This document shows positions 1-54,336 of a stretch of DNA of 54,336 nt, piece after piece. Location: positions 1-54,336 of IMG/VR virus record IMGVR_UViG_3300048927_000623. One strand, written 5' to 3'. The notes beneath the pieces were generated by a model. The model had not been told where the DNA came from, ran no database searches, and was given only the letters and a program-made list of their open reading frames with translations. The DNA is from a virus. The translations under genes and the position numbers were made by a program. Each line of letters starts with the position of its first letter. Position 1 is the first letter of the stretch.

Positions 1-326
1 CCTTCCGCATCCTGTCGATGGATCAGTCCACCGCCGTTCACCCGTCGCAGCTGCCGCCGGTTCGCACCCATGTGCAGGTCACGCCGTCAAGCGGGCTTGA
101 GCGTGCAATCGTCAAGTGGTTCAACCGGACCAAGGGTTTCGGCTTCTTGACGCGCGGCGAAGGCACGGAAGATATTTTCGTGCATATGGAAACGCTGCGC
201 CGCTTCGGCCTCACGGAACTGCGTCCGGGCCAGGTGGTGCTGGTGCGCTTTGGCGATGGCGACAAGGGTTTGATGGCGGCGGAAATCCACCCCGACAACC
301 CGGCCCCGATCGGGATGTCGCACTGA
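1..326 (+). CDS. Cold-shock domain protein, C-terminal part
   Basis: The frame is open from the window edge, so the N-terminus lies upstream. The visible part carries one complete cold-shock domain with the RNA-binding patches KGFGFL (RNP1) and DIFVHM (RNP2), and ends PIGMSH. Rhizobial CspA-like proteins of about 190 residues have two such domains, so this is probably the second. The family binds single-stranded RNA/DNA and acts as an RNA chaperone in the cytoplasm. Its stop codon overlaps the start of the next gene (TGATG), indicating translational coupling. The identification is firm; the full length is not visible. Confidence 0.88.
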   Translation, partial: FRILSMDQSTAVHPSQLPPVRTHVQVTPSSGLERAIVKWFNRTKGFGFLTRGEGTEDIFVHMETLRRFGLTELRPGQVVLVRFGDGDKGLMAAEIHPDNPAPIGMSH

Positions 327-811
327 TGGCCGCTGTGTTTCGCAACTTGATGAAGAGCGCCGTTCTGGCGCTTCTTTTTTTCACGCTCTCAAGCGCAGCA
401 CAGGCTCAACAGCAGCAGACGTTTCAATCCGAACCGCTGACGATAGAGACCGCCTCCGGAGAAACCCACGAATTTGTTGCGGAACTGGCGCTGGACAACG
501 CCCAGCGCGAACAGGGCCTTATGTTTCGCAAGTCAATGCCGCTTGGAAGCGGTATGCTGTTCGATTTCGGCAAGGAGCGGGATGTAGCCATGTGGATGAG
601 GAATACTCTCATTCCGCTCGACATGCTGTTCATCGCCCGGGACGGGCGCATAACCCATATCCACGAGAACGCCGTGCCACACTCAGAAGCGATCATCAGC
701 TCCCGTGGGTCGGTCAAATTCGTGCTTGAACTGAATGGCGGCACTGCCAAACGCTACGGCATCAAACCAGGCGATGTGGTTCGCAGTGCACAAATCGGCA
801 ACCGGAAATGA
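326..811 (+). CDS. DUF192 family exported protein
   Basis: 161 residues. The ATG at 326 overlaps the previous stop as TGATG, which decides the start over longer in-frame versions. Residues 1-29 form a signal peptide with a hydrophobic core ALLFFTL and an AQA cleavage motif. The rest is a DUF192 domain: REQGLMFRKSMP, FDFGKERDVAMWMRNTLIPLDMLF in two conserved blocks, and VLELNGGTAKRYGIKPGD near the end. DUF192 proteins are small beta-rich proteins of unknown biochemical role, usually periplasmic. The downstream gene faces it and a shared terminator-like hairpin separates them. Confidence 0.85.
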   Translation: MAAVFRNLMKSAVLALLFFTLSSAAQAQQQQTFQSEPLTIETASGETHEFVAELALDNAQREQGLMFRKSMPLGSGMLFDFGKERDVAMWMRNTLIPLDMLFIARDGRITHIHENAVPHSEAIISSRGSVKFVLELNGGTAKRYGIKPGDVVRSAQIGNRK

Positions 812-833
812 CATTGCCGCGTTACTGCGTCTG

Positions 834-861
834 AAAAGGCCGGACGACGTTTCGCCCGGCC
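834..861 (-). terminator. Rho-independent terminator
   Basis: Read on the minus strand, GGCCGG and CCGGCC arms (856-861 and 838-843) enclose a 12-base loop and are followed by TTTTC. It lies 10 bases past the stop of the minus-strand gene at 871 and may also stop the converging DUF192 transcript. Confidence 0.7.
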
Positions 862-870
862 GGCAAGATC

Positions 871-1119
871 TCAGTAGACCGGCTCGATATGGCTCAAAAT
901 CCGGCAATTGGAAATAGATGCGGCAAGATTGATGGCAATGTCGATTGCCTCGACCGAATCCGCCGTCCCTTCGAGATAGATCACGTCATTTTCGACGGTT
1001 GCGGAAATCCGCGACTTCTCGAGACCGTTTTCGAAAGCCAATGCAGAGGTGATGGCCTCGCATACACCCGCCATGCGGTCTCCAAAGAAGCTTTCCTGAA
1101 TGCCTGACAAATTGAACAT
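871..1119 (-). CDS. Small BON-like domain protein
   Basis: 82 residues. A clear AAGGAG ribosome site lies 8-10 bases before the ATG at 1119. The C-terminal half (LEKSRISATVENDVIYLEGTAD and following, through IAINLAASIS) has the alpha-beta pattern of a BON domain: short strand, VIYLEG turn, helix of alanines. BON domains bind phospholipids or polysaccharide when exported, but no signal peptide is present, so a cytoplasmic protein is more likely. A terminator hairpin follows directly. Domain assignment is by pattern only. Confidence 0.65.
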   Translation of the reverse strand: MFNLSGIQESFFGDRMAGVCEAITSALAFENGLEKSRISATVENDVIYLEGTADSVEAIDIAINLAASISNCRILSHIEPVY

Positions 1120-1330
1120 GTGCGTTCTCCTTCTTGGCTATTACAACGCCCGAATCACGGTTTTGTTCATCTCCGGTTCATCAATTCGTTCATCTTCCAT
1201 TCATCTTGGCAAATTGGAACCCCCTGCCCGATCACATTTTAGGTGATCGGGAACCATTTCGTGAGGTGAGCATTTCGCGCATGGGAGTGAAATTTGCCGT
1301 CAAGGCGCATGAAACAGGGAGGAGAATGAC

Positions 1331-1600
1331 ATGCTGATTAACAAAACGGAGCCGTGTCACCACGCCTCGTGGATGAAGCCGGTGGCGATCCACCTGCCGT
1401 TATCCGCAGCGGTGGAAATCTACAGCCCTCTGGTGGCGCTGGACATGCTGATGTACCGCTGGCCGGATGAACACGGACCGGAATATGAGGACGCACGCAG
1501 GAACTGTCTCGATGCTATCGCTGGAAAATGCGACATCGAAAAAGCGCGGGAATCGTTTCTGGTCGCAAGCAGCCACGCGCATATTCTGAACATCCACTAG
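1331..1600 (+). CDS. DUF982 domain protein
   Basis: 89 residues, ATG at 1331 preceded by GGGAGGAG. It shows the rhizobial DUF982 pattern: a beta start, then ALDMLMYRWPDEHGPEYEDAR, CLDAIAG, and a closing helix with AR.SFLVAS. DUF982 proteins are short, of unknown function, and almost confined to Rhizobiales, where they occur in many copies per genome. It supports the host assignment. It is monocistronic as far as can be seen. Confidence 0.8.
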   Translation: MLINKTEPCHHASWMKPVAIHLPLSAAVEIYSPLVALDMLMYRWPDEHGPEYEDARRNCLDAIAGKCDIEKARESFLVASSHAHILNIH

Positions 1601-2080
1601 GTCGTCACGCGGAAGGCTTTGTGAATATTATCGACTACATATCAATCACTTACGGTGATGACAACCGGATGAGCGGCAAGTCTATCTGCCGTCATCAACA
1701 TGGCTCCAGAGGTCAAAACAACGGGCAATCCACCTGCGTGGATCGCCCGTTTGATTGAAGCCTGAACTTCGTCCTATTCAAATGGCCGGGTGCACAGGGA
1801 TCGGGAGGTTGCTGTGAGATACACCGTCTTAATTTTCCCCATGCACCGGCAGTCAATACTCGGATAGATTTCTGTCTTACAATCGGTGTTTCGACGTGAC
1901 TATTCCTGATAGCGCGACACGCCCGCTTCGTCGTTATGGCATTCAACCAGGCAAACGACCGTCTCCCCTAGCGAAGAGGTAGTCTGCAAAAACCGTTCAC
2001 GCTTTCTCGGTAACAAACGCGGCATCGACCCGTGCGCCAGGGTCGCATGAACGACCGAAGTCGGATCCTGCCTGCGGAAC
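1601..2080. other. Non-coding stretch with one hairpin
   Basis: No convincing gene. The one clear structure is a 12-bp interrupted hairpin at 1721-1750 (ACGGGC, ATCCAC / GTGGAT, GCCCGT with one mismatch) followed by TTGATT on the plus strand and preceded by AAAACA. It could terminate transcription in either direction. Short ORFs on both strands lack ribosome sites. Confidence 0.5.
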
Positions 2081-2112
2081 ATGACATGTAACTGTCATGC
2101 AAACGTTATAAT
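2081..2112 (+). promoter_or_regulatory. Pho-box-like promoter
   Basis: Three 7-mers spaced by exactly 4 bases: ATGACAT (2081), CTGTCAT (2092, a perfect PhoB half-site) and ACGTTAT (2103). A perfect TATAAT lies at 2107-2112, about 70 bases before the glycosyltransferase start. The match to the CTGTCAT-N4-CTGTCAT consensus is 5/7, 7/7 and 4/7. Confidence 0.55.
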
Positions 2113-2183
2113 CCGCAATGACGAATTCCATGGAATCGGTTGGCGGGTAAACCGCTGAAAGCTTGGGAGTGGAACTGGCCAAC

Positions 2184-3326
2184 ATGGAAACTGTTTTTGC
2201 CCTTTGCGCAATTCTGCTCCTCGCCTTCAATCTTCTCGGCGTCGTTCTGGCAGGCTGGCGGCTGAAAAGATGCGATACGGACAACGCACTTGTCCGGCAG
2301 AAACCGCCGGTATCACTGGTGGTGCCGCTGCGCGGCATCGAAACTTTCACGCCGCTGACGCTGTCGCGCGCCTTCCAGCTCAACTGGCCGGACTATGAGC
2401 TTCTGTTCTGCGTCGCCGACGAGTTCGATCCCGTGATCGAGGAAGTGCGCAAGGCAAGCGCGGCCTTCCCCGCAGTTTCAGCGCAATTGCTCATCGGCGA
2501 TGATCGCATCAGCGCCAATCCCAAACTGAACAATTGCGTCAAGGGCTGGCGTGCTGCCCGACACGAATGGGTCATTCTGGCCGATTCCAATGTTTTGATG
2601 CCGCAATCCTATATCGAAACCATGATGTCGGCCTGGCGGCCGGATAGCGGACTGGTCTGCTCGCCACCGCTCGGCTCCCGGCCGGATGGCTTTTGGGCGC
2701 ATGTGGAATGCGCCTTCCTCAACGGCTCGCAAGGCCGCTGGCAATATGCGGCGGAAGCCATCGGCATGGGCTTCGCGCAGGGCAAATCGATGTTGTGGAA
2801 CAAGCCGTTCCTGGAAGAGCGCGGCGGCATCCGCGCGCTCGCCGCCGAAATCGCCGAAGATGCCGCTTCCACGAAACTGGTCAGAAACGCCGGTCGCAAG
2901 GTACACCTGGTGTCGGCCCCGTTCGAGCAGCCGCTCGGACAGCGCCATGCCGGTGAGATCTGGTCGCGGCAGACCCGCTGGGCGCGGCTGCGGCGCGTCA
3001 CCTTCCCGCAATATTTCGCCCCGGAAATCCTCACCGGCGCGCTTCCCCCGCTCCTCTTCGCGCTCGCTGCCGCCGTTGCCGCGGATGCGAACCTTGCCGT
3101 CACCGCGATTGCCGTACTCGCCATCATGTATGGCCCGGAACTGGCGCTCGCAGCTCTCAACCGGTGGCCGGTATCACTCTATACCCTTCCGGCAATGGTC
3201 GCGCGGGATGTCATCATGCCATTCGTCTGGGTACGCAGCTGGATCGGCAGCGCGGTTGCATGGCGCGGCAATGTCATGACGATCGGCACGGCCGAAAGCA
3301 CATTGGCCGGACCTTCAGCGGACTGA
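2184..3326 (+). CDS. GT21-like glycolipid glycosyltransferase
   Basis: 380 residues from the ATG at 2184; a TTG seven codons earlier (2163) is an alternative. It begins with a membrane helix (LCAILLLAFNLLGVVLAGW), followed by a family 2/21 catalytic domain: VSLVVPLRGIE, VADEFDP, LADSNVLMP and QTRWARLRR (the Q-x-x-RW motif of processive enzymes). Two or three hydrophobic segments close the protein. It resembles ceramide glucosyltransferases and the rhizobial processive lipid glycosyltransferases that build diacylglycerol glycolipids at the inner membrane. The Pho-box-like promoter fits a role in phosphate-saving lipid remodelling. Sugar donor and acceptor cannot be told from sequence. It is the last chromosomal gene before attL. 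Confidence 0.82.
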   Translation: METVFALCAILLLAFNLLGVVLAGWRLKRCDTDNALVRQKPPVSLVVPLRGIETFTPLTLSRAFQLNWPDYELLFCVADEFDPVIEEVRKASAAFPAVSAQLLIGDDRISANPKLNNCVKGWRAARHEWVILADSNVLMPQSYIETMMSAWRPDSGLVCSPPLGSRPDGFWAHVECAFLNGSQGRWQYAAEAIGMGFAQGKSMLWNKPFLEERGGIRALAAEIAEDAASTKLVRNAGRKVHLVSAPFEQPLGQRHAGEIWSRQTRWARLRRVTFPQYFAPEILTGALPPLLFALAAAVAADANLAVTAIAVLAIMYGPELALAALNRWPVSLYTLPAMVARDVIMPFVWVRSWIGSAVAWRGNVMTIGTAESTLAGPSAD

Positions 3327-3380
3327 ACGGAAGCTATTATTTGAAAGGGTTACACCGACAAGCGAATGTTTCGCTTTAAA

Positions 3381-3429
3381 TGGTCGGAGTGGAGAGATTC
3401 GAACTCCCGACCCTCTGGTCCCAAACCAG
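3381..3429. repeat. attL core, tRNA-Pro 3' fragment
   Basis: 49 bp identical to 54210-54258. It covers the tRNA from the anticodon loop to the encoded CCA end (minus strand) and then diverges. It is the displaced chromosomal 3' end of the tRNA gene and is not a functional tRNA. Confidence 0.93.
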
Positions 3430-3504
3430 CGCTTCAGACGGCGGCACAACGGTTCTTGACGTTTAGGAACTCCAGTTGATCCCCGTTCGTTCCCGGTGAA
3501 TTAC

Positions 3505-3551
3505 GTTGTTCCGTTGGCGGTTCGTTGGCGGTAGAACGCCACCGGAACAAC
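3505..3551. promoter_or_regulatory. attL arm-type sites
   Basis: Two direct copies of CGTTGGCGGT at 3512-3521 and 3523-3532, the same 10-mer that occurs twice near attR. They are framed by a 9-bp inverted repeat, GTTGTTCCG (3505) and CGGAACAAC (3543). They lie about 80 bp inside the core, as expected for integrase or excisionase arm sites. Confidence 0.65.
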
Positions 3552-3579
3552 TGCTGAATGGACCGACTCCGGATCGGAG

Positions 3580-4791
3580 TCAAGCCGCCTTGTTGCGCTC
3601 ATGGCGAGTCGTCGATCCAACCTTCGGCTTTTTCGCGAATGTCTGGTGGACAGCGGAATACTCGCCTGGGATGACGTGCTTGTAGACCTTACGGATCACT
3701 TCGGGAGTGGTCGAAACGAAGTCAGCCACATCCTCGACCGAAACCCCGTGCTGAAGGAGCAGCGTCACGCACGTGTGCTTCAACGTATGACGGTTCACCT
3801 CCGCGGCGCGCTCTTCGCCGAGAACCTCGTGCTTCAGCGTATAGAATCCCTTCCGGCAGTCGACGGGCCGCCCCTGGTACTCGATCAGGTATCGCGTCCC
3901 CTTCATGGCGCCGCGACCATGATGCCAGCGCTTCATCAATCGCAACAGCGGATCCGGGATTAGGATCGGATCCGCTCTCTTGTTGTGAGGCGCCATCTCC
4001 TTATGAGCCGTTCGATAGAAAATGCCGTTTTCGAGATCAATCCACGGCCGGCCGGGTTCCTTCACGAAAGAAGCCGCCTGGATACGTTCGGCGCGTGTCC
4101 CAGTGAAAACAGCGACGGCGATGAATTTCCCGATGTGCTCCGCCACCTTGTGGGTAGGCTCCCCGTTGAACGTGTGGCGTTTCCACATCGCCCTCTGATA
4201 GAGCTTCTTGACTTCTTTCTCCGTGAAATAGTGCAGACGGCTGCCCTGAGCCTCGGGAATGTCATAGTTTAGTTCGTCATCGTACTTCTTGACCTTTCCT
4301 TCCTTGGCGCAGAAGTTCACGATGGCGCGAAGGAGGATAAGCTCGTTGCGGACAACCGACGGCTTGCGATCCTTTTGGTATTCCTTCGAAGTCTTCCGCT
4401 TGATTTCCGAGACGAACTTTTCGCCCCAGAACACCGACAACCGCTCGATCTGATCGAGATGTTCCTTGCGGCGGGCTTTAGACATCTTCGCGATGTCGTC
4501 CTCCTGCTCCTGCAGGTAATACAGCAACAGGTCGCCGATCTTGACCTCGGAAGCCAGCAGCCCATCGGTAATTTCGACTTTGGAGTATCGCTCCACGTTG
4601 TATTCGTGGAGCTTCAGCAGCGCTTCCTCCCGCGCTACTTTAGATCCCTCAGCCGTCGTGAAAGAGCATCCCGTCGCAACTTGCTTGCTTCCGTGCTTGA
4701 TGAACCAGGTGCCTTTGTGGGTGAGCTTGCCCGCTTTGTCGTAGCGGGGCTTTCGTTCGAGGATGTGGGGTTCTTCGACTTCTCGCGGCAT
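3580..4791 (-). CDS. int: Tyrosine recombinase (phage integrase)
   Basis: 403 residues from the ATG at 4791, which has AAAGGAG about 11 bases upstream; a longer in-frame ORF reaches 4971 but has no such signal. The N-terminal arm- and core-binding regions precede a catalytic domain with the first Arg in FTGTRAERIQ, the HTLKHT box (the second Arg replaced by Lys, as in some rhizobial integrases), and the nucleophile Tyr in VYKHVIPG. It integrates the phage into tRNA-Pro at the adjacent attL. The first 157 nt overlap the excisionase-like gene in another frame. A 7-bp hairpin with a 3-base loop (GACTCCG/CGGAGTC) lies just past the stop. Confidence 0.93.
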   Translation of the reverse strand: MPREVEEPHILERKPRYDKAGKLTHKGTWFIKHGSKQVATGCSFTTAEGSKVAREEALLKLHEYNVERYSKVEITDGLLASEVKIGDLLLYYLQEQEDDIAKMSKARRKEHLDQIERLSVFWGEKFVSEIKRKTSKEYQKDRKPSVVRNELILLRAIVNFCAKEGKVKKYDDELNYDIPEAQGSRLHYFTEKEVKKLYQRAMWKRHTFNGEPTHKVAEHIGKFIAVAVFTGTRAERIQAASFVKEPGRPWIDLENGIFYRTAHKEMAPHNKRADPILIPDPLLRLMKRWHHGRGAMKGTRYLIEYQGRPVDCRKGFYTLKHEVLGEERAAEVNRHTLKHTCVTLLLQHGVSVEDVADFVSTTPEVIRKVYKHVIPGEYSAVHQTFAKKPKVGSTTRHERNKAA

Positions 4792-5363
4792 TCTTCCAGC
4801 CACTCCTTTATCATCGTTCTCGTCACGTACATGTTCTTGTCGTTCGGCCGCAGGACAGCGAGCTGCCCACGCGATATGGCGCCGCGAAGCGTCTTCACCG
4901 TGATGTTTGGACTGGGCGCTCCGGGGATGTCCTTGCCGACATAAAGCTGGCCACCCAGTTCGGGCAGGCACACGACCTCGAACAAGGTCAGCGGCTCATC
5001 CGGATGCGGATCCCGAACCTCCCGAGCTGGAACCGACGACTTCGGATCCAGGGCGCGGCGGATGTCGTCGAGCGCCGCCAAGGCATCCTCTTGGTCACGA
5101 ACCTGACGAGCCACCAGATCCTCGAACTCCGCCATCACCCGGTTGACCTCGCGGTCAACCTTGGTGATGAAGGCTCCGTCGGGATCCTCGGGTCCGTCGT
5201 CCTCGGTCAGGCCACGAGCCGCCAGATAGCGATCCCAGTCATCCAACTGCTCTTCCGTCTCGCGCTGCTGCTCGTCCCGTTCGGCGTAGTATTCCCGCTC
5301 GTTGCGCTCGGCAGCCTGCAGGCGGTCGATGAACGGCTTGAGACTAACGATGTTGTCGGTCAC
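4635..5363 (-). CDS. Excisionase-like DNA-binding protein
   Basis: 242 residues from a GTG at 5363 preceded by AACGGAGG; a TTG ten codons upstream is possible. It starts with VTDNIVSLKPFID and a charged, coiled-coil-prone half (residues 10-110). A winged-helix-like segment follows: ITVKTLRGAISRGQLAVLRP, then YVTRTMIKEWLEECR, the usual look of a MerR/Xis-type helix-turn-helix. The Ser/Thr-rich tail (last ~50 residues) is encoded in the same DNA as the start of int. Position directly upstream of int and the DNA-binding fold suggest directionality control. An ACGGA-N4-TCCGT dyad covers its ribosome site and start codon. Confidence 0.72.
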   Translation of the reverse strand: MTDNIVSLKPFIDRLQAAERNEREYYAERDEQQRETEEQLDDWDRYLAARGLTEDDGPEDPDGAFITKVDREVNRVMAEFEDLVARQVRDQEDALAALDDIRRALDPKSSVPAREVRDPHPDEPLTLFEVVCLPELGGQLYVGKDIPGAPSPNITVKTLRGAISRGQLAVLRPNDKNMYVTRTMIKEWLEECREKSKNPTSSNESPATTKRASSPTKAPGSSSTEASKLRRDALSRRLRDLK

Positions 5364-5375
5364 GGATACCTCCGT
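5362..5375. promoter_or_regulatory. ACGGA-N4-TCCGT dyad, copy 1
   Basis: ACGGATACCTCCGT overlaps the ribosome site and GTG start of the excisionase-like gene. One of five such dyads in the prophage. Because half of it resembles a GGAGG ribosome site, this copy is the most likely to be coincidental. Confidence 0.35.
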
Positions 5376-5416
5376 TGTTGTTCTGTCATTCAACCCGGCA
5401 ACCTATCGTCGGCGGA

Positions 5417-7429
5417 TTAACGCTGCGCTGACGGTTTCGGTGAATCCTTTGTGAAATCCCCCTTATCCGAACGCGTGGCCTGTGTCCGGGGGATTTCTGC
5501 AGATTGCGCCAGCGCGAGCTGGAGGGGCTTGCCGTGATCGCGAACGGCGGCCACCACCACTTCGCCGGAGATCTCGCCCTTGTCAGCAAGCTCCTCAGCA
5601 AGGCGCTCGATGACGTCGCGATAGCGTTCCACAAGCTGGCTCGCGCGCAGGAGCTGCTCGTGCAGGATTGCATCGACCTCGGGTTCGAGACGGTGGCGGC
5701 GCAGCGACATGTCCGCTCCATAGCCGTCGGACATCAGGCTAGCGCCGAAGCCGGCGACCGCGAGCATGTGTAGCGCGGCATCGGTCGCCTGCTGCAGGTC
5801 ATGAGCGGCGCCATCGCAGTGATCCCCGATGAGCAGCGTCTCGGCTGCTACGGATCCGAGATAGATCGCGATCTCGTTCTCCCACCAGGCCTTGCTCTTG
5901 CGCTCTCCGAACTTCCCGGAGAACTCGGCGTAGCCAGCCGCCTGCGCCGCGACGTTGGCGAACACTTGCTTGTGGACGACGATGTTCTTGAGATCGCGGT
6001 GACCCAGAGCAATGCCTACCACCGCGTGGCCGAGTTCATGGATGGCCGTCTCCAAGCGCTGCTCGCGCGACAGCGGGCGCACTTCCGGCATCGACGCGGA
6101 GACATGTTCAACGCTGACCGGCACGTGCTTGCGGCGCGCCATGCGGCGCGCATCGCGAGCGACGCGCTCCAGATCTGCGCCGGAGAACCCTTCCGCGCGG
6201 GCGACGACGGTCGACACGTCGACGGCTGCCTGCAGATGATACTGAAGGATCGCCGAGCGCGCGGCAGCGTCCGGCAACTCGATCGCAATGTGGCGGTCAA
6301 GACGGCCGGGGCGCAGCAACGCAGCGTCGATGTTCCCGGGATGGTTGGTCGCACCGATCACGATCACGCCGGGGCGATCGATGGCGCCGTCGAGGCATTC
6401 GAGAAGGCCGTTCACGACACCGCGATTCCAGTCGTCGTAGGAGGCCTTGCCCAGCGACCCGCGCTGCGGGAAGTTGTCGATTTCATCGATCAGGATAATC
6501 GATGGAGCGTTCTCGCGAGCTTCCTTGAAAGCGTCACGCATCGCGCGCAGCAGGCTTCCCTGATGGCCATCACGCGTGCCGAGCCAGGTCGAATAGCTGC
6601 CGACGACGAGGTGCGCGCCGAGGCTTTTCGCCAGCGCACGGGCGAACGTGGTCTTGCCGCAGCCGGGCGGGCCAGAGAGCAACAGGCCGGAATCGACGTC
6701 ATCCCACGGGATGATGCTTGCGTCGTAGTCTTCAAGGTCGCGCTTCAGCTCCAGACCCCATTCCTTGGCTGCACCGTATCCGTGAAGATCCTCCAGACGC
6801 GGGCCATCCTCCGTCTTCTGCGCTAAGACGGCAACCGTTTCCGTCTTCTGCTCCGGGATGGCGCGCATACGCTGGAGAACGTTCTTCACGCCGCGACCGG
6901 TCTTGCGGAGCAGAAGACGGACTTCGGCGGGCAACGACATGATCTCGTCGGCCTCGTCGATGGTGACCTCGGTGCCCGTGACTTCGGCGATCGCGCGCTG
7001 CACGAGCGACATTTCCAGATTGGCGACGTCGATGACGGCATCGGCGATGGCGGACGTGCGCGAAGCAAGGACGGCCTCCTTGTCGCCGCGGCGGCAGATG
7101 AAGACCGAGCGGAAGTTGGCGAAGTTCACCATCTTCCAGGGATCTTCCTTGTTCGGAATGACCTTGTCGTTGACCTTGCGCGGAGTGATTTCGAACGTGT
7201 CGGCGCGGTAGTCGTTGCGGCGGGAGAAGTCGTATTCATCCTCGCCTTCGCTCTCTGTCGCCATTGCCTTGAGGATGTCGTATGCGGCCTGCTGCCAGTG
7301 GCCTGCACCATCGTCGCCCGGAATGACGACGAGGAGCACGAAGGCGCGGCTACCGCGATATGGACGCAGCGCGCGCTGCATATGGTACTCGGCGATCCAG
7401 CGGTCGATGGATTTCGTTTCGTCGGACAT
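5417..7429 (-). CDS. Soluble FtsH-like AAA+ zinc metalloprotease
   Basis: 670 residues from the ATG at 7429; a GTG four codons earlier is less likely. Residues ~1-230 are a phage-specific N-terminal region without membrane segments. An AAA+ module follows: Walker A GPPGCGKT (~253), Walker B IILIDEID (~312) and second region of homology ATNHPGNID...RPGRLDR (~360-380). The C-terminal half is an M41 peptidase with HELGH (~464) and the third zinc ligand Asp in GAAHDLQQATDAA. All catalytic residues of both activities appear present. Cellular FtsH is membrane-anchored; this lacks helices, so it would degrade cytoplasmic targets. Substrates are unknown; a host factor or phage regulator is plausible. 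It lies in the int operon. Confidence 0.87.
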   Translation of the reverse strand: MSDETKSIDRWIAEYHMQRALRPYRGSRAFVLLVVIPGDDGAGHWQQAAYDILKAMATESEGEDEYDFSRRNDYRADTFEITPRKVNDKVIPNKEDPWKMVNFANFRSVFICRRGDKEAVLASRTSAIADAVIDVANLEMSLVQRAIAEVTGTEVTIDEADEIMSLPAEVRLLLRKTGRGVKNVLQRMRAIPEQKTETVAVLAQKTEDGPRLEDLHGYGAAKEWGLELKRDLEDYDASIIPWDDVDSGLLLSGPPGCGKTTFARALAKSLGAHLVVGSYSTWLGTRDGHQGSLLRAMRDAFKEARENAPSIILIDEIDNFPQRGSLGKASYDDWNRGVVNGLLECLDGAIDRPGVIVIGATNHPGNIDAALLRPGRLDRHIAIELPDAAARSAILQYHLQAAVDVSTVVARAEGFSGADLERVARDARRMARRKHVPVSVEHVSASMPEVRPLSREQRLETAIHELGHAVVGIALGHRDLKNIVVHKQVFANVAAQAAGYAEFSGKFGERKSKAWWENEIAIYLGSVAAETLLIGDHCDGAAHDLQQATDAALHMLAVAGFGASLMSDGYGADMSLRRHRLEPEVDAILHEQLLRASQLVERYRDVIERLAEELADKGEISGEVVVAAVRDHGKPLQLALAQSAEIPRTQATRSDKGDFTKDSPKPSAQR

Positions 7430-7480
7430 GTGTTCACCCACGTTTGTTGATGGAAAAGCGGTTCGGTGGGTTGATGAGAT

Positions 7481-7780
7481 TCAGTTGCGGCATTCGTCAC
7501 AGACCGCGAAGACGCGACCGGGGTGAACCTGCGCGCGGTGGCTGCCGCACTCGCAGCAGACATTCCAGGACATCGACGAGTAGCCCTCGGCCATCTTCAA
7601 GGCGCGCCAGTTCTGCTCCATGCCGACCGAATTCTTGTCGAAGTCGACGGACAGCCAACCGCCCGGATTAGCGGAGATATTCGTGAAGACGATGCCTGGG
7701 AATTGGCGCTGCGCTTTGTCGAGAAGCTCCTGTGCCATCGCGCGCCAGCCCTTGGGAAGACGGTTCAGATTGATGGTCAT
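7481..7780 (-). CDS. Small protein with C-terminal zinc-ribbon-like motif
   Basis: 99 residues. The ATG overlaps the stop of the upstream gene (ATGA). The N-terminal half has no recognisable fold; the C-terminus carries CCECGSH and CDECRN, a CxxC...CxxC pair that could bind zinc. It belongs to the leftward phosphoesterase-FtsH-int operon. I do not recognise a family or function. Confidence 0.68.
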   Translation of the reverse strand: MTINLNRLPKGWRAMAQELLDKAQRQFPGIVFTNISANPGGWLSVDFDKNSVGMEQNWRALKMAEGYSSMSWNVCCECGSHRAQVHPGRVFAVCDECRN

Positions 7781-8085
7781 TCGTCGATCTCCATGGCGGG
7801 AAGATAGAAATTCCAGTCGGCGATGGCATCCTCGATCAAGCGCTTCCGGCGCTTGGACAACCCATCATGCCGATAACGGAAGTGCGAGATCAGCCAGCCC
7901 GGCGCGCGCTCCTCGAACCCGGTGAGCTCGATGTCGTGGAGGAAGCCTGTTTCATGAAGAGCGGCGAACATCTGGTCGATGAACGGTTCCATTTCAGGCC
8001 TGACAAGGATTCGGTCGGCAGCAGGAACGGTATCTCCGTAGCGAGCGAAGAGAGTGTCACGCCATGCGGTGTCAGAGCTGGACAT
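7777..8085 (-). CDS. Hypothetical protein in leftward operon
   Basis: 102 residues. The ATG at 8085 overlaps the upstream stop as TGATG, and its own stop overlaps the next start as ATGA, so it is translationally coupled on both sides. It has no membrane segment and no motif I recognise; the middle is rich in aromatic and charged residues (HFRYRHDGLSKRRKR). Coupled overlaps and good codon usage argue that it is real. Confidence 0.66.
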   Translation of the reverse strand: MSSSDTAWRDTLFARYGDTVPAADRILVRPEMEPFIDQMFAALHETGFLHDIELTGFEERAPGWLISHFRYRHDGLSKRRKRLIEDAIADWNFYLPAMEIDE

Positions 8086-8621
8086 CACTTCATCCCTTTC
8101 GTCAGTTCCCGGAACGTCGACGGCGTGAATCGAACGTCCGGCATGTCGACACCGACGTCACGCGACCGACCGATGCCAGGCAGCGCGCCGTGCGCGTGGC
8201 CGTAGAAATGGTAGCCGCCCTTGCGCTCCCACTGCCAGGACCGCTGGGCATAGTGCGCGAGGACGAGCTTGTGGCCCTCGTCCTCGGTGAAGATGAATCC
8301 CTCAGGACGCTTATCCCACGGCAAGCCGGCGATGGTCGGATGCAGCTCGCCATGGCGAAGGTCATGGTTGCCGATGCACAGGCGCTTGCGGCCGTTGAGG
8401 CGCGAGAAGATCCAGCGAACCTTGTCGGCCTTCTCGTTCAGGCTGAAAGCGAAATCGCCGAGGTGATAGACGAGGTCCTGCTCGCCGACGACCGCATTCC
8501 ATTGCTGGATCAGGTGTTCGTCGTGCGCTTCGATCGACGCGAACGGGCGGTTCGAGAGCTGCAGGATGTTGTCGTGAAGGAAATGGGTGTCGGAAACGTA
8601 GAACTTGCGGACGAAGGACAT
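8085..8621 (-). CDS. Calcineurin-like metallophosphoesterase
   Basis: 178 residues, GGAG seven bases before the ATG at 8621. All five metal-binding blocks are visible in order: SDTHF (residue ~10), HLGDF (~54), IGNHDL (~86), LAHYAQ (~121) and YGHAHG (~139). The family hydrolyses phosphomono- or diesters with a two-metal centre. This short single-domain form is common in phages and resembles proteins annotated as hydrolases acting on nucleotides or DNA ends. The true substrate is unknown. It is the first gene of the leftward operon. Confidence 0.85.
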   Translation of the reverse strand: MSFVRKFYVSDTHFLHDNILQLSNRPFASIEAHDEHLIQQWNAVVGEQDLVYHLGDFAFSLNEKADKVRWIFSRLNGRKRLCIGNHDLRHGELHPTIAGLPWDKRPEGFIFTEDEGHKLVLAHYAQRSWQWERKGGYHFYGHAHGALPGIGRSRDVGVDMPDVRFTPSTFRELTKGMK

Positions 8622-8811
8622 ATGGGAACTCCAAAAAACATAGACACGGAAGAGCGGCCGCCTCGTGGGCGGTGTCAGGCTATTCGGGCTATGAGGAGTT
8701 CCATGGTCATTGTTGACGTCGCTTTCGTTATCCGGGCTAATGTCTAGCAGGACCCGGATGGGTTGTGAGCCCCTCGTGTATCGGATCCTGCGGAAGTGGT
8801 AAAGAGGAATT
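8622..8811. promoter_or_regulatory. Intergenic region with plus-strand promoter-like sequence
   Basis: The best promoter match is on the plus strand: TTGACG (8713-8718), 17 bases, GCTAAT (8736-8741). No plus-strand gene follows for 2.5 kb, so a transcript from it would be non-coding and antisense to the rep operon. A leftward promoter for the phosphoesterase operon is expected here but I see no good match. Confidence 0.4.
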
Positions 8812-8829
8812 TAACGGATATATCCGTTA
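8812..8829. promoter_or_regulatory. ACGGA-N4-TCCGT dyad, copy 2
   Basis: TAACGGATATATCCGTTA is a perfect 18-bp palindrome overlapping the TAA stop of the next gene to the right. It is the longest of five related dyads. With no loop and no T-run it is unlikely to be a terminator; a repressor operator is the likelier reading. Confidence 0.55.
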
Positions 8830-9288
8830 TTCCTGGGCGACCGGCTGTAGGCGCTTCCGCTCCAACTTCGCGCTCTCGATCTGCCCATGCGTGTATCCTG
8901 TCTTCTCGCCGTAGGTTGCAATCCAGTCGGCAGCGTCGGAACGAGTCATGAGCCTAAGGTCGAGGAAGGCCTCTTCGGCGCCGAACTGAACTGCCCACGC
9001 ACCAGTCCGTCGATAGACACCGGGGCAACAATCCAGGCATCGGACGTGGACGTTATCCAACGGCCGGAAGGCTTCTACGATCTTGTCCTTGCTCCAGAAC
9101 AGATGCGCATGGGCGATGTTGAAGAGACCGTTGAATGTCTCTCGGTGGTCACCGGTCAGGTCGCCTTCGGATGTGAATGAGGAGACCTGAGCGACGAGGG
9201 ATGCAAGGTCTCGCTCGAAGATCTCGAGGTGCTGTTCGTAGGTCAACGGCACGAAGACGAAGGACTGGCGGTTTCTGGCTCTGGTCAT
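8827..9288 (-). CDS. Hypothetical protein coupled to rep
   Basis: 153 residues from the ATG at 9288, which overlaps the rep stop as ATGA; a longer in-frame ORF reaches 9339 but lies inside rep. A helical N-terminal region (TYEQHLEIFERDLASLVAQV) is followed by a segment with HVRCLDCCPGVYRRTG, possibly metal-binding. No family recognised. Tight coupling to the replication initiator suggests a role in replication or its control, by context only. A perfect palindrome covers its stop codon. Confidence 0.68.
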   Translation of the reverse strand: MTRARNRQSFVFVPLTYEQHLEIFERDLASLVAQVSSFTSEGDLTGDHRETFNGLFNIAHAHLFWSKDKIVEAFRPLDNVHVRCLDCCPGVYRRTGAWAVQFGAEEAFLDLRLMTRSDAADWIATYGEKTGYTHGQIESAKLERKRLQPVAQE

Positions 9289-10838
9289 GCGAGGTACTCC
9301 ACTGCGTCGATGATTTCTCGGTGCCTCATGAGGATGCACCTGATGGTGTGCTCAAGCATCGGAGCCGTGATCTCCTTATGCACGAGGCTTCCGCCGATGT
9401 TCCATTCGAGACGCAACGTCTTCATCTCCCCCATCTCAAGCAGATGGGATTCCCGGAGCTTGTCGATGACCTCCGTCTGGATCCAGTGCGTGGTGCGAGG
9501 CTCGTCGTCGAATTCGACCCGAATGGTCGAGGCGGAATAAAAATCGACGTCGTTGTCCGCGACCGGCTTCAAGGGCGGTGAGACGCTGGTCGCAGGTTCG
9601 GCAGGCTTGAGAGCAGGCTCTTGTCCCGGGCGATAGCTGATGCCAGTCGGCTCCTTCCAGTCGGACAGCCACTTCATGAACGCCGCGCCGACTCCTTCGC
9701 TGGCAAGCGTGTCGAGGATCTGGCGACCTGTCAGAAGTCCGAGGAGACCGACCAGAACGTTAGGATCGTGCTTCGCCAAGGACATCATCGCCGCCCAGCG
9801 CTGGGCCATAAGAACGATGCTGACCTTCATCCTGCCGGCCGCCTGAGCGAGCAGCTCTTCGTTGGGTGTCTCGGTCACATGATCCAGCTCCGCCTTCTCG
9901 AAGATCTTGCGGATTCGCGCCCGGTCCAGCGACACCACGATCGGCTTCTGTTCTTCTGCCAGATGCTTCCTAGCGCGACCGACAGAGAAGACGATGGATT
10001 CCACAGGGCGCCCGCGGGTGGCAGCACGCCTCAGCTCGTAGTTCGCGACGAAACGGCGAACCTTGGCATTCGTGGAACCGTCTTCGGCGCCGAACATGTC
10101 GTCCATCGCGGGCTTCAGGCAATCATTCTCGAAATGCCCCCAGTGGAACTTGCCCTTCTTGGAGACATAGCCCAGCTCGTCCGCGAGCTCTTCCGGCTTA
10201 TAGAAGGTTGGATGCTGCTCATCGAGGCCGGCGACGTAGGCAAGCTTCGGATACAGGCGAGCCGAATACTTGCAGCGGAACCGGGCGAACGCGGCGACTT
10301 CGAGATGGGCGTATTGAGTGGCGGCAAGGATGACCTTGCGGACTGAAGGGTGCATGCGGTAGCCGATAATGCGCTCTCCAGACGGCAGCGTAATGTCCTC
10401 GCACGCCAGGAGCTGGATCCTGTTCGACGCGCGGCGGGTGCCGTCCATCTCGGTGAAATCGTATGAGACGTAGGTCTTGTTGATCGCGTCGATGTATTCC
10501 CGGATCCGATCAGACCGCGGAGTGTCCAGGAACGCCATCGCATCGGCGAAAGGCACAGAGTGTTCCGATGTGGCCGCGATCTCGATCCTGGCCGATGCCA
10601 TAAGGTATTCGTACAGAGCGTGGCTCTTCGCGGACATCGCCTCTGCAGGTGTGGCGCCCTCGGTCTCGCCGACGTAGCGGATGCTCCGGATCATGACCAG
10701 CGGCCGCTCGACGCGAGGATCCTCTTTCTCTGCGCGGTTCTTGTCGAGGACGGCAGACAGGTCTCCCTGGACACCTGTTCGGTCCGCTCCAGTGATTGAA
10801 CGTTGCGTCGTCGACCGACGGCGAAATGAATTGCGCAT
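9285..10838 (-). CDS. Rep_3-like plasmid-type replication initiator
   Basis: 517 residues, AGGAGG seven bases before the ATG at 10838. The central part looks like a Rep_3/RepA winged-helix initiator: YIDAINKTYVSYDF, GERIIGYRMHPSVRKVIL, and the diagnostic FARFRCKYSARLYPKLAY block (~residues 205-222). The C-terminal third is helical then proline-rich. Such initiators bind iterons and open the origin of theta-replicating plasmids. Repeats about 75-200 bp upstream fit its binding sites. This would give the phage plasmid-style replication; a lambda O/P-like pair was not found. The family call is by pattern and should be confirmed. Confidence 0.72.
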   Translation of the reverse strand: MRNSFRRRSTTQRSITGADRTGVQGDLSAVLDKNRAEKEDPRVERPLVMIRSIRYVGETEGATPAEAMSAKSHALYEYLMASARIEIAATSEHSVPFADAMAFLDTPRSDRIREYIDAINKTYVSYDFTEMDGTRRASNRIQLLACEDITLPSGERIIGYRMHPSVRKVILAATQYAHLEVAAFARFRCKYSARLYPKLAYVAGLDEQHPTFYKPEELADELGYVSKKGKFHWGHFENDCLKPAMDDMFGAEDGSTNAKVRRFVANYELRRAATRGRPVESIVFSVGRARKHLAEEQKPIVVSLDRARIRKIFEKAELDHVTETPNEELLAQAAGRMKVSIVLMAQRWAAMMSLAKHDPNVLVGLLGLLTGRQILDTLASEGVGAAFMKWLSDWKEPTGISYRPGQEPALKPAEPATSVSPPLKPVADNDVDFYSASTIRVEFDDEPRTTHWIQTEVIDKLRESHLLEMGEMKTLRLEWNIGGSLVHKEITAPMLEHTIRCILMRHREIIDAVEYLA

Positions 10839-10911
10839 GTGATGTCCTCCTGTCCTCTACAAACAGGATTTGTCGGCCGGCGGAATCGAGCAAGATGTTT
10901 ATGTCGGGCTT

Positions 10912-11040
10912 TGTCAGAATTCCGACAGAGACGGCCGGGAGAGCGTTAGTAACGTTAGTGTCGGTCAACGCCGATTTTTCGACACTAATGACAAGTTCCG
11001 ACATAGACAGGTCGTTTCGATGACAAGTTCCGACACTAAC
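10912..11040. repeat. Iteron-like repeats, candidate origin or rep operator
   Basis: Two perfect 15-bp direct repeats TGACAAGTTCCGACA at 10989-11003 and 11021-11035, 32 bp apart (about three helical turns). The word CGACACTAA occurs at 10980 and 11031 and inverted at 10955-10963. A near-perfect palindrome TGTCAGAATTCCGACA lies at 10912-10927, closest to rep. The arrangement, just upstream of a Rep_3-like gene, is typical of iterons plus an autoregulatory operator. Confidence 0.65.
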
Positions 11041-11308
11041 AAGTTGACGACGCTAGGCGTAGACTAGCCCGAACGGGTGTCGAACCCCCGGATATTCTAT
11101 ATAGATTCTACAGGGGCTTCGCAGAGGCCGTTTTCAAAGGGGATTTGGAAGGGAATCTGCTCTTCGGCTGGGGAGACTTTAGTCTCTCGTGGGCGCTACG
11201 CTCGACCAGCTCCGCAGGTCCCTTATCAAGGTAGTGCCGGCGGTTGCTCCTTGCAACGTCCCACCCGATCTTCACCGTAGTGCAAGTTAGTGCGGACAGG
11301 AGGGTGGG
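11041..11308. other. Non-coding region before rightward early genes
   Basis: About 270 bp without a convincing gene. It holds an AT-rich run at 11092-11110 (ATATTCTATATAGATTCTA) next to the iterons, which could be a DNA-unwinding element or a -10 region. A possible promoter TTGCTC-N17-GATCTT precedes the first rightward gene. A minus-strand ORF through here lacks a ribosome site and runs antisense into 11309. Confidence 0.4.
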
Positions 11309-11659
11309 ATGCCGAGAATTGCAGACCCGAGCAACGAGATGGGGCGCCGGAGAACAGAGGCGTATCGTGAAGCGCAGGCAGCTATGGGCAAGGAAGGGAC
11401 GAAGGGCCGCCCCGAAGCGTCGCATGTCGACAGGGCGTTGGCGGCAGCCGTGGCGGTCTACTACGGCCTTGGCGAGCCGTCTTCCGAGATGCAGGGCATC
11501 ATCCGCCTCGCCAAGGATGTCCTGAAGCGGCAGGGCTTCGACACGCGCGAGGCGAAGCTGAAGATCCAGTCCCGGGTTCTCCTTCGCACCGATCTCCACC
11601 AGCTCCGCTCAATCCCCCGTTCCGGATCGTCGGAGGCGACTGCAGGAGCGTCACTATGA
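11309..11659 (+). CDS. Hypothetical early protein
   Basis: 116 residues, ATG at 11309 with AGGAGG six bases upstream. Basic and helical; the region HVDRALAAAVAVYYGLGEPSSEMQGIIRLAKDVL spans two predicted helices. Its stop overlaps the next start (ATGA), so the pair is coupled. First gene of the rightward early operon. No family recognised. Confidence 0.65.
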   Translation: MPRIADPSNEMGRRRTEAYREAQAAMGKEGTKGRPEASHVDRALAAAVAVYYGLGEPSSEMQGIIRLAKDVLKRQGFDTREAKLKIQSRVLLRTDLHQLRSIPRSGSSEATAGASL

Positions 11660-12048
11660 CCAGTCTCGATTCATCGTCGTCCTCCCATTACTTCTCAACT
11701 GAGAATCAGGAATCCAGGGATTTCCGTAGTGACGGCCCGACCACAACGCCCGTCACGATCCGGCCTGTGCCGAAGCTGAAGTTCCGCGCACCGACGCACC
11801 ACCCGCGCCGCAAGGCGATAAAGGCCGCCCTAGAGGCTTTGAAGGTCGTGGCGGATCGGGATGCGGACTACGCCCGGACACAGAACGGCGAAGGATTCAG
11901 CAAGTCCGATTCCTCGTCCGGCCACATGCTCAGCGAAGCGACGATCGAACGGGCCATGCAAGACGACCAGCTCGCCGAACGAATCCTGAAGATGGCCAAC
12001 AGATACAGGCGCCAGGTGCTCCGCCTCAGGCAGATGGATCTTCTCTGA
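11656..12048 (+). CDS. Hypothetical early protein
   Basis: 130 residues, coupled to the preceding gene by ATGA. A Ser/Thr-rich N-terminus (residues 1-40) leads to a basic patch (HHPRRKAIKAALEALK) and a helical C-terminus ending RYRRQVLRLRQMDLL. The charge pattern is consistent with nucleic-acid binding but no motif decides this. A terminator follows 70 bp downstream. Confidence 0.65.
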   Translation: MTSLDSSSSSHYFSTENQESRDFRSDGPTTTPVTIRPVPKLKFRAPTHHPRRKAIKAALEALKVVADRDADYARTQNGEGFSKSDSSSGHMLSEATIERAMQDDQLAERILKMANRYRRQVLRLRQMDLL

Positions 12049-12120
12049 CGGCCTTGCGGCCGGCGATGTCGAAGCACATCATCCTCTCGAACAGTTCATG
12101 TTCGTATCTCCTTTGACTCC

Positions 12121-12145
12121 GGCCGGGCACTGCTCGGCCATTTTT
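12121..12145 (+). terminator. Rho-independent terminator
   Basis: GGCCGGGC and GCTCGGCC arms with a 3-base loop, then ATTTTTC. It closes the two-gene early unit and sits directly before the promoter of the next gene. Confidence 0.75.
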
Positions 12146-12147
12146 CG

Positions 12148-12176
12148 TTGTGCGGTTCTCGCCGGCCGACAATCAT
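12148..12176 (+). promoter_or_regulatory. Phage promoter, family copy 1
   Basis: TTGTGC, 17-base spacer containing GCCGGCCGAC, AATCAT; a short leader with GGGAGGACGAC follows. One of five promoters of the same architecture (12148, 14151, 17789, 46225, 47626). Confidence 0.5.
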
Positions 12177-12196
12177 GTTCGTGGGAGGACGACAGC

Positions 12197-12592
12197 ATGA
12201 TCATCGAGACATTTCCGGAATACGCGGCAGCGCCCCGCCGTGCAGCGCCATTCACGAGCATTGGGAAGGTCTGGGAGATGGACATCCTCGCCCGGGTCTT
12301 CTCTGCCCTTGGCCCGTCCAGTCTGATCGTTTCCGATGGCCTTTCATTTCTCGTCGATCGGCTGGTGCGCGGTGAGCGCCATGAAGGATTCGTCAGAGTC
12401 TCCGATGTGAATGATGACCACGGTGACGTCGCCATTGCCGACTATCTGCTGGATGATCTCCAGGAGGGGTGCCGCCGGCTTTCAGTTGCAATTTCCGAGG
12501 ATCAGTGTCGGTCGGTGCAGGAATCTCGAATCCTTGACGCAGCAGCCGACCATGCGTCCCGCGTGTGCCGCGAGATCTGCCGACTAGCCTGA
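12197..12592 (+). CDS. Hypothetical phage protein
   Basis: 131 residues from the ATG at 12197, chosen because GGGAGG lies 9 bases upstream and a promoter 20 bases before; a longer frame runs through the terminator. Mixed alpha/beta, acidic C-terminal half (DVNDDHGDVAIADYLLDDLQEG). No family recognised. It is the first gene of the unit leading to the methyltransferase. Confidence 0.62.
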   Translation: MIIETFPEYAAAPRRAAPFTSIGKVWEMDILARVFSALGPSSLIVSDGLSFLVDRLVRGERHEGFVRVSDVNDDHGDVAIADYLLDDLQEGCRRLSVAISEDQCRSVQESRILDAAADHASRVCREICRLA

Positions 12593-12645
12593 CCTCTGCC
12601 CTTTTACGAAGGATTCAACTACGGTCCTTATTCACGGAGGTAACC

Positions 12646-14145
12646 GTGAAGGATCCGAACATGCGCTTTGTAGAACTTTTTGCTGGAATTGGCGGCCTTG
12701 GCCTAGGTCTGGAACAGGCTGGTCTGCAGCCGCTGACGGGCTACGAGAAATGGGACAAGGCGGTCGACGTTTGGCAGTTCAACAGCAAGAGCAAGGCGTT
12801 CCAGATCGACCTTGGAGATGTCGCCGCGGCCTCTCTGCACATCATGGGATACTCGCCCCGGATGATCGTGGGAGGTCCACCCTGCCAGGACTACTCCGAG
12901 GCTGGGAAAGGCGTGCTTGGCAAGAACGCCGCGATGACCCAGGCCTTCGCGATGATCATCGCCGTGGTCCGACCGGAATGGTTCATTTTCGAAAACACCC
13001 GGAGGGCGCCCCTGAGCCTCAACTACCGTCAGGCCAGATCGATATGGAAGCGAGCAGGCTACGGCCTGACGGAGATCCTGCTCGATGCGTCCTACTACGG
13101 AACGCCACAGTCTCGGCAGCGCTACTTCTGTCTCGGCCGGCTCGGTGAGGTGGATGGCTTCCTGGAATCTGCGATCATTGACGCAGCGTCGAAGAACCAG
13201 GTTCCCGTCCGTTCGATCCTCGATCCGGATCGCTTTCCCGACGACGCGGAACTGATCCGGCGCGGTGGATATTTCGTCAGGCCTTACACTGGCGGGAAAG
13301 GCGTTCATCGTCTCGATAGACCAGCGCCGACCATCATCCGGTCGTCGACGGGGAAGCCCAACAAGGCATATCGCGAGAACCCGCACCCGACCGACCACAT
13401 GGCCTATGACAAAGCCTTCCAGCTCAAAGAACACCAGGCTATGCGAATCCAGGGCTTCCCTGCAGATTTCAAGATCGTGGGCACGGAGCGTTTGAAAAAG
13501 GGAAAAGATTCATACGCGAAGCGCGACACGATGCAGATGATCGCGAATGCCGTGCCTCCGACCTTGGCCGAGAAGATCGGTGAAGTCATCCTCGCTAGGG
13601 CTGAAGGAAGGTCGATCCCCGCCATTGACCCGGGATTCGAGAAGTTCCTGCAGGACCATCCCGACAAGGATTTCACTCCGGCGAGCATCGCCAATGTCAA
13701 GTCGCGGGTGAACCGGGCCAGGCGCCTGCTGCACGGTCGGACATATGCCGACATCGCCCTCGAACTCGCCGAGCTGGAAGACACGGTGGATTTCGCCACT
13801 CTTGATGTGCGGCAGAAGTCCGATCTCCGCGCTGCGCTGCGCCTCTACCACGAATACATGTCCGACCGGCCGCTTTCGAAATACGCTCGCAAGATCCTGA
13901 AGAAGGGCGAGAAGCCCATGCCGGTCATGCCGGATTTCGCCCGCCGCCCTCACGCTGCCGAAACCACGCCGACGGACGTGGCGCCATCCGAGTCCTCTGG
14001 CGCCAGGAAGTTCCGAAAACGCTACGTCCCGACTCCCGAGGAGGAAGCGAATTATGCGGAACTCGACACCGCCCCGGATCTCGACCCGCGCCACGAGCCG
14101 GACGTGAAGCCCTCGGACAGCGACCGCCTACCTCGCGACGAATAA
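12646..14145 (+). CDS. DNA (cytosine-5) methyltransferase with C-terminal extension
   Basis: 499 residues from the GTG at 12646 with GGAGG five bases upstream. Motif I FAGIGGLGLGLEQAG, motif IV GGPPCQDYSEAG with the catalytic Pro-Cys, motif VI ENT in place of ENV, motif VIII PQSRQRY, and motif X NAVPPTLAEKIGE. Residues ~360-499 are an extension not seen in minimal enzymes, with a basic helical part (IANVKSRVNRARRLLHGRTYADIAL) that may bind DNA. No partner endonuclease is adjacent, so it looks like an orphan phage methylase that protects phage DNA from host restriction or controls transcription. Specificity is unknown. It is distinct from the second C5 methylase at 50946. Confidence 0.87.
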   Translation: MKDPNMRFVELFAGIGGLGLGLEQAGLQPLTGYEKWDKAVDVWQFNSKSKAFQIDLGDVAAASLHIMGYSPRMIVGGPPCQDYSEAGKGVLGKNAAMTQAFAMIIAVVRPEWFIFENTRRAPLSLNYRQARSIWKRAGYGLTEILLDASYYGTPQSRQRYFCLGRLGEVDGFLESAIIDAASKNQVPVRSILDPDRFPDDAELIRRGGYFVRPYTGGKGVHRLDRPAPTIIRSSTGKPNKAYRENPHPTDHMAYDKAFQLKEHQAMRIQGFPADFKIVGTERLKKGKDSYAKRDTMQMIANAVPPTLAEKIGEVILARAEGRSIPAIDPGFEKFLQDHPDKDFTPASIANVKSRVNRARRLLHGRTYADIALELAELEDTVDFATLDVRQKSDLRAALRLYHEYMSDRPLSKYARKILKKGEKPMPVMPDFARRPHAAETTPTDVAPSESSGARKFRKRYVPTPEEEANYAELDTAPDLDPRHEPDVKPSDSDRLPRDE

Positions 14146-14150
14146 TCCGC

Positions 14151-14179
14151 TTGGTACTTTCAGCCGGCCGACTCACCAT
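14151..14179 (+). promoter_or_regulatory. Phage promoter, family copy 2
   Basis: TTGGTA, 17-base spacer with the same GCCGGCCGAC as copy 1, CACCAT. It serves the gene at 14209. Confidence 0.45.
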
Positions 14180-14208
14180 TCCTATTCAGGGGATGGGAGA
14201 CCTCGGGA

Positions 14209-14802
14209 ATGGCAGCCAAGCATAAGCGTCGGAAAGGCAAGAACGCCGCGGTGACATCCGTCGCCGAGGACAAGTTCGACCGCGGCACGCTGCAGACCCG
14301 CGCCCGCATCACGCCGGATCCGCTTCTCTCCGCCACCCTCGAACCGCACCGCGCACAAGCTGGCCTCGAAATCCGCGCTGCCCTCGAAGAAGGGGTCGGG
14401 GCGCAGGGCCTGGACATCGTCCGCATCGGCATGGGCGGCGGCGCCTCGTCGGGCCACCACGAGAAGATCCCTCTGCAGCGAAACATCGAACGCCGCATGT
14501 GGCGCGATGCCTGGCGCTGCGACGCGGCCCGCAAGGGCATCCACACCGTCTTCGCCGAGGAATTCGCCCTTGGCAATTCCATCCGTCAGATCGCGCAGCG
14601 CCACGTCCTGAGCCGCCACAAGGTCACCGAGCTCGTGAATGAGGGCCTCGACCTCTACGCCGATCTGCGCGGATTCCGGCAGAGGCAGAACCATCAACGA
14701 ATTTCGGTCTACGAGAACGAATCCTTCGTCCCTCCGGAGTCCGATCAGCCCATCTACGCGATGCCCCCGAAGGCCGCGCTGGTGCGGCGAAACTTTGCCT
14801 GA
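14209..14802 (+). CDS. Putative HTH regulatory protein
   Basis: 197 residues. The very basic N-terminus (MAAKHKRRKGKN) is followed by a Gly-rich turn and a helix-turn-helix-like segment, NSIRQIAQRHVLSRHKVTEL (~residues 123-142). The general plan resembles phage late-gene activators such as RinA or ArpU, but the match is weak. Its own promoter and position between early genes and the structural block fit a regulator. Function is an inference. Confidence 0.6.
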   Translation: MAAKHKRRKGKNAAVTSVAEDKFDRGTLQTRARITPDPLLSATLEPHRAQAGLEIRAALEEGVGAQGLDIVRIGMGGGASSGHHEKIPLQRNIERRMWRDAWRCDAARKGIHTVFAEEFALGNSIRQIAQRHVLSRHKVTELVNEGLDLYADLRGFRQRQNHQRISVYENESFVPPESDQPIYAMPPKAALVRRNFA

Positions 14803-14830
14803 GAACAAAACAAGAATTGGGAGGAAAATC

Positions 14831-15406
14831 TTGGAAGCAATCAACAGAAAGACCGCAGAAGACGAGGCCATCGTGAACGTTCTCGCGAACGCAGCGAAGG
14901 ATGCGACGGATCAGACGCGCTCGGCCCAGGCCGATTTCAAGCGCGGTTCAGAGCTGCTCCGGCGCGCCAATATCCTGCATAAGCGGGCGGCCACCAATCA
15001 CCTCTACGCAAAGGTGGCAGAACAGGAAGCATCGGAGACGGCGCCGCTGCGCGCGCTGCTCGCCGAGACCGACGATCTTGCCAAGAAGCGCAGGATCCAG
15101 CGCGAGATCGACGGCTATCGAATCCTGAACGTCCAGCGGCCGGTCCCGGGACTCGGCAACAAGCTCAAGACGCTGCCGATCGCCAACCGCGCTCTCCGCC
15201 GGAAGATGGCCCACGATGTCCGTCACGGCATGAAGCACGCGGATCTCGTCGGCGCCTACGGCCGGCTCGCTCTCCATGTCCTCGAAGCCGATGCGTTCAA
15301 CAAGGCGCTGGCCGGCCGCCATGAGCTGGGTCTCAGCAAGGATGTCCAGTTCGCCGGAACGGCAGCGCTCGTCGCCGAGGATGCGACAGAAAGGGAGGCG
15401 GCATGA
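14831..15406 (+). CDS. Hypothetical helical protein, TTG start
   Basis: 191 residues from the TTG at 14831, chosen for the GGGAGG six bases before; an ATG-started version begins inside the previous gene in another frame. Almost wholly helical with a long coiled-coil-like stretch (residues ~5-95, including ETAPLRALLAETDDLAKKRR). The stop overlaps the next start (ATGA). No family recognised. Coupling to the Ntn-hydrolase gene hints that they work together. Confidence 0.63.
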   Translation: MEAINRKTAEDEAIVNVLANAAKDATDQTRSAQADFKRGSELLRRANILHKRAATNHLYAKVAEQEASETAPLRALLAETDDLAKKRRIQREIDGYRILNVQRPVPGLGNKLKTLPIANRALRRKMAHDVRHGMKHADLVGAYGRLALHVLEADAFNKALAGRHELGLSKDVQFAGTAALVAEDATEREAA

Positions 15407-15963
15407 CGGTCATCGCCTCCATCGTCGAGAACGGTAACATCTGGATGGCCTCCGATCAGCAGTCATCCGGCTTCGTGAAGTTCATCCAGGAATCGCACAA
15501 GGTATTCCGCAACGGAGACTTCCTGATCGGGGTCTCCGGCACCGTCCGCATCACCAACCTTCTGCGGCACTCGTTCGAGCCGCCCAAGCGCCATCCCGAT
15601 GTCGACATAGACAAATTCATGGCGACCGAGTTCGTGAACGCCATGCGCCTCTGCCTTCAGAACGGCGGGCAACTCGAGAACAGCAAGGGCGTGGAGTCTG
15701 CTTGGCATAGCATCGTCGTCGGACATCATGGCAAGATCTTCATCGTCGACTGCGACTTCGCGGTGGTGAAGTCGAACGCCCCTTGGATGGCGACAGGCAG
15801 CGGCGGCACGGTCGCTCTCGGATCCCTGTGGGCAACGTCCACGCTGGATTGGACACCGGAGCAGCGTTTGGAGAACGCCGTACAGGCGGCCATCGCCATG
15901 GATGTCTATTGCGGCGGCCGGCCTGAGATCATTTGGCTTCCGGCAGGAAAGGAGGCGGCGTGA
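15403..15963 (+). CDS. Proteasome/HslV-like Ntn hydrolase
   Basis: 186 residues, coupled to the gene before it (ATGA). After removal of Met1 the protein begins with Thr, the nucleophile of proteasomal peptidases. Asp sits at mature position 17 (ASDQQ) and Lys at 32 (HKVF), close to the Thr1/Asp17/Lys33 triad of HslV and proteasome beta subunits. The FLIGVSGTVRITNLL and APWMATGSGGTVALGS segments match the family's strand-helix pattern. It would form a barrel-like peptidase fed by an ATPase, or cut small substrates alone. No HslU-like gene is near; the only AAA+ protease subunit in the prophage is the FtsH-like protein. Substrate unknown. Confidence 0.75.
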   Translation: MTVIASIVENGNIWMASDQQSSGFVKFIQESHKVFRNGDFLIGVSGTVRITNLLRHSFEPPKRHPDVDIDKFMATEFVNAMRLCLQNGGQLENSKGVESAWHSIVVGHHGKIFIVDCDFAVVKSNAPWMATGSGGTVALGSLWATSTLDWTPEQRLENAVQAAIAMDVYCGGRPEIIWLPAGKEAA

Positions 15964-16250
15964 TCAAGCTCGACGTTCTTAATGCACCGACACCTGTTCT
16001 CTGGGTCGGTCTCTTCCTCACCTTCAACGGCGTACTTGCAGTCCTGAACGCCATCACCTGGTCTCTGCTCTGGCTGGTCGGTTTCGAATCCGTATGGACC
16101 ACCACCGTCATGCTGACTGCATCCCTGCTGTTCATCGAATTTCATTTCGCCCGCAGGATCATTCGCGATCTGGAGCACGGCAGGAGGATGTTGAAGATGA
16201 TGGACAAGATCATCGGCAAGGCCGCGGATGCCGGGAAGGAGGACGCATGA
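15960..16250 (+). CDS. Two-helix membrane protein
   Basis: 96 residues from the GTG at 15960, which overlaps the upstream stop and has AAAGGAGG before it. Two membrane helices, about residues 14-35 (VLWVGLFLTFNGVLAVLNAI) and 40-60 (LVGFESVWTTTVMLTASLLF), then a charged cytoplasmic tail. Its size and layout could fit a holin, but the lysis genes are elsewhere; superinfection exclusion is another option. Function open. Confidence 0.62.
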   Translation: MIKLDVLNAPTPVLWVGLFLTFNGVLAVLNAITWSLLWLVGFESVWTTTVMLTASLLFIEFHFARRIIRDLEHGRRMLKMMDKIIGKAADAGKEDA

Positions 16251-16486
16251 TCAAGTGGGAGCAGAATGGGCCGCTACACGATGGCCTTCTCGGGAACATC
16301 GTGGTGGTCGATGTCTTCGACGGCCCCAGAGGTGCCGCCTGGAGCGTACTTGGCATACCTACCGGACGTGGCAAGACTCCTTATTTCGTCCACGCACCCA
16401 CAGTCGACGAGGCGAAGGCTGCCGCTGAGGCCTACGTGGCAGCTTGGATGTCTGATGCCGGTGTCGTGAAGGCAGGTGGGGCATGA
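16247..16486 (+). CDS. Hypothetical small protein
   Basis: 79 residues, start ATG overlaps the preceding stop (ATGA) and has AAGGAGG nearby. Beta-rich N-terminus (NIVVVDVFDG) and an alanine-rich C-terminal helix (TVDEAKAAAEAYVAAWM). Part of a chain of overlapping small genes. No family recognised. Confidence 0.6.
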   Translation: MIKWEQNGPLHDGLLGNIVVVDVFDGPRGAAWSVLGIPTGRGKTPYFVHAPTVDEAKAAAEAYVAAWMSDAGVVKAGGA

Positions 16487-16770
16487 GCGACGACGTCGAA
16501 TTTGAACCCGGAAAAGCCTACGTCCGCCGCGATGGATCCGACAAATGGAAGGAACTTGGCACGGCGATCGCGCTGCTCCCCGGCGATGGCCCCGTAGAAC
16601 TCCGTCGGAGTATTCCGGTCACCTCGATCATTTTCCTTTCGGGCGGCGCCGAAGTCGACGTCACCGATGACTTCGACCTGGAGAACGGCATCACGCTGAC
16701 GGTTACCTTCCCCACGCTCGAAACCGCCGAGGAACATGATCGCAAGTGGCACCGCAAGGAGGATACATGA
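16483..16770 (+). CDS. Hypothetical small protein
   Basis: 95 residues, coupled on both sides by ATGA overlaps. Acidic and beta-rich (VELRRSIPVTSIIFLSGGAE, VDVTDDFDLENG). No membrane segment, no recognised family. Coupling and codon use argue for a real gene. Confidence 0.6.
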   Translation: MSDDVEFEPGKAYVRRDGSDKWKELGTAIALLPGDGPVELRRSIPVTSIIFLSGGAEVDVTDDFDLENGITLTVTFPTLETAEEHDRKWHRKEDT

Positions 16771-17174
16771 ACCCCACCCAGTATTCCGCAGACTTCCTGC
16801 TCGATGTCGCCGTTAGCGCGAACATGCCGTCGTATCGTCGCGACAACGATTGCGCCAACATCCTGTTCGATGCTCGGGGCGGCTGGAAGGTCTCCGCGTT
16901 CTACGACGTGGGTGACTTCGACTTCATCGATCACTTCGTGGCGCCCGATGGCGAAGTGATCGATCCTTGGGAATGGGAGTTGGGAGATGCTCCGGACTTC
17001 AATCCCGAGCGCGAGAAGATCATCTGGTGGCGGGAGACGGCCTCCCATCCTTCGGTGCCATCGGAAGCCCCGTCGCTTCAGCAAGCCATCTTGATAGCGG
17101 TATCGAAGCGGCTGCTGTGGCAGGACTGGCTCGATGGCTTCAAGGTGATGACCGAATGGCCGATCAAGCGTTGA
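16767..17174 (+). CDS. Hypothetical acidic protein
   Basis: 135 residues from the ATG at 16767 (ATGA overlap, AAGGAGG upstream). Rich in Trp and Asp (GGWKVSAFYDVGDFDFIDHF, DPWEWELGD). Last gene of the coupled chain; its end overlaps the converging gene at 17164 by 11 bp. No family recognised. Confidence 0.6.
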   Translation: MNPTQYSADFLLDVAVSANMPSYRRDNDCANILFDARGGWKVSAFYDVGDFDFIDHFVAPDGEVIDPWEWELGDAPDFNPEREKIIWWRETASHPSVPSEAPSLQQAILIAVSKRLLWQDWLDGFKVMTEWPIKR

Positions 17175-17727
17175 AATGATCCCGCAGCGCCTTCAGCCGC
17201 GCCGCCATCTCGTCAGCGGTCAACGGCACCGGAGCTGACGGCGCCCGCATCTTGATAGTCTTCGGAGGCCGCTCCGGCTTCGGTGTCGCAACGGCTTCCT
17301 TGGCACGCTGCTTATGAGCCTTCTGTCGCGCCTGCTCGAACTTGTTCTGATCCGGCAGCTTGGGTGTCGTCGGCAGCGGTGCCTTCGGCTTCCGGGGGCT
17401 GTCCCCGAAGATGCGGCCGAGGAAGAAATAGACGATCCGAGGATTCCATTCGGATCCGGCAGCCGTCTTGATGCCTTCCTTGTTCAGAAGCCGAGAGACA
17501 TCGGCTGGCTTGCGGAATCCCGCCCGAGCGTATCCGCGAATCTTCTCCGTCAGCGTGGTGGCCATCTTCTCGGCCGCCGCCTCCGTCAAACCGAGATGGG
17601 CGCGATCCTCCTCGCGGATCGTCGGGGCGACCTTCCCGTAGTCGGATCCCTTGGACATCGGTGCCCGGTCGCGCTTCTGCGCTCCCCGCTGCATCGATCT
17701 CACCTGCGACTTGCTTCCCATTCCCAT
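17164..17727 (-). CDS. Putative DNA-binding protein with recombinase-like HTH
   Basis: 187 residues, the only leftward gene between 11 and 48 kb. The middle (GFRKPADVSRLLNKEGIKTA then GSEWNPRIVYFFLGR, ~residues 70-107) resembles the helix-turn-helix of the serine-recombinase accessory domain (cycles of LN.EGI.T..G..W....V...L). No catalytic domain is present, so it would only bind DNA. The C-terminal third is basic and Pro-rich. Lone opposite orientation next to a divergent promoter suggests a regulator, possibly in lysogeny, but this is inference. Confidence 0.6.
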   Translation of the reverse strand: MGMGSKSQVRSMQRGAQKRDRAPMSKGSDYGKVAPTIREEDRAHLGLTEAAAEKMATTLTEKIRGYARAGFRKPADVSRLLNKEGIKTAAGSEWNPRIVYFFLGRIFGDSPRKPKAPLPTTPKLPDQNKFEQARQKAHKQRAKEAVATPKPERPPKTIKMRAPSAPVPLTADEMAARLKALRDHFNA

Positions 17728-17788
17728 CCCCGAGTTGTCGCGAGAACCTTATGCGCGCCGGGCTTGTTGTCAACGATGCCGATATCCA

Positions 17789-17817
17789 TTGCGCCGGTGG
17801 AATCGGCAGCAAATCAT
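17789..17817 (+). promoter_or_regulatory. Phage promoter, family copy 3
   Basis: TTGCGC, 17-base spacer, AATCAT. It lies 33 bases before the rightward gene at 17851 and divergent to the gene at 17164. Confidence 0.45.
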
Positions 17818-17850
17818 TCAGTAGCCAATTCAACGGGAGGAGATTGATTT

Positions 17851-18765
17851 ATGGCCACTATTCAAGACATCGAGACCTTCAGGCAGACCATCGCAGAAGT
17901 TAAGGAGCTGCAGGAGAAGGTGGAGGCATACGAGGTCGCGATCAAAGCTGACAGCCTGCACGTGGCTGTCGGTCATAGTGGCATCGCCTACCAGAGCCGC
18001 CACGAGATTTACGAAATCTATGGCCTTCTTTCCTTCAAATTGAAGGAAGCCCAAGATCGCCTTTCCGATGCATCGGCCAAGGCGCTCGCAAAGGAATGGA
18101 ATGCGGCTGTGAGGACCAATAAGCGGACGAATGCGACCATCATCAGGAACAGGCTCGAGGTCATTGCCGAGCAGATCGTCGCCGGCGACAGCCAGAAGGC
18201 GATTTACCGGTTCATGAGGGCCTACTCCGACATCTGGGATCTCGAGACTGCTTTGATGGAGGAAGAGAAGACAGCCGCCACCCCACCCTCCGAAAACGCC
18301 CCCCGGGGTGCTGCCGAAAAGATGCCGGGAGGGGGGTCTGGAAATTTTGACCGGGAGGGGGGTCTGGATTTCTCCGATCTCTATCCCATCCGCAATCCGG
18401 AATACGAGTCCGGCGCCCTTACCGGAAACATCGACAACTTCATGCCGTGGCATGTCGCCGTGGACGATACGACCTTCCACGCGGAGATCACAATCCCGGT
18501 CAAGGTGTTCTTCTGTCAGAACGTCTCCGATGTTGCTGATGAGGATCCGGACATCAGCGTCGGTGTGGCCTACAAGGCATCGGGCGGACACCTGTACGTT
18601 GCCGCCACCTATGAATCAGGAGAATTCCTCTCGGCCCTCGACGATGTCCTGGTCAAGGCCGAGAAGCTTCAGGCACTCCCCGAATACCAGACAGCCTACG
18701 AACACTGGAAGACGAGAGCCAAGGCCTACCGCCGCGGTGTGGTCGATGCCCGGCGAGCCGCCTGA
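17851..18765 (+). CDS. Hypothetical coiled-coil protein
   Basis: 304 residues, GGGAGGAG before the ATG. Residues 1-145 form long helices with coiled-coil character (TFRQTIAEVKELQEKVEAYE). A Gly/Pro linker (~148-170) joins them to a C-terminal mixed domain with FMPWHVAVDDTTFHAEITIP. No family recognised. It is the last gene before a 0.9-kb non-coding region. Confidence 0.65.
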   Translation: MATIQDIETFRQTIAEVKELQEKVEAYEVAIKADSLHVAVGHSGIAYQSRHEIYEIYGLLSFKLKEAQDRLSDASAKALAKEWNAAVRTNKRTNATIIRNRLEVIAEQIVAGDSQKAIYRFMRAYSDIWDLETALMEEEKTAATPPSENAPRGAAEKMPGGGSGNFDREGGLDFSDLYPIRNPEYESGALTGNIDNFMPWHVAVDDTTFHAEITIPVKVFFCQNVSDVADEDPDISVGVAYKASGGHLYVAATYESGEFLSALDDVLVKAEKLQALPEYQTAYEHWKTRAKAYRRGVVDARRAA

Positions 18766-19120
18766 CCCTTCACGAACATCTCCATGAATCCGACAAGCCG
18801 GGGCATCGTCTCCGGCTTCGTCATTAGTGACCTTCCGTCACCATTCATGTCGACGACGACGTCACGCACCCGGGCGCGCGCACGCACGAACGCGCGCACA
18901 TTTAATTAATATAGGTGCGCGCGGGATGCAGGCCTGCGCTCTCTTGCAGGATCGTTGGGCGGCTGCGCCGGCCTGTCTGTGTGCATATGCTGGTGTGGGT
19001 GGACGGCTGCATGTCCGGGCGCGTTCTTCATGCCCCTTCGACGATCGACGTCGATTTCGGCTGCTTCTGGAGTAATGACAAGATTTGTTGCCTAAACATC
19101 AAAAGTATTGTCAACAATTC

Positions 19121-19136
19121 AACGGAGTTCTCCGTC
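19121..19136. promoter_or_regulatory. ACGGA-N4-TCCGT dyad, copy 3
   Basis: AACGGAGTTCTCCGTC: 6-bp arms extended by one pair (GAACGGAG side excluded), N4 = GTTC. It lies in an AT-rich part of the non-coding region, next to the ATTGT-CA-ACAAT palindrome. Confidence 0.5.
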
Positions 19137-19411
19137 ATACATCCGCTCTTCGCCGGTGACTCCAGTTTAGCAAGCCTCGCTTCCGCCGGTGGAAATTCCG
19201 ACATCCGAAAACGAACTGATTTCACGCGGTAAATCATGAATTTGTCAGCAGGTTTTAAGGGTGTGAGTTTCTTGATGTGCCGCCTTCACGGCTCTCGTCG
19301 CCGGCGAAATGCGATCCCTGGAAGCCCTACAGGGCGATCTTCCGGCACCTTCGATGGTAAAAAATTTGTTTACGTCGACTAGGATTTACTACTGCTACAA
19401 AAACTACACTG

Positions 19412-19440
19412 AAAAAGTTGGCGAAAAGCCGACTTTTACA
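19412..19440 (+). terminator. Terminator-like hairpin
   Basis: AGTTGGC and GCCGACT arms (one G-U pair) around GAAAA, followed by TTTTACACTT. No gene lies directly upstream, so it may end a non-coding transcript from the region 19.1-19.4 kb. Confidence 0.5.
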
Positions 19441-19568
19441 CTTGTGCGAGCCGAGCCGACGGCACATCCTTAAATCACAGACGGAGCGCAAGCGGGTCTG
19501 GCAGGGCCTCGGCACTGAGATCTTTGAAATCGTAAAACCACTCATTTTCTCCTGACATCAGGATTCCT

Positions 19569-19645
19569 GGTGTCTCGCTTTATCCGCCGCAGCCGATGTT
19601 GCGACGGATACCGAGGGACATCCTCCCGGGGCATCACCCCGGACG
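19569..19645 (+). promoter_or_regulatory. Structured intergenic element E1
   Basis: Most divergent of five copies. The outer stem GGTGTC (19569) pairs with GACATC (19617) through one G-U; the inner stem TATCCG.CGC pairs with GCG.CGGATA. Then GGGGCATC and CCGGA. An upstream GACATCAGG can pair with CCTGGTGTC instead, giving a mutually exclusive hairpin. It ends about 25 bases before the start codon of the next gene. Confidence 0.6.
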
Positions 19646-19668
19646 CTCAACAAACAGGGAGAAATCAA

Positions 19669-20271
19669 ATGAGCGCATACAAGATTGAAAACCTCGACGG
19701 CGGCCTCGCACTCGTCAGCGTCACCAATCCGCACATCTGTGACTGGGTCGATTTCGAAATCGGCTTCTTTCCGAGCGCCGGAGTCGTCGCGGCCCGCGTC
19801 GCGCTCTGCGACAGCGCCGGCAGCAACCTCTTCGCATTCGACGTCGAGGGTGCTGCCGATATCCGCACCGAGATGACGGAATGGCTCGAAGACAACGGAT
19901 ATTCCGTCAGCATCCCGTGCGACTACCGTTCCGACGATCGCAAGACGGCAGCACTTCGCGAAGCCCAGGCTCTTCGTGATCGCTTCCTTCGCGACTACGC
20001 GTCGCTCGACGCACTCTGGTGCGCTTCGTGGGTGTCGGAGGACGGTCAGGGATCGATGGATGACGACGGTCACGCCGAGCGTCCCGACCCCGCCGCCTTC
20101 GTCGCCGAGCTGCTCGATGTCTGCGGCGACACAGCACACGACCGCAAGGGAATCCTCGCCGGCCGCGTCAACCTGACACGCTACCGCGGTCATTGGAATC
20201 GCGGGCCAGAAGTCCTCGAGGTCGAGGAATTCGACGCCGAGGATTTCGCCCCGCTGCCCGCCGCGGCCTGA
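19669..20271 (+). CDS. Hypothetical acidic protein behind element E1
   Basis: 200 residues, ATG with GGGAGAA seven bases upstream, the same ribosome site used by the other genes of this cluster. Strongly acidic. Segments include HICDWVDFEIGFFPSAGVVA near the start and a helical LREAQALRDRFLRDYASLDA in the middle. No family recognised. Its TGA stop is the first part of element E2. A long antisense ORF here is rejected. Confidence 0.65.
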   Translation: MSAYKIENLDGGLALVSVTNPHICDWVDFEIGFFPSAGVVAARVALCDSAGSNLFAFDVEGAADIRTEMTEWLEDNGYSVSIPCDYRSDDRKTAALREAQALRDRFLRDYASLDALWCASWVSEDGQGSMDDDGHAERPDPAAFVAELLDVCGDTAHDRKGILAGRVNLTRYRGHWNRGPEVLEVEEFDAEDFAPLPAAA

Positions 20272-20334
20272 TGCCCCACTTTATCCCCTCCGTCTTCGCT
20301 GGCGGAGAGGATACCGGGCGGCATCGCCCCCGGA
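20269..20334 (+). promoter_or_regulatory. Structured intergenic element E2
   Basis: Begins at the stop codon of the gene before. Outer stem GATGCC (20270) / GGCATC (20320); inner stem TATCCCCTCCG / CGGAGAGGATA with one mismatch; CCGGA at 20330. GGGAGAA ribosome site follows. Confidence 0.7.
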
Positions 20335-20371
20335 CTTCCATCCGGTCACGCTCAAAACTGGGAGAAATCAC

Positions 20372-20770
20372 ATGAGCACCTATACTGAAACTCACATTAT
20401 CCCGCGAACAGACCGCTCACCACTTCGCTTCAAGGGTTCAGTTATCGCGGCCCAGCGCTTCGATGGAGGGATCCATGGACGTGTCTGGATGCGACTGCTC
20501 CGGAACAGCCGTCGCCAATTTGTCTGTGCGGTATCTCGCATGGCTGCGGTTCAGGGGCAACGAGACTCTGACGAGGCGGTGGTAGTCTCAGGAATCCTCG
20601 ATGTACTGAAGTTCTTCGGCGCGTCGCGAGACGCACTGGCTCTCTATCGCGATGCGCGATGGCACGGTCTCGCGGACTTCATCGCTGGCCTCCCGATCTC
20701 CATGACGGATGAGCAGGTCGTAGAACACGCAGCGCTCTGGCTGCGGTCGGACACTCCGGAGGCCGCATGA
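20372..20770 (+). CDS. Hypothetical protein behind element E2
   Basis: 132 residues, GGGAGAA before the ATG. Basic N-terminal half (RVWMRLLRNSRRQFVCAVSR), helical acidic C-terminal half. The end overlaps the next start by 4 bases (ATGA), the only coupled pair in this cluster. No family recognised. Confidence 0.63.
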   Translation: MSTYTETHIIPRTDRSPLRFKGSVIAAQRFDGGIHGRVWMRLLRNSRRQFVCAVSRMAAVQGQRDSDEAVVVSGILDVLKFFGASRDALALYRDARWHGLADFIAGLPISMTDEQVVEHAALWLRSDTPEAA

Positions 20771-21045
20771 TGACCGCCGCCGACCGCAAGAGCGCATTCC
20801 GCAAGCTGTCGTCGGGGCATGACCTCGACGACCTCGCCAGGCTCCTCGGCGTGTCCGTCGACACGCTGCGCGGCTGGCACAAGCCGAGCAACCCTCGGGC
20901 GCCGTCGGAGGAAGCCCTCAGCCGACTCCGGAAAGCCGTCATCTCTGAGCTGACGGACAGGATCCGCAGCCTCGGGCTCGATGTCATTCCTCGCCGAAAT
21001 TCGGCGGAGGAACGAAATGGCAACATTTTTGACAATGCCGCCTGA
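20767..21045 (+). CDS. Small HTH DNA-binding protein
   Basis: 92 residues, coupled to the preceding gene. A helix-turn-helix is visible: HDLDDLARLLGVSVDTLRGW (~residues 18-37), followed by a Pro-containing wing and a helix rich in Arg. It resembles XRE/transposase-type HTH modules. It may be the local regulator of the small-gene cluster. Its TGA stop opens element E3. Confidence 0.66.
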   Translation: MMTAADRKSAFRKLSSGHDLDDLARLLGVSVDTLRGWHKPSNPRAPSEEALSRLRKAVISELTDRIRSLGLDVIPRRNSAEERNGNIFDNAA

Positions 21046-21105
21046 TGCCCAGCCCTGACCCCTGCCGACAGCGCAGGGGTCATAGATCGGCATCGATCAC
21101 CCGGA
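21043..21105 (+). promoter_or_regulatory. Structured intergenic element E3
   Basis: Outer stem GATGCC (21044) / GGCATC (21089); perfect 10-bp inner stem TGACCCCTGC / GCAGGGGTCA with a 7-base loop; CCGGA at 21101. AAAGGAGA ribosome site follows before 21135. Confidence 0.75.
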
Positions 21106-21134
21106 ATGCCAACACCCCAAAAAGGAGACAAGAC

Positions 21135-21686
21135 ATGACAAAATACGCACTCACACGCCTCGACGGCCGCATTATCGATGTCGGCCTGACGCTCGCCGAG
21201 GCCGCCTCGGCACTGCTGACATACGACAGCGCCGAGTTCGAAATCCGAGAAGACGAGGACGGCTGGATGGTCATCTTCACGCGCGCCGCGCGGTCAGGCC
21301 GTCAAAAATGGACGTCGACCGTCTTCTGCGCGCCGACGGAAGAAGAGCTTTTTCTCAAGGTTGTCAACGCTTTCGACAACGCGACAGATGCCCTCGAGGC
21401 CATCGAAGACGATGCCGACAGCGGCTGGTGGGAAATCGCGCCGGCAGGCGAAACGGCCTTCTACGGCTACGGCTCACGCCGCGAGGCCGACGAATACGCC
21501 AAGCTGCTCGACGAGCGCAGCGAGCACTACGACTTGCATGTCGTAGTGTACCACGTCCGTCCACTTTCCTTGAGAGAGGCGTTCGAGATGCGCAAGAAGC
21601 TCGAGGCCGAGGGCGACGAGCTTGACGTTGCGCTGCAGGCGATCCGCGACGAGCTTGACGACCGCGCTGCCGAAATCGCCGCTTGA
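21135..21686 (+). CDS. Hypothetical protein behind element E3
   Basis: 183 residues. It opens with a beta-hairpin-like segment (YALTRLDGRIIDVGLTLAEA), has a central acidic stretch and the motif ETAFYGYGSRREADEYAKLL, and ends in a charged helix (LEAEGDELDVALQAIRDELD). No family recognised. The stop TGA starts element E4. Confidence 0.65.
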   Translation: MTKYALTRLDGRIIDVGLTLAEAASALLTYDSAEFEIREDEDGWMVIFTRAARSGRQKWTSTVFCAPTEEELFLKVVNAFDNATDALEAIEDDADSGWWEIAPAGETAFYGYGSRREADEYAKLLDERSEHYDLHVVVYHVRPLSLREAFEMRKKLEAEGDELDVALQAIRDELDDRAAEIAA

Positions 21687-21751
21687 TGCCCCATTTTATC
21701 GCCTCCGGCACCATGTCCGGAGGCGATAACGAGTGGCATCCGCACACCGGA
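21684..21751 (+). promoter_or_regulatory. Structured intergenic element E4
   Basis: Outer stem GATGCC (21685) / GGCATC (21735); perfect inner stem TATCGCCTCCGG / CCGGAGGCGATA; CCGGA at 21747. Compared with E2, C-A in the stem is replaced by the pair G-C. Confidence 0.75.
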
Positions 21752-21790
21752 CAAACTCACCAAATCCATGAAACGAGGGAGAACACACAC

Positions 21791-22195
21791 ATGGACGCGA
21801 TCAAAAAAGTTTACCTGACCGACGACGAGGACATCCTGGCGACTTGCGCCGTCGGTGTCCATCGCCCCACGCTGCGCGTTCATCTGCCGTTCGGCCAGTC
21901 ATACGACACGCTGTCGGACATCGAGCGCGCCGTGCTCTGGGCATTCGAGCGGGTGGTACAGACGGAACTCGCCGGCATCGGCCGAGCCTGGATCTTCCGG
22001 GGTCTGTCGTACAGCGAGCCCGACCTCGAGGACCTCAAGAATCCTCTCGTCATGCATGTGCGCGCCCTCGAAAGCGTTCTCTTCGCGCCGGACTATGAGG
22101 AGCTGGTCGACAGCGCTGACACCGTCGACCACGGCTGGGCGCGGTTCGTCGAGGTGACCGAAGCCTGGGCCGAGGACATTCTCGCGGCCGCATGA
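21791..22195 (+). CDS. Hypothetical acidic protein behind element E4
   Basis: 134 residues, GGGAGAA before the ATG at 21791. Acidic (pI clearly low), with segments YDTLSDIERAVLWAFERVVQ and VDHGWARFVEVTEAWAEDIL. The size, charge and spacing resemble phage inhibitors of host enzymes, but nothing in the sequence proves that. The stop opens element E5. Confidence 0.63.
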   Translation: MDAIKKVYLTDDEDILATCAVGVHRPTLRVHLPFGQSYDTLSDIERAVLWAFERVVQTELAGIGRAWIFRGLSYSEPDLEDLKNPLVMHVRALESVLFAPDYEELVDSADTVDHGWARFVEVTEAWAEDILAAA

Positions 22196-22255
22196 TGCCT
22201 CACCCTGACCTCTGCCGACGCTGCAGGGGTCATAGAGCGGCATCGCTCCACCGGA
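22193..22255 (+). promoter_or_regulatory. Structured intergenic element E5
   Basis: Outer stem GATGCC (22194) / GGCATC (22239); inner stem TGACCTCTGC / GCAGGGGTCA with one T-G pair where E3 has C-G; CCGGA at 22251. GGGAGAA ribosome site follows. Confidence 0.75.
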
Positions 22256-22289
22256 TACTTCCGGTGTCAACAAAAGAGGGAGAACTGAA

Positions 22290-22718
22290 ATGGACACTGC
22301 ACACATATGCGCGGCCGAAGCCGCAGAAGCCAGGGCGACGAGGGTCACGCACATGCACCTCGAGCGCGAAGCCAACGGCCTGGTCGCCGTCGTCTGGGTC
22401 TCGACGTCGAATCGAGTCCTTGAGCTGCGCGAGCTGCTCGACGAGGACGGTCTGCTGCCGGAGCACGTCGCCGACAGCCAGGCCTTTGCCGCCGGCTTCG
22501 TCGATCGGTCTTCGGGCGAGCGGCTGCCGATTCCACCCGCTGCGGTCGGCAGGCCGGAGACGACAGCGGAAAAGCATCGATTCATGGACTGGTGCGCGTG
22601 GACAAGCCGCGCTCACGAATACATCGATCGCCACGGCCGCCGCGCGCTGCACGCCCTCCAGAGGGAGGAAGCTCTGGAAGCCCGGGCGACACCGCGTCGG
22701 GCATACGCTCTCGCATGA
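22290..22718 (+). CDS. Hypothetical protein behind element E5
   Basis: 142 residues. N-terminal Ala/Glu-rich helix, then VAVVWVSTSNRVLELRELLD and a His/Arg-rich C-terminal half (HEYIDRHGRRALHALQRE). Last gene of the cluster; a truncated element start (TGATGCCTCACCTG at 22716) and a terminator follow. No family recognised. Confidence 0.62.
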   Translation: MDTAHICAAEAAEARATRVTHMHLEREANGLVAVVWVSTSNRVLELRELLDEDGLLPEHVADSQAFAAGFVDRSSGERLPIPPAAVGRPETTAEKHRFMDWCAWTSRAHEYIDRHGRRALHALQREEALEARATPRRAYALA

Positions 22719-22759
22719 TGCCTCACCTGTGCATACGACGACTACGAACGCTGAACCCC

Positions 22760-22795
22760 AAGCCCCCGCGAGGTCATCCTCCGGGGGCTTTTTTC
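22760..22795 (+). terminator. Rho-independent terminator of small-gene cluster
   Basis: AGCCCCC and GGGGGCT arms around a 15-base loop, followed by TTTTTT. It ends the 19.7-22.7 kb unit. Confidence 0.85.
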
Positions 22796-22796
22796 G

Positions 22797-23385
22797 TTTC
22801 CGGGGCACGCTGCCACCTCGACCTCGAATCCACGATTTCCGCCGGCGCTTGACACATCCGGCCACGAAGGTCACCTTTTCAGTATTCGCACAAATAGCGC
22901 CCCGATGCCGCCCCCGGCTCGGGGCGTTTGCGTTTCCGGGTCGTAGACATCGCGTCTCCCCGGATCGCCGCCGCCGGCCTCGTCCTCCCCCTTGGCTCGC
23001 GGCGGCTTCATTTCGAATCCTTCTGCAGGCTGCAGGCGCCAGTCACGCCAGGTGCCGCACCCCATGCCTCCAATCCTCGACGATCGTTGAGACTGGGAGA
23101 ACGCACCATGTCAGCGAAGGCCAGATTGTGGCGCATCCAGTGCATCTGCCATCGTGCTGGCACTCGTCTAAGGTCGCTGACGCAGACGCGCTGAACGCGC
23201 CGTTTCCGGCCATTCGCGCGGCCTATCGAAGACGGTCGGCATCAGGAAACGAATAGGTTCTTCCCCGACCTTCAAAGCATCACGGGGGGCGGACGACCGC
23301 GCCTGCAAAATTTCCGGGATTTTTCATAAGGGGGGAGCCGCCGCCGCATTTGGCGACCTCCAGCCTCTCCCTAACGGAGGATTCG
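22797..23385. other. Intergenic region before terminase
   Basis: A second hairpin at 22898-22926 (CGCCCC/GGGGCG, then TTTGCGTTT) may act as a back-up terminator. A possible 28-codon ORF at 23108-23194 has GGGAGAA before its ATG but no other support. A lambda-cosN-like segment is listed separately. Otherwise nothing clear. Confidence 0.45.
23284..23303. other. Candidate cos site
   Basis: GGGGGGCGGACGACCGCGCC resembles the lambda cosN core (GGGGCGGCGACCTCGCG) and has imperfect dyad symmetry (GGCGG/CCGC). It lies about 80 bp before a Nu1-like gene, the position of cos in lambdoid phages that carry the same terminase type. Confidence 0.4.
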
Positions 23386-24012
23386 ATGACTGAGGAAAGT
23401 CGGAAAAAACCGACCAAATCGCCCTCAATGTCAACTATTTCCGACAAAAGGCCGAAGAAGCTCACTCAGGAAGCTCTCGCCAGACACCTCTTTCTCGGAA
23501 GGGGCAGCCGCAAGGTACGGGAGCTTTTCGAAAAGGGTGTTTTCCCTGCAACGGTCGACCAGTCGAACCTCACGGTGGCTGACCTCGACATCTGCCGGGA
23601 AGCCTACATCGAACACCTCCGCGCAGCCGCTGCCGGCCGCGCCGAGAACCAGCCTTCCGACGATCCTGTCGATGACAGCCGCGATCCGGATGTGCAGCTC
23701 GCTCTCCTTCGCATCGAGCAGATCGAACTGGCGAGGATCAAGAAGCGGAAGACGCTCGGAGAACTCGTCGAACGCACAGATCTCAGACTGGCCGTCTCCG
23801 GTGCCTTCACCCGCGTGAAAACGGTCCTTCTCAAGATTTCGAAGAAGCATGCCGGAACCATGATCGTGATGGAGGACGAGCTCGTGCTTCGGGAGTATCT
23901 CGATGACCGCATCAGAGAAGCCCTCGACGAACTCGCGTCCACGCCCGTCGAAACGATCGGCAGGGAAGTCACGGCGGACGACATCGAAGTCGACTTCGAA
24001 GACCAGGACTAG
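23386..24012 (+). CDS. Terminase small subunit (Nu1-like)
   Basis: 208 residues from the ATG at 23386 with ACGGAGG upstream. N-terminal helix-turn-helix-like part (LTQEALARHLFLGRGSRKVRELFEKG), a central helical oligomerisation region (LRIEQIELARIKKRKTLGEL, VERTDLRLAVSGAFTRVKT) and an acidic tail, as in Nu1-type small terminases. It recognises cos and recruits the large subunit. The large-subunit gene overlaps its last 110 nt in another frame. Confidence 0.82.
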   Translation: MTEESRKKPTKSPSMSTISDKRPKKLTQEALARHLFLGRGSRKVRELFEKGVFPATVDQSNLTVADLDICREAYIEHLRAAAAGRAENQPSDDPVDDSRDPDVQLALLRIEQIELARIKKRKTLGELVERTDLRLAVSGAFTRVKTVLLKISKKHAGTMIVMEDELVLREYLDDRIREALDELASTPVETIGREVTADDIEVDFEDQD

Positions 24013-25999
24013 CGTCACGGACACCCTGTTCGTCGGCTGCGATAAGGTCGCCGCTGACATCCGCAAGGCGTTCGCCATCATCAAGCCGCCCAAGCGCATC
24101 CGGATCTCGGAGTGGGCGACGAATGCCCGTCTCAAGGACGGCAGCCGATACCATCCGTGGCCATTCCAGATCGAATGGCTCGACGAGATGAACAATCCGC
24201 GGACCAGGAAGATGACCGTCATGAAGTCGACCCGTGTCGGCTACACGCAGGCCATCCTCGCAGGTCTCGGCTATTTCACGGCGCACGATCCACGCAACAT
24301 CCTGATGGTCCGCCCGACGATCAAGGATTCGCAGAAGTTCTTCAAGGAGCATGTCGCCCTCGTTCTGAGCTGGCCGATCATGAAGTCGCTGAGCCTCGGC
24401 AAGGCGGTCTTCGGCGCGCTGCGCGACACGATCACCGAGAAATACTTCCCCGGAGGCTTCATCAAGGGTGTCGGATCCGAATCCCCGAACGGCCTTCGCG
24501 ATCTCGATGTCGATGTCCTTATCATGGACGAGATGGACGGCTTCGCTATTACAGCGGGTGTCGACGGTGACCCGAGCAAGCTCGCCGAAGAACGACTGCT
24601 GCAGAGCTACGATCCGCGCAACATCGCTGGAAGCACGCCAACGGACGAGGCTGTCAGCAAGATCAACCGACGTTTCCTGGAGTCTGATCAGCGCCGCTAT
24701 CACGTTCCTTGCCCGACCTGCAAACACATGCAGGTGCTGGTGTGGGGAAATGGCGGCAAGGATGATTCCGGCCTCCACTGGTTCCCCAAGAAGGCGCCGA
24801 CGGAATACTGGTATCAGTGCGAGAAGGGTTGCCGGATCCCGGAGGCCAAGAAGCTCTGGATGCTCGAAAACGGCAAGTGGATCGCACAGTTCCCCGAGGT
24901 CTACGAGCGCACCGGCCATGCCGGGTTCCACATCAACGCCCTCTATTCCTTGCAGCCGAACGCCAAGTGGCCTGATCTGGTCGAGAAATTCCTGGATTCC
25001 TACAAGTCTCCGGTGACCTTCAAGACCTTCGTCAACACCACGCTCGGCGAGGTCTGGCGGGTCATGGGCGATCAGCCGGATTGGAAGATCCTTTCCGACC
25101 GTCGCGACGACTGGAAGCAGGGCATCGTTCCCTACGGTGGCTGTTTCTTGACCGCCGCCGTGGATATCCAGGCTGCCGACGGTGGCCGTCTCGAATGCTT
25201 CGTGTGGGCGCATGGCCGCGGCGGATCGTCATGGCTGGTCGAACACAAGGAGTTCATCGGGTCGCCATATGAGGCGAAGGTTTGGGATGAATTGACCGAG
25301 TTCGTCCATCGGAAGTGGTCGCACGAGAACGGAATCAGCATGCTCGGCCTTGAACGCACCGCGGTCGACGTCGCCTTCGCCACCCGTCCTGCCTACAACT
25401 GGTGCAGGAAGATGGGGCTGGACAAGTTCGTTCCAATCCGCGGCTCGCAGAACCTGAACGCCCCGCCGATCTCCGCTTCGACCACCATGGAACTGCAGAA
25501 CAAGCAGGGTGCCAAGGCGAAGACGCAGGAAGTGCGTGTGTTCATGATCGGCGGCCACGTCCTGAAGCAGGAACTCTATGGTCTGCTGCGCCTCGAAAAG
25601 CCTTCCAAATCGGACAAGCCGTATCCTCTGGGCTACGTCCACATCCCGAAGTGGCTGGACGAAGGCACCCTGAAGGAGCTGGTCGCCGAATACTGGCATG
25701 CCGAAAAGGCCGAATGGGTGAAGACCGGGGCGAACGAAATGCTCGACTGCTGGTGCTACGCCCGCGCCATGGCCATCGCCAGAGACATGGAAAAATGGAC
25801 GGAAGCCCAGTGGGTCGCACTTGAGGCGATTTATGGCAACCCCGCCTTCGTCATGCCCCTGGAGCCGGAACAGCCGAAGATCACGCAGCGCGCCGACGAT
25901 GTCAGCGCCGATCCGGATTCGCAGCCGGCCAAGCCAGTAGCAGCACAGAAGCAGCGTCGTCAGCAACAGTCGTGGCTGTTCGGTGGTGGACGCAGATAG
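23903..25999 (+). CDS. Terminase large subunit (GpA-like)
   Basis: 698 residues if the ATG at 23903 is used; it has GGGAG eight bases upstream. The first ~36 residues overlap the small subunit and are Ser/Thr/Lys-rich, so a later non-ATG start is possible. The ATPase part has an unusual Walker A-like MKSTRVGYTQ and Walker B VDVLIMDEMDGF. A four-Cys zinc-like pair (CPTC...CEKGC) lies near residues 270-310. The C-terminal nuclease region follows. This is the lambda GpA family, which cuts at cos and pumps DNA into the prohead. Confidence 0.92.
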   Translation: MTASEKPSTNSRPRPSKRSAGKSRRTTSKSTSKTRTSVTDTLFVGCDKVAADIRKAFAIIKPPKRIRISEWATNARLKDGSRYHPWPFQIEWLDEMNNPRTRKMTVMKSTRVGYTQAILAGLGYFTAHDPRNILMVRPTIKDSQKFFKEHVALVLSWPIMKSLSLGKAVFGALRDTITEKYFPGGFIKGVGSESPNGLRDLDVDVLIMDEMDGFAITAGVDGDPSKLAEERLLQSYDPRNIAGSTPTDEAVSKINRRFLESDQRRYHVPCPTCKHMQVLVWGNGGKDDSGLHWFPKKAPTEYWYQCEKGCRIPEAKKLWMLENGKWIAQFPEVYERTGHAGFHINALYSLQPNAKWPDLVEKFLDSYKSPVTFKTFVNTTLGEVWRVMGDQPDWKILSDRRDDWKQGIVPYGGCFLTAAVDIQAADGGRLECFVWAHGRGGSSWLVEHKEFIGSPYEAKVWDELTEFVHRKWSHENGISMLGLERTAVDVAFATRPAYNWCRKMGLDKFVPIRGSQNLNAPPISASTTMELQNKQGAKAKTQEVRVFMIGGHVLKQELYGLLRLEKPSKSDKPYPLGYVHIPKWLDEGTLKELVAEYWHAEKAEWVKTGANEMLDCWCYARAMAIARDMEKWTEAQWVALEAIYGNPAFVMPLEPEQPKITQRADDVSADPDSQPAKPVAAQKQRRQQQSWLFGGGRR

Positions 26000-26007
26000 G
26001 AGGTCGA

Positions 26008-26202
26008 ATGGCCTGGACACAAGCCGACATCGACCGCCTCAAGAAGGCCATGGCCAGCGGCGTGAAGCAGAGCATGGAAGGTGGTCGCATGATCACCTTC
26101 GACACCTTCGAGGCGATGCAGAGCCGTCTCGCTTTGATGGAGGCCGAAGTCTCCAGACGGCCTACATCCTTCAACCGCAAAGTCCGCTTCGTCAACGAGT
26201 GA
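26008..26202 (+). CDS. gpW-like head-tail joining protein
   Basis: 64 residues, AGGAGG before the ATG at 26008. Two helices around a beta-hairpin (MAWTQADIDRLKKAMASG, GGRMITFDTFEAMQSRLALM) match lambda gpW in size, pattern and gene order between GpA and portal. gpW fills the portal channel after packaging. Close match by pattern. Confidence 0.82.
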   Translation: MAWTQADIDRLKKAMASGVKQSMEGGRMITFDTFEAMQSRLALMEAEVSRRPTSFNRKVRFVNE

Positions 26203-26211
26203 GGTCAACAG

Positions 26212-27795
26212 ATGCACCTTAACATCGTCGACAAGGCGGTCATGTACTTCAACCCGGAGGCTGGCCTTCGGAGAAGCGTCGCCCGCACCGCCATATCTCT
26301 CTCGGCCTCCAGCGGAAAGCGGTACGCAGCAGGGCAGATCTCGCGCAATCGCGACGACCGCAATGCCACCACTCTAGGCCCTGACACTCTGACCGGCGCA
26401 TACATGGTCAGGATGAGGGCGAGAGCCAGGGCGCAGTATCGCGACCACGAGCTGGCCAAGCGCATGGTAGAACTCTGGGTCAACCACCTGATCGGCAAGG
26501 GCGTGACCGTCACGTTCTCTGCAGGTGAAGGTGTATCGCCCAGAGTGGCGGCGATCCAGAACAAGATCTTCGCCGAATGGGCGAATTCTCCGCTCTGCGA
26601 CTCCACCGGGCTGACATCGCTGGCCGGATTGCTGTCTCTGGCGGTCACCATGCTCGTTCGGGATGGCGAAGTCCTGATCCGCCGAGTGTGGATCGGCAAG
26701 GACCACCCGGACTTTGCGAAGATGAAGGTTCCGTTGAAACTTCAGGTCCTCGAGCCCGATTTCCTCGACGAAGGAAAGAATGGCGAGGCCGAGAACGGAA
26801 ACCCAATCATCATGGGTGTCGAGTTCGATAAGCGATATCCCGATGTCCGGGTCGCATACTGGATCTTCGACAGCCACCCCGGCGAAAGCACGTGGAAGGG
26901 ATGGGCAAACAGAGCGATGTCGCGCCGGGTTCCGGCAAGCGAGATCATCCACATGTTCGTCCGCGACAGGAACCACAACCGCGGTGTGACCTGGTTCCAT
27001 CCGGTTCTGGATTCCCTGCACGACCTCAAGGAATACCTCGACGCGCTGCGCATGAAGGCGAAGATCGAGGCGTGCTTCAGCCTGATCATCACGAGTTCCA
27101 GCCCCGGAACGCAGAATACGCCGATCGAGAACAGCCAGTCGGGCGCCATTGAGGATTACGAGGAAATTTCCCCCGGGATCATGCGCTACGCCCGACCGGG
27201 CGATTCCGTCACCGCCATCGATCCGTCGAATAGCTCAGGCCACAACATGCTCGTTCAGACGCTCGTTCGTCTGGCGGCAATCGGCATGGGACTGACCTAC
27301 GACCAGGCATATTCGGATCTCACCGGAGCCAACTATTCGTCCCTTCGATCCGGCAAGATGGAGTTCAACCGCTCTGTCGGCCAGAAGCAGAACGTCAACA
27401 TCCGCCCTGGCGCCGAGATCATCGCCCAGTGGTTCATCGAAGCGGCCAATCTGACCGGATTGCTGAAAACCGGAGCCTACAAGGCCGAGGCGACGTTCGA
27501 CCCGCCAGATCTGGTTGATCCTGCAAAGGACGGCGCAGCGGTCAGGGCGAGCATCGAGATGGGTCTCTCCAACTTCGTGGAAAGCCTCGCTGCCGACGGC
27601 AAGGACTTCGATACGCACATGGATGCCATCGCGGTCGAAGACGAAGGTCTGAAGCGCAGGTTCGGCGACGAGGTCGAGCATCCGTTCATCCAGACGCTCA
27701 AGAAGCGCGCCGCAGCGGGAGCAGCCGATGCCGCCCCTGACGATCCGAACGACGACGAGGCTAAGCCTCCACAGCGGCAGAAAAAGGCAGCCTGA
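26212..27795 (+). CDS. Portal protein (lambda gpB-like)
   Basis: 527 residues, AGGTCAACAG leader then ATG at 26212. Lambda-type portal pattern: TGAYMVRMRARARAQYRDHE, then GEVLIRRVW, DRNHNRGVTWFHPVLDSLHDL, and LTYDQAYSDLTGANYSSLRSG in two neighbouring blocks. It forms the dodecameric ring at the capsid vertex. The stop overlaps the next start (TGATG). The acidic Ala-rich tail is typical. Confidence 0.92.
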   Translation: MHLNIVDKAVMYFNPEAGLRRSVARTAISLSASSGKRYAAGQISRNRDDRNATTLGPDTLTGAYMVRMRARARAQYRDHELAKRMVELWVNHLIGKGVTVTFSAGEGVSPRVAAIQNKIFAEWANSPLCDSTGLTSLAGLLSLAVTMLVRDGEVLIRRVWIGKDHPDFAKMKVPLKLQVLEPDFLDEGKNGEAENGNPIIMGVEFDKRYPDVRVAYWIFDSHPGESTWKGWANRAMSRRVPASEIIHMFVRDRNHNRGVTWFHPVLDSLHDLKEYLDALRMKAKIEACFSLIITSSSPGTQNTPIENSQSGAIEDYEEISPGIMRYARPGDSVTAIDPSNSSGHNMLVQTLVRLAAIGMGLTYDQAYSDLTGANYSSLRSGKMEFNRSVGQKQNVNIRPGAEIIAQWFIEAANLTGLLKTGAYKAEATFDPPDLVDPAKDGAAVRASIEMGLSNFVESLAADGKDFDTHMDAIAVEDEGLKRRFGDEVEHPFIQTLKKRAAAGAADAAPDDPNDDEAKPPQRQKKAA

Positions 27796-29774
27796 TGACC
27801 GATATGCTTAGAAACCTGAACCTCGCGACCGTGTATCGCGAGGCCGAAATCACGCGTGCCCAGCCAGCCGAAGGGCAACCGGACAACGTGTTCATCGCCT
27901 GCTACTCGACAGGCGCCTCCGTCCGTAGGTGGAACTGGGACTACGGGGACTTCATCGAAGTCCTGTCGATCCAAGCCGGCCACATCCGGACGACTCGCCT
28001 CGACACCGGGGCGCTGCCGATCCTTCTCGATCACGAACAGGGTGTCAGGAACACTTTCGGCGTTGTCGAAAAGCACTGGATCGAGAACGGTGCCGCATAT
28101 GTCCAGTTCCGCATGGAAACGGGCACGCCGGAAGCCGAGGCCATCCTCAACAAGCTCCGACAGGGCATCGTCCGCAGCGTCTCCGTCGGCTACCGCATCC
28201 ACGCTCTGCTCGAAAGCCGCGAGGACGGGAAGATCCCGACCCTGACGGCCACCGACTGGGAGCCATTCGAGATCAGTCTGGTCTCGGTTCCTGCCGACGC
28301 TGCGGCAACGACCATCCGCTCGGATGGCGACGCGTCGGCTTACCCCTGCCACCTGATCCTCAACCGTACCCCCGAATCCGAAACAGGAGAATCCCATATG
28401 AGCGGAAACGCCACTCCCACGAATATTCAGACCGAGTCGCAGACGCAGGCTCCGGTCGTTGAGAGCCGCGCAGCTCCCGCTGCCACGCCCGTTGACGTGA
28501 ACGCTGCGATCGCTCGCGCCCTTGAGGCCGACCGCGCTCGTGGCCTCGCCATCCGCACCCTTGGCGCTCAGCATGGCATTGATGCCGCTGCCGTCGATGC
28601 CCTGGTTGCCCAAGGTCTCAGCGAAACCGATGCTGGCTTCCGCATGCTCGGCATGCTGGCCGAGCGTAGCCAGTCCACCGGAACGGCATCCACCATCCGC
28701 GTTGGCTTCAGCTACGACGATCCGAACGTTGTCGCCCGGGCATGGGAGGACGCGCTTACCGCGAGACTTTCCCCTGAGGCCGTCAGGCCGGAAGGAAAGG
28801 CTCTCGAATTCATGGGCCGTTCCATGATGGAGGGCTACCACGAAGTGCTGCTTGCCCGCGGCGAACGTCCGATTACAAGCAAGGCCGCCCTCATTGAGCG
28901 TGCGCTGCACACGACTTCGGACTTCCCCAACATGCTTGGCGGTGTGATCCACAGGAGGGTTGTCGCTGACCACGCCGCAGCACCTGCGACGTTCCGCGAG
29001 CTGTCCAGCCAGATCGACTTCACCGACTTCCGCGATCAGGAATTCCTGACCGGATCCGAGTTCCCGGCTCTCCAGAGGCTCGGAGAAGGCGGAGAAATCA
29101 GGTCTGCATCGATCGACGACGGCACGCTGGAAACGGCGCGCGTCGACACGAAGGCGATCAAGATTCACGTGTCCCGCGAACTGCTCGCCAACGATAGCAC
29201 TGGCTATCTGAGCCAGCACTTCGGCAAGATGGGGCGCCGCATCGCTGCTCAGGAGAACAAGGCGGTCTACGATTACCTTGGCTCCAATCCGAAGCTGAAG
29301 CGCGACAACAAGGCTGTGTTCCACGCAGACCACAAGAACCTGCATGCGACAGCCGTTGCGTCTCCGGACGAGGCGATCCTGTCGGCGATGCGCACCGTGA
29401 TGGCGACCTACGAGTCTGACGACATCCCGCTGAATTTCAACCTGGCTTACCTGCTGATCGATCCGTCTCTCCAGACGGCGACCGAGAAGCTGCTCTCCGA
29501 TGTCTACTCGACGAAGACCGGAGACGTGAACGTGTTCGCCAACAAGTTCAAGATCATCGTCGACCAGGCCATTGCCTCGCATAATGCCTGGTACGGCTGG
29601 ATCAGCAAGGCCGACACGTCCTTCCTCGTCCACGGCTACTACAACGGCGAAGGTCCGAAGGTGGACACTCAGCCGGGCTGGAACACCCTCGGAATGGAGC
29701 TGCGCGTCTACAAGGACTTCGGCTTCGGCATCATCGGCGACAAGGGCGCCTACAAGGTCAAGAAGTCGGGCTGA
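27795..29774 (+). CDS. Prohead protease - major capsid protein fusion
   Basis: 659 residues, coupled to the portal gene. Residues 1-190 are an HK97-type prohead protease with His in ILLDHEQG (~80) and Ser in VRSVSVGYR (~128). A Pro/Thr/Gln-rich linker (~200-240, starting near an internal SHMSGN with AGGAG before it) leads into a helical scaffold-like part (~240-330). A Mu gpT-like major capsid domain fills the rest (RRVVADHAAAPATFRELSSQ, KIHVSRELLANDSTGYLSQH). Proteolysis between the parts would release the capsid protein. The ATG near 28399 has AGGAGAATCCCAT before it and could also make a scaffold-capsid product alone. Confidence 0.87.
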   Translation: MTDMLRNLNLATVYREAEITRAQPAEGQPDNVFIACYSTGASVRRWNWDYGDFIEVLSIQAGHIRTTRLDTGALPILLDHEQGVRNTFGVVEKHWIENGAAYVQFRMETGTPEAEAILNKLRQGIVRSVSVGYRIHALLESREDGKIPTLTATDWEPFEISLVSVPADAAATTIRSDGDASAYPCHLILNRTPESETGESHMSGNATPTNIQTESQTQAPVVESRAAPAATPVDVNAAIARALEADRARGLAIRTLGAQHGIDAAAVDALVAQGLSETDAGFRMLGMLAERSQSTGTASTIRVGFSYDDPNVVARAWEDALTARLSPEAVRPEGKALEFMGRSMMEGYHEVLLARGERPITSKAALIERALHTTSDFPNMLGGVIHRRVVADHAAAPATFRELSSQIDFTDFRDQEFLTGSEFPALQRLGEGGEIRSASIDDGTLETARVDTKAIKIHVSRELLANDSTGYLSQHFGKMGRRIAAQENKAVYDYLGSNPKLKRDNKAVFHADHKNLHATAVASPDEAILSAMRTVMATYESDDIPLNFNLAYLLIDPSLQTATEKLLSDVYSTKTGDVNVFANKFKIIVDQAIASHNAWYGWISKADTSFLVHGYYNGEGPKVDTQPGWNTLGMELRVYKDFGFGIIGDKGAYKVKKSG

Positions 29775-29798
29775 TCGACCTCCGATTTTGGCAAAGCG

Positions 29799-29819
29799 AG
29801 GGGCTTCGGCCCCTTTTTT
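29799..29819 (+). terminator. Rho-independent terminator
   Basis: GGGGC-TTCG-GCCCC followed by TTTTTT, 25 bases after the capsid stop. It probably gives partial termination so that capsid is made in excess over tail proteins. Confidence 0.85.
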
Positions 29820-29864
29820 GTTGCCCTGATCCATCCCCCACACCGTTTCCATCAGGAGAATTCC

Positions 29865-30203
29865 ATGAAGAACTTCATCGCACCGGGCAAGACGATCTCG
29901 GTAATCACCCCCGCCGGAGGCTATGTCTCCGGGCGAGGATATGTCATCGGCAGCCTGTTCGGCGTTGCCAACCTCACCACTGCCGAAGGCGAGAGGAACG
30001 AGCTTTCCACCGACGGCGTGTATGCGCTGCCGGGCGCGGGCGCGGCCTTCGCAACGGCCTACGTCGACAGCACCAACGGAACCGTAACGGATACCGCCGA
30101 CGAAGGCCTCTACAAGATCGGCGTGATCGTCGGTGTCGGCACTGGCACGGTCGAAGTCCGTCTCGATGGTGTTGCGGTCTCGGCCGTCGTTGCCGAAGCC
30201 TAA
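29865..30203 (+). CDS. DUF2190 protein, likely capsid decoration
   Basis: 112 residues, AGGAGA before the ATG. The DUF2190 pattern is clear: FIAPGKTISVITPAGGYVSG, GSLFGVANLTTAEGE, ELSTDGVYALP. Members are small beta-barrel capsid cement proteins found just after the capsid gene, as here. Flanked by terminators on both sides, so it is probably expressed strongly. Confidence 0.82.
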   Translation: MKNFIAPGKTISVITPAGGYVSGRGYVIGSLFGVANLTTAEGERNELSTDGVYALPGAGAAFATAYVDSTNGTVTDTADEGLYKIGVIVGVGTGTVEVRLDGVAVSAVVAEA

Positions 30204-30205
30204 TT

Positions 30206-30228
30206 GGCGGAGCTTCGGCTCCGCTTTT
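30206..30228 (+). terminator. Rho-independent terminator
   Basis: GGCGGAGC-TTCG-GCTCCGC then TTTTCC, three bases after the decoration gene stop. Confidence 0.82.
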
Positions 30229-30258
30229 CCTCATTCCTCATATATCTAGGAGGCCGCG

Positions 30259-30606
30259 ATGGTTGGCGTTGTCTATTCCGCCGAAGACCACAATGGCGAC
30301 GGCCTTGGCATCCCGCCGTTTCCTCGGAAATACACAGAGCTGACCAGAGCATCGTTTTCTGTGTCCGGCTCCGAGCTGACCGCCACGCATACGCTGCAGA
30401 AGGACACCAGTGTCGTCATCTTCCACTTCGTCCCCTCAGGCACATCCATCCGGTTCTTCGTCCCCGCCGACGACGGCTTCAGCCGTATCCTGCCGGACAA
30501 GCTCTGGCCTCATAGCGTCCTCGACGATGGCAAGCGCGATGTTCCTCTGAAGGTCTCCGGCCACGACGCGGACAGCACCTTCACCATTGACCTATGGGAG
30601 TACTGA
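30259..30606 (+). CDS. Hypothetical virion protein
   Basis: 115 residues, AGGAGG before the ATG. Predicted all-beta (ELTATHTLQKDTSVVIFHFV, DVPLKVSGHDADSTFTIDLW). Placed among head genes and coupled by 1 base spacing to the Gly-rich gene, so it may be a head decoration or the anchor of that protein. No family recognised. Confidence 0.62.
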   Translation: MVGVVYSAEDHNGDGLGIPPFPRKYTELTRASFSVSGSELTATHTLQKDTSVVIFHFVPSGTSIRFFVPADDGFSRILPDKLWPHSVLDDGKRDVPLKVSGHDADSTFTIDLWEY

Positions 30607-30607
30607 C

Positions 30608-31558
30608 ATGGGTTTGGTTCTCCCTACGCCGACGGGCGGAGGATCTGGCGGTATCTCCTTCACGGCGATCCGCGATCGTCTTCTCCGCCGCAAGTCGGAC
30701 GGCGGCGATCATCGTCTCATCACATCGTCCGGGACATGGAGCAAGGCGGAGCATATCGCGCTCCTGAAGTCTGATTTCGGCCTGTCCGACGATGCGGACA
30801 AGATCAACGCAAACAACATCTGGATGCGCGGCTACTTCATCAGCGGTGGCGGTGGCGGAGCTTATGGAGCACCGAGCTGCTTCGGCGGCTTTCCCGGCAT
30901 CGTCGTAGTCAAAGAATTCTGGTTGCATGAACTCCCTGACACCGTCTCGATGGTGGTAGGCGCTGGCGGAACTCCCGGCAACTGGAGTGGAACGACGTCG
31001 TGGGGCTCTGGCTTTAATTTCGCTGTCCTTGCCTCCGGCGTATCGAGGGGCGGTAACGACATCGCTGATTTTAGAGAGCTATTCGGCTGGATGCTGGGCA
31101 AGGGAATGGATCCCGGGATCCCTGACCTGACATATCGAGGCTGGTCCACGAGCTTTTCCGGCGCCACGAAGGAGTGGCTGCGTCCGGTGTCGCAGCGCGG
31201 CCCTGGCATGGGCGGGAGCGGCATTCGCAATGGAAGCGGCGCCCCCGGCAGCTCCACGCCGTATTACCCTCGAGAAGGTGGCCATTCAGGCTACCTGACC
31301 ACTGCCGGACAAAGAAGCGGCGGGTTCGCATCCGGTGTCGCGTCTGATCGGAAAGGCGCTGACCATAATCCTCTCTACGCTGACTCCTATGGAGCTGGCG
31401 GCGTAGGAGCGCTGACCCTCTACGCCAACCCCCTCGGTGGAAATGGTGGCTTTCCGGGTGGTGGCGGCGGCTCCGGTGACGCGGGCGGATCCGCTGTTGC
31501 AGGAACGGGTGGAAACGGTTGCATCAAGCTGATGAACTTCATCAGGGAGGCCGTGTGA
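30608..31558 (+). CDS. Glycine-rich fibre-like protein
   Basis: 316 residues from the ATG at 30608. Residues ~70-300 are rich in Gly and Ser with repeated short motifs (ISGGGGGAYG, GPGMGGSGIRNGSG, GGNGGFPGGGGGSGDAGG). This is the glycine-rich domain seen in phage tail fibres and adhesins, which can fold as polyglycine II sandwiches. Its position among head genes is unusual: head fibres, not tail fibres, would be encoded here. The stop overlaps the next start (TGATG). Confidence 0.7.
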   Translation: MGLVLPTPTGGGSGGISFTAIRDRLLRRKSDGGDHRLITSSGTWSKAEHIALLKSDFGLSDDADKINANNIWMRGYFISGGGGGAYGAPSCFGGFPGIVVVKEFWLHELPDTVSMVVGAGGTPGNWSGTTSWGSGFNFAVLASGVSRGGNDIADFRELFGWMLGKGMDPGIPDLTYRGWSTSFSGATKEWLRPVSQRGPGMGGSGIRNGSGAPGSSTPYYPREGGHSGYLTTAGQRSGGFASGVASDRKGADHNPLYADSYGAGGVGALTLYANPLGGNGGFPGGGGGSGDAGGSAVAGTGGNGCIKLMNFIREAV

Positions 31559-31779
31559 TGCCCGAACCTCGCTACCTTGTCCTCGATGGCACCGGAATGG
31601 TCGTCAACACCGTCATCGGCTACGTCGACCTCCCTGCTGTCGGATTCATCGAACAGACCGACGAGCTGCTGCACGTTGGCCTTTTCTGGATCTACGACGC
31701 AGGCCTCGACGATTTCACGAATCCGTACGGCTCCATGCCGCCAGCAGTTGCCGAGGCTGAGAACGTCGAGGAGGCCTGA
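31558..31779 (+). CDS. Small virion-associated protein
   Basis: 73 residues, coupled to the fibre-like gene. Short beta-rich protein (YLVLDGTGMVVNTVIGYVDL) with an aromatic turn (GLFWIYDAGLDDFTNPYG). This pattern occurs in small proteins that follow tail fibre genes and may act as fibre chaperone, but no family is certain. Confidence 0.6.
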   Translation: MPEPRYLVLDGTGMVVNTVIGYVDLPAVGFIEQTDELLHVGLFWIYDAGLDDFTNPYGSMPPAVAEAENVEEA

Positions 31780-31781
31780 CC

Positions 31782-32138
31782 ATGCTCATCGACATGCAGG
31801 ATCTGCTTCTCGACCCGACCTACGAATTCTGGGCGCCGGAGGCCGTCTTCACGGACAAATCCGGCGCCCAGCGTACTCTGAAGTTCCTCGATCATCGTGA
31901 CGGCACCAACCTCACGGCAGCCCGTGGCTATCGTGGTTCCACCTCGATCCTGCCTGCAGGCATCAACGCCGAGGATGCCGTTATCCTGCTCCGGCAGTCC
32001 GACGTTATCAATCCACCCACCGGATGGACGGTGACACTGCCGCACGCGGGCGGAACAAAGACCTACAAGATCTCCAGTTCTCTTCAGAAGGGTACGCCGG
32101 GATCTGGAGAGTGGGCATGCAAGCTCATGGAGGCATGA
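31782..32138 (+). CDS. Head-tail joining protein
   Basis: 118 residues. Beta-barrel pattern (EAVFTDKSGAQRTLKFLDHR, AVILLRQSDVINPPTGWTVT) with a basic loop. Size and place between head and tail-terminator genes fit an FII/gp10-like head-tail adaptor. The end overlaps the next gene (ATGA). Confidence 0.65.
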   Translation: MLIDMQDLLLDPTYEFWAPEAVFTDKSGAQRTLKFLDHRDGTNLTAARGYRGSTSILPAGINAEDAVILLRQSDVINPPTGWTVTLPHAGGTKTYKISSSLQKGTPGSGEWACKLMEA

Positions 32139-32611
32139 TGTTCCTAGACCCGACTTCAGCCTCCCGCGAGACCGTCCTTGCCGCCGTGTTCGCGGCGCTG
32201 GAGCGTGTTCCTGGTGTCGAACTCATCGAGCGCAATAGGCAGCATGAGGTCGATGAGAACGTCTCGTCGGCGCTTCTGATGTTCGACGGCGACATCCTCG
32301 GCGAGACCGACAGGCCGGAAGCCGCGCTCGAACGTCACGTAACCTTCCCGCTTTCCTACGTGATCGAAATCCAGGGATTCATACAGGGCGGTGAAGGCAA
32401 TCCGGGCACCCTGATCAACGGCCTCTACCGCCGCATGATCCAGGCGCTTTGGGCCGATTCCGATCTACGCGCTTTCCTCCGTGCCAATGGCATCGGCCTG
32501 AAGCTGGCTGGCGGTTCTTTCCCGGACCTGCGCAGCAAGGGTGCCGCCAAGGTCGGCTTATTCATCGTCCTCATCGAACTCCCCTTCGAGTTCGATCCCC
32601 TTGATCCCTAA
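32135..32611 (+). CDS. Tail terminator-like protein (gpU position)
   Basis: 158 residues from the ATG at 32135. Alpha/beta fold: ETVLAAVFAALERVPGVELI, long strands (HVTFPLSYVIEIQGFIQGGE), then helices and LFIVLIELPFEFDPL. Size, order (before the tube protein) and pattern match lambda gpU, which caps the tail tube. Confidence 0.7.
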   Translation: MMFLDPTSASRETVLAAVFAALERVPGVELIERNRQHEVDENVSSALLMFDGDILGETDRPEAALERHVTFPLSYVIEIQGFIQGGEGNPGTLINGLYRRMIQALWADSDLRAFLRANGIGLKLAGGSFPDLRSKGAAKVGLFIVLIELPFEFDPLDP

Positions 32612-32637
32612 TTCCCCAACACATCAGGAGCATCTCC

Positions 32638-33417
32638 ATGAATATCAATGCTATCGCAGGCAACTACGTCATCTCCAAGGGCTTCGCGCTTGCTCGTTTC
32701 GGCAATGACACGCACTTCCAGGAACTCGGTGACATGGACAACTTCGTCCTGAACATCGACGTGACCCGCGACGAGCGTAAGGACAACCGTTACGGTGTCG
32801 CCCGCACGTCCGACAGCCAGGTCACCGAAATCAACGTCACATTCAGCGCCACGCTGATGCAGCACACGAACCTGAACCGTTCGCTCGGCGTGATGGGTTC
32901 CAACCTCACCCTGACGCAGGCGGCCGGCGGATCGACCACGGTCACCATTGAGACGGCTAAGGCCAACCAGCTCTATTGGTTGCAGAAGCTAGACCTCACT
33001 GTGGTCACGGTCACCGACGGGGACGAGGAAGATCCGGAGACGCTCGTTCTCGGTACGGACTACCAGATCGACACGAGAAGCGGATTCATCCAGCCTCTCG
33101 CCGATTTCCCCAAAATCGCCGTCACCTTCACCGCAGCCGAGATCACCGCTGCTTCGAAGCGGCTGATCACTGGCATCGGCGGTAACCCGGATATCGAGGC
33201 CGAGATCATCTATATCGGCAACGCCACCAAGGGGCAGAAGCCATTCCTCCGTCTGTGGAAGGCCCGCATCACCCCGACGGGCGGCCGCGGCTATATCGGC
33301 ACGGATCGCACAGGCATCGAGATCGAGGGCACCCTGCAGATCGACACGGCCAAGGCTCTGGCGATGGGCAATGCCGACGAATACGCCTTCGGCTACGAAA
33401 CCACGCTGGCGGCCTAA
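32638..33417 (+). CDS. Major tail tube protein
   Basis: 259 residues, AGGAGC before the ATG. Tail-tube pattern: GFALARFGNDTHFQELGDMD near the start, a long hairpin region, and EIEGTLQIDTAKA at the end. Followed by a strong terminator, usual for the most abundant tail protein. Stacked hexamers form the tail tube of siphophages. Confidence 0.85.
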   Translation: MNINAIAGNYVISKGFALARFGNDTHFQELGDMDNFVLNIDVTRDERKDNRYGVARTSDSQVTEINVTFSATLMQHTNLNRSLGVMGSNLTLTQAAGGSTTVTIETAKANQLYWLQKLDLTVVTVTDGDEEDPETLVLGTDYQIDTRSGFIQPLADFPKIAVTFTAAEITAASKRLITGIGGNPDIEAEIIYIGNATKGQKPFLRLWKARITPTGGRGYIGTDRTGIEIEGTLQIDTAKALAMGNADEYAFGYETTLAA

Positions 33418-33441
33418 AGCCACGGCCACATCACGACATCG

Positions 33442-33469
33442 AGGGAGGCGCTTTGCCTCCCTTTTTCTT
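33442..33469 (+). terminator. Rho-independent terminator
   Basis: GGGAGGC and GCCTCCC arms around GCTTT, then TTTTTCTTT, directly after the tail tube gene. Confidence 0.85.
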
Positions 33470-33490
33470 TAGGACAGACCGGAGGATATC

Positions 33491-33970
33491 ATGTCCACTC
33501 TCAAGGCGCTTTCCACGCCATGCACCAAGATTACACTCGGGGAGAACGAGCCGCTCGCCGTCTATGGGTTTTCGGCCCGACAGATCGCCAACCTGTTGAA
33601 CGGTCATCCCCAGCTCAAGGAGGTCTTCCGCGAGGTACGAGAGAAGGCTGCCTCTGCCAAGGCCGAAGGCGCCGAGTTCTCGCTGAAGGACATCATCACC
33701 CTTGCCGTCGAGGGCGCCGTCGAAGCTATCGGCAATGGCGGCCTCAATCAGGCCGTCCTGTATGCTCTGCACGAGACTCCCAAGTCTGAAGATGAATGGG
33801 AAGATGCTTTCGACGCGGTGGACATGCTGCCGCTCGAATGGCAGATCCGAATCATTTCCGAGGCCTTCGCCAACACCATGCCGGAGGCCACCGCAAATTT
33901 TCGGAAGGCGATCAGCGAGCTGCCCCTTTCAAAGAGAAAGACAGACTCGAACACTGGCTCGGCCGACTGA
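33491..33970 (+). CDS. Tail assembly chaperone (gpG-like)
   Basis: 159 residues, GGAGG before the ATG. Helical, acidic protein (FSARQIANLLNGHPQLKEVF, EGAVEAIGNGGLNQAVLYAL) of the size and position of lambda gpG, between tube and tape-measure genes. It coats the tape measure during tail assembly. The -1 frame stays open past its stop, giving a probable G-T frameshift product. Confidence 0.75.
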   Translation: MSTLKALSTPCTKITLGENEPLAVYGFSARQIANLLNGHPQLKEVFREVREKAASAKAEGAEFSLKDIITLAVEGAVEAIGNGGLNQAVLYALHETPKSEDEWEDAFDAVDMLPLEWQIRIISEAFANTMPEATANFRKAISELPLSKRKTDSNTGSAD

Positions 33971-34161
33971 TCGCCAAACTGGCTCCCGAGCTGGGTCTTG
34001 AGGCTTGCTGGGATATGACTCCTCGGCAGCTCGCCGCCTTCGAGCAGCTCCGTCACTGGCGCCAAGAGGAGGAACTGGCGAACCTCGCCGAAGCCGTCCG
34101 GATGGCACATCACGCCGACAAGGATGCCTTCGCCAAGATGATCAAGCAGATGCGGTCGTAG
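33931..34161 (+). CDS. Tail assembly chaperone extension by -1 frameshift (gpT-like)
   Basis: The -1 frame relative to gpG codes for about 76 further residues (KDRLEHWLGRLIAKLAPELG through AFAKMIKQMRS) and has no start codon with a ribosome site near the junction. In many siphophages this is read as a G-T fusion. A slip around TTTCAAAGAGAAAG (33927-33940) is possible; no perfect X-XXY-YYZ heptamer is visible. An internal ATG at 34015 would give only 48 residues. Boundaries are approximate. Confidence 0.5.
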   Translation, partial: KEKDRLEHWLGRLIAKLAPELGLEACWDMTPRQLAAFEQLRHWRQEEELANLAEAVRMAHHADKDAFAKMIKQMRS

Positions 34162-34170
34162 GAGACGGAC

Positions 34171-34818
34171 ATGGCGAAGCTCTCCAGATTCGGCTTCCGG
34201 TTCAAATCCCTGTCGCTTCCCGAGATCGAGGAATTCTTCGACGACACGATGCAAACGCCGCTGAAGAAGGCGGCGACGCATTCGTTCGCCGGCGCCGCGC
34301 GCATCGCCCAAGCAAGGTTGCGGGCGCAGGTCCGCATGAAGTTCCGGAACAGGCTGACCGGAAAGGCCCGCTTCGAAAAATCCTTCGGAGCATGGGCATA
34401 TCCCAAGGGACACGATGTCTCCCTTCGTCCTGGTGTGACGGTTCAGGCGAACCCTGCATGGGCCGACATCTTTGAAGAAGGCATGCCGAAAACCGTACGG
34501 CCGGCCGTGAAGCGTTTCCTGGCAATCCCGACCGAGGAAGCCGAAAAGCGCGGTCTTGCCACCGTCGGCATCGGCCGCGGTTGGAATCGTCGTCTCTCTC
34601 AGACCGATGATGCCAGACGTATCGGCCCTACCGCGGTTGTGAAGACAGACAATGGCCTCTTCCTGACAGCGAAGAAGGGCGATGAAACCCTGTTCCTGTT
34701 CAAGCTGGTGCGCGAGGCTCACGAGCAGAAGCGCCTTTCCGTCATGGATATCTCCGAGGCGGCGATGGACAGGATTCCAGGCCTTTTCAGTGCCGCGCTC
34801 GCAAGAGCACAGAAATAA
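34171..34818 (+). CDS. Hypothetical tail assembly protein (DUF6441-like)
   Basis: 215 residues, AGGAGACGG before the ATG. Basic first half with amphipathic helices (AATHSFAGAARIAQARLRAQ, FRNRLTGKARFEKSFGAWAY) then PGVTVQANPAWADIFEEG. This pattern occurs in proteins encoded just before the tape measure in rhizobial phages, with unknown structural role. Confidence 0.65.
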   Translation: MAKLSRFGFRFKSLSLPEIEEFFDDTMQTPLKKAATHSFAGAARIAQARLRAQVRMKFRNRLTGKARFEKSFGAWAYPKGHDVSLRPGVTVQANPAWADIFEEGMPKTVRPAVKRFLAIPTEEAEKRGLATVGIGRGWNRRLSQTDDARRIGPTAVVKTDNGLFLTAKKGDETLFLFKLVREAHEQKRLSVMDISEAAMDRIPGLFSAALARAQK

Positions 34819-34830
34819 CGAGGTCTCCTC

Positions 34831-37800
34831 ATGGCTGCTAAGAACACGCTGCGCGCCCGGCTTGAGCTGCTGGGCGGCAAGGAGATCGTCGGTCAGTTCC
34901 ATCAGATCGAGAAGTCCGCCAAGAAGGGCTTCGACACGATCGAGCGGGAGGCCAAGGAAGCCACCCGGGACGTGAAGGACCTCGAGCGCGAGCTTGCCAA
35001 GCTGGAGGCCCTGTCGAAGTCCATCCAGGCTTCCATCAAGGTCAAGAAGGGCGGCAGCCTAACGTCCGAGCAGCAGCAGGCGCTTGCCTATGCGAAACAG
35101 CTCGACAATCAGGCCGCGTCCATGCGGCAGCAGATCCAGGCGGCGAACGACAGCCTCAGGATGGGCGGCGGCAACGCGCTGCGCACGCTCGCGGGCAGCG
35201 CCGACAAGGATCTCCTTGGTGTCGCCAGGAGCGCATCCGAGATTGACGACGCTGTGGCCAACCTTCGCAAGAATGGTGGCCTCGGTGGTCTGATCTCCAA
35301 CGAGCAGCTCGACAAGCTGTCGGCCATCTCCGGCAACCTGCAGCGTGAGGGCGGCCGTTACGGTGACAGCCTGCAGAACCGCGTCGACCGCGCGGATGCG
35401 ACCGATATTGAGAAGGAACGGCGTCGCGTTGAGAACGAGCAGAAGGATGATGCTCGTTTCGCCAAGCGTCAGGACGCTATCGCCGCCGCCAAGAAACGCG
35501 AGCGAGAACTCGACGATGACCGTGAGAAGGATCGCCAGAAAGTCCGTGAGACGAGGCAGGCGGAATACCTATCCAAGCTCGACGACAAGCTTACCGCTCA
35601 AAAGCAGGCCAATGAGCAGCACCTGCAGCGTATCAAGGCCGAGAACCGTCGCCGTGAGGCGGCTTCGTACCAGCGCGACCTTGAGCGTCGTCAGGCACAG
35701 TACCGTCTCGCCATTGCTCGCCAGATCGAGCAGGAACATGTAGCCGCGCGCAATCGCCGTCAGGCTTCGATCGATCTTCCGGAAGATCTGCAGATCCAGC
35801 GGGAAGCCCGCCTGAAGATTGAGGCGCAGCGCCGTGCAGCCAGCGTCAAGTCCGCCATGGGACTCATGGCTCCGGGTGAAATCGAGAAGATCGAGAAATC
35901 CCGCAGCGCCATCCGCAAGTGGATCAACGATGCCGAGGGTCTCGGCAAGGTCGGCACGGGCTTCAAGGCCACCGGCCGCCTTATCACCGGGACGGCCGGC
36001 GACATCGCCAAGAGCCTCAGCGGCAACGTCAGCTCCGTCGGCAAGTTCGTGTCGGCCCTCGAAGGACTCAGCACCGCCGTCGGCAGCTCCGCCCTCCGTG
36101 TAGGTATCGCGGGTCTGCTCGGCGCTCTTGCTGGTGGTCTTGCCGCCCTCGGCGGTGGCGCCGTCCTTGCTGGTATTGCAGCCATCTCCGGCCTTGCAGG
36201 TTGGGATGCGACGAAAATTGCCAATGCGGCAAAGTCGGTCGGCACCTCTCTCGAATCCTTCTCGACGCTGCGCTACGCGGCGCAGGTAACCGGGGTCGAT
36301 CCCGAGGATTTCGGCAAGGGCCTCGAGAAGCTGCGCGAGACGATGATCGGGACGATCACCAAGGATCCGAAGACAGGCAAGAGCGCCGGGGGCGTTCTGT
36401 TTGAAGGCTTCGGTCGGAAGATCATGGCCTCCGACGACGGCGGAGCCAGCCTGCGCGACACCGCCGACGTTCTGAAGGACATTGCGGATCTCTACAACAG
36501 CTTTCCGACGCAGGACATGAAGAACGCGTTTCTCGACACCTTCGGCGGGACTGCGAACGAACTGCGCGCTCTGATCCCGATGCTCGAAGAGGGCAGCGCA
36601 GGGATGACCGACCTCCAAAAGGAGGCCAAAAGACTCGGCGTTGAACTGGACGATAAGCTCGTCGAAGACATGAAGGTCCTGAACGCCGAGGTCTTCAAGC
36701 TGCTGAACGTCTTCCGTGGCATCGCCTACAGCATCGCCCGGGAAGTCCTTCCCGTGCTGAAGCCGGTGATGGACGAGATCAACAACTGGCTGATCGACCA
36801 CCGCGACGAGATCGCAAAGGATGTCGTCTGGGCCTGGAACTACCTGATCCAGACCATCAAGGACTTCTGGGCGCTCTGGAACAATAGGGATGCCACCGTC
36901 GTCCAAGAGTGGACGAAAACCGTCTCCAATGGCGTTCGTCGCATCGGTGAGATCTTCAGGTGGATGTGGGATCAGGTCGTCAAGGGATACAGGCTCGCCG
37001 AGCCGACCCTGACCGCGATCTCCGATTACTTCGGCCTCGACGGGCCTCTCGAGGTCGCCTTGATCCTGGCCGCAGGCTGGGCGCTTGGCTTCTTCGAGGT
37101 GTTCACGAAGGGCGGAAAGACCATTGCTGCTGGCATGGGTGTCGCGCTCAGCGCCATCGATACGCTCGTGTCGCCGTTGAAGCGGATTGCTCTTCTCGCG
37201 CTCGGCGTGGTCGGCTGGCCGTTCCTTTTGGGCGCCGGCCTGATCGCGGTGTATTCCTACTGGGACGAGATCGAGGATATCTTCGGCGCGGCCTGGGACA
37301 AGTTCAAGGAGACGTTCCCGCAAACGGCAGCCGTCCTTGAAAAGGCGTTCGGACCCGCGCTTGAAGCCGTCAAGAAGTTCTGGACGGACTACAACGGAGC
37401 CTTCCGTGAGGCATGGCCGGAAACGCACGCCCTGCTGGAGCAGCTCGGGGAGAACATCCGCGGTCTCGTTGCTGATCTTTCAGGTCTCAGCGGTCAGCCC
37501 GACATTGACTGGGGTTTCCTCGTCAGAGGTCTCTCCGACGGTGTCCTGATTACCCTGAACGGCCTTCTCGGAATTCTGAAGGGCATTCTGGCGACCGTTG
37601 GTTACATCTTCGAAAAGGCTGGTGAATTCGCCAGCCTGGGGGGCTTGCTCTTCGACGCTCCCGGCACGGCCGAGCTCAACGCCGAGCAGGAAATGCCGCC
37701 GGAGATGTATGCGGCCTACAAGAAGTCGCTAAACGACGTCGGCCAGCAGACCGCAACGGACAGGAAGCTTCAGTTACTGGATCTGGGCGCGACTCCTGTC

Positions 37801-38031
37801 GCGGATCGGAAGCTGACGGCGGACAACCTGGCGAACATGCGGGCGTATGTGCCGCCGACATCGGCGGCTTCCGGCGCGACGGCTGGTAGCGGCTTCACGG
37901 GCGGCACCCCGATCTCGATCCAGATCGATTCCGGCGACATCGTCTATGCGATCACGCAGGACCCAAACGCGGCGACAAAACTGTCCAATCCGCTGGCGGC
38001 CGCCAAGCGTGCGCAGATCCTAGGCAGGTGA
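34831..38031 (+). CDS. Tape measure protein
   Basis: 1066 residues, longest gene in the prophage. Residues ~20-350 are charged coiled coil (LERELAKLEALSKSIQASIK, RRQAQYRLAIARQIEQEHVA). Hydrophobic Gly/Ala segments around 420-455 (GLLGALAGGLAALGGGAVLA) and near 755-810 are typical of tape-measure proteins, which set tail length and help DNA cross the cell envelope. A long antisense ORF through it is rejected. Confidence 0.93.
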   Translation: MAAKNTLRARLELLGGKEIVGQFHQIEKSAKKGFDTIEREAKEATRDVKDLERELAKLEALSKSIQASIKVKKGGSLTSEQQQALAYAKQLDNQAASMRQQIQAANDSLRMGGGNALRTLAGSADKDLLGVARSASEIDDAVANLRKNGGLGGLISNEQLDKLSAISGNLQREGGRYGDSLQNRVDRADATDIEKERRRVENEQKDDARFAKRQDAIAAAKKRERELDDDREKDRQKVRETRQAEYLSKLDDKLTAQKQANEQHLQRIKAENRRREAASYQRDLERRQAQYRLAIARQIEQEHVAARNRRQASIDLPEDLQIQREARLKIEAQRRAASVKSAMGLMAPGEIEKIEKSRSAIRKWINDAEGLGKVGTGFKATGRLITGTAGDIAKSLSGNVSSVGKFVSALEGLSTAVGSSALRVGIAGLLGALAGGLAALGGGAVLAGIAAISGLAGWDATKIANAAKSVGTSLESFSTLRYAAQVTGVDPEDFGKGLEKLRETMIGTITKDPKTGKSAGGVLFEGFGRKIMASDDGGASLRDTADVLKDIADLYNSFPTQDMKNAFLDTFGGTANELRALIPMLEEGSAGMTDLQKEAKRLGVELDDKLVEDMKVLNAEVFKLLNVFRGIAYSIAREVLPVLKPVMDEINNWLIDHRDEIAKDVVWAWNYLIQTIKDFWALWNNRDATVVQEWTKTVSNGVRRIGEIFRWMWDQVVKGYRLAEPTLTAISDYFGLDGPLEVALILAAGWALGFFEVFTKGGKTIAAGMGVALSAIDTLVSPLKRIALLALGVVGWPFLLGAGLIAVYSYWDEIEDIFGAAWDKFKETFPQTAAVLEKAFGPALEAVKKFWTDYNGAFREAWPETHALLEQLGENIRGLVADLSGLSGQPDIDWGFLVRGLSDGVLITLNGLLGILKGILATVGYIFEKAGEFASLGGLLFDAPGTAELNAEQEMPPEMYAAYKKSLNDVGQQTATDRKLQLLDLGATPVADRKLTADNLANMRAYVPPTSAASGATAGSGFTGGTPISIQIDSGDIVYAITQDPNAATKLSNPLAAAKRAQILGR

Positions 38032-38034
38032 TCC

Positions 38035-38571
38035 ATGACAATCCGCCCCAACTCGGTCGTCGACTTCGGCGGCCCACTTCTCTCGCCCGGTTCCGGGCGG
38101 GGGATTCAAGAAAGTGTCGACTGGGAGGAGTTCGGTGCCCTTGGCCGCAACGTCCAGAACGAGGGCTTCTCGAAGCGCGTTCCCGGCACGGACAAGTGCA
38201 TCGTCTCCTACTCCTGCAGCGACGACTGGACAACACCGACGTTCTTCGGTGCTCGCCTGAACTACGACGAGTTCACGATCAAGCTGATCAAGCCGTGGCC
38301 TGAAGAGGCGGCTCCGGGCGTGACCTCGGTGACGCTAGAACGCACGCCGTGGTCAGACGACGACATCGTCGTCTACCTCTCCGACAAGACCATCCTGCCA
38401 AAGGCCTCATGGTCGCGCATCGGCAGGGTCATGACGATTCCGCTCGACGCTACTCGGACAACCTTCATCGAGTACCGCCCGAAGATCACGGCCTTCCTGA
38501 CCGGGAAAAACCACGACACGGGCGAATGGAGCCAGAAGGTCTCCTGGTCGATGACATTCAAGGAAAAATGA
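38035..38571 (+). CDS. Distal tail protein
   Basis: 178 residues, starts 3 bases after the tape measure stop with AGGTG nearby. Beta-rich, including LPKASWSRIGRVMTIPLDAT and FIEYRPKITAFLTGKNHDTG. Position directly after the tape measure fits a distal tail or minor tail protein (lambda gpM place). Exact homology not recognised. Confidence 0.65.
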   Translation: MTIRPNSVVDFGGPLLSPGSGRGIQESVDWEEFGALGRNVQNEGFSKRVPGTDKCIVSYSCSDDWTTPTFFGARLNYDEFTIKLIKPWPEEAAPGVTSVTLERTPWSDDDIVVYLSDKTILPKASWSRIGRVMTIPLDATRTTFIEYRPKITAFLTGKNHDTGEWSQKVSWSMTFKEK

Positions 38572-38572
38572 C

Positions 38573-40573
38573 ATGACGGTTCAGGCAAAGGCATTCTTCG
38601 CGTGGGTCGACAGCCTCGACGTCGAATTCGACCCGGTGCTGCACGCCCGCCTGGATCTCAACATCGAGTCCTTCGCGCTGTCTCAGGCCGAAGGCGAGGT
38701 CTGCCGCCTGTCCGTCACCGCCCTGAATCCCGGCATCGGCCTCCTTGCGCCCAGCCGTCCGCAATACGGATACATGTCCGTGTCGCTCGACGGATCCGCG
38801 CCGACCCTGATGTTCCGCGGCATTGTGAATTCCATGCCGACGGACCTCGAAGAGGCAATGATCACCATCGAATTCTTCGCACAGCCCGACGGCATGGACA
38901 GCACGGATGATGTCGACGGAAAGCTGGAACTCTTCGCTAAAAGCTTGTCCTTCAGGCCGTATGTGGAGCCGCTCATCTCCGGCGACACCTATCGCAGCCC
39001 CGAGACGGTCTTGAACGCGCGCAGCGCCACCTTCTATATCGATCCGATCACGCACGAGCTCTCGCTCAACGATCTGCTCGATTGGGAGCGCCTGATCGAC
39101 ATCGGCCCGATGCACGACCGCGAGAAGTTCTCGGTGGCCATGGTCGCGCCTCCGCTCGGCTCAGTCACCATCACGGGCATCGCGGAATGGACGCAGGAGG
39201 CCAACGGCATCGTTGACATCGCCCAAGCGGTGAACGCCCCCGTTGAGGGTGTCGGCGGCCTGAGGTCGTTCTCTCAGCTCGATACACTGGCCGAATCCTT
39301 CGACATCCAGGACGAGAACGGCCAGAGCGGCTGGTCGGTCGCCAATGTCGAACATACGGGCCTCGCGGCCACGCAGAGCCTCCGGAAGTGGAAGACAGGC
39401 AAATATGAAAGGCGCCTGCTGCAGAAGCAGGTCGGATACACCTTCGGCGGCGAGCCGATCTACCACAACTGGGTCGACACCTTCTGGGAGGTCGTGCCGA
39501 TGTCGGTGTACCAGTTCGAGGCCAAGACCTTCGAGATGGCCTACAAATACAGCCAGCCGCGCCGGGAAATCCTGAAGGTCAAGCTGAACGCCGACATTCA
39601 GGATATCAAGATGTTCGGCTGGAAGGAGGAGGATCTTCAGGACATCAGCCTCGACAGCCTCATCTCGGATCCTTCCGAGCCGTGGATGGAAAACACACAG
39701 TACTATGTCGGCGATCGCGTCGTGAAGAAGGACAAGTCCTGGATTTGCCAGCAGGATCATAACTCCGGCTACGATGCGTTCCAGAAGGTGCTGCCGCAGT
39801 TTGAGAACGCCGCCTACAAGACCGCCGACATGTATCGGTGGAAGTGGGTGCCGAAGGATGCGCCGATCCGGGATAAGCGGACACCGTCCTTCTACAATCT
39901 GCCACGCGGCCGCGAAGTTGCGGCGCATCTCGTCCTTCGCGCCCGAGCGTTGCTCCGGAAACGCATGCGTTGCCTTGAGGCCACGATCAACGGCCGCTGG
40001 GAAGATCTCGCCGATGTGACCCTAAAGGATGCGCTGCGGATCGAGCACGAATATTTCCAGACCGACGGCAGCGCGGCCACAGGCAAGGTCATCGCCTTCA
40101 CCAAGACGTGGGACGGCCCCAGCCAGACCTATCAGGTGGACGTGACCATCGGCATTGCGGCGGCCAACGGATATTCCGATCTGCCTCCGGTGGACAACGG
40201 GCCGGGCTACTCTCCGGCGTTCGCCGGCTACGCATATCCTGACGATGCGAACCTCACCACTGAAACGGCGGACGTGCAGTTCACCGTCGGCGGGGATCCT
40301 GTCAGGCAGCCTGTCAATCCGTACAAGCTCAACGATTCAGCTTACGCCTGCATCCGCGTTGGATACGACATGGCCTATCCGCAGCAGCTCGCCATTATGT
40401 CCAGAGCCGAGGCCATGGGCAGAGATCCCCGGAAAGCGGCGGAAGAAAACCCGACGACCTTCGAGATCGAGATGCGCGCCATCGACGGCCTGGATCTCAT
40501 CACCCGCCAGATGACGGTGACATCGACGACGGTCCAGGGGCCGAAGGGCATCGACCTCAAGTGGAGCGGCTGA
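38573..40573 (+). CDS. Tail hub/baseplate-like protein
   Basis: 666 residues. The first third is a beta-rich hub-like domain (SFALSQAEGEVCRLSVTALN, APTLMFRGIVNSMPTDLEEA). A middle segment SEPWMENTQYYVGDRVVKKD resembles a carbohydrate-binding insertion of the chitinase-type. The C-terminal part returns to beta structure. It takes the place of the phage tail hub that binds fibres and opens the tail. The next gene follows after one base. Confidence 0.7.
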   Translation: MTVQAKAFFAWVDSLDVEFDPVLHARLDLNIESFALSQAEGEVCRLSVTALNPGIGLLAPSRPQYGYMSVSLDGSAPTLMFRGIVNSMPTDLEEAMITIEFFAQPDGMDSTDDVDGKLELFAKSLSFRPYVEPLISGDTYRSPETVLNARSATFYIDPITHELSLNDLLDWERLIDIGPMHDREKFSVAMVAPPLGSVTITGIAEWTQEANGIVDIAQAVNAPVEGVGGLRSFSQLDTLAESFDIQDENGQSGWSVANVEHTGLAATQSLRKWKTGKYERRLLQKQVGYTFGGEPIYHNWVDTFWEVVPMSVYQFEAKTFEMAYKYSQPRREILKVKLNADIQDIKMFGWKEEDLQDISLDSLISDPSEPWMENTQYYVGDRVVKKDKSWICQQDHNSGYDAFQKVLPQFENAAYKTADMYRWKWVPKDAPIRDKRTPSFYNLPRGREVAAHLVLRARALLRKRMRCLEATINGRWEDLADVTLKDALRIEHEYFQTDGSAATGKVIAFTKTWDGPSQTYQVDVTIGIAAANGYSDLPPVDNGPGYSPAFAGYAYPDDANLTTETADVQFTVGGDPVRQPVNPYKLNDSAYACIRVGYDMAYPQQLAIMSRAEAMGRDPRKAAEENPTTFEIEMRAIDGLDLITRQMTVTSTTVQGPKGIDLKWSG

Positions 40574-40574
40574 C

Positions 40575-41450
40575 ATGGCGAAGCGCGTAATCCTCGGATA
40601 CGACGAGAATGGCAATCCGATCTACTCCGTTCCCGCTCATGGGAACTACGTCAACCCGGACCTGCAGCCTGGCAAGTACGATGGACGATCAGCGGCTCTG
40701 AAGAACCCTGAACTCGCACCAGCCAGAAACAGCCCAGACATTCGGCCGGACGGTTCCGTTGCTCCCGGGCCGTCTCGCGCGCGAAAAGGCGCATACCAGC
40801 AGCGTCCCGACGGATCCATAGCCCCAGGGTCGGCTCTACCTCGGGAGCGCTACAGGCAGAACGCTGGCCTCTCCGCCGCCGAGCGGGTGGTCCTGACCGA
40901 TGAAAGGTTCAAGTCTTTCTCGCAGGAGAATTCGGCAGAAGGCGGCAACCCGAAGCTGGCCGTGGACTATTCCAAGGATCCATATTCGACCACCGTCCCC
41001 GGACAGCCGGGATACGACCAGAGCAAGGATCCGTTTCACCAGACCGCCGAGCAGAAGGCGAAGGCCGCCGAGAACAAAGCCAAGGCCGAGAAGGAGAAGG
41101 CTCTCTATGAGCGCCACGGGCTTGGCGAGTGGTGGCTGAAATCCCGCGGCGAGAAGACCAGCGGGTCGGGTCTCGAATCCGTGCATTCGGACGCGTCCGA
41201 AGCCAGGCGCCTTCAGCGGCAGCTCGATGACGAGCGGAAGTGGGCGGAAAGCCTCTATCCGGGAGCGACGGGCCGTCAGCACTCGACAGGCGGCACCAAT
41301 CTCGGCGAGCCCGCTTGGTCGGGATCCGGCGAAGGCGCCGCGCATTTCGGCACTCTCGAATGGGAATGCAGATCCGGAACGATCGTCGGCGAAAACGGGG
41401 TCGAACTCGTCGCCGTCCTTGAGCAATGGAACATTTACGACGGACAATAA
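40575..41450 (+). CDS. Hypothetical tail tip protein
   Basis: 291 residues. Begins ILGYDENGNPIYSVPAHGNY, then two short repeats of the form RPDGS(V/I)APG (around residues 56 and 76). A charged helix follows (AEQKAKAAENKAKAEKEKAL, ~residues 155-175) and a compact C-terminal domain. The low-complexity first half suggests an elongated linker between hub and fibre. No family recognised. Confidence 0.62.
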   Translation: MAKRVILGYDENGNPIYSVPAHGNYVNPDLQPGKYDGRSAALKNPELAPARNSPDIRPDGSVAPGPSRARKGAYQQRPDGSIAPGSALPRERYRQNAGLSAAERVVLTDERFKSFSQENSAEGGNPKLAVDYSKDPYSTTVPGQPGYDQSKDPFHQTAEQKAKAAENKAKAEKEKALYERHGLGEWWLKSRGEKTSGSGLESVHSDASEARRLQRQLDDERKWAESLYPGATGRQHSTGGTNLGEPAWSGSGEGAAHFGTLEWECRSGTIVGENGVELVAVLEQWNIYDGQ

Positions 41451-41453
41451 GCC

Positions 41454-42668
41454 ATGCAGACACTGAACAAATACAATGACCTCGGCCGTCCGTTGACCAC
41501 ATCTGAGGTCGATGGCAACTGGGATGTTATCACCACCGCAATCACAGCGCTCGAGAATGGCGGCATGCCGATCGTCGGCATCAACCTGTTGGAAAACGAA
41601 TCCGGAGCGTTCCTGCAGTTCCTGGATGCGGAAGGCGGCTCGGTCGCCGAGATCCCATTCCCCGCCGGGCTTCAGACGGCCGGGACATGGACCTCTGGAG
41701 CAGCCTACACGACCCGAGATATCGTGATGTTCGAGGGCGGCACCTTCCTGTGCGCCATTGGTCACACGGCTTCGGGCGCCGACATCTGGACGGATCTCGA
41801 TGCTGGGCGCTGGCTGCAGCTCGGATCCGCAGCAGCGGAATCCATCGAGTTCGTGCCGGGATCCAGCGGTCTCACCTCCGACACGATGCAGGAAGCCATC
41901 CTCGAACTGCTCGGCATGATCCAGGGATCGTCGCTCGTCGCCGCGAACGTCGCCTACAACAACACCGCGTCCGGCCTCTCCTCCACCTTCGTTCAGGGTG
42001 CGCTCGACGAAATCGTCATCAAGGTTGGGGAACTGGAGGACGCTATCGGCTCCGGCGGAGGCGGCGGCACGGACGACCAGACGGCCGCGGAGGTTTCCTT
42101 CACGCCCGTGACCGGAACCACGGCCACCAACGTGCAGGCGGCGCTTTCCGATGCTTTCACGGCCATCGGGGATCTTCAGGCGGACGGCGGCACGGTCTAC
42201 GCTGACGAGGTCAGTTTCTCGGCCAGCGGATGGACGGCGACCAACGTCGAAGACGCTCTCGTCGAGGTCAAGGGCCTCATCGGTTCCGGCGGTGGATCCG
42301 ACGACCAGACGGCCGCGGAGGTTCCCTTCACACCCGCATCCGGCCTCTCCTCCACGAACGTCCAGGCGGCGATCGTCGAGGTCAAAGGCCTGATCGGCTC
42401 GGGAGGCGGCGGTGGCGGAACCGCGGAAGACGTGACCTACGATTCCACGTCCGACACGTATCTATCCGGCCAGGACTCAGTGCAGGGCGCTCTCTCGCGG
42501 GCCGATTCCGAACTGGTGCAGCTCCATGCCGACATCTCGGCCGTCGCTGACACCATCGACACACTCGATGCGAACAGCATCTCGGCCTCCGGGATCGGAG
42601 CTTACAGCAAGGTCTACGACGCTCTCATCGACCTGCTTTCCCGTGTCGAAGCTCTCGAAAACGCCTGA
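41454..42668 (+). CDS. Tail fibre protein with internal repeats
   Basis: 404 residues. After a globular first part with a carbohydrate-binding-like stretch (GTWTSGAAYTTRDIVMFEGG, ~residues 80-120), it contains repeats of ~40 residues built on DDQTAAEV.FTP, T.TNVQAAL and Gly/Ser-rich linkers (SGGGG). This is a common design of trimeric phage fibres. The C-terminal helix ends in VEALENA. It probably binds the host surface. Confidence 0.75.
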   Translation: MQTLNKYNDLGRPLTTSEVDGNWDVITTAITALENGGMPIVGINLLENESGAFLQFLDAEGGSVAEIPFPAGLQTAGTWTSGAAYTTRDIVMFEGGTFLCAIGHTASGADIWTDLDAGRWLQLGSAAAESIEFVPGSSGLTSDTMQEAILELLGMIQGSSLVAANVAYNNTASGLSSTFVQGALDEIVIKVGELEDAIGSGGGGGTDDQTAAEVSFTPVTGTTATNVQAALSDAFTAIGDLQADGGTVYADEVSFSASGWTATNVEDALVEVKGLIGSGGGSDDQTAAEVPFTPASGLSSTNVQAAIVEVKGLIGSGGGGGGTAEDVTYDSTSDTYLSGQDSVQGALSRADSELVQLHADISAVADTIDTLDANSISASGIGAYSKVYDALIDLLSRVEALENA

Positions 42669-42729
42669 CCGGCTTGCCTCATGCAGGCCGATCAGCACCT
42701 CATAGATATCCAGTTCCGAAAGCGCACCA

Positions 42730-43035
42730 ATGCCCGCAGAAGTCTCCTTTGACCACCTTATCAGCCTGAAGGACGAGATCTCGTCCATGAAAGAGGTCGT
42801 CATCAAATCCGACGCCAAAATGGACGTGTTCATCGCAACGCAGGTGGCTCACGAGAAGAAGATCGGCACGCTCGAGAGCCGGGTCGACAAGGCCGAGGAC
42901 GACATCGCCGATCTCAGGGCGCAGCGGTCGTCCGACTTCCGTGTCATCGGCGTGCTCGGCTTCGTCGCCGGCGGAATCATCACCGTCCTTCAGTGGGTCG
43001 GCTGGAGCGCGATCAAGGGTTTCATCAAGCTCTGA
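42730..43035 (+). CDS. XhlA-like coiled-coil membrane protein
   Basis: 101 residues. A coiled coil (VAHEKKIGTLESRVDKAEDD, ~35-70) precedes one membrane helix (VIGVLGFVAGGIITVLQWVG, ~74-93). This is the layout of haemolysin XhlA and of gp-type holin partners. It opens the lysis region. Role in lysis is inferred from layout and place. Confidence 0.65.
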   Translation: MPAEVSFDHLISLKDEISSMKEVVIKSDAKMDVFIATQVAHEKKIGTLESRVDKAEDDIADLRAQRSSDFRVIGVLGFVAGGIITVLQWVGWSAIKGFIKL

Positions 43036-43162
43036 CTGTCGCTGTCAACATATTGGTTTAAGCAATCAATATCGTTTTAAGACAACGAGTTGCGCCGGAA
43101 TGCTGGCGTATCACATGATTTCCCCAAGCCCAGCAAATGGGCAGCATATAAAGGGATACATC

Positions 43163-44659
43163 ATGGCTGCAACAACCACCCGGATCATCGCGAGAGAGAC
43201 GCGCGATGCCGAGCTGCCGAAAGGCATCGTCCACCGCTTCGCACTTACCGCCATCCAGGATCATACCGGGCTCTTCACCGGGTTCCACAAGGCGCTGAAG
43301 ACGTGGGAGCGCAGCACGGGCGGCGAACTCTACCATTTCCCCATCACCGACAGCCCCAAGCTTCTCGAATTCGATGGTGATATCCGGCCATACTTCCACG
43401 AAGATGTTCGTGAGACCCTGATCTACAAGCACCGTGTCAGGCTCGTTCCGGATCTTCTGATCCTGACCGACGCGGGCGTGTCTCCGGCATCGTCGAAACC
43501 TCTTCAGCCCTTCCTGACAGCGAACGGCGGCCGCAGCGTCATTATCCCGGCTGTGCAGATCGCTCTGGAATCCTTGCCCCGGATGTTCACCGCTACTCCA
43601 GCCTTCGCCATGACGACGGGCTGCTGCACCGTTCCGAACTACAAGTCAGGACCGACAGGAAAGGCTGCCTCGCTCGAACACCAGTATGGCGCGCTCATCA
43701 TCGAGATCGATTCCGACGGCGCCATCTTCCCGCGCCATGTCCAGCCGGACGAGACCGGAGCGTTTCAAGATCTCGACCGGGTCTATCTACCCAACGGAGA
43801 GGTCCGTGAGAAGGAAAGGGTCTGGAGCATCTCGTTTGGAGACCTGCAGTATGCCTTCGCCGACGAGGAGATCTATACGGCATCCTTCGGTTGGTCGCCC
43901 AAACAGCGGCGCAAGGTCACCGACGACAACATCCTCGATGCGCTGCGGCCCTACTATTCCTTTCTCGAGGACACCAACGAATTCAGGCTGCGCAGCCATC
44001 ACAACATCAAGGATCCTCATTTCCGCACCTCCGTCCTCCAGGATGGCACCGTTGAGGCGGAACTCGCAGATGCAGTCGCCTTCGTGAACGCGCTCGATCG
44101 CCCGCTGACGGAGACCGTCATCAAGGAGAGCAACCATGATCTGTTCCTGACGAAGTGGCTCAAGTCGCCGGAGGGCCGCATCGATCCGGAGAACGCCGCA
44201 TACTGGCACGAGATGAACGCCGCGCTGCACCGAGCGAAGGAAGCCGGCGACCATTCCTTCAACATCGTCGAATACGCCATGCGGCGCGCGGGTCTGCTCG
44301 AAACCATCGTCTATCTGCCTTGCGGTGAATCCTATGTCGTCGGTGACGTCGAAAATGGCATGCACGGGCATCAGGGCCTGAACGGCGGGAACCCGTCTCC
44401 AACGACCTTCGCAAAGATGGGCATCAAGATCACTGGCGGCCATTTTCACGGACCGATGACGTTCAAGGACTATTCCAGATCCGGTGTGTCCTGCACCCCC
44501 GACCGAGGCTTCAATCGCGGCCCGACGACCGAGGCTCCGGGCCATGTCGTCCACTACATGACCGGAGCCCGCGCGCTGCTGCTGCTTCAGCCCGACGGCC
44601 GCCACCGCGCTTGCGGCGATCTCGCCTGCAGATCCGGGAATCCCCGATTGGCCGCGTAG
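43163..44659 (+). CDS. T5 A1-like metallophosphoesterase
   Basis: 498 residues from the ATG at 43163 with AAGGG upstream. The first 200 residues have no clear fold. From ~225 on, calcineurin-like metal motifs appear: SFGDLQ (~226), ESNHD (~322), MHGHQG (~400) and GGHFHG (~427). The size and the WLKSPEGRIDPENAAYWHEM block recall the T5 A1 protein, which is needed for host DNA breakdown and second-step DNA transfer. Placed between virion and lysis genes with an AT-rich promoter-like region in front, so it may be an independently expressed cargo gene. Homology is by memory of motif layout. Confidence 0.65.
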   Translation: MAATTTRIIARETRDAELPKGIVHRFALTAIQDHTGLFTGFHKALKTWERSTGGELYHFPITDSPKLLEFDGDIRPYFHEDVRETLIYKHRVRLVPDLLILTDAGVSPASSKPLQPFLTANGGRSVIIPAVQIALESLPRMFTATPAFAMTTGCCTVPNYKSGPTGKAASLEHQYGALIIEIDSDGAIFPRHVQPDETGAFQDLDRVYLPNGEVREKERVWSISFGDLQYAFADEEIYTASFGWSPKQRRKVTDDNILDALRPYYSFLEDTNEFRLRSHHNIKDPHFRTSVLQDGTVEAELADAVAFVNALDRPLTETVIKESNHDLFLTKWLKSPEGRIDPENAAYWHEMNAALHRAKEAGDHSFNIVEYAMRRAGLLETIVYLPCGESYVVGDVENGMHGHQGLNGGNPSPTTFAKMGIKITGGHFHGPMTFKDYSRSGVSCTPDRGFNRGPTTEAPGHVVHYMTGARALLLLQPDGRHRACGDLACRSGNPRLAA

Positions 44660-44694
44660 CAGCGGCCACAACCCAACATATCACGGAGTCCACC

Positions 44695-44910
44695 ATGCTC
44701 GTCCCCAACTGGAGACGTGTGCTTCTGCGCGCGTCCTCGCTTTGGTGCGTCTATCTCGCCGCCGCGCTCGAAATCGCCGCCAGCACCACCCCTTACGTCG
44801 CCGACATCCTCCCGCGCTGGCTCACGTTAGCCGTGCTCGTCGCCGCTCCCATCGCCCGCATCATTTCCCAAGGAGGCCTCGATGCCGATCAACAAGATCA
44901 AGCCAAGTAA
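44695..44910 (+). CDS. Holin
   Basis: 71 residues, CGGAG before the ATG. Two hydrophobic segments (LLRASSLWCVYLAAALEIAA and LPRWLTLAVLVAAPIARIIS) and a charged tail (LDADQQDQAK). It overlaps the endolysin gene by 29 bases. Size, topology and place indicate a phage holin that forms the inner-membrane lesion or, with a SAR endolysin, a pinholin. Confidence 0.75.
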   Translation: MLVPNWRRVLLRASSLWCVYLAAALEIAASTTPYVADILPRWLTLAVLVAAPIARIISQGGLDADQQDQAK

Positions 44911-45502
44911 CCGGGCGAAGTCGGCCATCGCCGCCGCCATTGCGTCGGCTGCCGCCGCAGGATGGTTCGGTGTCAGCTACACGTCCGAAACCGTCCTTCC
45001 TCCGGCGGTCATCCTTGCGACCGACACGCTGATCCTTCCATGGGAGGGCCTCGTGCTGAAGTCTCACTGGGACAAGTACGGCAAGGTGTGGGACATCTGC
45101 TACGGGAACACCACGGTGAACGGAAAGCCTGTGAAGCCCGGCATGATCTTCACCAAGGCCGAGTGCCTGGTGATCGCCCGCAAGCAGATCTTCAACGACT
45201 ACTACCTCCCGCTCGTGAAGCAGATCAAAGGCTTCAAGGAGATGCCCGTCGGTGTCCAGGCCGCGATGATCTCGGGTGGATACAACTTCGGAGTCGGCTC
45301 TGTCGCCAAAAGGGAGGGGATGGCGGGATCCACCGCCGCGCGCCTCCACGTGCAGGGCAAGCACCCTGAAGGATGCGAGGCCCAGACCGCCTTCAACAAG
45401 TCGAACGGCCAGATCCTGACCGGTCTGGTTCGCCGTCGCGAGATGGGCGATGCCCAGCGTCTCGGCGAGGCTGAAGTTTGCGTTTCCGGACTGGAGAAGT
45501 GA
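44882..45502 (+). CDS. SAR endolysin (GH24 lysozyme)
   Basis: 206 residues, AGGAGG before the ATG. Residues ~13-32 are a Gly/Ala-rich weak membrane helix (AKSAIAAAIASAAAAGWFGV), the signal-anchor-release type. The lysozyme catalytic triad is visible: Glu in WEGLVLKSHWD, Asp nine residues later, Thr in CYGNT. The ISGGYNFGVGS block follows. It cuts peptidoglycan after release from the membrane. Confidence 0.9.
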   Translation: MPINKIKPSNRAKSAIAAAIASAAAAGWFGVSYTSETVLPPAVILATDTLILPWEGLVLKSHWDKYGKVWDICYGNTTVNGKPVKPGMIFTKAECLVIARKQIFNDYYLPLVKQIKGFKEMPVGVQAAMISGGYNFGVGSVAKREGMAGSTAARLHVQGKHPEGCEAQTAFNKSNGQILTGLVRRREMGDAQRLGEAEVCVSGLEK

Positions 45503-45504
45503 CC

Positions 45505-45813
45505 ATGTTCTCCACCTTGAAACTCTATCTTACAGGCGGAGCCGCCATCCTGATCTGCGGCCTTGCGGTCGCCTGTTCGCTGATGTGGTCGCACATGTCG
45601 AGCCAGTTCCTGAAGATTCGGCAACTGACCGAGACCGTCGAGCAGCAGAAGCGCGATGCGGAGGCCCTCAGCGACGCTTTGGCGACCCGAGACCTGATGC
45701 TCTCCGAGGCGCAGGAAAAGGCGAGATCGGTCAGGGCGGCCATCGCGCCGCTGCGCAACACCGAGGCCGATCCGGACATCAGCCCGATCATGCGCAAGTA
45801 TTTCGAGGAGTAG
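45505..45813 (+). CDS. i-spanin (Rz-like)
   Basis: 102 residues. N-terminal membrane helix (YLTGGAAILICGLAVACSLM) followed by a periplasmic coiled coil (LTETVEQQKRDAEALSDALA). This is the topology of inner-membrane spanins, and it lies between endolysin and a lipoprotein gene, as usual. Confidence 0.78.
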   Translation: MFSTLKLYLTGGAAILICGLAVACSLMWSHMSSQFLKIRQLTETVEQQKRDAEALSDALATRDLMLSEAQEKARSVRAAIAPLRNTEADPDISPIMRKYFEE

Positions 45814-45818
45814 TCGAA

Positions 45819-46061
45819 ATGAGGAAAGCCATCGTCATCTCGCTTCTCGTCGCCGCGCTCTCCGGATGCGAGACGTCAGGAATACCGGACAGCCTTCTGA
45901 CCTGCAGGAAATGGGAGCGCCCGTCGGCAGGAACGATCCGCAAGGACTCGGATGTCATCGACTACGTCGAGGAAGGGCATGCCATCAACGATCAGTGCTA
46001 TGCCAACAACCAGGCTCTGATCCAGTACAAAAAGGGACGGTCGCGCACCGTGCCGAAATGA
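45819..46061 (+). CDS. Lipoprotein, likely o-spanin
   Basis: 80 residues. Signal peptide with lipobox LSGC (Cys at ~16), then a short periplasmic part without coiled coil. Separate and downstream of the i-spanin gene, not embedded as in lambda. An outer-membrane spanin by context; longer than most Rz1 proteins relative to its partner. Confidence 0.7.
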   Translation: MRKAIVISLLVAALSGCETSGIPDSLLTCRKWERPSAGTIRKDSDVIDYVEEGHAINDQCYANNQALIQYKKGRSRTVPK

Positions 46062-46063
46062 CG

Positions 46064-46077
46064 ACGGATACATCCGT
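46064..46077. promoter_or_regulatory. ACGGA-N4-TCCGT dyad, copy 4
   Basis: ACGGATACATCCGT, two bases after the lipoprotein stop and before the terminator. N4 = TACA. Confidence 0.5.
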
Positions 46078-46089
46078 GAGCGTCTCGTA

Positions 46090-46128
46090 ACCGGGTGGTG
46101 GCCTTGATTGGCTACCACCCGGTTTTTC
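46090..46128 (+). terminator. Rho-independent terminator of lysis genes
   Basis: Long stem CCGGGTGGT.GCC / GGC.ACCACCCGG with a short loop, followed by TTTTTCG. It ends the late operon. Confidence 0.88.
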
Positions 46129-46151
46129 GTTTCCGGGTCCGATCGTACCCA

Positions 46152-46177
46152 AAAGAAAACCTCCCCGGAGGGAGGTA
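46152..46177 (-). terminator. Minus-strand terminator-like hairpin
   Basis: On the minus strand ACCTCCC/GGGGAGGT arms with a short loop are followed by TTTTCTTTTG. It would stop leftward transcripts from running into the late genes. Confidence 0.55.
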
Positions 46178-46224
46178 TCTCCGGCCGCAAAGGCGACCTC
46201 GTGGGCCATGCCCGGATCAAATAT

Positions 46225-46253
46225 TTGCTTCTGCCGCCGCCGGCGCAAACAAT
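46225..46253 (+). promoter_or_regulatory. Phage promoter, family copy 4
   Basis: TTGCTT, GC-rich 17-base spacer, AACAAT, followed by GGGAGGACGAC and the ATG at 46281. Confidence 0.5.
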
Positions 46254-46280
46254 TCTCTCGGGAACATACGGGAGGACGAC

Positions 46281-46982
46281 ATGATTTCCATCGACGTACA
46301 GTCACTAAACGACCTCGCAGAGGTTGAGAAAGCCATCGAGAAGCTCAGCTTCGTCAGGGATGCGCTCAAGAAGAAGGATGAGGATGATGCCGAGGTCTTG
46401 GCATCCCAAGGGGTTTGGTATCACGCCTTCAATCCTGCTCCGTACCTCGCCGATGCCGTAAGACGGTTCGATGAAAAGACGGTCGTCACGCGCTTCGCCG
46501 ATCTGACTCCCGAAGACCTCGACGAGCTGAACGTTGGCCCGGTGGCGCGTTCCATCGAGCCATACGCTCCGCCCTTGCTGGATTCGCAGGAAGCCATCCA
46601 GGACGACGGCATCATCTGCCTGATCGACGGCGAGAAGCGGAAGTTTCTGTCGCGCTACGTCCGGCAGGTTCACGGTCTGGGCTGGGAGGAATACCTCCGT
46701 AGGTTCGACCTTCCGGCGGACTACCCGCGCACATCGAAGGATGTCATCGAGCAGCGCAAGGAGTTGGCCATCGAGCGTGGTCTCGGTAAGACCCGCGCCC
46801 CAGAACCCGATGAGGAAGAGCAGCAGGTGAAGGTGACGGTTCCCGTCCGTCGGGCGTTCGGCCGCAGATCGGCGTCGCCGCAGGTCAGCGTGAACATCGA
46901 CATCAACGGAACGACGGTCTCGGCGACGACGGACAGCGAGTCCGCACGGGATCTCGAAAGAAGGCTGAAGAGATTCCTGTGA
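46281..46982 (+). CDS. MucR/Ros-like domain protein
   Basis: 233 residues, GGGAGG just before the ATG. Residues ~110-175 resemble the MucR/Ros DNA-binding domain: CLIDGEKRKFLSRYVRQVHG, then EEYLRRFDLPADYPRTSKDV and ERGLGKTRAP. Ros has CLxC; here the second Cys is Asp, and the two-His end is reduced, as in zinc-free Ros homologues. The ~110 residues before and the beta-rich tail are additional. MucR proteins are global regulators in rhizobia, so a phage copy could reprogramme the host or serve the phage's own promoters. Confidence 0.72.
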   Translation: MISIDVQSLNDLAEVEKAIEKLSFVRDALKKKDEDDAEVLASQGVWYHAFNPAPYLADAVRRFDEKTVVTRFADLTPEDLDELNVGPVARSIEPYAPPLLDSQEAIQDDGIICLIDGEKRKFLSRYVRQVHGLGWEEYLRRFDLPADYPRTSKDVIEQRKELAIERGLGKTRAPEPDEEEQQVKVTVPVRRAFGRRSASPQVSVNIDINGTTVSATTDSESARDLERRLKRFL

Positions 46983-47218
46983 TGAGGCTCTGGTGGCAGG
47001 AATCTCCCTTCATCAAGGACACCTGGCGATTGTTCGATGCCGATGAGGCTAAGCCCACGGCTCTTGCTCAGGTGGGAACGCATCCGCTGTGGGATCTAAC
47101 TCCCTATCCATGGAGACTGCATATGTTCTTCCCGGAACGCACGCTTGATGAATTCGCCACCCTCGAGGAGGCGAAGGCGTGGGCGGAAGAAGCCGTGAGT
47201 TCTGGAGGAATGCTGTGA
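46982..47218 (+). CDS. Hypothetical small protein
   Basis: 78 residues, coupled to the MucR-like gene (GTGATG at the junction). Trp-rich (MRLWWQESPFIKDTWRLFDA) with a helical C-terminus (LEEAKAWAEEAVSS). Its end overlaps the next start. No family recognised. Confidence 0.6.
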   Translation: MRLWWQESPFIKDTWRLFDADEAKPTALAQVGTHPLWDLTPYPWRLHMFFPERTLDEFATLEEAKAWAEEAVSSGGML

Positions 47219-47439
47219 TAAATCCTGCCGATTTTCCAGAACCATGGACATACGTGAGGCTCCGTGACGGCAGGACGGGGGTTCTGTGCGGCAAAGGGAA
47301 TTTCAGCCGCGTTCGTCGGGGATGGGCATGGGATGAGCGCGAGCGCTTCGAGATGATCACCTGGAACCTTGAAGGTCGTTGGCGCTGGGACGGTCAGGAC
47401 CATCCACTCGATATCGTCGAAGGGGTTCCTTCGACTTGA
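47215..47439 (+). CDS. Hypothetical small protein, GTG start
   Basis: 74 residues from the GTG at 47215, GGAGG upstream, coupled to the previous gene. Beta-rich and Trp/Arg-rich (YVRLRDGRTGVLCGKGNFSR, EGRWRWDGQDHP). An 8-bp hairpin (GTCGAAGG/CCTTCGAC) spans its last codons and may terminate the unit. Confidence 0.58.
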   Translation: MINPADFPEPWTYVRLRDGRTGVLCGKGNFSRVRRGWAWDERERFEMITWNLEGRWRWDGQDHPLDIVEGVPST

Positions 47440-47460
47440 TCTTGCCGTGGCCGGCGACGA

Positions 47461-47620
47461 TTATAGTCTCGATCATCGCCGAGATCGGCTCAGTTGTTTT
47501 TCAGCGAGGCGGCGATGCCCCTGACTGGTGTCAGGCACTTGCCTAGGGCGGTGGTCGTAAGATTGGTTGGCCGGGTGTACCACCTGAGGGTGGACAAAGG
47601 GACGGCATGCCGTCCCTTTT
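47461..47620 (+). ncRNA. Candidate structured small RNA
   Basis: About 160 nt between a promoter-like TTGATC-N17-GATTAT (47436-47464) and a strong terminator. It contains CCTGAC-TGGT-GTCAGG (47519-47534 region) closed by GCCC/GGGC, and a second hairpin with CCACC/GGGTGG. No ORF with a ribosome site. The downstream gene has its own promoter after the terminator, so the segment is not just its leader. Confidence 0.45.
47599..47620 (+). terminator. Rho-independent terminator
   Basis: GGGACGGCATGCCGTCCC, a perfect 18-base palindrome, followed by TTTTAC. Confidence 0.8.
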
Positions 47621-47625
47621 ACATT

Positions 47626-47654
47626 TTGTCGGTTGCGCTGCCGCTGCGCATCAT
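47626..47654 (+). promoter_or_regulatory. Phage promoter, family copy 5
   Basis: TTGTCG, GC-rich 17-base spacer, CATCAT; then GGGAGGACGAC and ATG, the same leader as copy 4. Confidence 0.5.
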
Positions 47655-47678
47655 CCTTCCAGAAAAAGGGAGGACGAC

Positions 47679-48281
47679 ATGAACAAGGACAAAACATTTC
47701 GATGGTGGAACCCGCTGGCGTGGGTCGACATGATCCTGCAGGCGCTAGGCGCGATGCTGCACAGCATCTTGGCGTTCTTCGGCATGCTGGCGCCGCCATC
47801 GACTGACGGGCATCAGAACATCCAAATCGCCGATGTCGAGGCGGAGAAGAAGACCGCCGAGGAGCAGCAGGCCGCCGTCGACCATCTCGATCGCGAGCTG
47901 ACACCTGCACAGATCGTCTACGCATATTGCAGGGCGACCGAGGACGAGCGGCGGCTGATGAATCTTGAGAAGCTGAGCGTGGAGCAGCAGGACTGGCTGA
48001 TGCGCCTGTCCGACGCGCAGCTTGTCATGCTCGGTGAATCTGGAGCAGCCGCCTGCGGTCGCAGCGTCGAAGCCTTGAAGCTCATGGTCAGCAAGTCGAA
48101 GCTGAGAGTTCCTGAGGTTGAGGCGGCTCCAGTGATCCTGCCGATCCTGAAGGATTTGGTGATGACGGAAGAGCAGAAGCAGCAGTTCGTCGAAGATCGC
48201 TTTGACGAACTATTCCCGGGACTCCGGATGGCCCACACGAATCCGAAATGCAGGCCCGCCAGCAGCACAGCTCTCCATTGA
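47679..48281 (+). CDS. Hypothetical membrane-associated protein
   Basis: 200 residues from the ATG at 47679 with GGGAGG upstream. A hydrophobic stretch near the start (VDMILQALGAMLHSILAFFG, ~14-33) could be a membrane helix; the remainder is helical and charged (VEAEKKTAEEQQAAVDHLDR). The 3' end overlaps a converging gene by 72 bp. No family recognised. Confidence 0.62.
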   Translation: MNKDKTFRWWNPLAWVDMILQALGAMLHSILAFFGMLAPPSTDGHQNIQIADVEAEKKTAEEQQAAVDHLDRELTPAQIVYAYCRATEDERRLMNLEKLSVEQQDWLMRLSDAQLVMLGESGAAACGRSVEALKLMVSKSKLRVPEVEAAPVILPILKDLVMTEEQKQQFVEDRFDELFPGLRMAHTNPKCRPASSTALH

Positions 48282-48425
48282 GACACCAGCATCGCCACGA
48301 ACCTTGAAGCCGCCCTTGACGGGGCGGCTTTGCATTTCAAACGCGCGAATTGCATCCCAAAGTTCCGGGATCTCATGCAGCACGTCGCCGAAGCGTTCGA
48401 ACATCGCCTTGTCGGAAATATCCAT
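48210..48425 (-). CDS. Hypothetical small protein
   Basis: 71 residues, ATG six bases after the stop of the upstream minus gene. Helical N-terminus (MFERFGDVLHEIPELWDAIR). Its coding region contains the terminator hairpin of the opposing operon, which lowers confidence. No family recognised. Confidence 0.48.
   Translation of the reverse strand: MDISDKAMFERFGDVLHEIPELWDAIRAFEMQSRPVKGGFKVRGDAGVSMESCAAGGPAFRIRVGHPESRE
48307..48337 (+). terminator. Terminator-like hairpin
   Basis: AAGCCGCCC and GGGCGGCTT arms around TTGACG, followed by TGCATTTC. It would end the rightward unit at 47679 although it lies inside an opposing ORF. Confidence 0.6.
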
Positions 48426-48430
48426 AGCGA

Positions 48431-48751
48431 TCAGCCTGCGTTGCGCATGCGGTCGATATGGTCCTGGCGCTGCTTCAGCGCTGCCTCAAGGCGACGGACG
48501 TGGGCTTCGAGACTGGCGACGTGACGGACAGCACGGATGGCAACGCGCCCGAGTTCATCGGCGCGGCCCCGGGCTTCGTTGAGCTCGCAGGCGTACTTAT
48601 AGGCGGCGCGACGCTCTTTGCGCTCTTCGGCTGCCTGGCGGCCTGCAGCGGCAGCATCCGCCATCGACGTCACGATCGATGTCGTAAGGAGGCCCAGTTC
48701 AAGACCTGCGCGCATCGCCGGATCGCGGGAATCGAAGATCGTCATGCCCAT
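48431..48751 (-). CDS. Hypothetical helical protein
   Basis: 106 residues from the ATG at 48751, with CAGGAG nine bases upstream; the longer frame to 49000 overlaps the GcrA-like gene. Helical and Ala/Arg-rich, with coiled-coil-like end (ASLEAHVRRLEAALKQRQDH). A promoter-like TTGACG-N17-TCGATT and an ACGGA-type dyad precede it. No family recognised. Confidence 0.6.
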   Translation of the reverse strand: MGMTIFDSRDPAMRAGLELGLLTTSIVTSMADAAAAGRQAAEERKERRAAYKYACELNEARGRADELGRVAIRAVRHVASLEAHVRRLEAALKQRQDHIDRMRNAG

Positions 48752-48835
48752 TACGCAGAACTCCTGTGTCAACAATCTGGATGCCAATCGATCGCATCCA
48801 GGAGTCGCCGTCAACAAGAGGTCCGCAAGAGAGTT

Positions 48836-48851
48836 AACGGAGGGCTCCGTT
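48836..48851. promoter_or_regulatory. ACGGA-N4-TCCGT dyad, copy 5
   Basis: AACGGAGGGCTCCGTT, 7-bp perfect arms, one base past the stop of the GcrA-like gene and about 85 bases before the start of the next minus gene, where it could act as an operator. Confidence 0.55.
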
Positions 48852-48852
48852 A

Positions 48853-49143
48853 TTATGAAGCGCGAACGTAGGACGAAACTCTTTCGTCCGTTTGCTTGCA
48901 CGGGAGACAGATCCGGTTGCCGACATGCTCGGAACCGAAGAGCCTGTCGCACTTGAGGCACTTCCGCAGCGCGTAGCCCTTCTCCTTCCTTGAGAGGCAT
49001 GGGCGAAGGCCGAGCATGTGCATCCGGGACTGGATGGACTTGTAGGTCCGGCCCTGAATTTCGATTTGTCGTGCGGACAGGCCGCTCTCGGCAGCCTTGC
49101 GCAACTCCTCATCCGCTTCCGATGTCCAGCACACCCGTTCCAT
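48853..49143 (-). CDS. GcrA-like small regulator with zinc motif
   Basis: 96 residues from the ATG at 49143, GAGGAG upstream; a longer frame to 49248 lacks this. The N-terminus (CWTSEADEELRKAAESGLSA then RTYKSIQSRMHMLGL) resembles the DNA-binding start of GcrA, the alphaproteobacterial cell-cycle regulator. The C-terminus has CLKCDRLFG and CLPCK, a CxxC pair. GcrA binds methylated promoters with sigma70, so a phage version could couple phage genes to the host cycle. Confidence 0.66.
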   Translation of the reverse strand: MERVCWTSEADEELRKAAESGLSARQIEIQGRTYKSIQSRMHMLGLRPCLSRKEKGYALRKCLKCDRLFGSEHVGNRICLPCKQTDERVSSYVRAS

Positions 49144-49281
49144 CCCGTTCTCCTCGTGTCTCGAAGAGAATGGTTTGACGTCGGCGCGGCCGGCGCAAGG
49201 CAGAGACCGATCGCTCATTCGGTTTCGGGATGATACGTAGGATTCCATTGTGATTCTGCAGATTCAAAGGAAGCGGCGTTC

Positions 49282-50061
49282 ATGTCCTCGAACTCCGATG
49301 GCAAAAAGACAGAGCAATCAGGTGGAGTGGAGGCGGCAGCGACGCGGAAGCCGCCGCTTGAGACCGAGGAGCTTCGCCGAGGACTGCAGCGGTTCTTTCG
49401 TGAGACATTCCATGAGAGTGAGACGGGCGCTAAGCCTGTCGGAAGTTTCAAATGGGGTGTTTACGCCTTCTATGACTACGATGGCGAGCCGATCTATGTG
49501 GGGCAGACGAAGGAAAAGCTTTCCGGGCGAGTGAGCCGTCACCTGACGAACCAGAGGACCGATGCCGTTGCGATGTCCGTACTGGATCCTTTCGAAGTGG
49601 CCGATATCGAAGTCTGGCCGCTCCCCGAGTTCGAAGGTGTCGGATCCAAGCACCCTGATTTCAAAACTGCGAAGGCGCATCTGGATGCGCTGGAGCACAT
49701 GATCTTCACGAGGCTTCGTAAGCAGAGCCGCTTCGGCGTGATCCTGAACGAGAAGGATCCTCCAGCTCCGACCGTAGAGATCGACGAGCCGCCGTCATTC
49801 AGGGGTACGATCCTCAACGATCAGATCCGGGAGCTGCGCGGTCATCCGGACAGCAGACTGGCGCGACGCGCTCTGACCGTCTCCAAGCTCGCTCAGGTCA
49901 TCTCGGAGCGCGAACTTAAAGGCTTAGGACTTAGGCGCGTCCTGCTGGCCCAGGCAACCCGGATGCGCTGGCTAGCCGAGCAGCGCTTTATTGCTCTCGG
50001 TGGCGAAGCAGGTGTTGAGGTCGGATCGGAAGATGAAGACGAGGCGGCGGACGGTGAATGA
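49282..50061 (+). CDS. GIY-YIG nuclease domain protein
   Basis: 259 residues. The GIY-YIG core is at ~58-90: GVYAFYDYDGEPIYVGQTKE, with the Arg in SGRVSRHL, and Glu in the LDALEHMIFTRL block. The motif set recalls Eco29kI-type restriction enzymes. A methylase gene does not directly follow; the nearest lies 900 bp away on the other strand. The tail is highly acidic. It may be a restriction or anti-phage nuclease of the cargo region. Ribosome site weak (AGGAAGCGG). Confidence 0.75.
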   Translation: MSSNSDGKKTEQSGGVEAAATRKPPLETEELRRGLQRFFRETFHESETGAKPVGSFKWGVYAFYDYDGEPIYVGQTKEKLSGRVSRHLTNQRTDAVAMSVLDPFEVADIEVWPLPEFEGVGSKHPDFKTAKAHLDALEHMIFTRLRKQSRFGVILNEKDPPAPTVEIDEPPSFRGTILNDQIRELRGHPDSRLARRALTVSKLAQVISERELKGLGLRRVLLAQATRMRWLAEQRFIALGGEAGVEVGSEDEDEAADGE

Positions 50062-50082
50062 CGGCCGCCAGGGCTTGTCCCT

Positions 50083-50949
50083 CTAGGTTCTCTTGATCGC
50101 TGACGGCTGAGACTGCTTCACAACGCTGCCGTCGCGGGTGATCGTCGTTGTCCGGACGGTCTCCACACCTTGGTATTCCACGGAGAAGCCGACCTGATGC
50201 AAGTGATGGTCACTGCCGCCAAAGCATTCGTGAAACGCTTTTAGGATACCGACCTGCTGCAGCGTCTGCGGCGCCGGAGTCGGGTTGTTCCTCGGCGCAG
50301 GTATCGTGCCGGGGAATAGGTAGATGCACGGCGGCGGCAGCTCATATGGCCCGATCGTCGTCACAGGAGCGCCACCTGCAGAAACCTTGGGGCACGGCCG
50401 ACCGATGGTTCCGCATGCCCAGTCCCAGATGAGCAGACCGTCGACCCGCTGACTGCGGGAGATGATCTCGGCCGACAGCCGCGTGTGGATCCCGGACCAT
50501 GCATTGTGAGGCGGCGAAGCGCCCGGGTTCGAACAGACGCTCCAGATGATGAATTCCTGGACGTGCGGCGGCCTCTCAAAAATATTCGTATTATTTCCGT
50601 CGAGACAACCCTTCAGCTCTATGGCGGCCTTCCTGCCGTCCAGCAGCTCAACGACGTAGTCGTGCCGATTGGCTTCGCCGGCCGACTGCCACTCCGCGAT
50701 GGCGCCTTGGTCCTGCATGTAGTTCAGAACGTGCCGGACGAATTCCCGCTTCTCGGACATCGTCGCAGAATACTGCCCTCGGACACGTTCGACGGCGCCG
50801 CGGAAGAGGCCGGAATTATAGAATTCCTTCTCGTCCAGGCCGTGGTCGCCGAGCTTGTGAGCTTCCGTCTTCAGAACTTCGGCGAACTTCTCGATCTGTT
50901 TCCGCAGGTCAGCGTTTGCAATGCAGGGGATCGGCGACTCTGCCGTCAT
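50083..50949 (-). CDS. PD-(D/E)XK nuclease, likely type II restriction enzyme
   Basis: 288 residues, start overlaps the methylase stop (ATGA). The catalytic pattern lies at ~98-115: HDYVVELLDGRKAAIELKG (Asp, then Glu-x-Lys). Two Cys/His/Pro-rich segments follow. Coupling to a C5 methylase and Vsr strongly suggests the restriction half of a type II system. Cleavage site unknown. Confidence 0.78.
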   Translation of the reverse strand: MTAESPIPCIANADLRKQIEKFAEVLKTEAHKLGDHGLDEKEFYNSGLFRGAVERVRGQYSATMSEKREFVRHVLNYMQDQGAIAEWQSAGEANRHDYVVELLDGRKAAIELKGCLDGNNTNIFERPPHVQEFIIWSVCSNPGASPPHNAWSGIHTRLSAEIISRSQRVDGLLIWDWACGTIGRPCPKVSAGGAPVTTIGPYELPPPCIYLFPGTIPAPRNNPTPAPQTLQQVGILKAFHECFGGSDHHLHQVGFSVEYQGVETVRTTTITRDGSVVKQSQPSAIKRT

Positions 50950-52109
50950 GCCACGTGTATCTCGTCGGTTGATTCGTCCGACGAGATTACACCCGCGAGG
51001 GGTTCCAGCAAATGATGAGCGAGGAAGCGGACGACCGGAACGGCAACACCGTCGCCCATCAAGTGGTAGGCCTCGTTGTAGCCCTTCGGGAGCTTGTAGG
51101 TCTCCGGCAGCCCCATCAGTCGCGCGGTCTCCCGGGAGGAGATCAGACGGCTGCGCACGACATTGCCGTCGACGACGATGATCGTCTGGCGGGAGGAACC
51201 GCCAGCAGGCGTGCGAAGGCAGCCGGCCACATCATCGAAACGAACTTCGGCGCGCACGCCACGGCCTTCGGCATCCTCACGGGTTCTCTTGTAGATGCCG
51301 CCTACCATTCGACGACCGGCGCGCTTGGCAGCCTCGACCTTGGCGCGATTCAGAGGCGACATAGCATCGAGGAGCTTTGCGGTCTCTTCCTGCGTATGCC
51401 ATTCCACCGAGGTGGGGTTTTCTTCGATGATGTCGGCGAAGGTCGACGTGCGCATGGCGGGCATCGACAGGTTCCACCAGACCCAGTTCTTCATGGCTCC
51501 ATCCGGAACGCGCTCGACGGCATTGCGCAGACCGCGCGTGTGGAAGGGCATCGTCGGTCCCGGAGCGACCAGAGCGGCATCGATCTCGATATCGTCGCGG
51601 ACACCGATCACAAACAGGCGCGGACGGGATTGTGGAACGAAGACGGCAGCGTCGATGACGAGCGCGCCGTAGCGATATCCATGGTCGGTGAAAGTCTGAC
51701 AGATCGCGGCGAAATCCTTGCCGCCATGGGAGGTCAGGGTGCCGTTGACGTTCTCGAGAGCGATCACTCGGGGAGCGCGGTTGTCTTCCTTCAATTCGCG
51801 GATGATGTCCCAAAACGGATAGAAAGTGCCGCTGCGCTCTCCGCGCAATCCTGCGCCGCCGCCAGCGAGGGAGAGATCCTGACAGGGGAACGAACCCCAC
51901 ACGAGATCGGCGACACCGGGCAGCTTCTCGATCTTGACCTTGCGGATGTCATCGACAAGCAGCTCGCCACCAAGGCCCCAGTTGAGTTGGTACGTCAGGC
52001 CTTTCTTCTTGTCGAAGTCGTTGGCGAACATGCATTCCCAGCCCTTGCCGAGGCCAGCACGCGCCATCCCGGCGCCTGCAAAGAACTCGTAAAATGTGGG
52101 CTTGGACAT
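50946..52109 (-). CDS. DNA (cytosine-5) methyltransferase
   Basis: 387 residues from the ATG at 52109, GGGAG five bases upstream. Motif I FYEFFAGAGMARAGLG, motif IV GSFPCQDLSLAGG with the catalytic Cys, motif VI LENVNG, motif VIII PQSRPRLF, and motif X GDGVAVPVV. It protects DNA from the coupled nuclease. Located between Vsr and the nuclease; its own promoter region holds an inverted repeat. Confidence 0.9.
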   Translation of the reverse strand: MSKPTFYEFFAGAGMARAGLGKGWECMFANDFDKKKGLTYQLNWGLGGELLVDDIRKVKIEKLPGVADLVWGSFPCQDLSLAGGGAGLRGERSGTFYPFWDIIRELKEDNRAPRVIALENVNGTLTSHGGKDFAAICQTFTDHGYRYGALVIDAAVFVPQSRPRLFVIGVRDDIEIDAALVAPGPTMPFHTRGLRNAVERVPDGAMKNWVWWNLSMPAMRTSTFADIIEENPTSVEWHTQEETAKLLDAMSPLNRAKVEAAKRAGRRMVGGIYKRTREDAEGRGVRAEVRFDDVAGCLRTPAGGSSRQTIIVVDGNVVRSRLISSRETARLMGLPETYKLPKGYNEAYHLMGDGVAVPVVRFLAHHLLEPLAGVISSDESTDEIHVA

Positions 52110-52129
52110 GATCACTCCCGATTCTTTTC

Positions 52130-52155
52130 CACAGGATATCAACAGGCATCCTGTG
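52130..52155. promoter_or_regulatory. Inverted repeat before methylase gene
   Basis: CACAGGAT (52130) and ATCCTGTG (52148) separated by 10 bases, 20-45 bases before the methylase ATG. A second pair TAAAC/GTTTA lies just upstream. Likely an operator for methylase control. Confidence 0.5.
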
Positions 52156-52201
52156 AATAAACTCTAATAGTTTACGTTTTGTTCTCTTTCCAGAACTTTA
52201 T

Positions 52202-52681
52202 TCATGAACTCCTGCCTTGCCCGGCAGGCTGCGGCAACCCGAAACTTGATGGACCCCCAAGAAACTGCGTCAGCTTCTCTGCCAGCGCGACTCGGTCCTT
52301 CAGTTCGCATTCCCACACCGTCAGAACACTCCATCCTGCTTGTTCCAGGCTGGACACGTTCCGGGCATCGCGATCCTTGTTCCTGCCAACCTTCGCCAGC
52401 CAGTAGTCCTGCCGGGTCGAAGGGATCCGCGCGCCGCGCTTGCAATCGTGGCCATGCCAGAAGCAGCCGTGGATGAAGATCACCTTCTTGCGGCCGGCGA
52501 AGACGAGATCGGGCTTGCCCGGCATCATCTTGCTGTGCAGCCGATATCGGTAGCCCATCGAGTGCAGCAGGCGCCGAACGATCATCTCCGGCGCGGTGTC
52601 CTTCGACTTCACGCGGGACATCGTCCAGCTCCGGTGTTCGGCAGTCTCAGGCATCCCTGAAACCCGTCGGGGAGCGATCAT
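52202..52681 (-). CDS. vsr: Vsr-type very short patch repair endonuclease
   Basis: 159 residues, start overlaps the Panacea stop (ATGA). Vsr motifs: RSWTMSRVKSKDTAPE, MGYRYRLHSKMMPGKPDLVF with the catalytic Asp, and HGCFWHGHDCKRG with zinc-binding Cys/His. It nicks at T-G mismatches that arise from deaminated 5-methylcytosine, complementing the adjacent C5 methylase. Confidence 0.92.
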   Translation of the reverse strand: MIAPRRVSGMPETAEHRSWTMSRVKSKDTAPEMIVRRLLHSMGYRYRLHSKMMPGKPDLVFAGRKKVIFIHGCFWHGHDCKRGARIPSTRQDYWLAKVGRNKDRDARNVSSLEQAGWSVLTVWECELKDRVALAEKLTQFLGGPSSFGLPQPAGQGRSS

Positions 52682-53160
52682 TCCTGGAGCGTGGCGTTGA
52701 GCTCGCGGTAAGCATTTGCTGACGATAGCAGATCAAGTGCTGCGCCTCGTTCACCAGAGAGGATGGGGTATGTAGAATACACAAGCTTAATGAACCCATC
52801 CCAGTTCAGTGTCTTCGTATTACTTATGACGTGATCTAGGATGCGTTGTTCCCAATCACTCAAGGCTACGTTGGTCGCCGCTGGATCGACCAATTCAATC
52901 CGCTCTTTCCGCTTGCCGTACATATTCGTCTCAGATCGCACCTTGAAGGCGGGATCATCAAGAGCCATCTGGTGGACGTCGTCAACATAAGGTCCGAAAT
53001 GATGAAACCGCCAGTTGATCGGCGTCATCTGGCTTCCGTGATCTAAAGCGGCCTTCCAATCTGCCAAGTAGACCATCTTCGTGACGCGGGCTTTCGAGAG
53101 CTCGTCCTTATGAGGGTAGTTCGCGATCAGGTATGCGACAGCATCACGTGTTGTGGCCAT
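52678..53160 (-). CDS. Panacea-domain (DUF4065-like) protein, putative antitoxin
   Basis: 160 residues from the ATG at 53160, two bases after the stop of the membrane-GAF gene. The Panacea/SocA pattern is visible: AVAYLIANYPHKDELSKARV, TKMVYLADWKAALDHG and INWRFHHFGPYVDDVHQMAL. Panacea domains act as versatile antitoxins paired with many different toxins, usually the adjacent gene. Here the partner would be the membrane-GAF protein or the nuclease cluster. Confidence 0.72.
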   Translation of the reverse strand: MATTRDAVAYLIANYPHKDELSKARVTKMVYLADWKAALDHGSQMTPINWRFHHFGPYVDDVHQMALDDPAFKVRSETNMYGKRKERIELVDPAATNVALSDWEQRILDHVISNTKTLNWDGFIKLVYSTYPILSGERGAALDLLSSANAYRELNATLQE

Positions 53161-53161
53161 A

Positions 53162-53989
53162 TCAGAATCCTCGCGTAGCAGCGAAATCGAGAGAAGGCTC
53201 TCGTTCACCCATTACTTTGAGCAAGTGCGCAATGTCCTTTCCGGTGGCACCGTAAATATGGTGTTCCAAGAGCTCGACGGAAAACCTATTAGCGTCACTG
53301 CTCTCAAACACGACAATTGCGTCCCGGACACTATCGCCATGTCCGTTAAGAGCAAAAGCTGCGATCGAACGTGCCTTCATCCCGAGTTTCTTCACCACCC
53401 CCACGGGCAACTTCCATTCATCTCGACTCCGAGCGCAATATCCGTCGAGATCCTGCACGGGGTCAGGAAGATCCTGGACCACGCACTTGCCGTCGCCTCG
53501 CGACCAGGCGGTGCCAATGACCCCTTGGTCAACGGGGTAAACCCCGCGGCCTGGGCGATCCAGCTCCGGCAACACTGCAAACCGTCCGACCATTGTGAAC
53601 GAGGTCCCTCTGTGCCGATAAACGCTCACTCGGTCGCGGGCATCGAGACTGAGGACTTCAGCCAGCACCTTCAGTCGATTGTCCCATATCGCAAAATAGT
53701 CGCTGCCGAAGTTCTGAACCAGTTCGGTCGCGTCTTCCAGTTGCTGCTCAAGTTCGCGATTGCGGCTCGCAAGTCTTGCTTGTGCAATTCCGCCGTACCA
53801 TGCGCCTGCCACGGTGCCGATGACAGCAATTCCGCTGCCAACACGTGCCCACAGATTCTGGTTTTCATCCAGAACGACCACGCACAAATCTTTGATGACA
53901 GAGAGCCCGATCCCAGACACTACCAAGGCGATAGTTGCCTTGTATTCGTCCAACCACCGCCCAGCCTGCTCGAAAGCACCACGCGCCAC
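53162..53989 (-). CDS. Two-helix membrane protein with GAF-like domain
   Basis: 275 residues from the GTG at 53989, GGGAGG six bases upstream; a GTG at 54040 is the longer option. Two membrane helices (~18-40 and ~48-68), a short coiled coil (RNRELEQQLEDATELVQNFG), then a GAF-like sensor domain: RVSVYRHRGTSFTMVGRF, GVYPVDQGVIGTAWSRGDGK, ARSIAAFALNGHG. It would sense a small ligand at the inner membrane. With the Panacea gene it could be a toxin-antitoxin or abortive-infection pair; that is inference. Confidence 0.66.
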   Translation of the reverse strand: MARGAFEQAGRWLDEYKATIALVVSGIGLSVIKDLCVVVLDENQNLWARVGSGIAVIGTVAGAWYGGIAQARLASRNRELEQQLEDATELVQNFGSDYFAIWDNRLKVLAEVLSLDARDRVSVYRHRGTSFTMVGRFAVLPELDRPGRGVYPVDQGVIGTAWSRGDGKCVVQDLPDPVQDLDGYCARSRDEWKLPVGVVKKLGMKARSIAAFALNGHGDSVRDAIVVFESSDANRFSVELLEHHIYGATGKDIAHLLKVMGEREPSLDFAATRGF

Positions 53990-54129
53990 CAAAACCCTCC
54001 CACGCTCGCCGCGAGATTGCCATGAGTCGGGGGTTGCCACCAGAGGTCAAAAGGCAGCTCGAAATGAGACTATGGCACTCTCGGTGATGATCTAAAACGC
54101 AGCCGATTCCGAGTTGGCCGCGACCGTAT

Positions 54130-54151
54130 CGTTGGCGGTGCCGTTGGCGGT
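54130..54151. promoter_or_regulatory. attR arm-type sites
   Basis: Two direct copies of CGTTGGCGGT at 54130-54139 and 54142-54151, 12 bp apart and about 60 bp inside the right core. Same 10-mer and orientation as at attL. Confidence 0.65.
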
Positions 54152-54209
54152 AAATTTGCAGAAGAACTTTAGGGATTTCTTGCGAGCCTTGCCCCGTAGG
54201 GGAAGGCGG

Positions 54210-54286
<77 letters not shown>

Positions 54287-54336
54287 CCGAGGCGATGGCT
54301 GGGGAATACACGGTTCACCCGCAGTCCGCAACAGGG

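Follow-up and report, generated by a model that had tools for sequence, protein, structure and literature searches.

A divergent proteasome-type Ntn threonine peptidase predicted in a temperate phage

The analyzed stretch of DNA, hereafter the window, comprises 54,336 nucleotides of the IMG/VR virus record IMGVR_UViG_3300048927_000623 (positions 1 to 54,336). The source record is a temperate phage, with direct repeats, an integrase, and terminase, portal, head, and tail genes (Table 1). The repeats are identical over 49 bases, the right one lies inside a tRNA-Pro(tgg), and they are probably the attL and attR of a prophage. The gene under study is preceded by genes for a C5 cytosine DNA methyltransferase, a protein of 197 aa that weakly matches a helix-turn-helix domain (E 0.09), and a helical protein, and it is followed by a gene for a small hydrophobic protein. 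A second C5-type DNA methyltransferase match was found near the right end. Close to the integrase, the phage encodes an FtsH-like protein whose AAA domain also resembles the IetA models of PADLOC, and no clear membrane helix was found in the first 240 residues of this protein (top 19-residue hydropathy 1.16).

Table 1. Coordinates of the features in the window
Feature	Position	Strand	Basis
Direct repeat, left	3381-3429
Integrase	3580-4971		
FtsH-like protein, 674 aa, AAA domain and M41 peptidase, Walker A and HELGH	5417-7441	-
C5 cytosine DNA methyltransferase, same gene run as the peptidase	12565-14145	+	PF00145, E 1.5e-40
GGGAGG preceding the TTG start of the upstream ORF	14819-14824	+	sequence
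Helical protein (weak model), 191 aa, TTG start	14831-15406	+	ORF list; no detectable relatives
Shine-Dalgarno-like GGGAGG preceding the peptidase ATG	15393-15398	+	sequence
Proteasome-like Ntn threonine peptidase (predicted), 186 aa	15403-15963	+	PHROG 1040, AF2 model, BPH/HslV structural match
Start Met and Thr2 (mature Thr1, nucleophile), without propeptide	15403-15408	+	alignment, structural alignment
Asp18 (mature Asp17)	15454-15456	+	78/78 relatives
Lys33 (mature 32; proteasome Lys33 equivalent)	15499-15501	+	78/78 relatives
Gly46, aligned to proteasome oxyanion Gly47	15538-15540	+	alignment
Ser133, aligned to proteasome Ser129 (GSG)	15799-15801	+	alignment
Asp167 (mature 166) to Cys170 (mature 169), aligned to proteasome Asp166 and Ser169	15901-15912	+	alignment
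Packaging/head module	23903-29774	+
Terminase large subunit	23903-25999	+
Portal	26212-27795	+
Head maturation protease and major head protein	27795-29774	+
Second C5-type DNA methyltransferase match	50946-52142	-	PHROG 116
Direct repeat, right	54210-54258
tRNA-Pro(tgg)	54210-54286

Judged from its sequence, the peptidase ORF is a genuine gene and not a chance reading frame, given its match to PHROG 1040, its homologues in phages and plasmids, and its invariant residues. The first-pass annotation had placed the ORF at these coordinates with a Met-Thr start, and had assigned Asp and Lys to mature positions 17 and 32; the sequence bears out all of these. The end of the upstream ORF overlaps the peptidase start by four bases (ATGA, 15403-15406). 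Given this overlap and the GGGAGG sites, both ORFs are likely translated and coupled.

The structure of the peptidase was modeled with AlphaFold2 from a 79-sequence alignment (A2), which was restricted to full-length sequences that begin with Met-Thr. The model had a mean pLDDT of 94.1 and a pTM of 0.90, and its predicted fold is that of a proteasome-type Ntn protein, with a beta-sandwich core and flanking helices. The top Foldseek match was BPH (TM 0.80), followed by HslV, and VIA-align returned Z scores of 21.7 for BPH (174 residues, rmsd 2.5), about 20 for HslV (20.2), and about 18 for 20S beta subunits. In BPH and several HslV entries, the structural alignment opened at residue 2 of the model and residue 1 of the known chain. 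A search of a viral library yielded 37 matches with E values of at most 0.001, the best of them at a TM of 0.94.

In the proteasome, Thr1, Asp17, and Lys33 form the catalytic triad, Gly47 contributes the oxyanion hole, and Ser129 and Asp166 belong to a second triad (PMC4792962). Within the 79-row alignment, selected for Met-Thr starts, T2, D18, K33, G43, R49, G132, G134, and G140 were invariant; Thr1, Asp17, the Lys33 equivalent, and Arg49 were kept in 78/78 relatives among these selected rows. Before row selection, the Met-Thr start was found in 141 of 148 homologous loci: 125/132 on the plus strand, a count that includes the window itself (L087), and 16/16 on the minus strand. The seven others comprised two loci at contig edges (L027, L102), one fragment (L113), and four broken frames (L103, L108, L115, L118), in which Met-Thr could still be recognized in a different frame or segment. 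The first-pass annotation had proposed a proteasome/HslV-type peptidase with an intact triad, and had named as grounds against it a fold unlike the Ntn sandwich or the loss of Thr1 in all close homologues. An Ntn sandwich was obtained in the prediction against HslV and BPH, Thr1 was retained in nearly all loci, and the proposal is supported by both the fold model and the residue conservation.

The remaining proteasomal positions set the window protein apart. At the Gly46 position, the 78 relatives have Ser in 67, Thr in six, and Gly in two; at the Ser133 position, Cys in 69 and Ser in seven; at the Asp167 position, Ser in 54, Asn in 16, and Asp in none; and at the Cys170 position, Val in 76. 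As aligned, the window protein thus retains counterparts of the oxyanion glycine, Ser129, and Asp166 at positions where most relatives carry other residues. The glycine and Asp166 are also present in L190, L193, and L196, three phage proteins that belong to a second homologue group described below. The window peptidase also weakly matched the archaeal proteasome beta and HslV models of NCBIfam (E 2.5e-4 to 8.8e-4, below their cut-offs), while none of four relatives scanned against these models did so, which agrees with its fuller proteasomal residue set. Its best sequence match in the PDB was a proteasome beta-5 subunit (E 0.0016).

The peptidase family is widespread among phage records, plasmids, IMG/VR, and GTDB. 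The PHROG 1040 profile ('peptidase HslV family') matched residues 1-173 of the peptidase (E 3.3e-22), and tblastn searches with the peptidase found 150 phage records (E limit 0.01) and 26 plasmid records, with 39% identity to a protein of the Moorella phage. Additional members were found in 181 IMG/VR stretches and 28 GTDB loci. Searches of Pfam and PADLOC with the peptidase gave no matches, single-protein scans of viral and genome contigs revealed no close relatives, and positions 14000-17200 of the window had no DNA similarity to phages. In the taxonomic family of the genome that best matched a flanking glycosyltransferase, a peptidase copy was present in 0 of 31 genomes.

The nearest relatives of the window protein form a group, F1, whose hosts include phages, rhizobial and Paraburkholderia plasmids, alphaproteobacteria, Actinobacteria, Paraburkholderia, and Myxococcota. 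The plasmids are large (H61-H80; L001-L004), and many come from rhizobia isolated from legumes and from Paraburkholderia of Mimosa nodules. In the order to which Skermanella (genome G004) belongs, 53 of 82 genomes carried the F1 gene, which was nearly fixed as a stand-alone gene in part of the order. No other gene accompanied it in all 24 loci examined from this order, where only overlapping frames of the gene itself were constant; Skermanella and Azospirillum loci were part of this context set. In the order of a Devosia genome, the gene was rare (3/397 genomes). The broken copies mentioned above came from Bradyrhizobium, Mesorhizobium, and a genome of the Devosia order. A further scan revealed the second group, F2, with 80 kept loci, of which 79 had a Met-Thr start. 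The F2 homologue L259 starts with Met-Ser, pointing to a possible Ser1 nucleophile; a Ser1 nucleophile is likewise described for BPH outside Betaproteobacteria (PMC5777263).

In trees of 69 and 44 proteins, the window protein fell outside the F1 clade (support 100/97 and 99/85), on a long branch (1.8 to 2.2) that makes its placement rough, and with a bootstrap that had not settled in the first tree. By these sequence trees, it is a divergent member of the family and a lone, roughly placed deep branch. Proteins of PHROG 1040 phages (T5-like phages, Moorella phage MTATph1, and Psychrobacter phage D'Alembert) share homology, the Met-Thr start, and the triad with it; unlike them, it lies outside their supported clade and keeps the equivalents of the oxyanion Gly, Ser129, and Asp166.

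Proteins of this kind have already been described. A 2021 survey reported 22 new proteasome homologs, among which PPH and AAH occur in phages, with AAH being a sequence cluster of alphaproteobacterial and actinobacterial homologs (PMC8665760). The distribution of F1 fits that of AAH, and F1 is a putative AAH group. The window protein resembles AAH in having relatives in alphaproteobacteria, Actinobacteria, and phages, no propeptide, and no AAA+ partner, but differs in branching outside F1. PPH is likewise a phage-borne group I homolog, but it has about 140 residues and no helix H2 (PMC8665760), whereas the window protein has 186 residues and both helices (48-57 and 69-87 in the model); length and the presence of H2 rule out its identity as a PPH. 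BPH (5ovs, 5ovt) is its best structural match, with only 21% sequence identity. The elongated, highly acidic pore loop of BPH (PMC5777263) is absent from the window protein, where the stretch after the second helix (88-103) is short and has two acidic residues, E92 and E98. The window protein is a divergent addition to a kind already known, and the remark of the first-pass annotation that active phage versions are rarely discussed is partly outdated by PPH and AAH. Two other phage papers, in their available parts, merely annotate such a gene (PMC7289586; PMC8953757).

The first-pass annotation had also suggested that the coupled upstream gene encodes a helical adaptor or scaffold, and that conserved pairing with it be sought. 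The overlap and the likely coupling stand, while the helicity comes from a weak single-sequence model (pLDDT 70.5, pTM 0.33). No relatives of the upstream protein were found at E 0.01 in 267 loci or in a scan of the viral collection, and a search against phages returned only matches at E = 1; a conserved adaptor is thus unsupported. Among family loci, an ORF of at least 60 aa ended in an ATGA overlap in 52 of 124, compared to 10 of 124 in a control frame, both counts being inflated by near-identical loci that were retained. Coupling is frequent, yet a start written ATG-ACN always includes TGA. The coupled proteins were unrelated, as 54 of them fell into 35 clusters (the window's own counted twice), and a common upstream partner was rejected on this ground.

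The reading we favor, at a probability of about 0.7, is that the product of the gene is a proteasome-type Ntn threonine peptidase and belongs to the phage-borne 'group I' (the BPH/HslV-like branch); the enzyme would be self-compartmentalizing, ATP-independent, and activated by Met removal. Its catalytic activity is predicted from the modeled fold and the intact residues. A host methionine aminopeptidase would strip Met1 and expose the amine of Thr1, the subunits would assemble into a double ring resembling those of BPH and HslV, which would enclose the active sites, and the ring would cut unfolded or specific cytoplasmic proteins during phage growth, without a dedicated AAA+ unfoldase. Host proteins or surplus phage proteins of the lytic cycle would be the simplest guess at a substrate. 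The leaderless Met-Thr start in most loci fits activation by Met removal. For BPH, removal of the start Met was shown by mass spectrometry, the protein forms tetradecamers, its Thr1 bound epoxomicin, and according to the available text it has no known AAA+ partner (PMC5777263). Ten window proteins, one of them the FtsH-like AAA+ protein, were looked for in the 267 loci and none recurred with the family, which agrees with the statement in the available text of the 2021 survey that neither genomic context nor co-occurring AAA+ interactors suggested a function (PMC8665760). The BPH authors showed inhibitor binding but discussed whether activity might call for an unknown cofactor or be confined to few substrates (PMC5777263), and the window peptidase may similarly be fussy or inactive alone.

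The neighborhoods of the relatives bring in a role in virion assembly, where the peptidase would complement the head maturation protease as a second protease, for instance by clearing scaffold or misassembled head or portal proteins. In 67 non-redundant F1 loci of IMG/VR, the commonest neighbor clusters were portal (28), head maturation protease (20), terminase large subunit (16), and major head protein (11). Any head or packaging gene was found in 42/67 F1 loci (17/32 with full flanks), 17/49 F2 loci, and 3/23 GTDB loci, where the F1 counts arise partly by construction, as the home-made head profiles were derived from F1 loci. The terminase family PHROG 2, the only head-module test that used an outside family, was searched in 44 of 80 viral loci, picked for long contigs and little redundancy; 24 of the 44 records had no match, and four of the 20 matches were weaker than E 1e-8. 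A terminase lay within 5 kb of the gene in 11 of these 20 records, while 4.2 were expected under random placement (KS p 0.0005, linear, or 0.005, circular). The corresponding portal count (16/26, with 6.1 expected) is biased, since the portals used to build its profile were themselves neighbors of the gene. In four loci (L015, L038, L053, L054), a portal-cluster gene overlapped the peptidase start by ATGA, and a prohead-protease-like ORF came next after the peptidase or, in L053, one gene later; PHROG names back the gene calls in L038 and L053, while those in L015 and L054 were made by eye. A location near the packaging/head module is thus a tendency among temperate-phage relatives and not a rule.

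The window phage does not follow this tendency closely: its peptidase gene lies about 8 kb before the terminase, in the same gene run as the DNA methyltransferase, and a head protease is already encoded by the phage itself. The presence of a head maturation protease in 25 of the 67 relatives' loci also argues against the peptidase being its replacement. Moreover, in T5-like and other large phages the gene is surrounded by nucleotide-metabolism genes; T5-like phages and Geobacillus virus E3 place it beside ribonucleotide reductase, dihydrofolate reductase, thymidylate synthase, or RNase H. A role in virion assembly is therefore considered unlikely. The broader proposal that temperate phages use a proteasome-like chamber in packaging or head assembly alongside the head maturation protease, with the window protein as an early-branching member with a full proteasomal active site, is speculative and appears improbable.

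It is likewise unlikely that the peptidase depends on an AAA+ partner, be it HslU of the host or a different protein such as the FtsH-like one of the phage. HslV (ClpQ) shares the fold and the triad with the window protein, and the phage does encode an AAA+ protein that contains both a Walker A and a HELGH motif. However, that protein has its own M41 domain, is encoded on the opposite strand at a distance of 8 kb, and, as noted above, does not accompany the family. The scores of the peptidase with the HslV models fell far short of the cut-offs (20.1 bits, cut-off 137, for NF003964 and 19.0, cut-off 157.75, for TIGR03692), and no HslU partner was seen among the genes examined. An Ntn enzyme with another reaction, such as a narrow ligase or amidase, would find a precedent in the monomeric ligase connectase of the same superfamily (PMC8665760) and in the changed second-shell residues of the relatives, but it is very improbable for the window protein, which retains the complete proteasomal set and whose model has no helical insertion between the early strands, the mark of connectase (PMC8665760).

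Overall, the original observation is correct and its core reading, a proteasome-type threonine peptidase, is supported, in a divergent member of a kind already described. In the literature searched, from which subscription journals were largely missing, we found neither a functional study of any phage proteasome homolog nor a report of the head-module tendency. The link of temperate-phage relatives to the head module, absent from the available text of the 2021 survey, offers a testable lead. The window protein keeps more of the proteasomal catalytic residues than its relatives, which makes it well suited to initial biochemical testing.

Follow-up and report, generated by a model that had tools for sequence, protein, structure and literature searches.

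Conserved RNA hairpins repeated between small genes upstream of the terminase in a group of probably rhizobial phages

The window, by which we mean the whole stretch of DNA analysed, is a virus record of 54,336 bases with terminase, portal, capsid and lysozyme genes. Upstream of the gene for the terminase large subunit (TerL), six small genes of unknown function form a cluster (19669-22718). Before or between these genes, on the plus strand, lie five hairpins (E1-E5), each 51-56 nt long (Table 1). In each hairpin, a 6-bp outer stem and an inner stem of at least 10 bp are separated by a 6x6 region whose mismatches are fixed; together these parts form an irregular helix of about 22-24 bp-equivalent. 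A sequence-only reading of the window had described the outer stem around a strong inner stem, a start at a TGA and two classes of inner stem, and we found all three where it had put them, give or take a few bases. E2-E5 open with TGATGCC, in which TGA is the stop codon of the preceding gene; no gene ends at E1, which occupies a leader position. The next ATG follows 40-50 nt behind the 3' ends of E1-E5. The ribosome site, which had been described as of the GGGAGAA type, has exactly these letters in E1, E2, E4 and E5 and reads AAGGAGAC in E3. The motif CCGGA, also reported earlier, is indeed present 4-6 nt past the outer stem in E2-E5; comparison with the copies in related phages showed that it is not kept outside the window phage. 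The same reading had counted a truncated sixth copy near 22716. An exact remnant of E5 does lie there, but it has no 3' arm and scores at noise in our covariance model (8.3 bits, E = 6.5). Judged by its sequence, it is not a functional copy.

Table 1. Hairpin elements, genes and other features of the small-gene cluster, in order of position in the window.
Feature	Position	Strand	Description	Basis
E1	19569-19622	+	first leader of the cluster; diverged copy, outer stem GGTGTC/GACATC	covariance-model match
Gene 1	19669-20271	+	200 aa, no family assigned	ORF
E2	20270-20325	+	56 nt, inner-stem class A	
Gene 2	20372-20770	+	132 aa, no family assigned	ORF
Gene 3	20767-21045	+	92 aa, small helix-turn-helix-like protein	ORF, homology
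E3	21044-21094	+	51 nt, inner-stem class B	
Gene 4	21135-21686	+	183 aa, no family assigned	ORF
E4	21685-21740	+	56 nt, inner-stem class A	
Gene 5	21791-22195	+	134 aa, no family assigned	ORF
E5	22194-22244	+	51 nt, inner-stem class B	
Gene 6	22290-22718	+	142 aa, no family assigned; last gene of the cluster	ORF
Remnant	22712-22727	+	16 nt, exact match to the start (5' part) of E5, without 3' arm	sequence
Terminator-like hairpin	~22760-22797	+	has a T-run; closes the cluster	sequence, fold
Terminase large subunit (TerL)	23903-25999			

None of the six cluster genes matched PADLOC, PHROGs or Pfam, with Pfam returning only a helix-turn-helix (HTH) family, HTH_29, below its cut-off for gene 3. 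The earlier suggestion that these are anti-defence genes thus found no support. A profile search connected gene 1 weakly to the 'LEWLD' cassette proteins found in related phages (E = 8e-5 in a set of 13 proteins, and 0.018 against all ORFs of the related phages). The start of gene 3 lies within gene 2, without an element before it; gene 3 resembles gene c of the related phage L005 (blastp, 9e-8), and tblastn also gave matches. Relatives of gene 4 were sought by peptide patterns and none were found, and a blastn search of the cluster region against 50,697 phage records gave no match.

Several measures indicate that the hairpins exceed chance. The fold of each leader beats its own dinucleotide shuffles, with z-scores of -3.5 to -4.9. 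A covariance model that was built from E2-E5 recovered E1 (35.2 bits, E = 1e-6), in agreement with the earlier view of E1 as a true but diverged member of the family. Apart from E1-E5 and the same sites on the opposite strand, all hits of the model in the window were at noise. A descriptor that used structure only gave 37 overlapping matches in the window, 33 of them inside E1-E5, whereas local shuffles gave 4.2 on average. No Rfam 15 family reached its gathering score in the region; when the thresholds were relaxed, the sole entries were ctRNA_p42d, located at the terminator (E = 0.015), and DsrA (E = 1.5).

Related phages were reached through TerL in IMG/VR. TerL identity was 64-68% for L003, L004, L005, L006, L007 and L008, 58% for L139 and 55% for L140. 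A covariance-model search had been proposed with the sequence-only reading, and in these relatives it yielded further copies: two each in L003 and L005 (E of about 4e-9 and 3e-5) and one in L139 (E = 2e-11). All of them lie upstream of the terminase, at the same locus as E1-E5. The model detected no element in L137 (the same contig as L006), L138 (the same contig as L007) or L140. Three specific pattern scans over 2.9 million IMG/VR viral contigs found no phages beyond these, and the 118 stretches that a loose pattern (TGATGCC...GGCATC...CCGGA) returned from IMG/VR were chance-like on folding. We also noted two possible far-diverged copies, in L140 (3428-3477) and L139 (~6893-6947), whose architecture fits by fold and by eye, not by the model; both were excluded from every count. 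Few relatives in this phage group have been sequenced. Searches of genome contigs with TerL gave no close relatives, and 385 alphaproteobacterial genomes contained TerL at about 28-41% identity only. The covariance-model search of the 385 alphaproteobacterial genomes was empty, which shows little, as 16 candidates per genome were scored without a positive control. Parts of the window's ends resemble rhizobial replicons, and the window phage probably infects bacteria that are rhizobia-like.

The position of the copies is informative. In each of the four phages that carry elements (the window phage, L003, L005 and L139), one copy comes immediately after a small HTH gene; the gene of L139 was assigned by position and type, and its sequence match to gene 3 is not significant. 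In L003 and L005, no gene begins within 190 nt of the copies behind the HTH gene, which means that the link of the element to the stop before it is no weaker than its link to a start. With the exception of these L003 and L005 copies, an ATG follows 40-56 nt past the end of the element in the nine-copy set described below, and the upstream stop is overlapped by 2 nt in five of the nine copies. A mobile palindromic repeat (REP or MITE) unrelated to gene starts, which had been named as an observation that would speak against the earlier proposal, does not match this distribution: in the four related phages, copies are confined to the gene cluster that precedes the terminase and occur nowhere else in those records, and they are not scattered apart from gene ends.

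Covariation was assessed on nine copies from four genomes with the loop masked; the second copy is almost the same in L003 and L005. In this set, 97.5% of the cells pair and 11 of the 18 pairs have compensatory changes on both sides, figures that lean towards structure as the arms were paired by hand before counting, and for which the tool advises caution with related sequences. None of 500 shuffles matched the observed number of paired cells, the double changes or the covariation score, and sliding the 3' arm by one base reduced pairing to 31-37%. Changes were also found in the outer stem, where T-A became A-T in L139 and C-G became T-A in E1 and L003. This is consistent with the earlier remark that changes between copies mostly keep pairing, and conservation of the primary sequence alone, its other possible refutation, was not observed. 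The 6x6 region between the stems is constant: every copy has the pairs n2-m5 and n4-m3, two purines are mismatched at n3.m4 throughout, and the two positions that follow are largely unpaired. Helix length and the 6x6 region are kept while the stems change, and mismatches that persist as letters change suggest that a shape is recognised. The departures from Watson-Crick pairing in the stems comprise nine G.U against two A.C (four against two as distinct column states), a bias that favours folding of the plus strand but is a weak test by itself. The covariation argues that this is a real RNA element, previously undescribed and absent from Rfam. The sequence-only reading had placed such a phage RNA element in translation control or RNA processing; real covariation and intergenic placement indicate that this was the right field.

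A function as promoter, terminator or dimeric DNA operator fits the elements poorly, and the same seems true of occlusion of the ribosome site. As had been pointed out, no T-run follows them, and a terminator scan listed none of the five on the plus strand. When the flanks were included in the predicted folds, the ribosome sites of the tested leaders were 58-89% unpaired in an ensemble that contained the hairpin; without flanks, E1 and E5 have alternative folds that do pair the site. Because there is no T-run and no sigma70-like promoter, and because the ribosome site is mostly unpaired in the folds with flanks, processing, stabilisation or protein binding remain. Among these, we tentatively prefer intercistronic processing or stabilisation of the RNase III type, a reading to which we give a little less than even confidence. 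One mRNA would then run from before 19569 to the terminator near 22797, with the genes presumably co-transcribed. Host RNase III, or a similar double-strand endonuclease, would recognise and cut the hairpins, and the cuts would yield mRNAs of one or two genes with structured ends. Cutting may in this way set the stability and output of each gene, and would leave the ribosome site 40-50 nt downstream open. An RNase III of the rhizobial kind is plausibly present in the host, since parts of the window's ends resemble rhizobial replicons. RNase III of Sinorhizobium meliloti cuts the T7 site R1.1 and requires longer duplexes than the Escherichia coli enzyme (PMC6121014). This activity and the T7-like anatomy of the elements are why we favour processing over binding of a regulatory protein. 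Three observations stand against processing. A nuclease that cuts double strands would not require the outer-stem letters GATGC/GCATC and the internal loop to be as conserved as they are, the L003 and L005 copies behind the HTH gene lack a start within 190 nt, and the internal region is symmetric with embedded pairs where the R1.1 loop is asymmetric.

Alternatively, the hairpins could be binding sites. An RNA-binding protein of the phage or its host, or else a small ligand, could recognise the outer stem and the mismatched 6x6 region, with the inner stem serving only to hold them, and jointly control translation or decay of the cluster as an RNA regulon. The outer-stem letters and the loop pattern are more conserved than the inner stem, the mismatches sit at fixed positions, several copies share one operon and mostly precede gene starts, and the HTH gene stands directly before one copy in each of the four phages. 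However, no partner tracks the element. The product of gene 3 is a weakened candidate for the partner regulator, as L137 and L140 have the HTH gene without an element that the model detects. Furthermore, the ribosome site is not buried in the predicted folds with flanks and the post-HTH copies of L003 and L005 have no start nearby. We consider such a site unlikely, though it is the strongest rival to processing; if a protein does read the element, the element marks a phage regulon. Hairpins that merely stabilise 3' or 5' ends, as a shield against exonucleases or an insulation of translation, would involve no specific cut. Strong stems right behind stop codons and an inner-stem sequence that is free to vary agree with this, but it does not need the conserved 6x6 mismatches and outer-stem letters, and we regard it as quite improbable.

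Gene exchange in the cluster bears on a further alternative. Although L003 and L005 share about 94-95% identity, their genes between the leader of the first element and the HTH gene are unrelated; the leader, the ribosome site and the first codons are retained. The comparison shows that the leader can border an exchange, and this one event fits modular exchange behind a fixed leader. The sequence-only reading had proposed that the elements are seams that allow genes to be swapped. The exchange between L003 and L005, bordered by the leader, supports this proposal in part but does not show that leaders were selected for swapping. As a full explanation, shared leader sequence that lets unrelated small genes swap, with the fold incidental, seems very unlikely to us. 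It accounts for unrelated genes behind similar leaders within one phage and for the stretch exchanged from a few codons past the first leader to the HTH gene. However, homologous exchange depends on matching sequence, whereas the paired changes in the inner stems can be explained by structure only; moreover, a single exchange was seen. A combination of roles, to which we give rather low credence, is a phage RNA regulon in which structured RNA before most of a fast-changing set of small genes is read by a dedicated factor. A captured gene would at once be co-controlled, and the leader would be both regulator and landing seam. A DNA element (an operator, a promoter or an attC-like cassette site folding as single-stranded DNA) is most improbable: the elements are near-palindromic, the model scores both strands and the order of small genes is cassette-like, but arm spacing varies over 50-56 nt, unlike that of a dimer operator, the region has no sigma70-like promoter, wobbles are biased to one strand, and no attC core (GTTRRRY/RYYYAAC) could be read at the hairpin ends. 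Whichever factor acts on it, the element offers a way to locate the variable cluster of small genes in phages of this kind.

By position, the nearest published repeats are the Start-Associated Sequences and their extended form (SAS/ESAS) in cluster K mycobacteriophages. These inverted repeats recur immediately before some of the small non-structural genes of the phages, and the genes that follow them are unrelated (Pope 2011, PMC3203893). Departures in ESAS do not support RNA pairing, and the authors favour DNA-binding sites (PMC3203893). The elements described here behave in the opposite way to these 17-bp inverted repeats, as 11 of 18 pairs compensate. On reading, the 13-bp SAS sequence GGGATAGGAGCCC at the start codon was absent from all leaders. 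The phages also differ, those with SAS/ESAS being mycobacterial and those with our elements probably rhizobial.

The early mRNA of phage T7 is processed by RNase III at R0.3, R0.5, R1, R1.1 and R1.3. As a yardstick, we folded the T7 early intergenic regions; the T7 record has no site annotation, so we placed the sites by the fold and by what is known of T7. Four of them were measured: each is a hairpin with two stems, 39-53 nt long, that an ATG follows after 19-27 nt, and R0.5 and R1 start inside the stop codon of the gene before. Like the T7 signals, our elements are several two-stem hairpins with an internal loop between early genes, followed by a ribosome site and ATG; E2-E5 and the relatives' copies are intercistronic, with two stems and about two helical turns. 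Unlike them, they belong to an unrelated sequence and host group, are 50-56 nt long with somewhat longer helices, have inner stems that change freely between copies, and stand 40-56 nt from the ATG. The internal loop of T7 R1.1 is asymmetric (4/5 nt; PMC6121014), whereas the 6x6 region of the elements is symmetric with two embedded pairs. Because this symmetric loop differs from that of R1.1, and because we only infer cleavage, we do not file the elements as members of the T7 family. In our fold, the loop of R1.3 is likewise close to symmetric, so asymmetry may not be required. Of the systems compared, the T7 early-mRNA RNase III sites are, by analogy of anatomy, the closest architectural match. 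If the elements are RNase III signals, they would extend T7-like intergenic cutting to phages that are unrelated to T7 and probably rhizobial, and whose copies preserve shape, not letters.

Small proteins of the cassettes share an undescribed domain with the motif (T/S)LEWLD...LV. It occurs in proteins of the related phage contigs L005 (two) and L137 (one). Gene 1, the first gene behind the RNA hairpin E1, belongs to this group as a weak member.

Downstream of E1, E2 and E5, a second short hairpin follows (e.g., CCGGA...TCCGG or CCGGGG...CCCCGG), which is absent behind E3 and E4. One was also judged by eye behind the copy in L139, another related contig (7573-7590). In L005 and L003, the element after the HTH gene is followed by a promoter-like TTGACA stretch and a long leader ahead of the next gene.

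Hairpins ahead of gene starts in L140 (3428-3477) and L139 (~6893-6947) have the same layout as the element (6 bp, a 6x6 internal region and an inner stem), and their letters are unrelated to it. These are possibly far-diverged copies; the covariance model of the element supports neither.

Features of the window and related contigs
Feature	Sequence	Position	Strand
DUF192	window	116-811	
Glycosyltransferase	window	2169-3326	
FtsH-like AAA protease with M41 peptidase domain	window	5417-7429	-
Rep3-type replication initiator	window	9285-10694	-
LEWLD-motif group, weak member (gene 1)	window	19669-20271	
LEWLD-motif proteins	L005	3325-3888, 4420-4926	
LEWLD-motif protein	L137	6647-7558	
Second short hairpin, after E1	window	19623-19643	
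Second short hairpin, after E2	window	20330-20345	
Second short hairpin, after E5	window	22251-22267	
TTGACA stretch and long leader	L005	4230-4420	
TTGACA stretch and long leader	L003	5235-5418	
Type II restriction enzyme, DNA cytosine methyltransferase, Vsr endonuclease (consecutive)	window	50083-52621	-
SocA/Panacea antitoxin-like protein	window	52678-53208	-
tRNA-Pro	window, right end	54210-54286	

The Rep3-type initiator would fit a prophage that replicates like a plasmid. The FtsH-like protease is uncommon for a phage record; given this gene, DUF192 and the glycosyltransferase, the left end of the window may be host DNA.

Towards the right end, which carries a tRNA-Pro, an ORF at 53162-54040 (-) is a possible partner of the antitoxin-like protein. 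The adjacent restriction, methyltransferase and Vsr genes make up a restriction-modification system, either phage-borne or in the host flank, and a Rhizobium ruizarguesonis plasmid is ~81% identical to this stretch over 1.7 kb.
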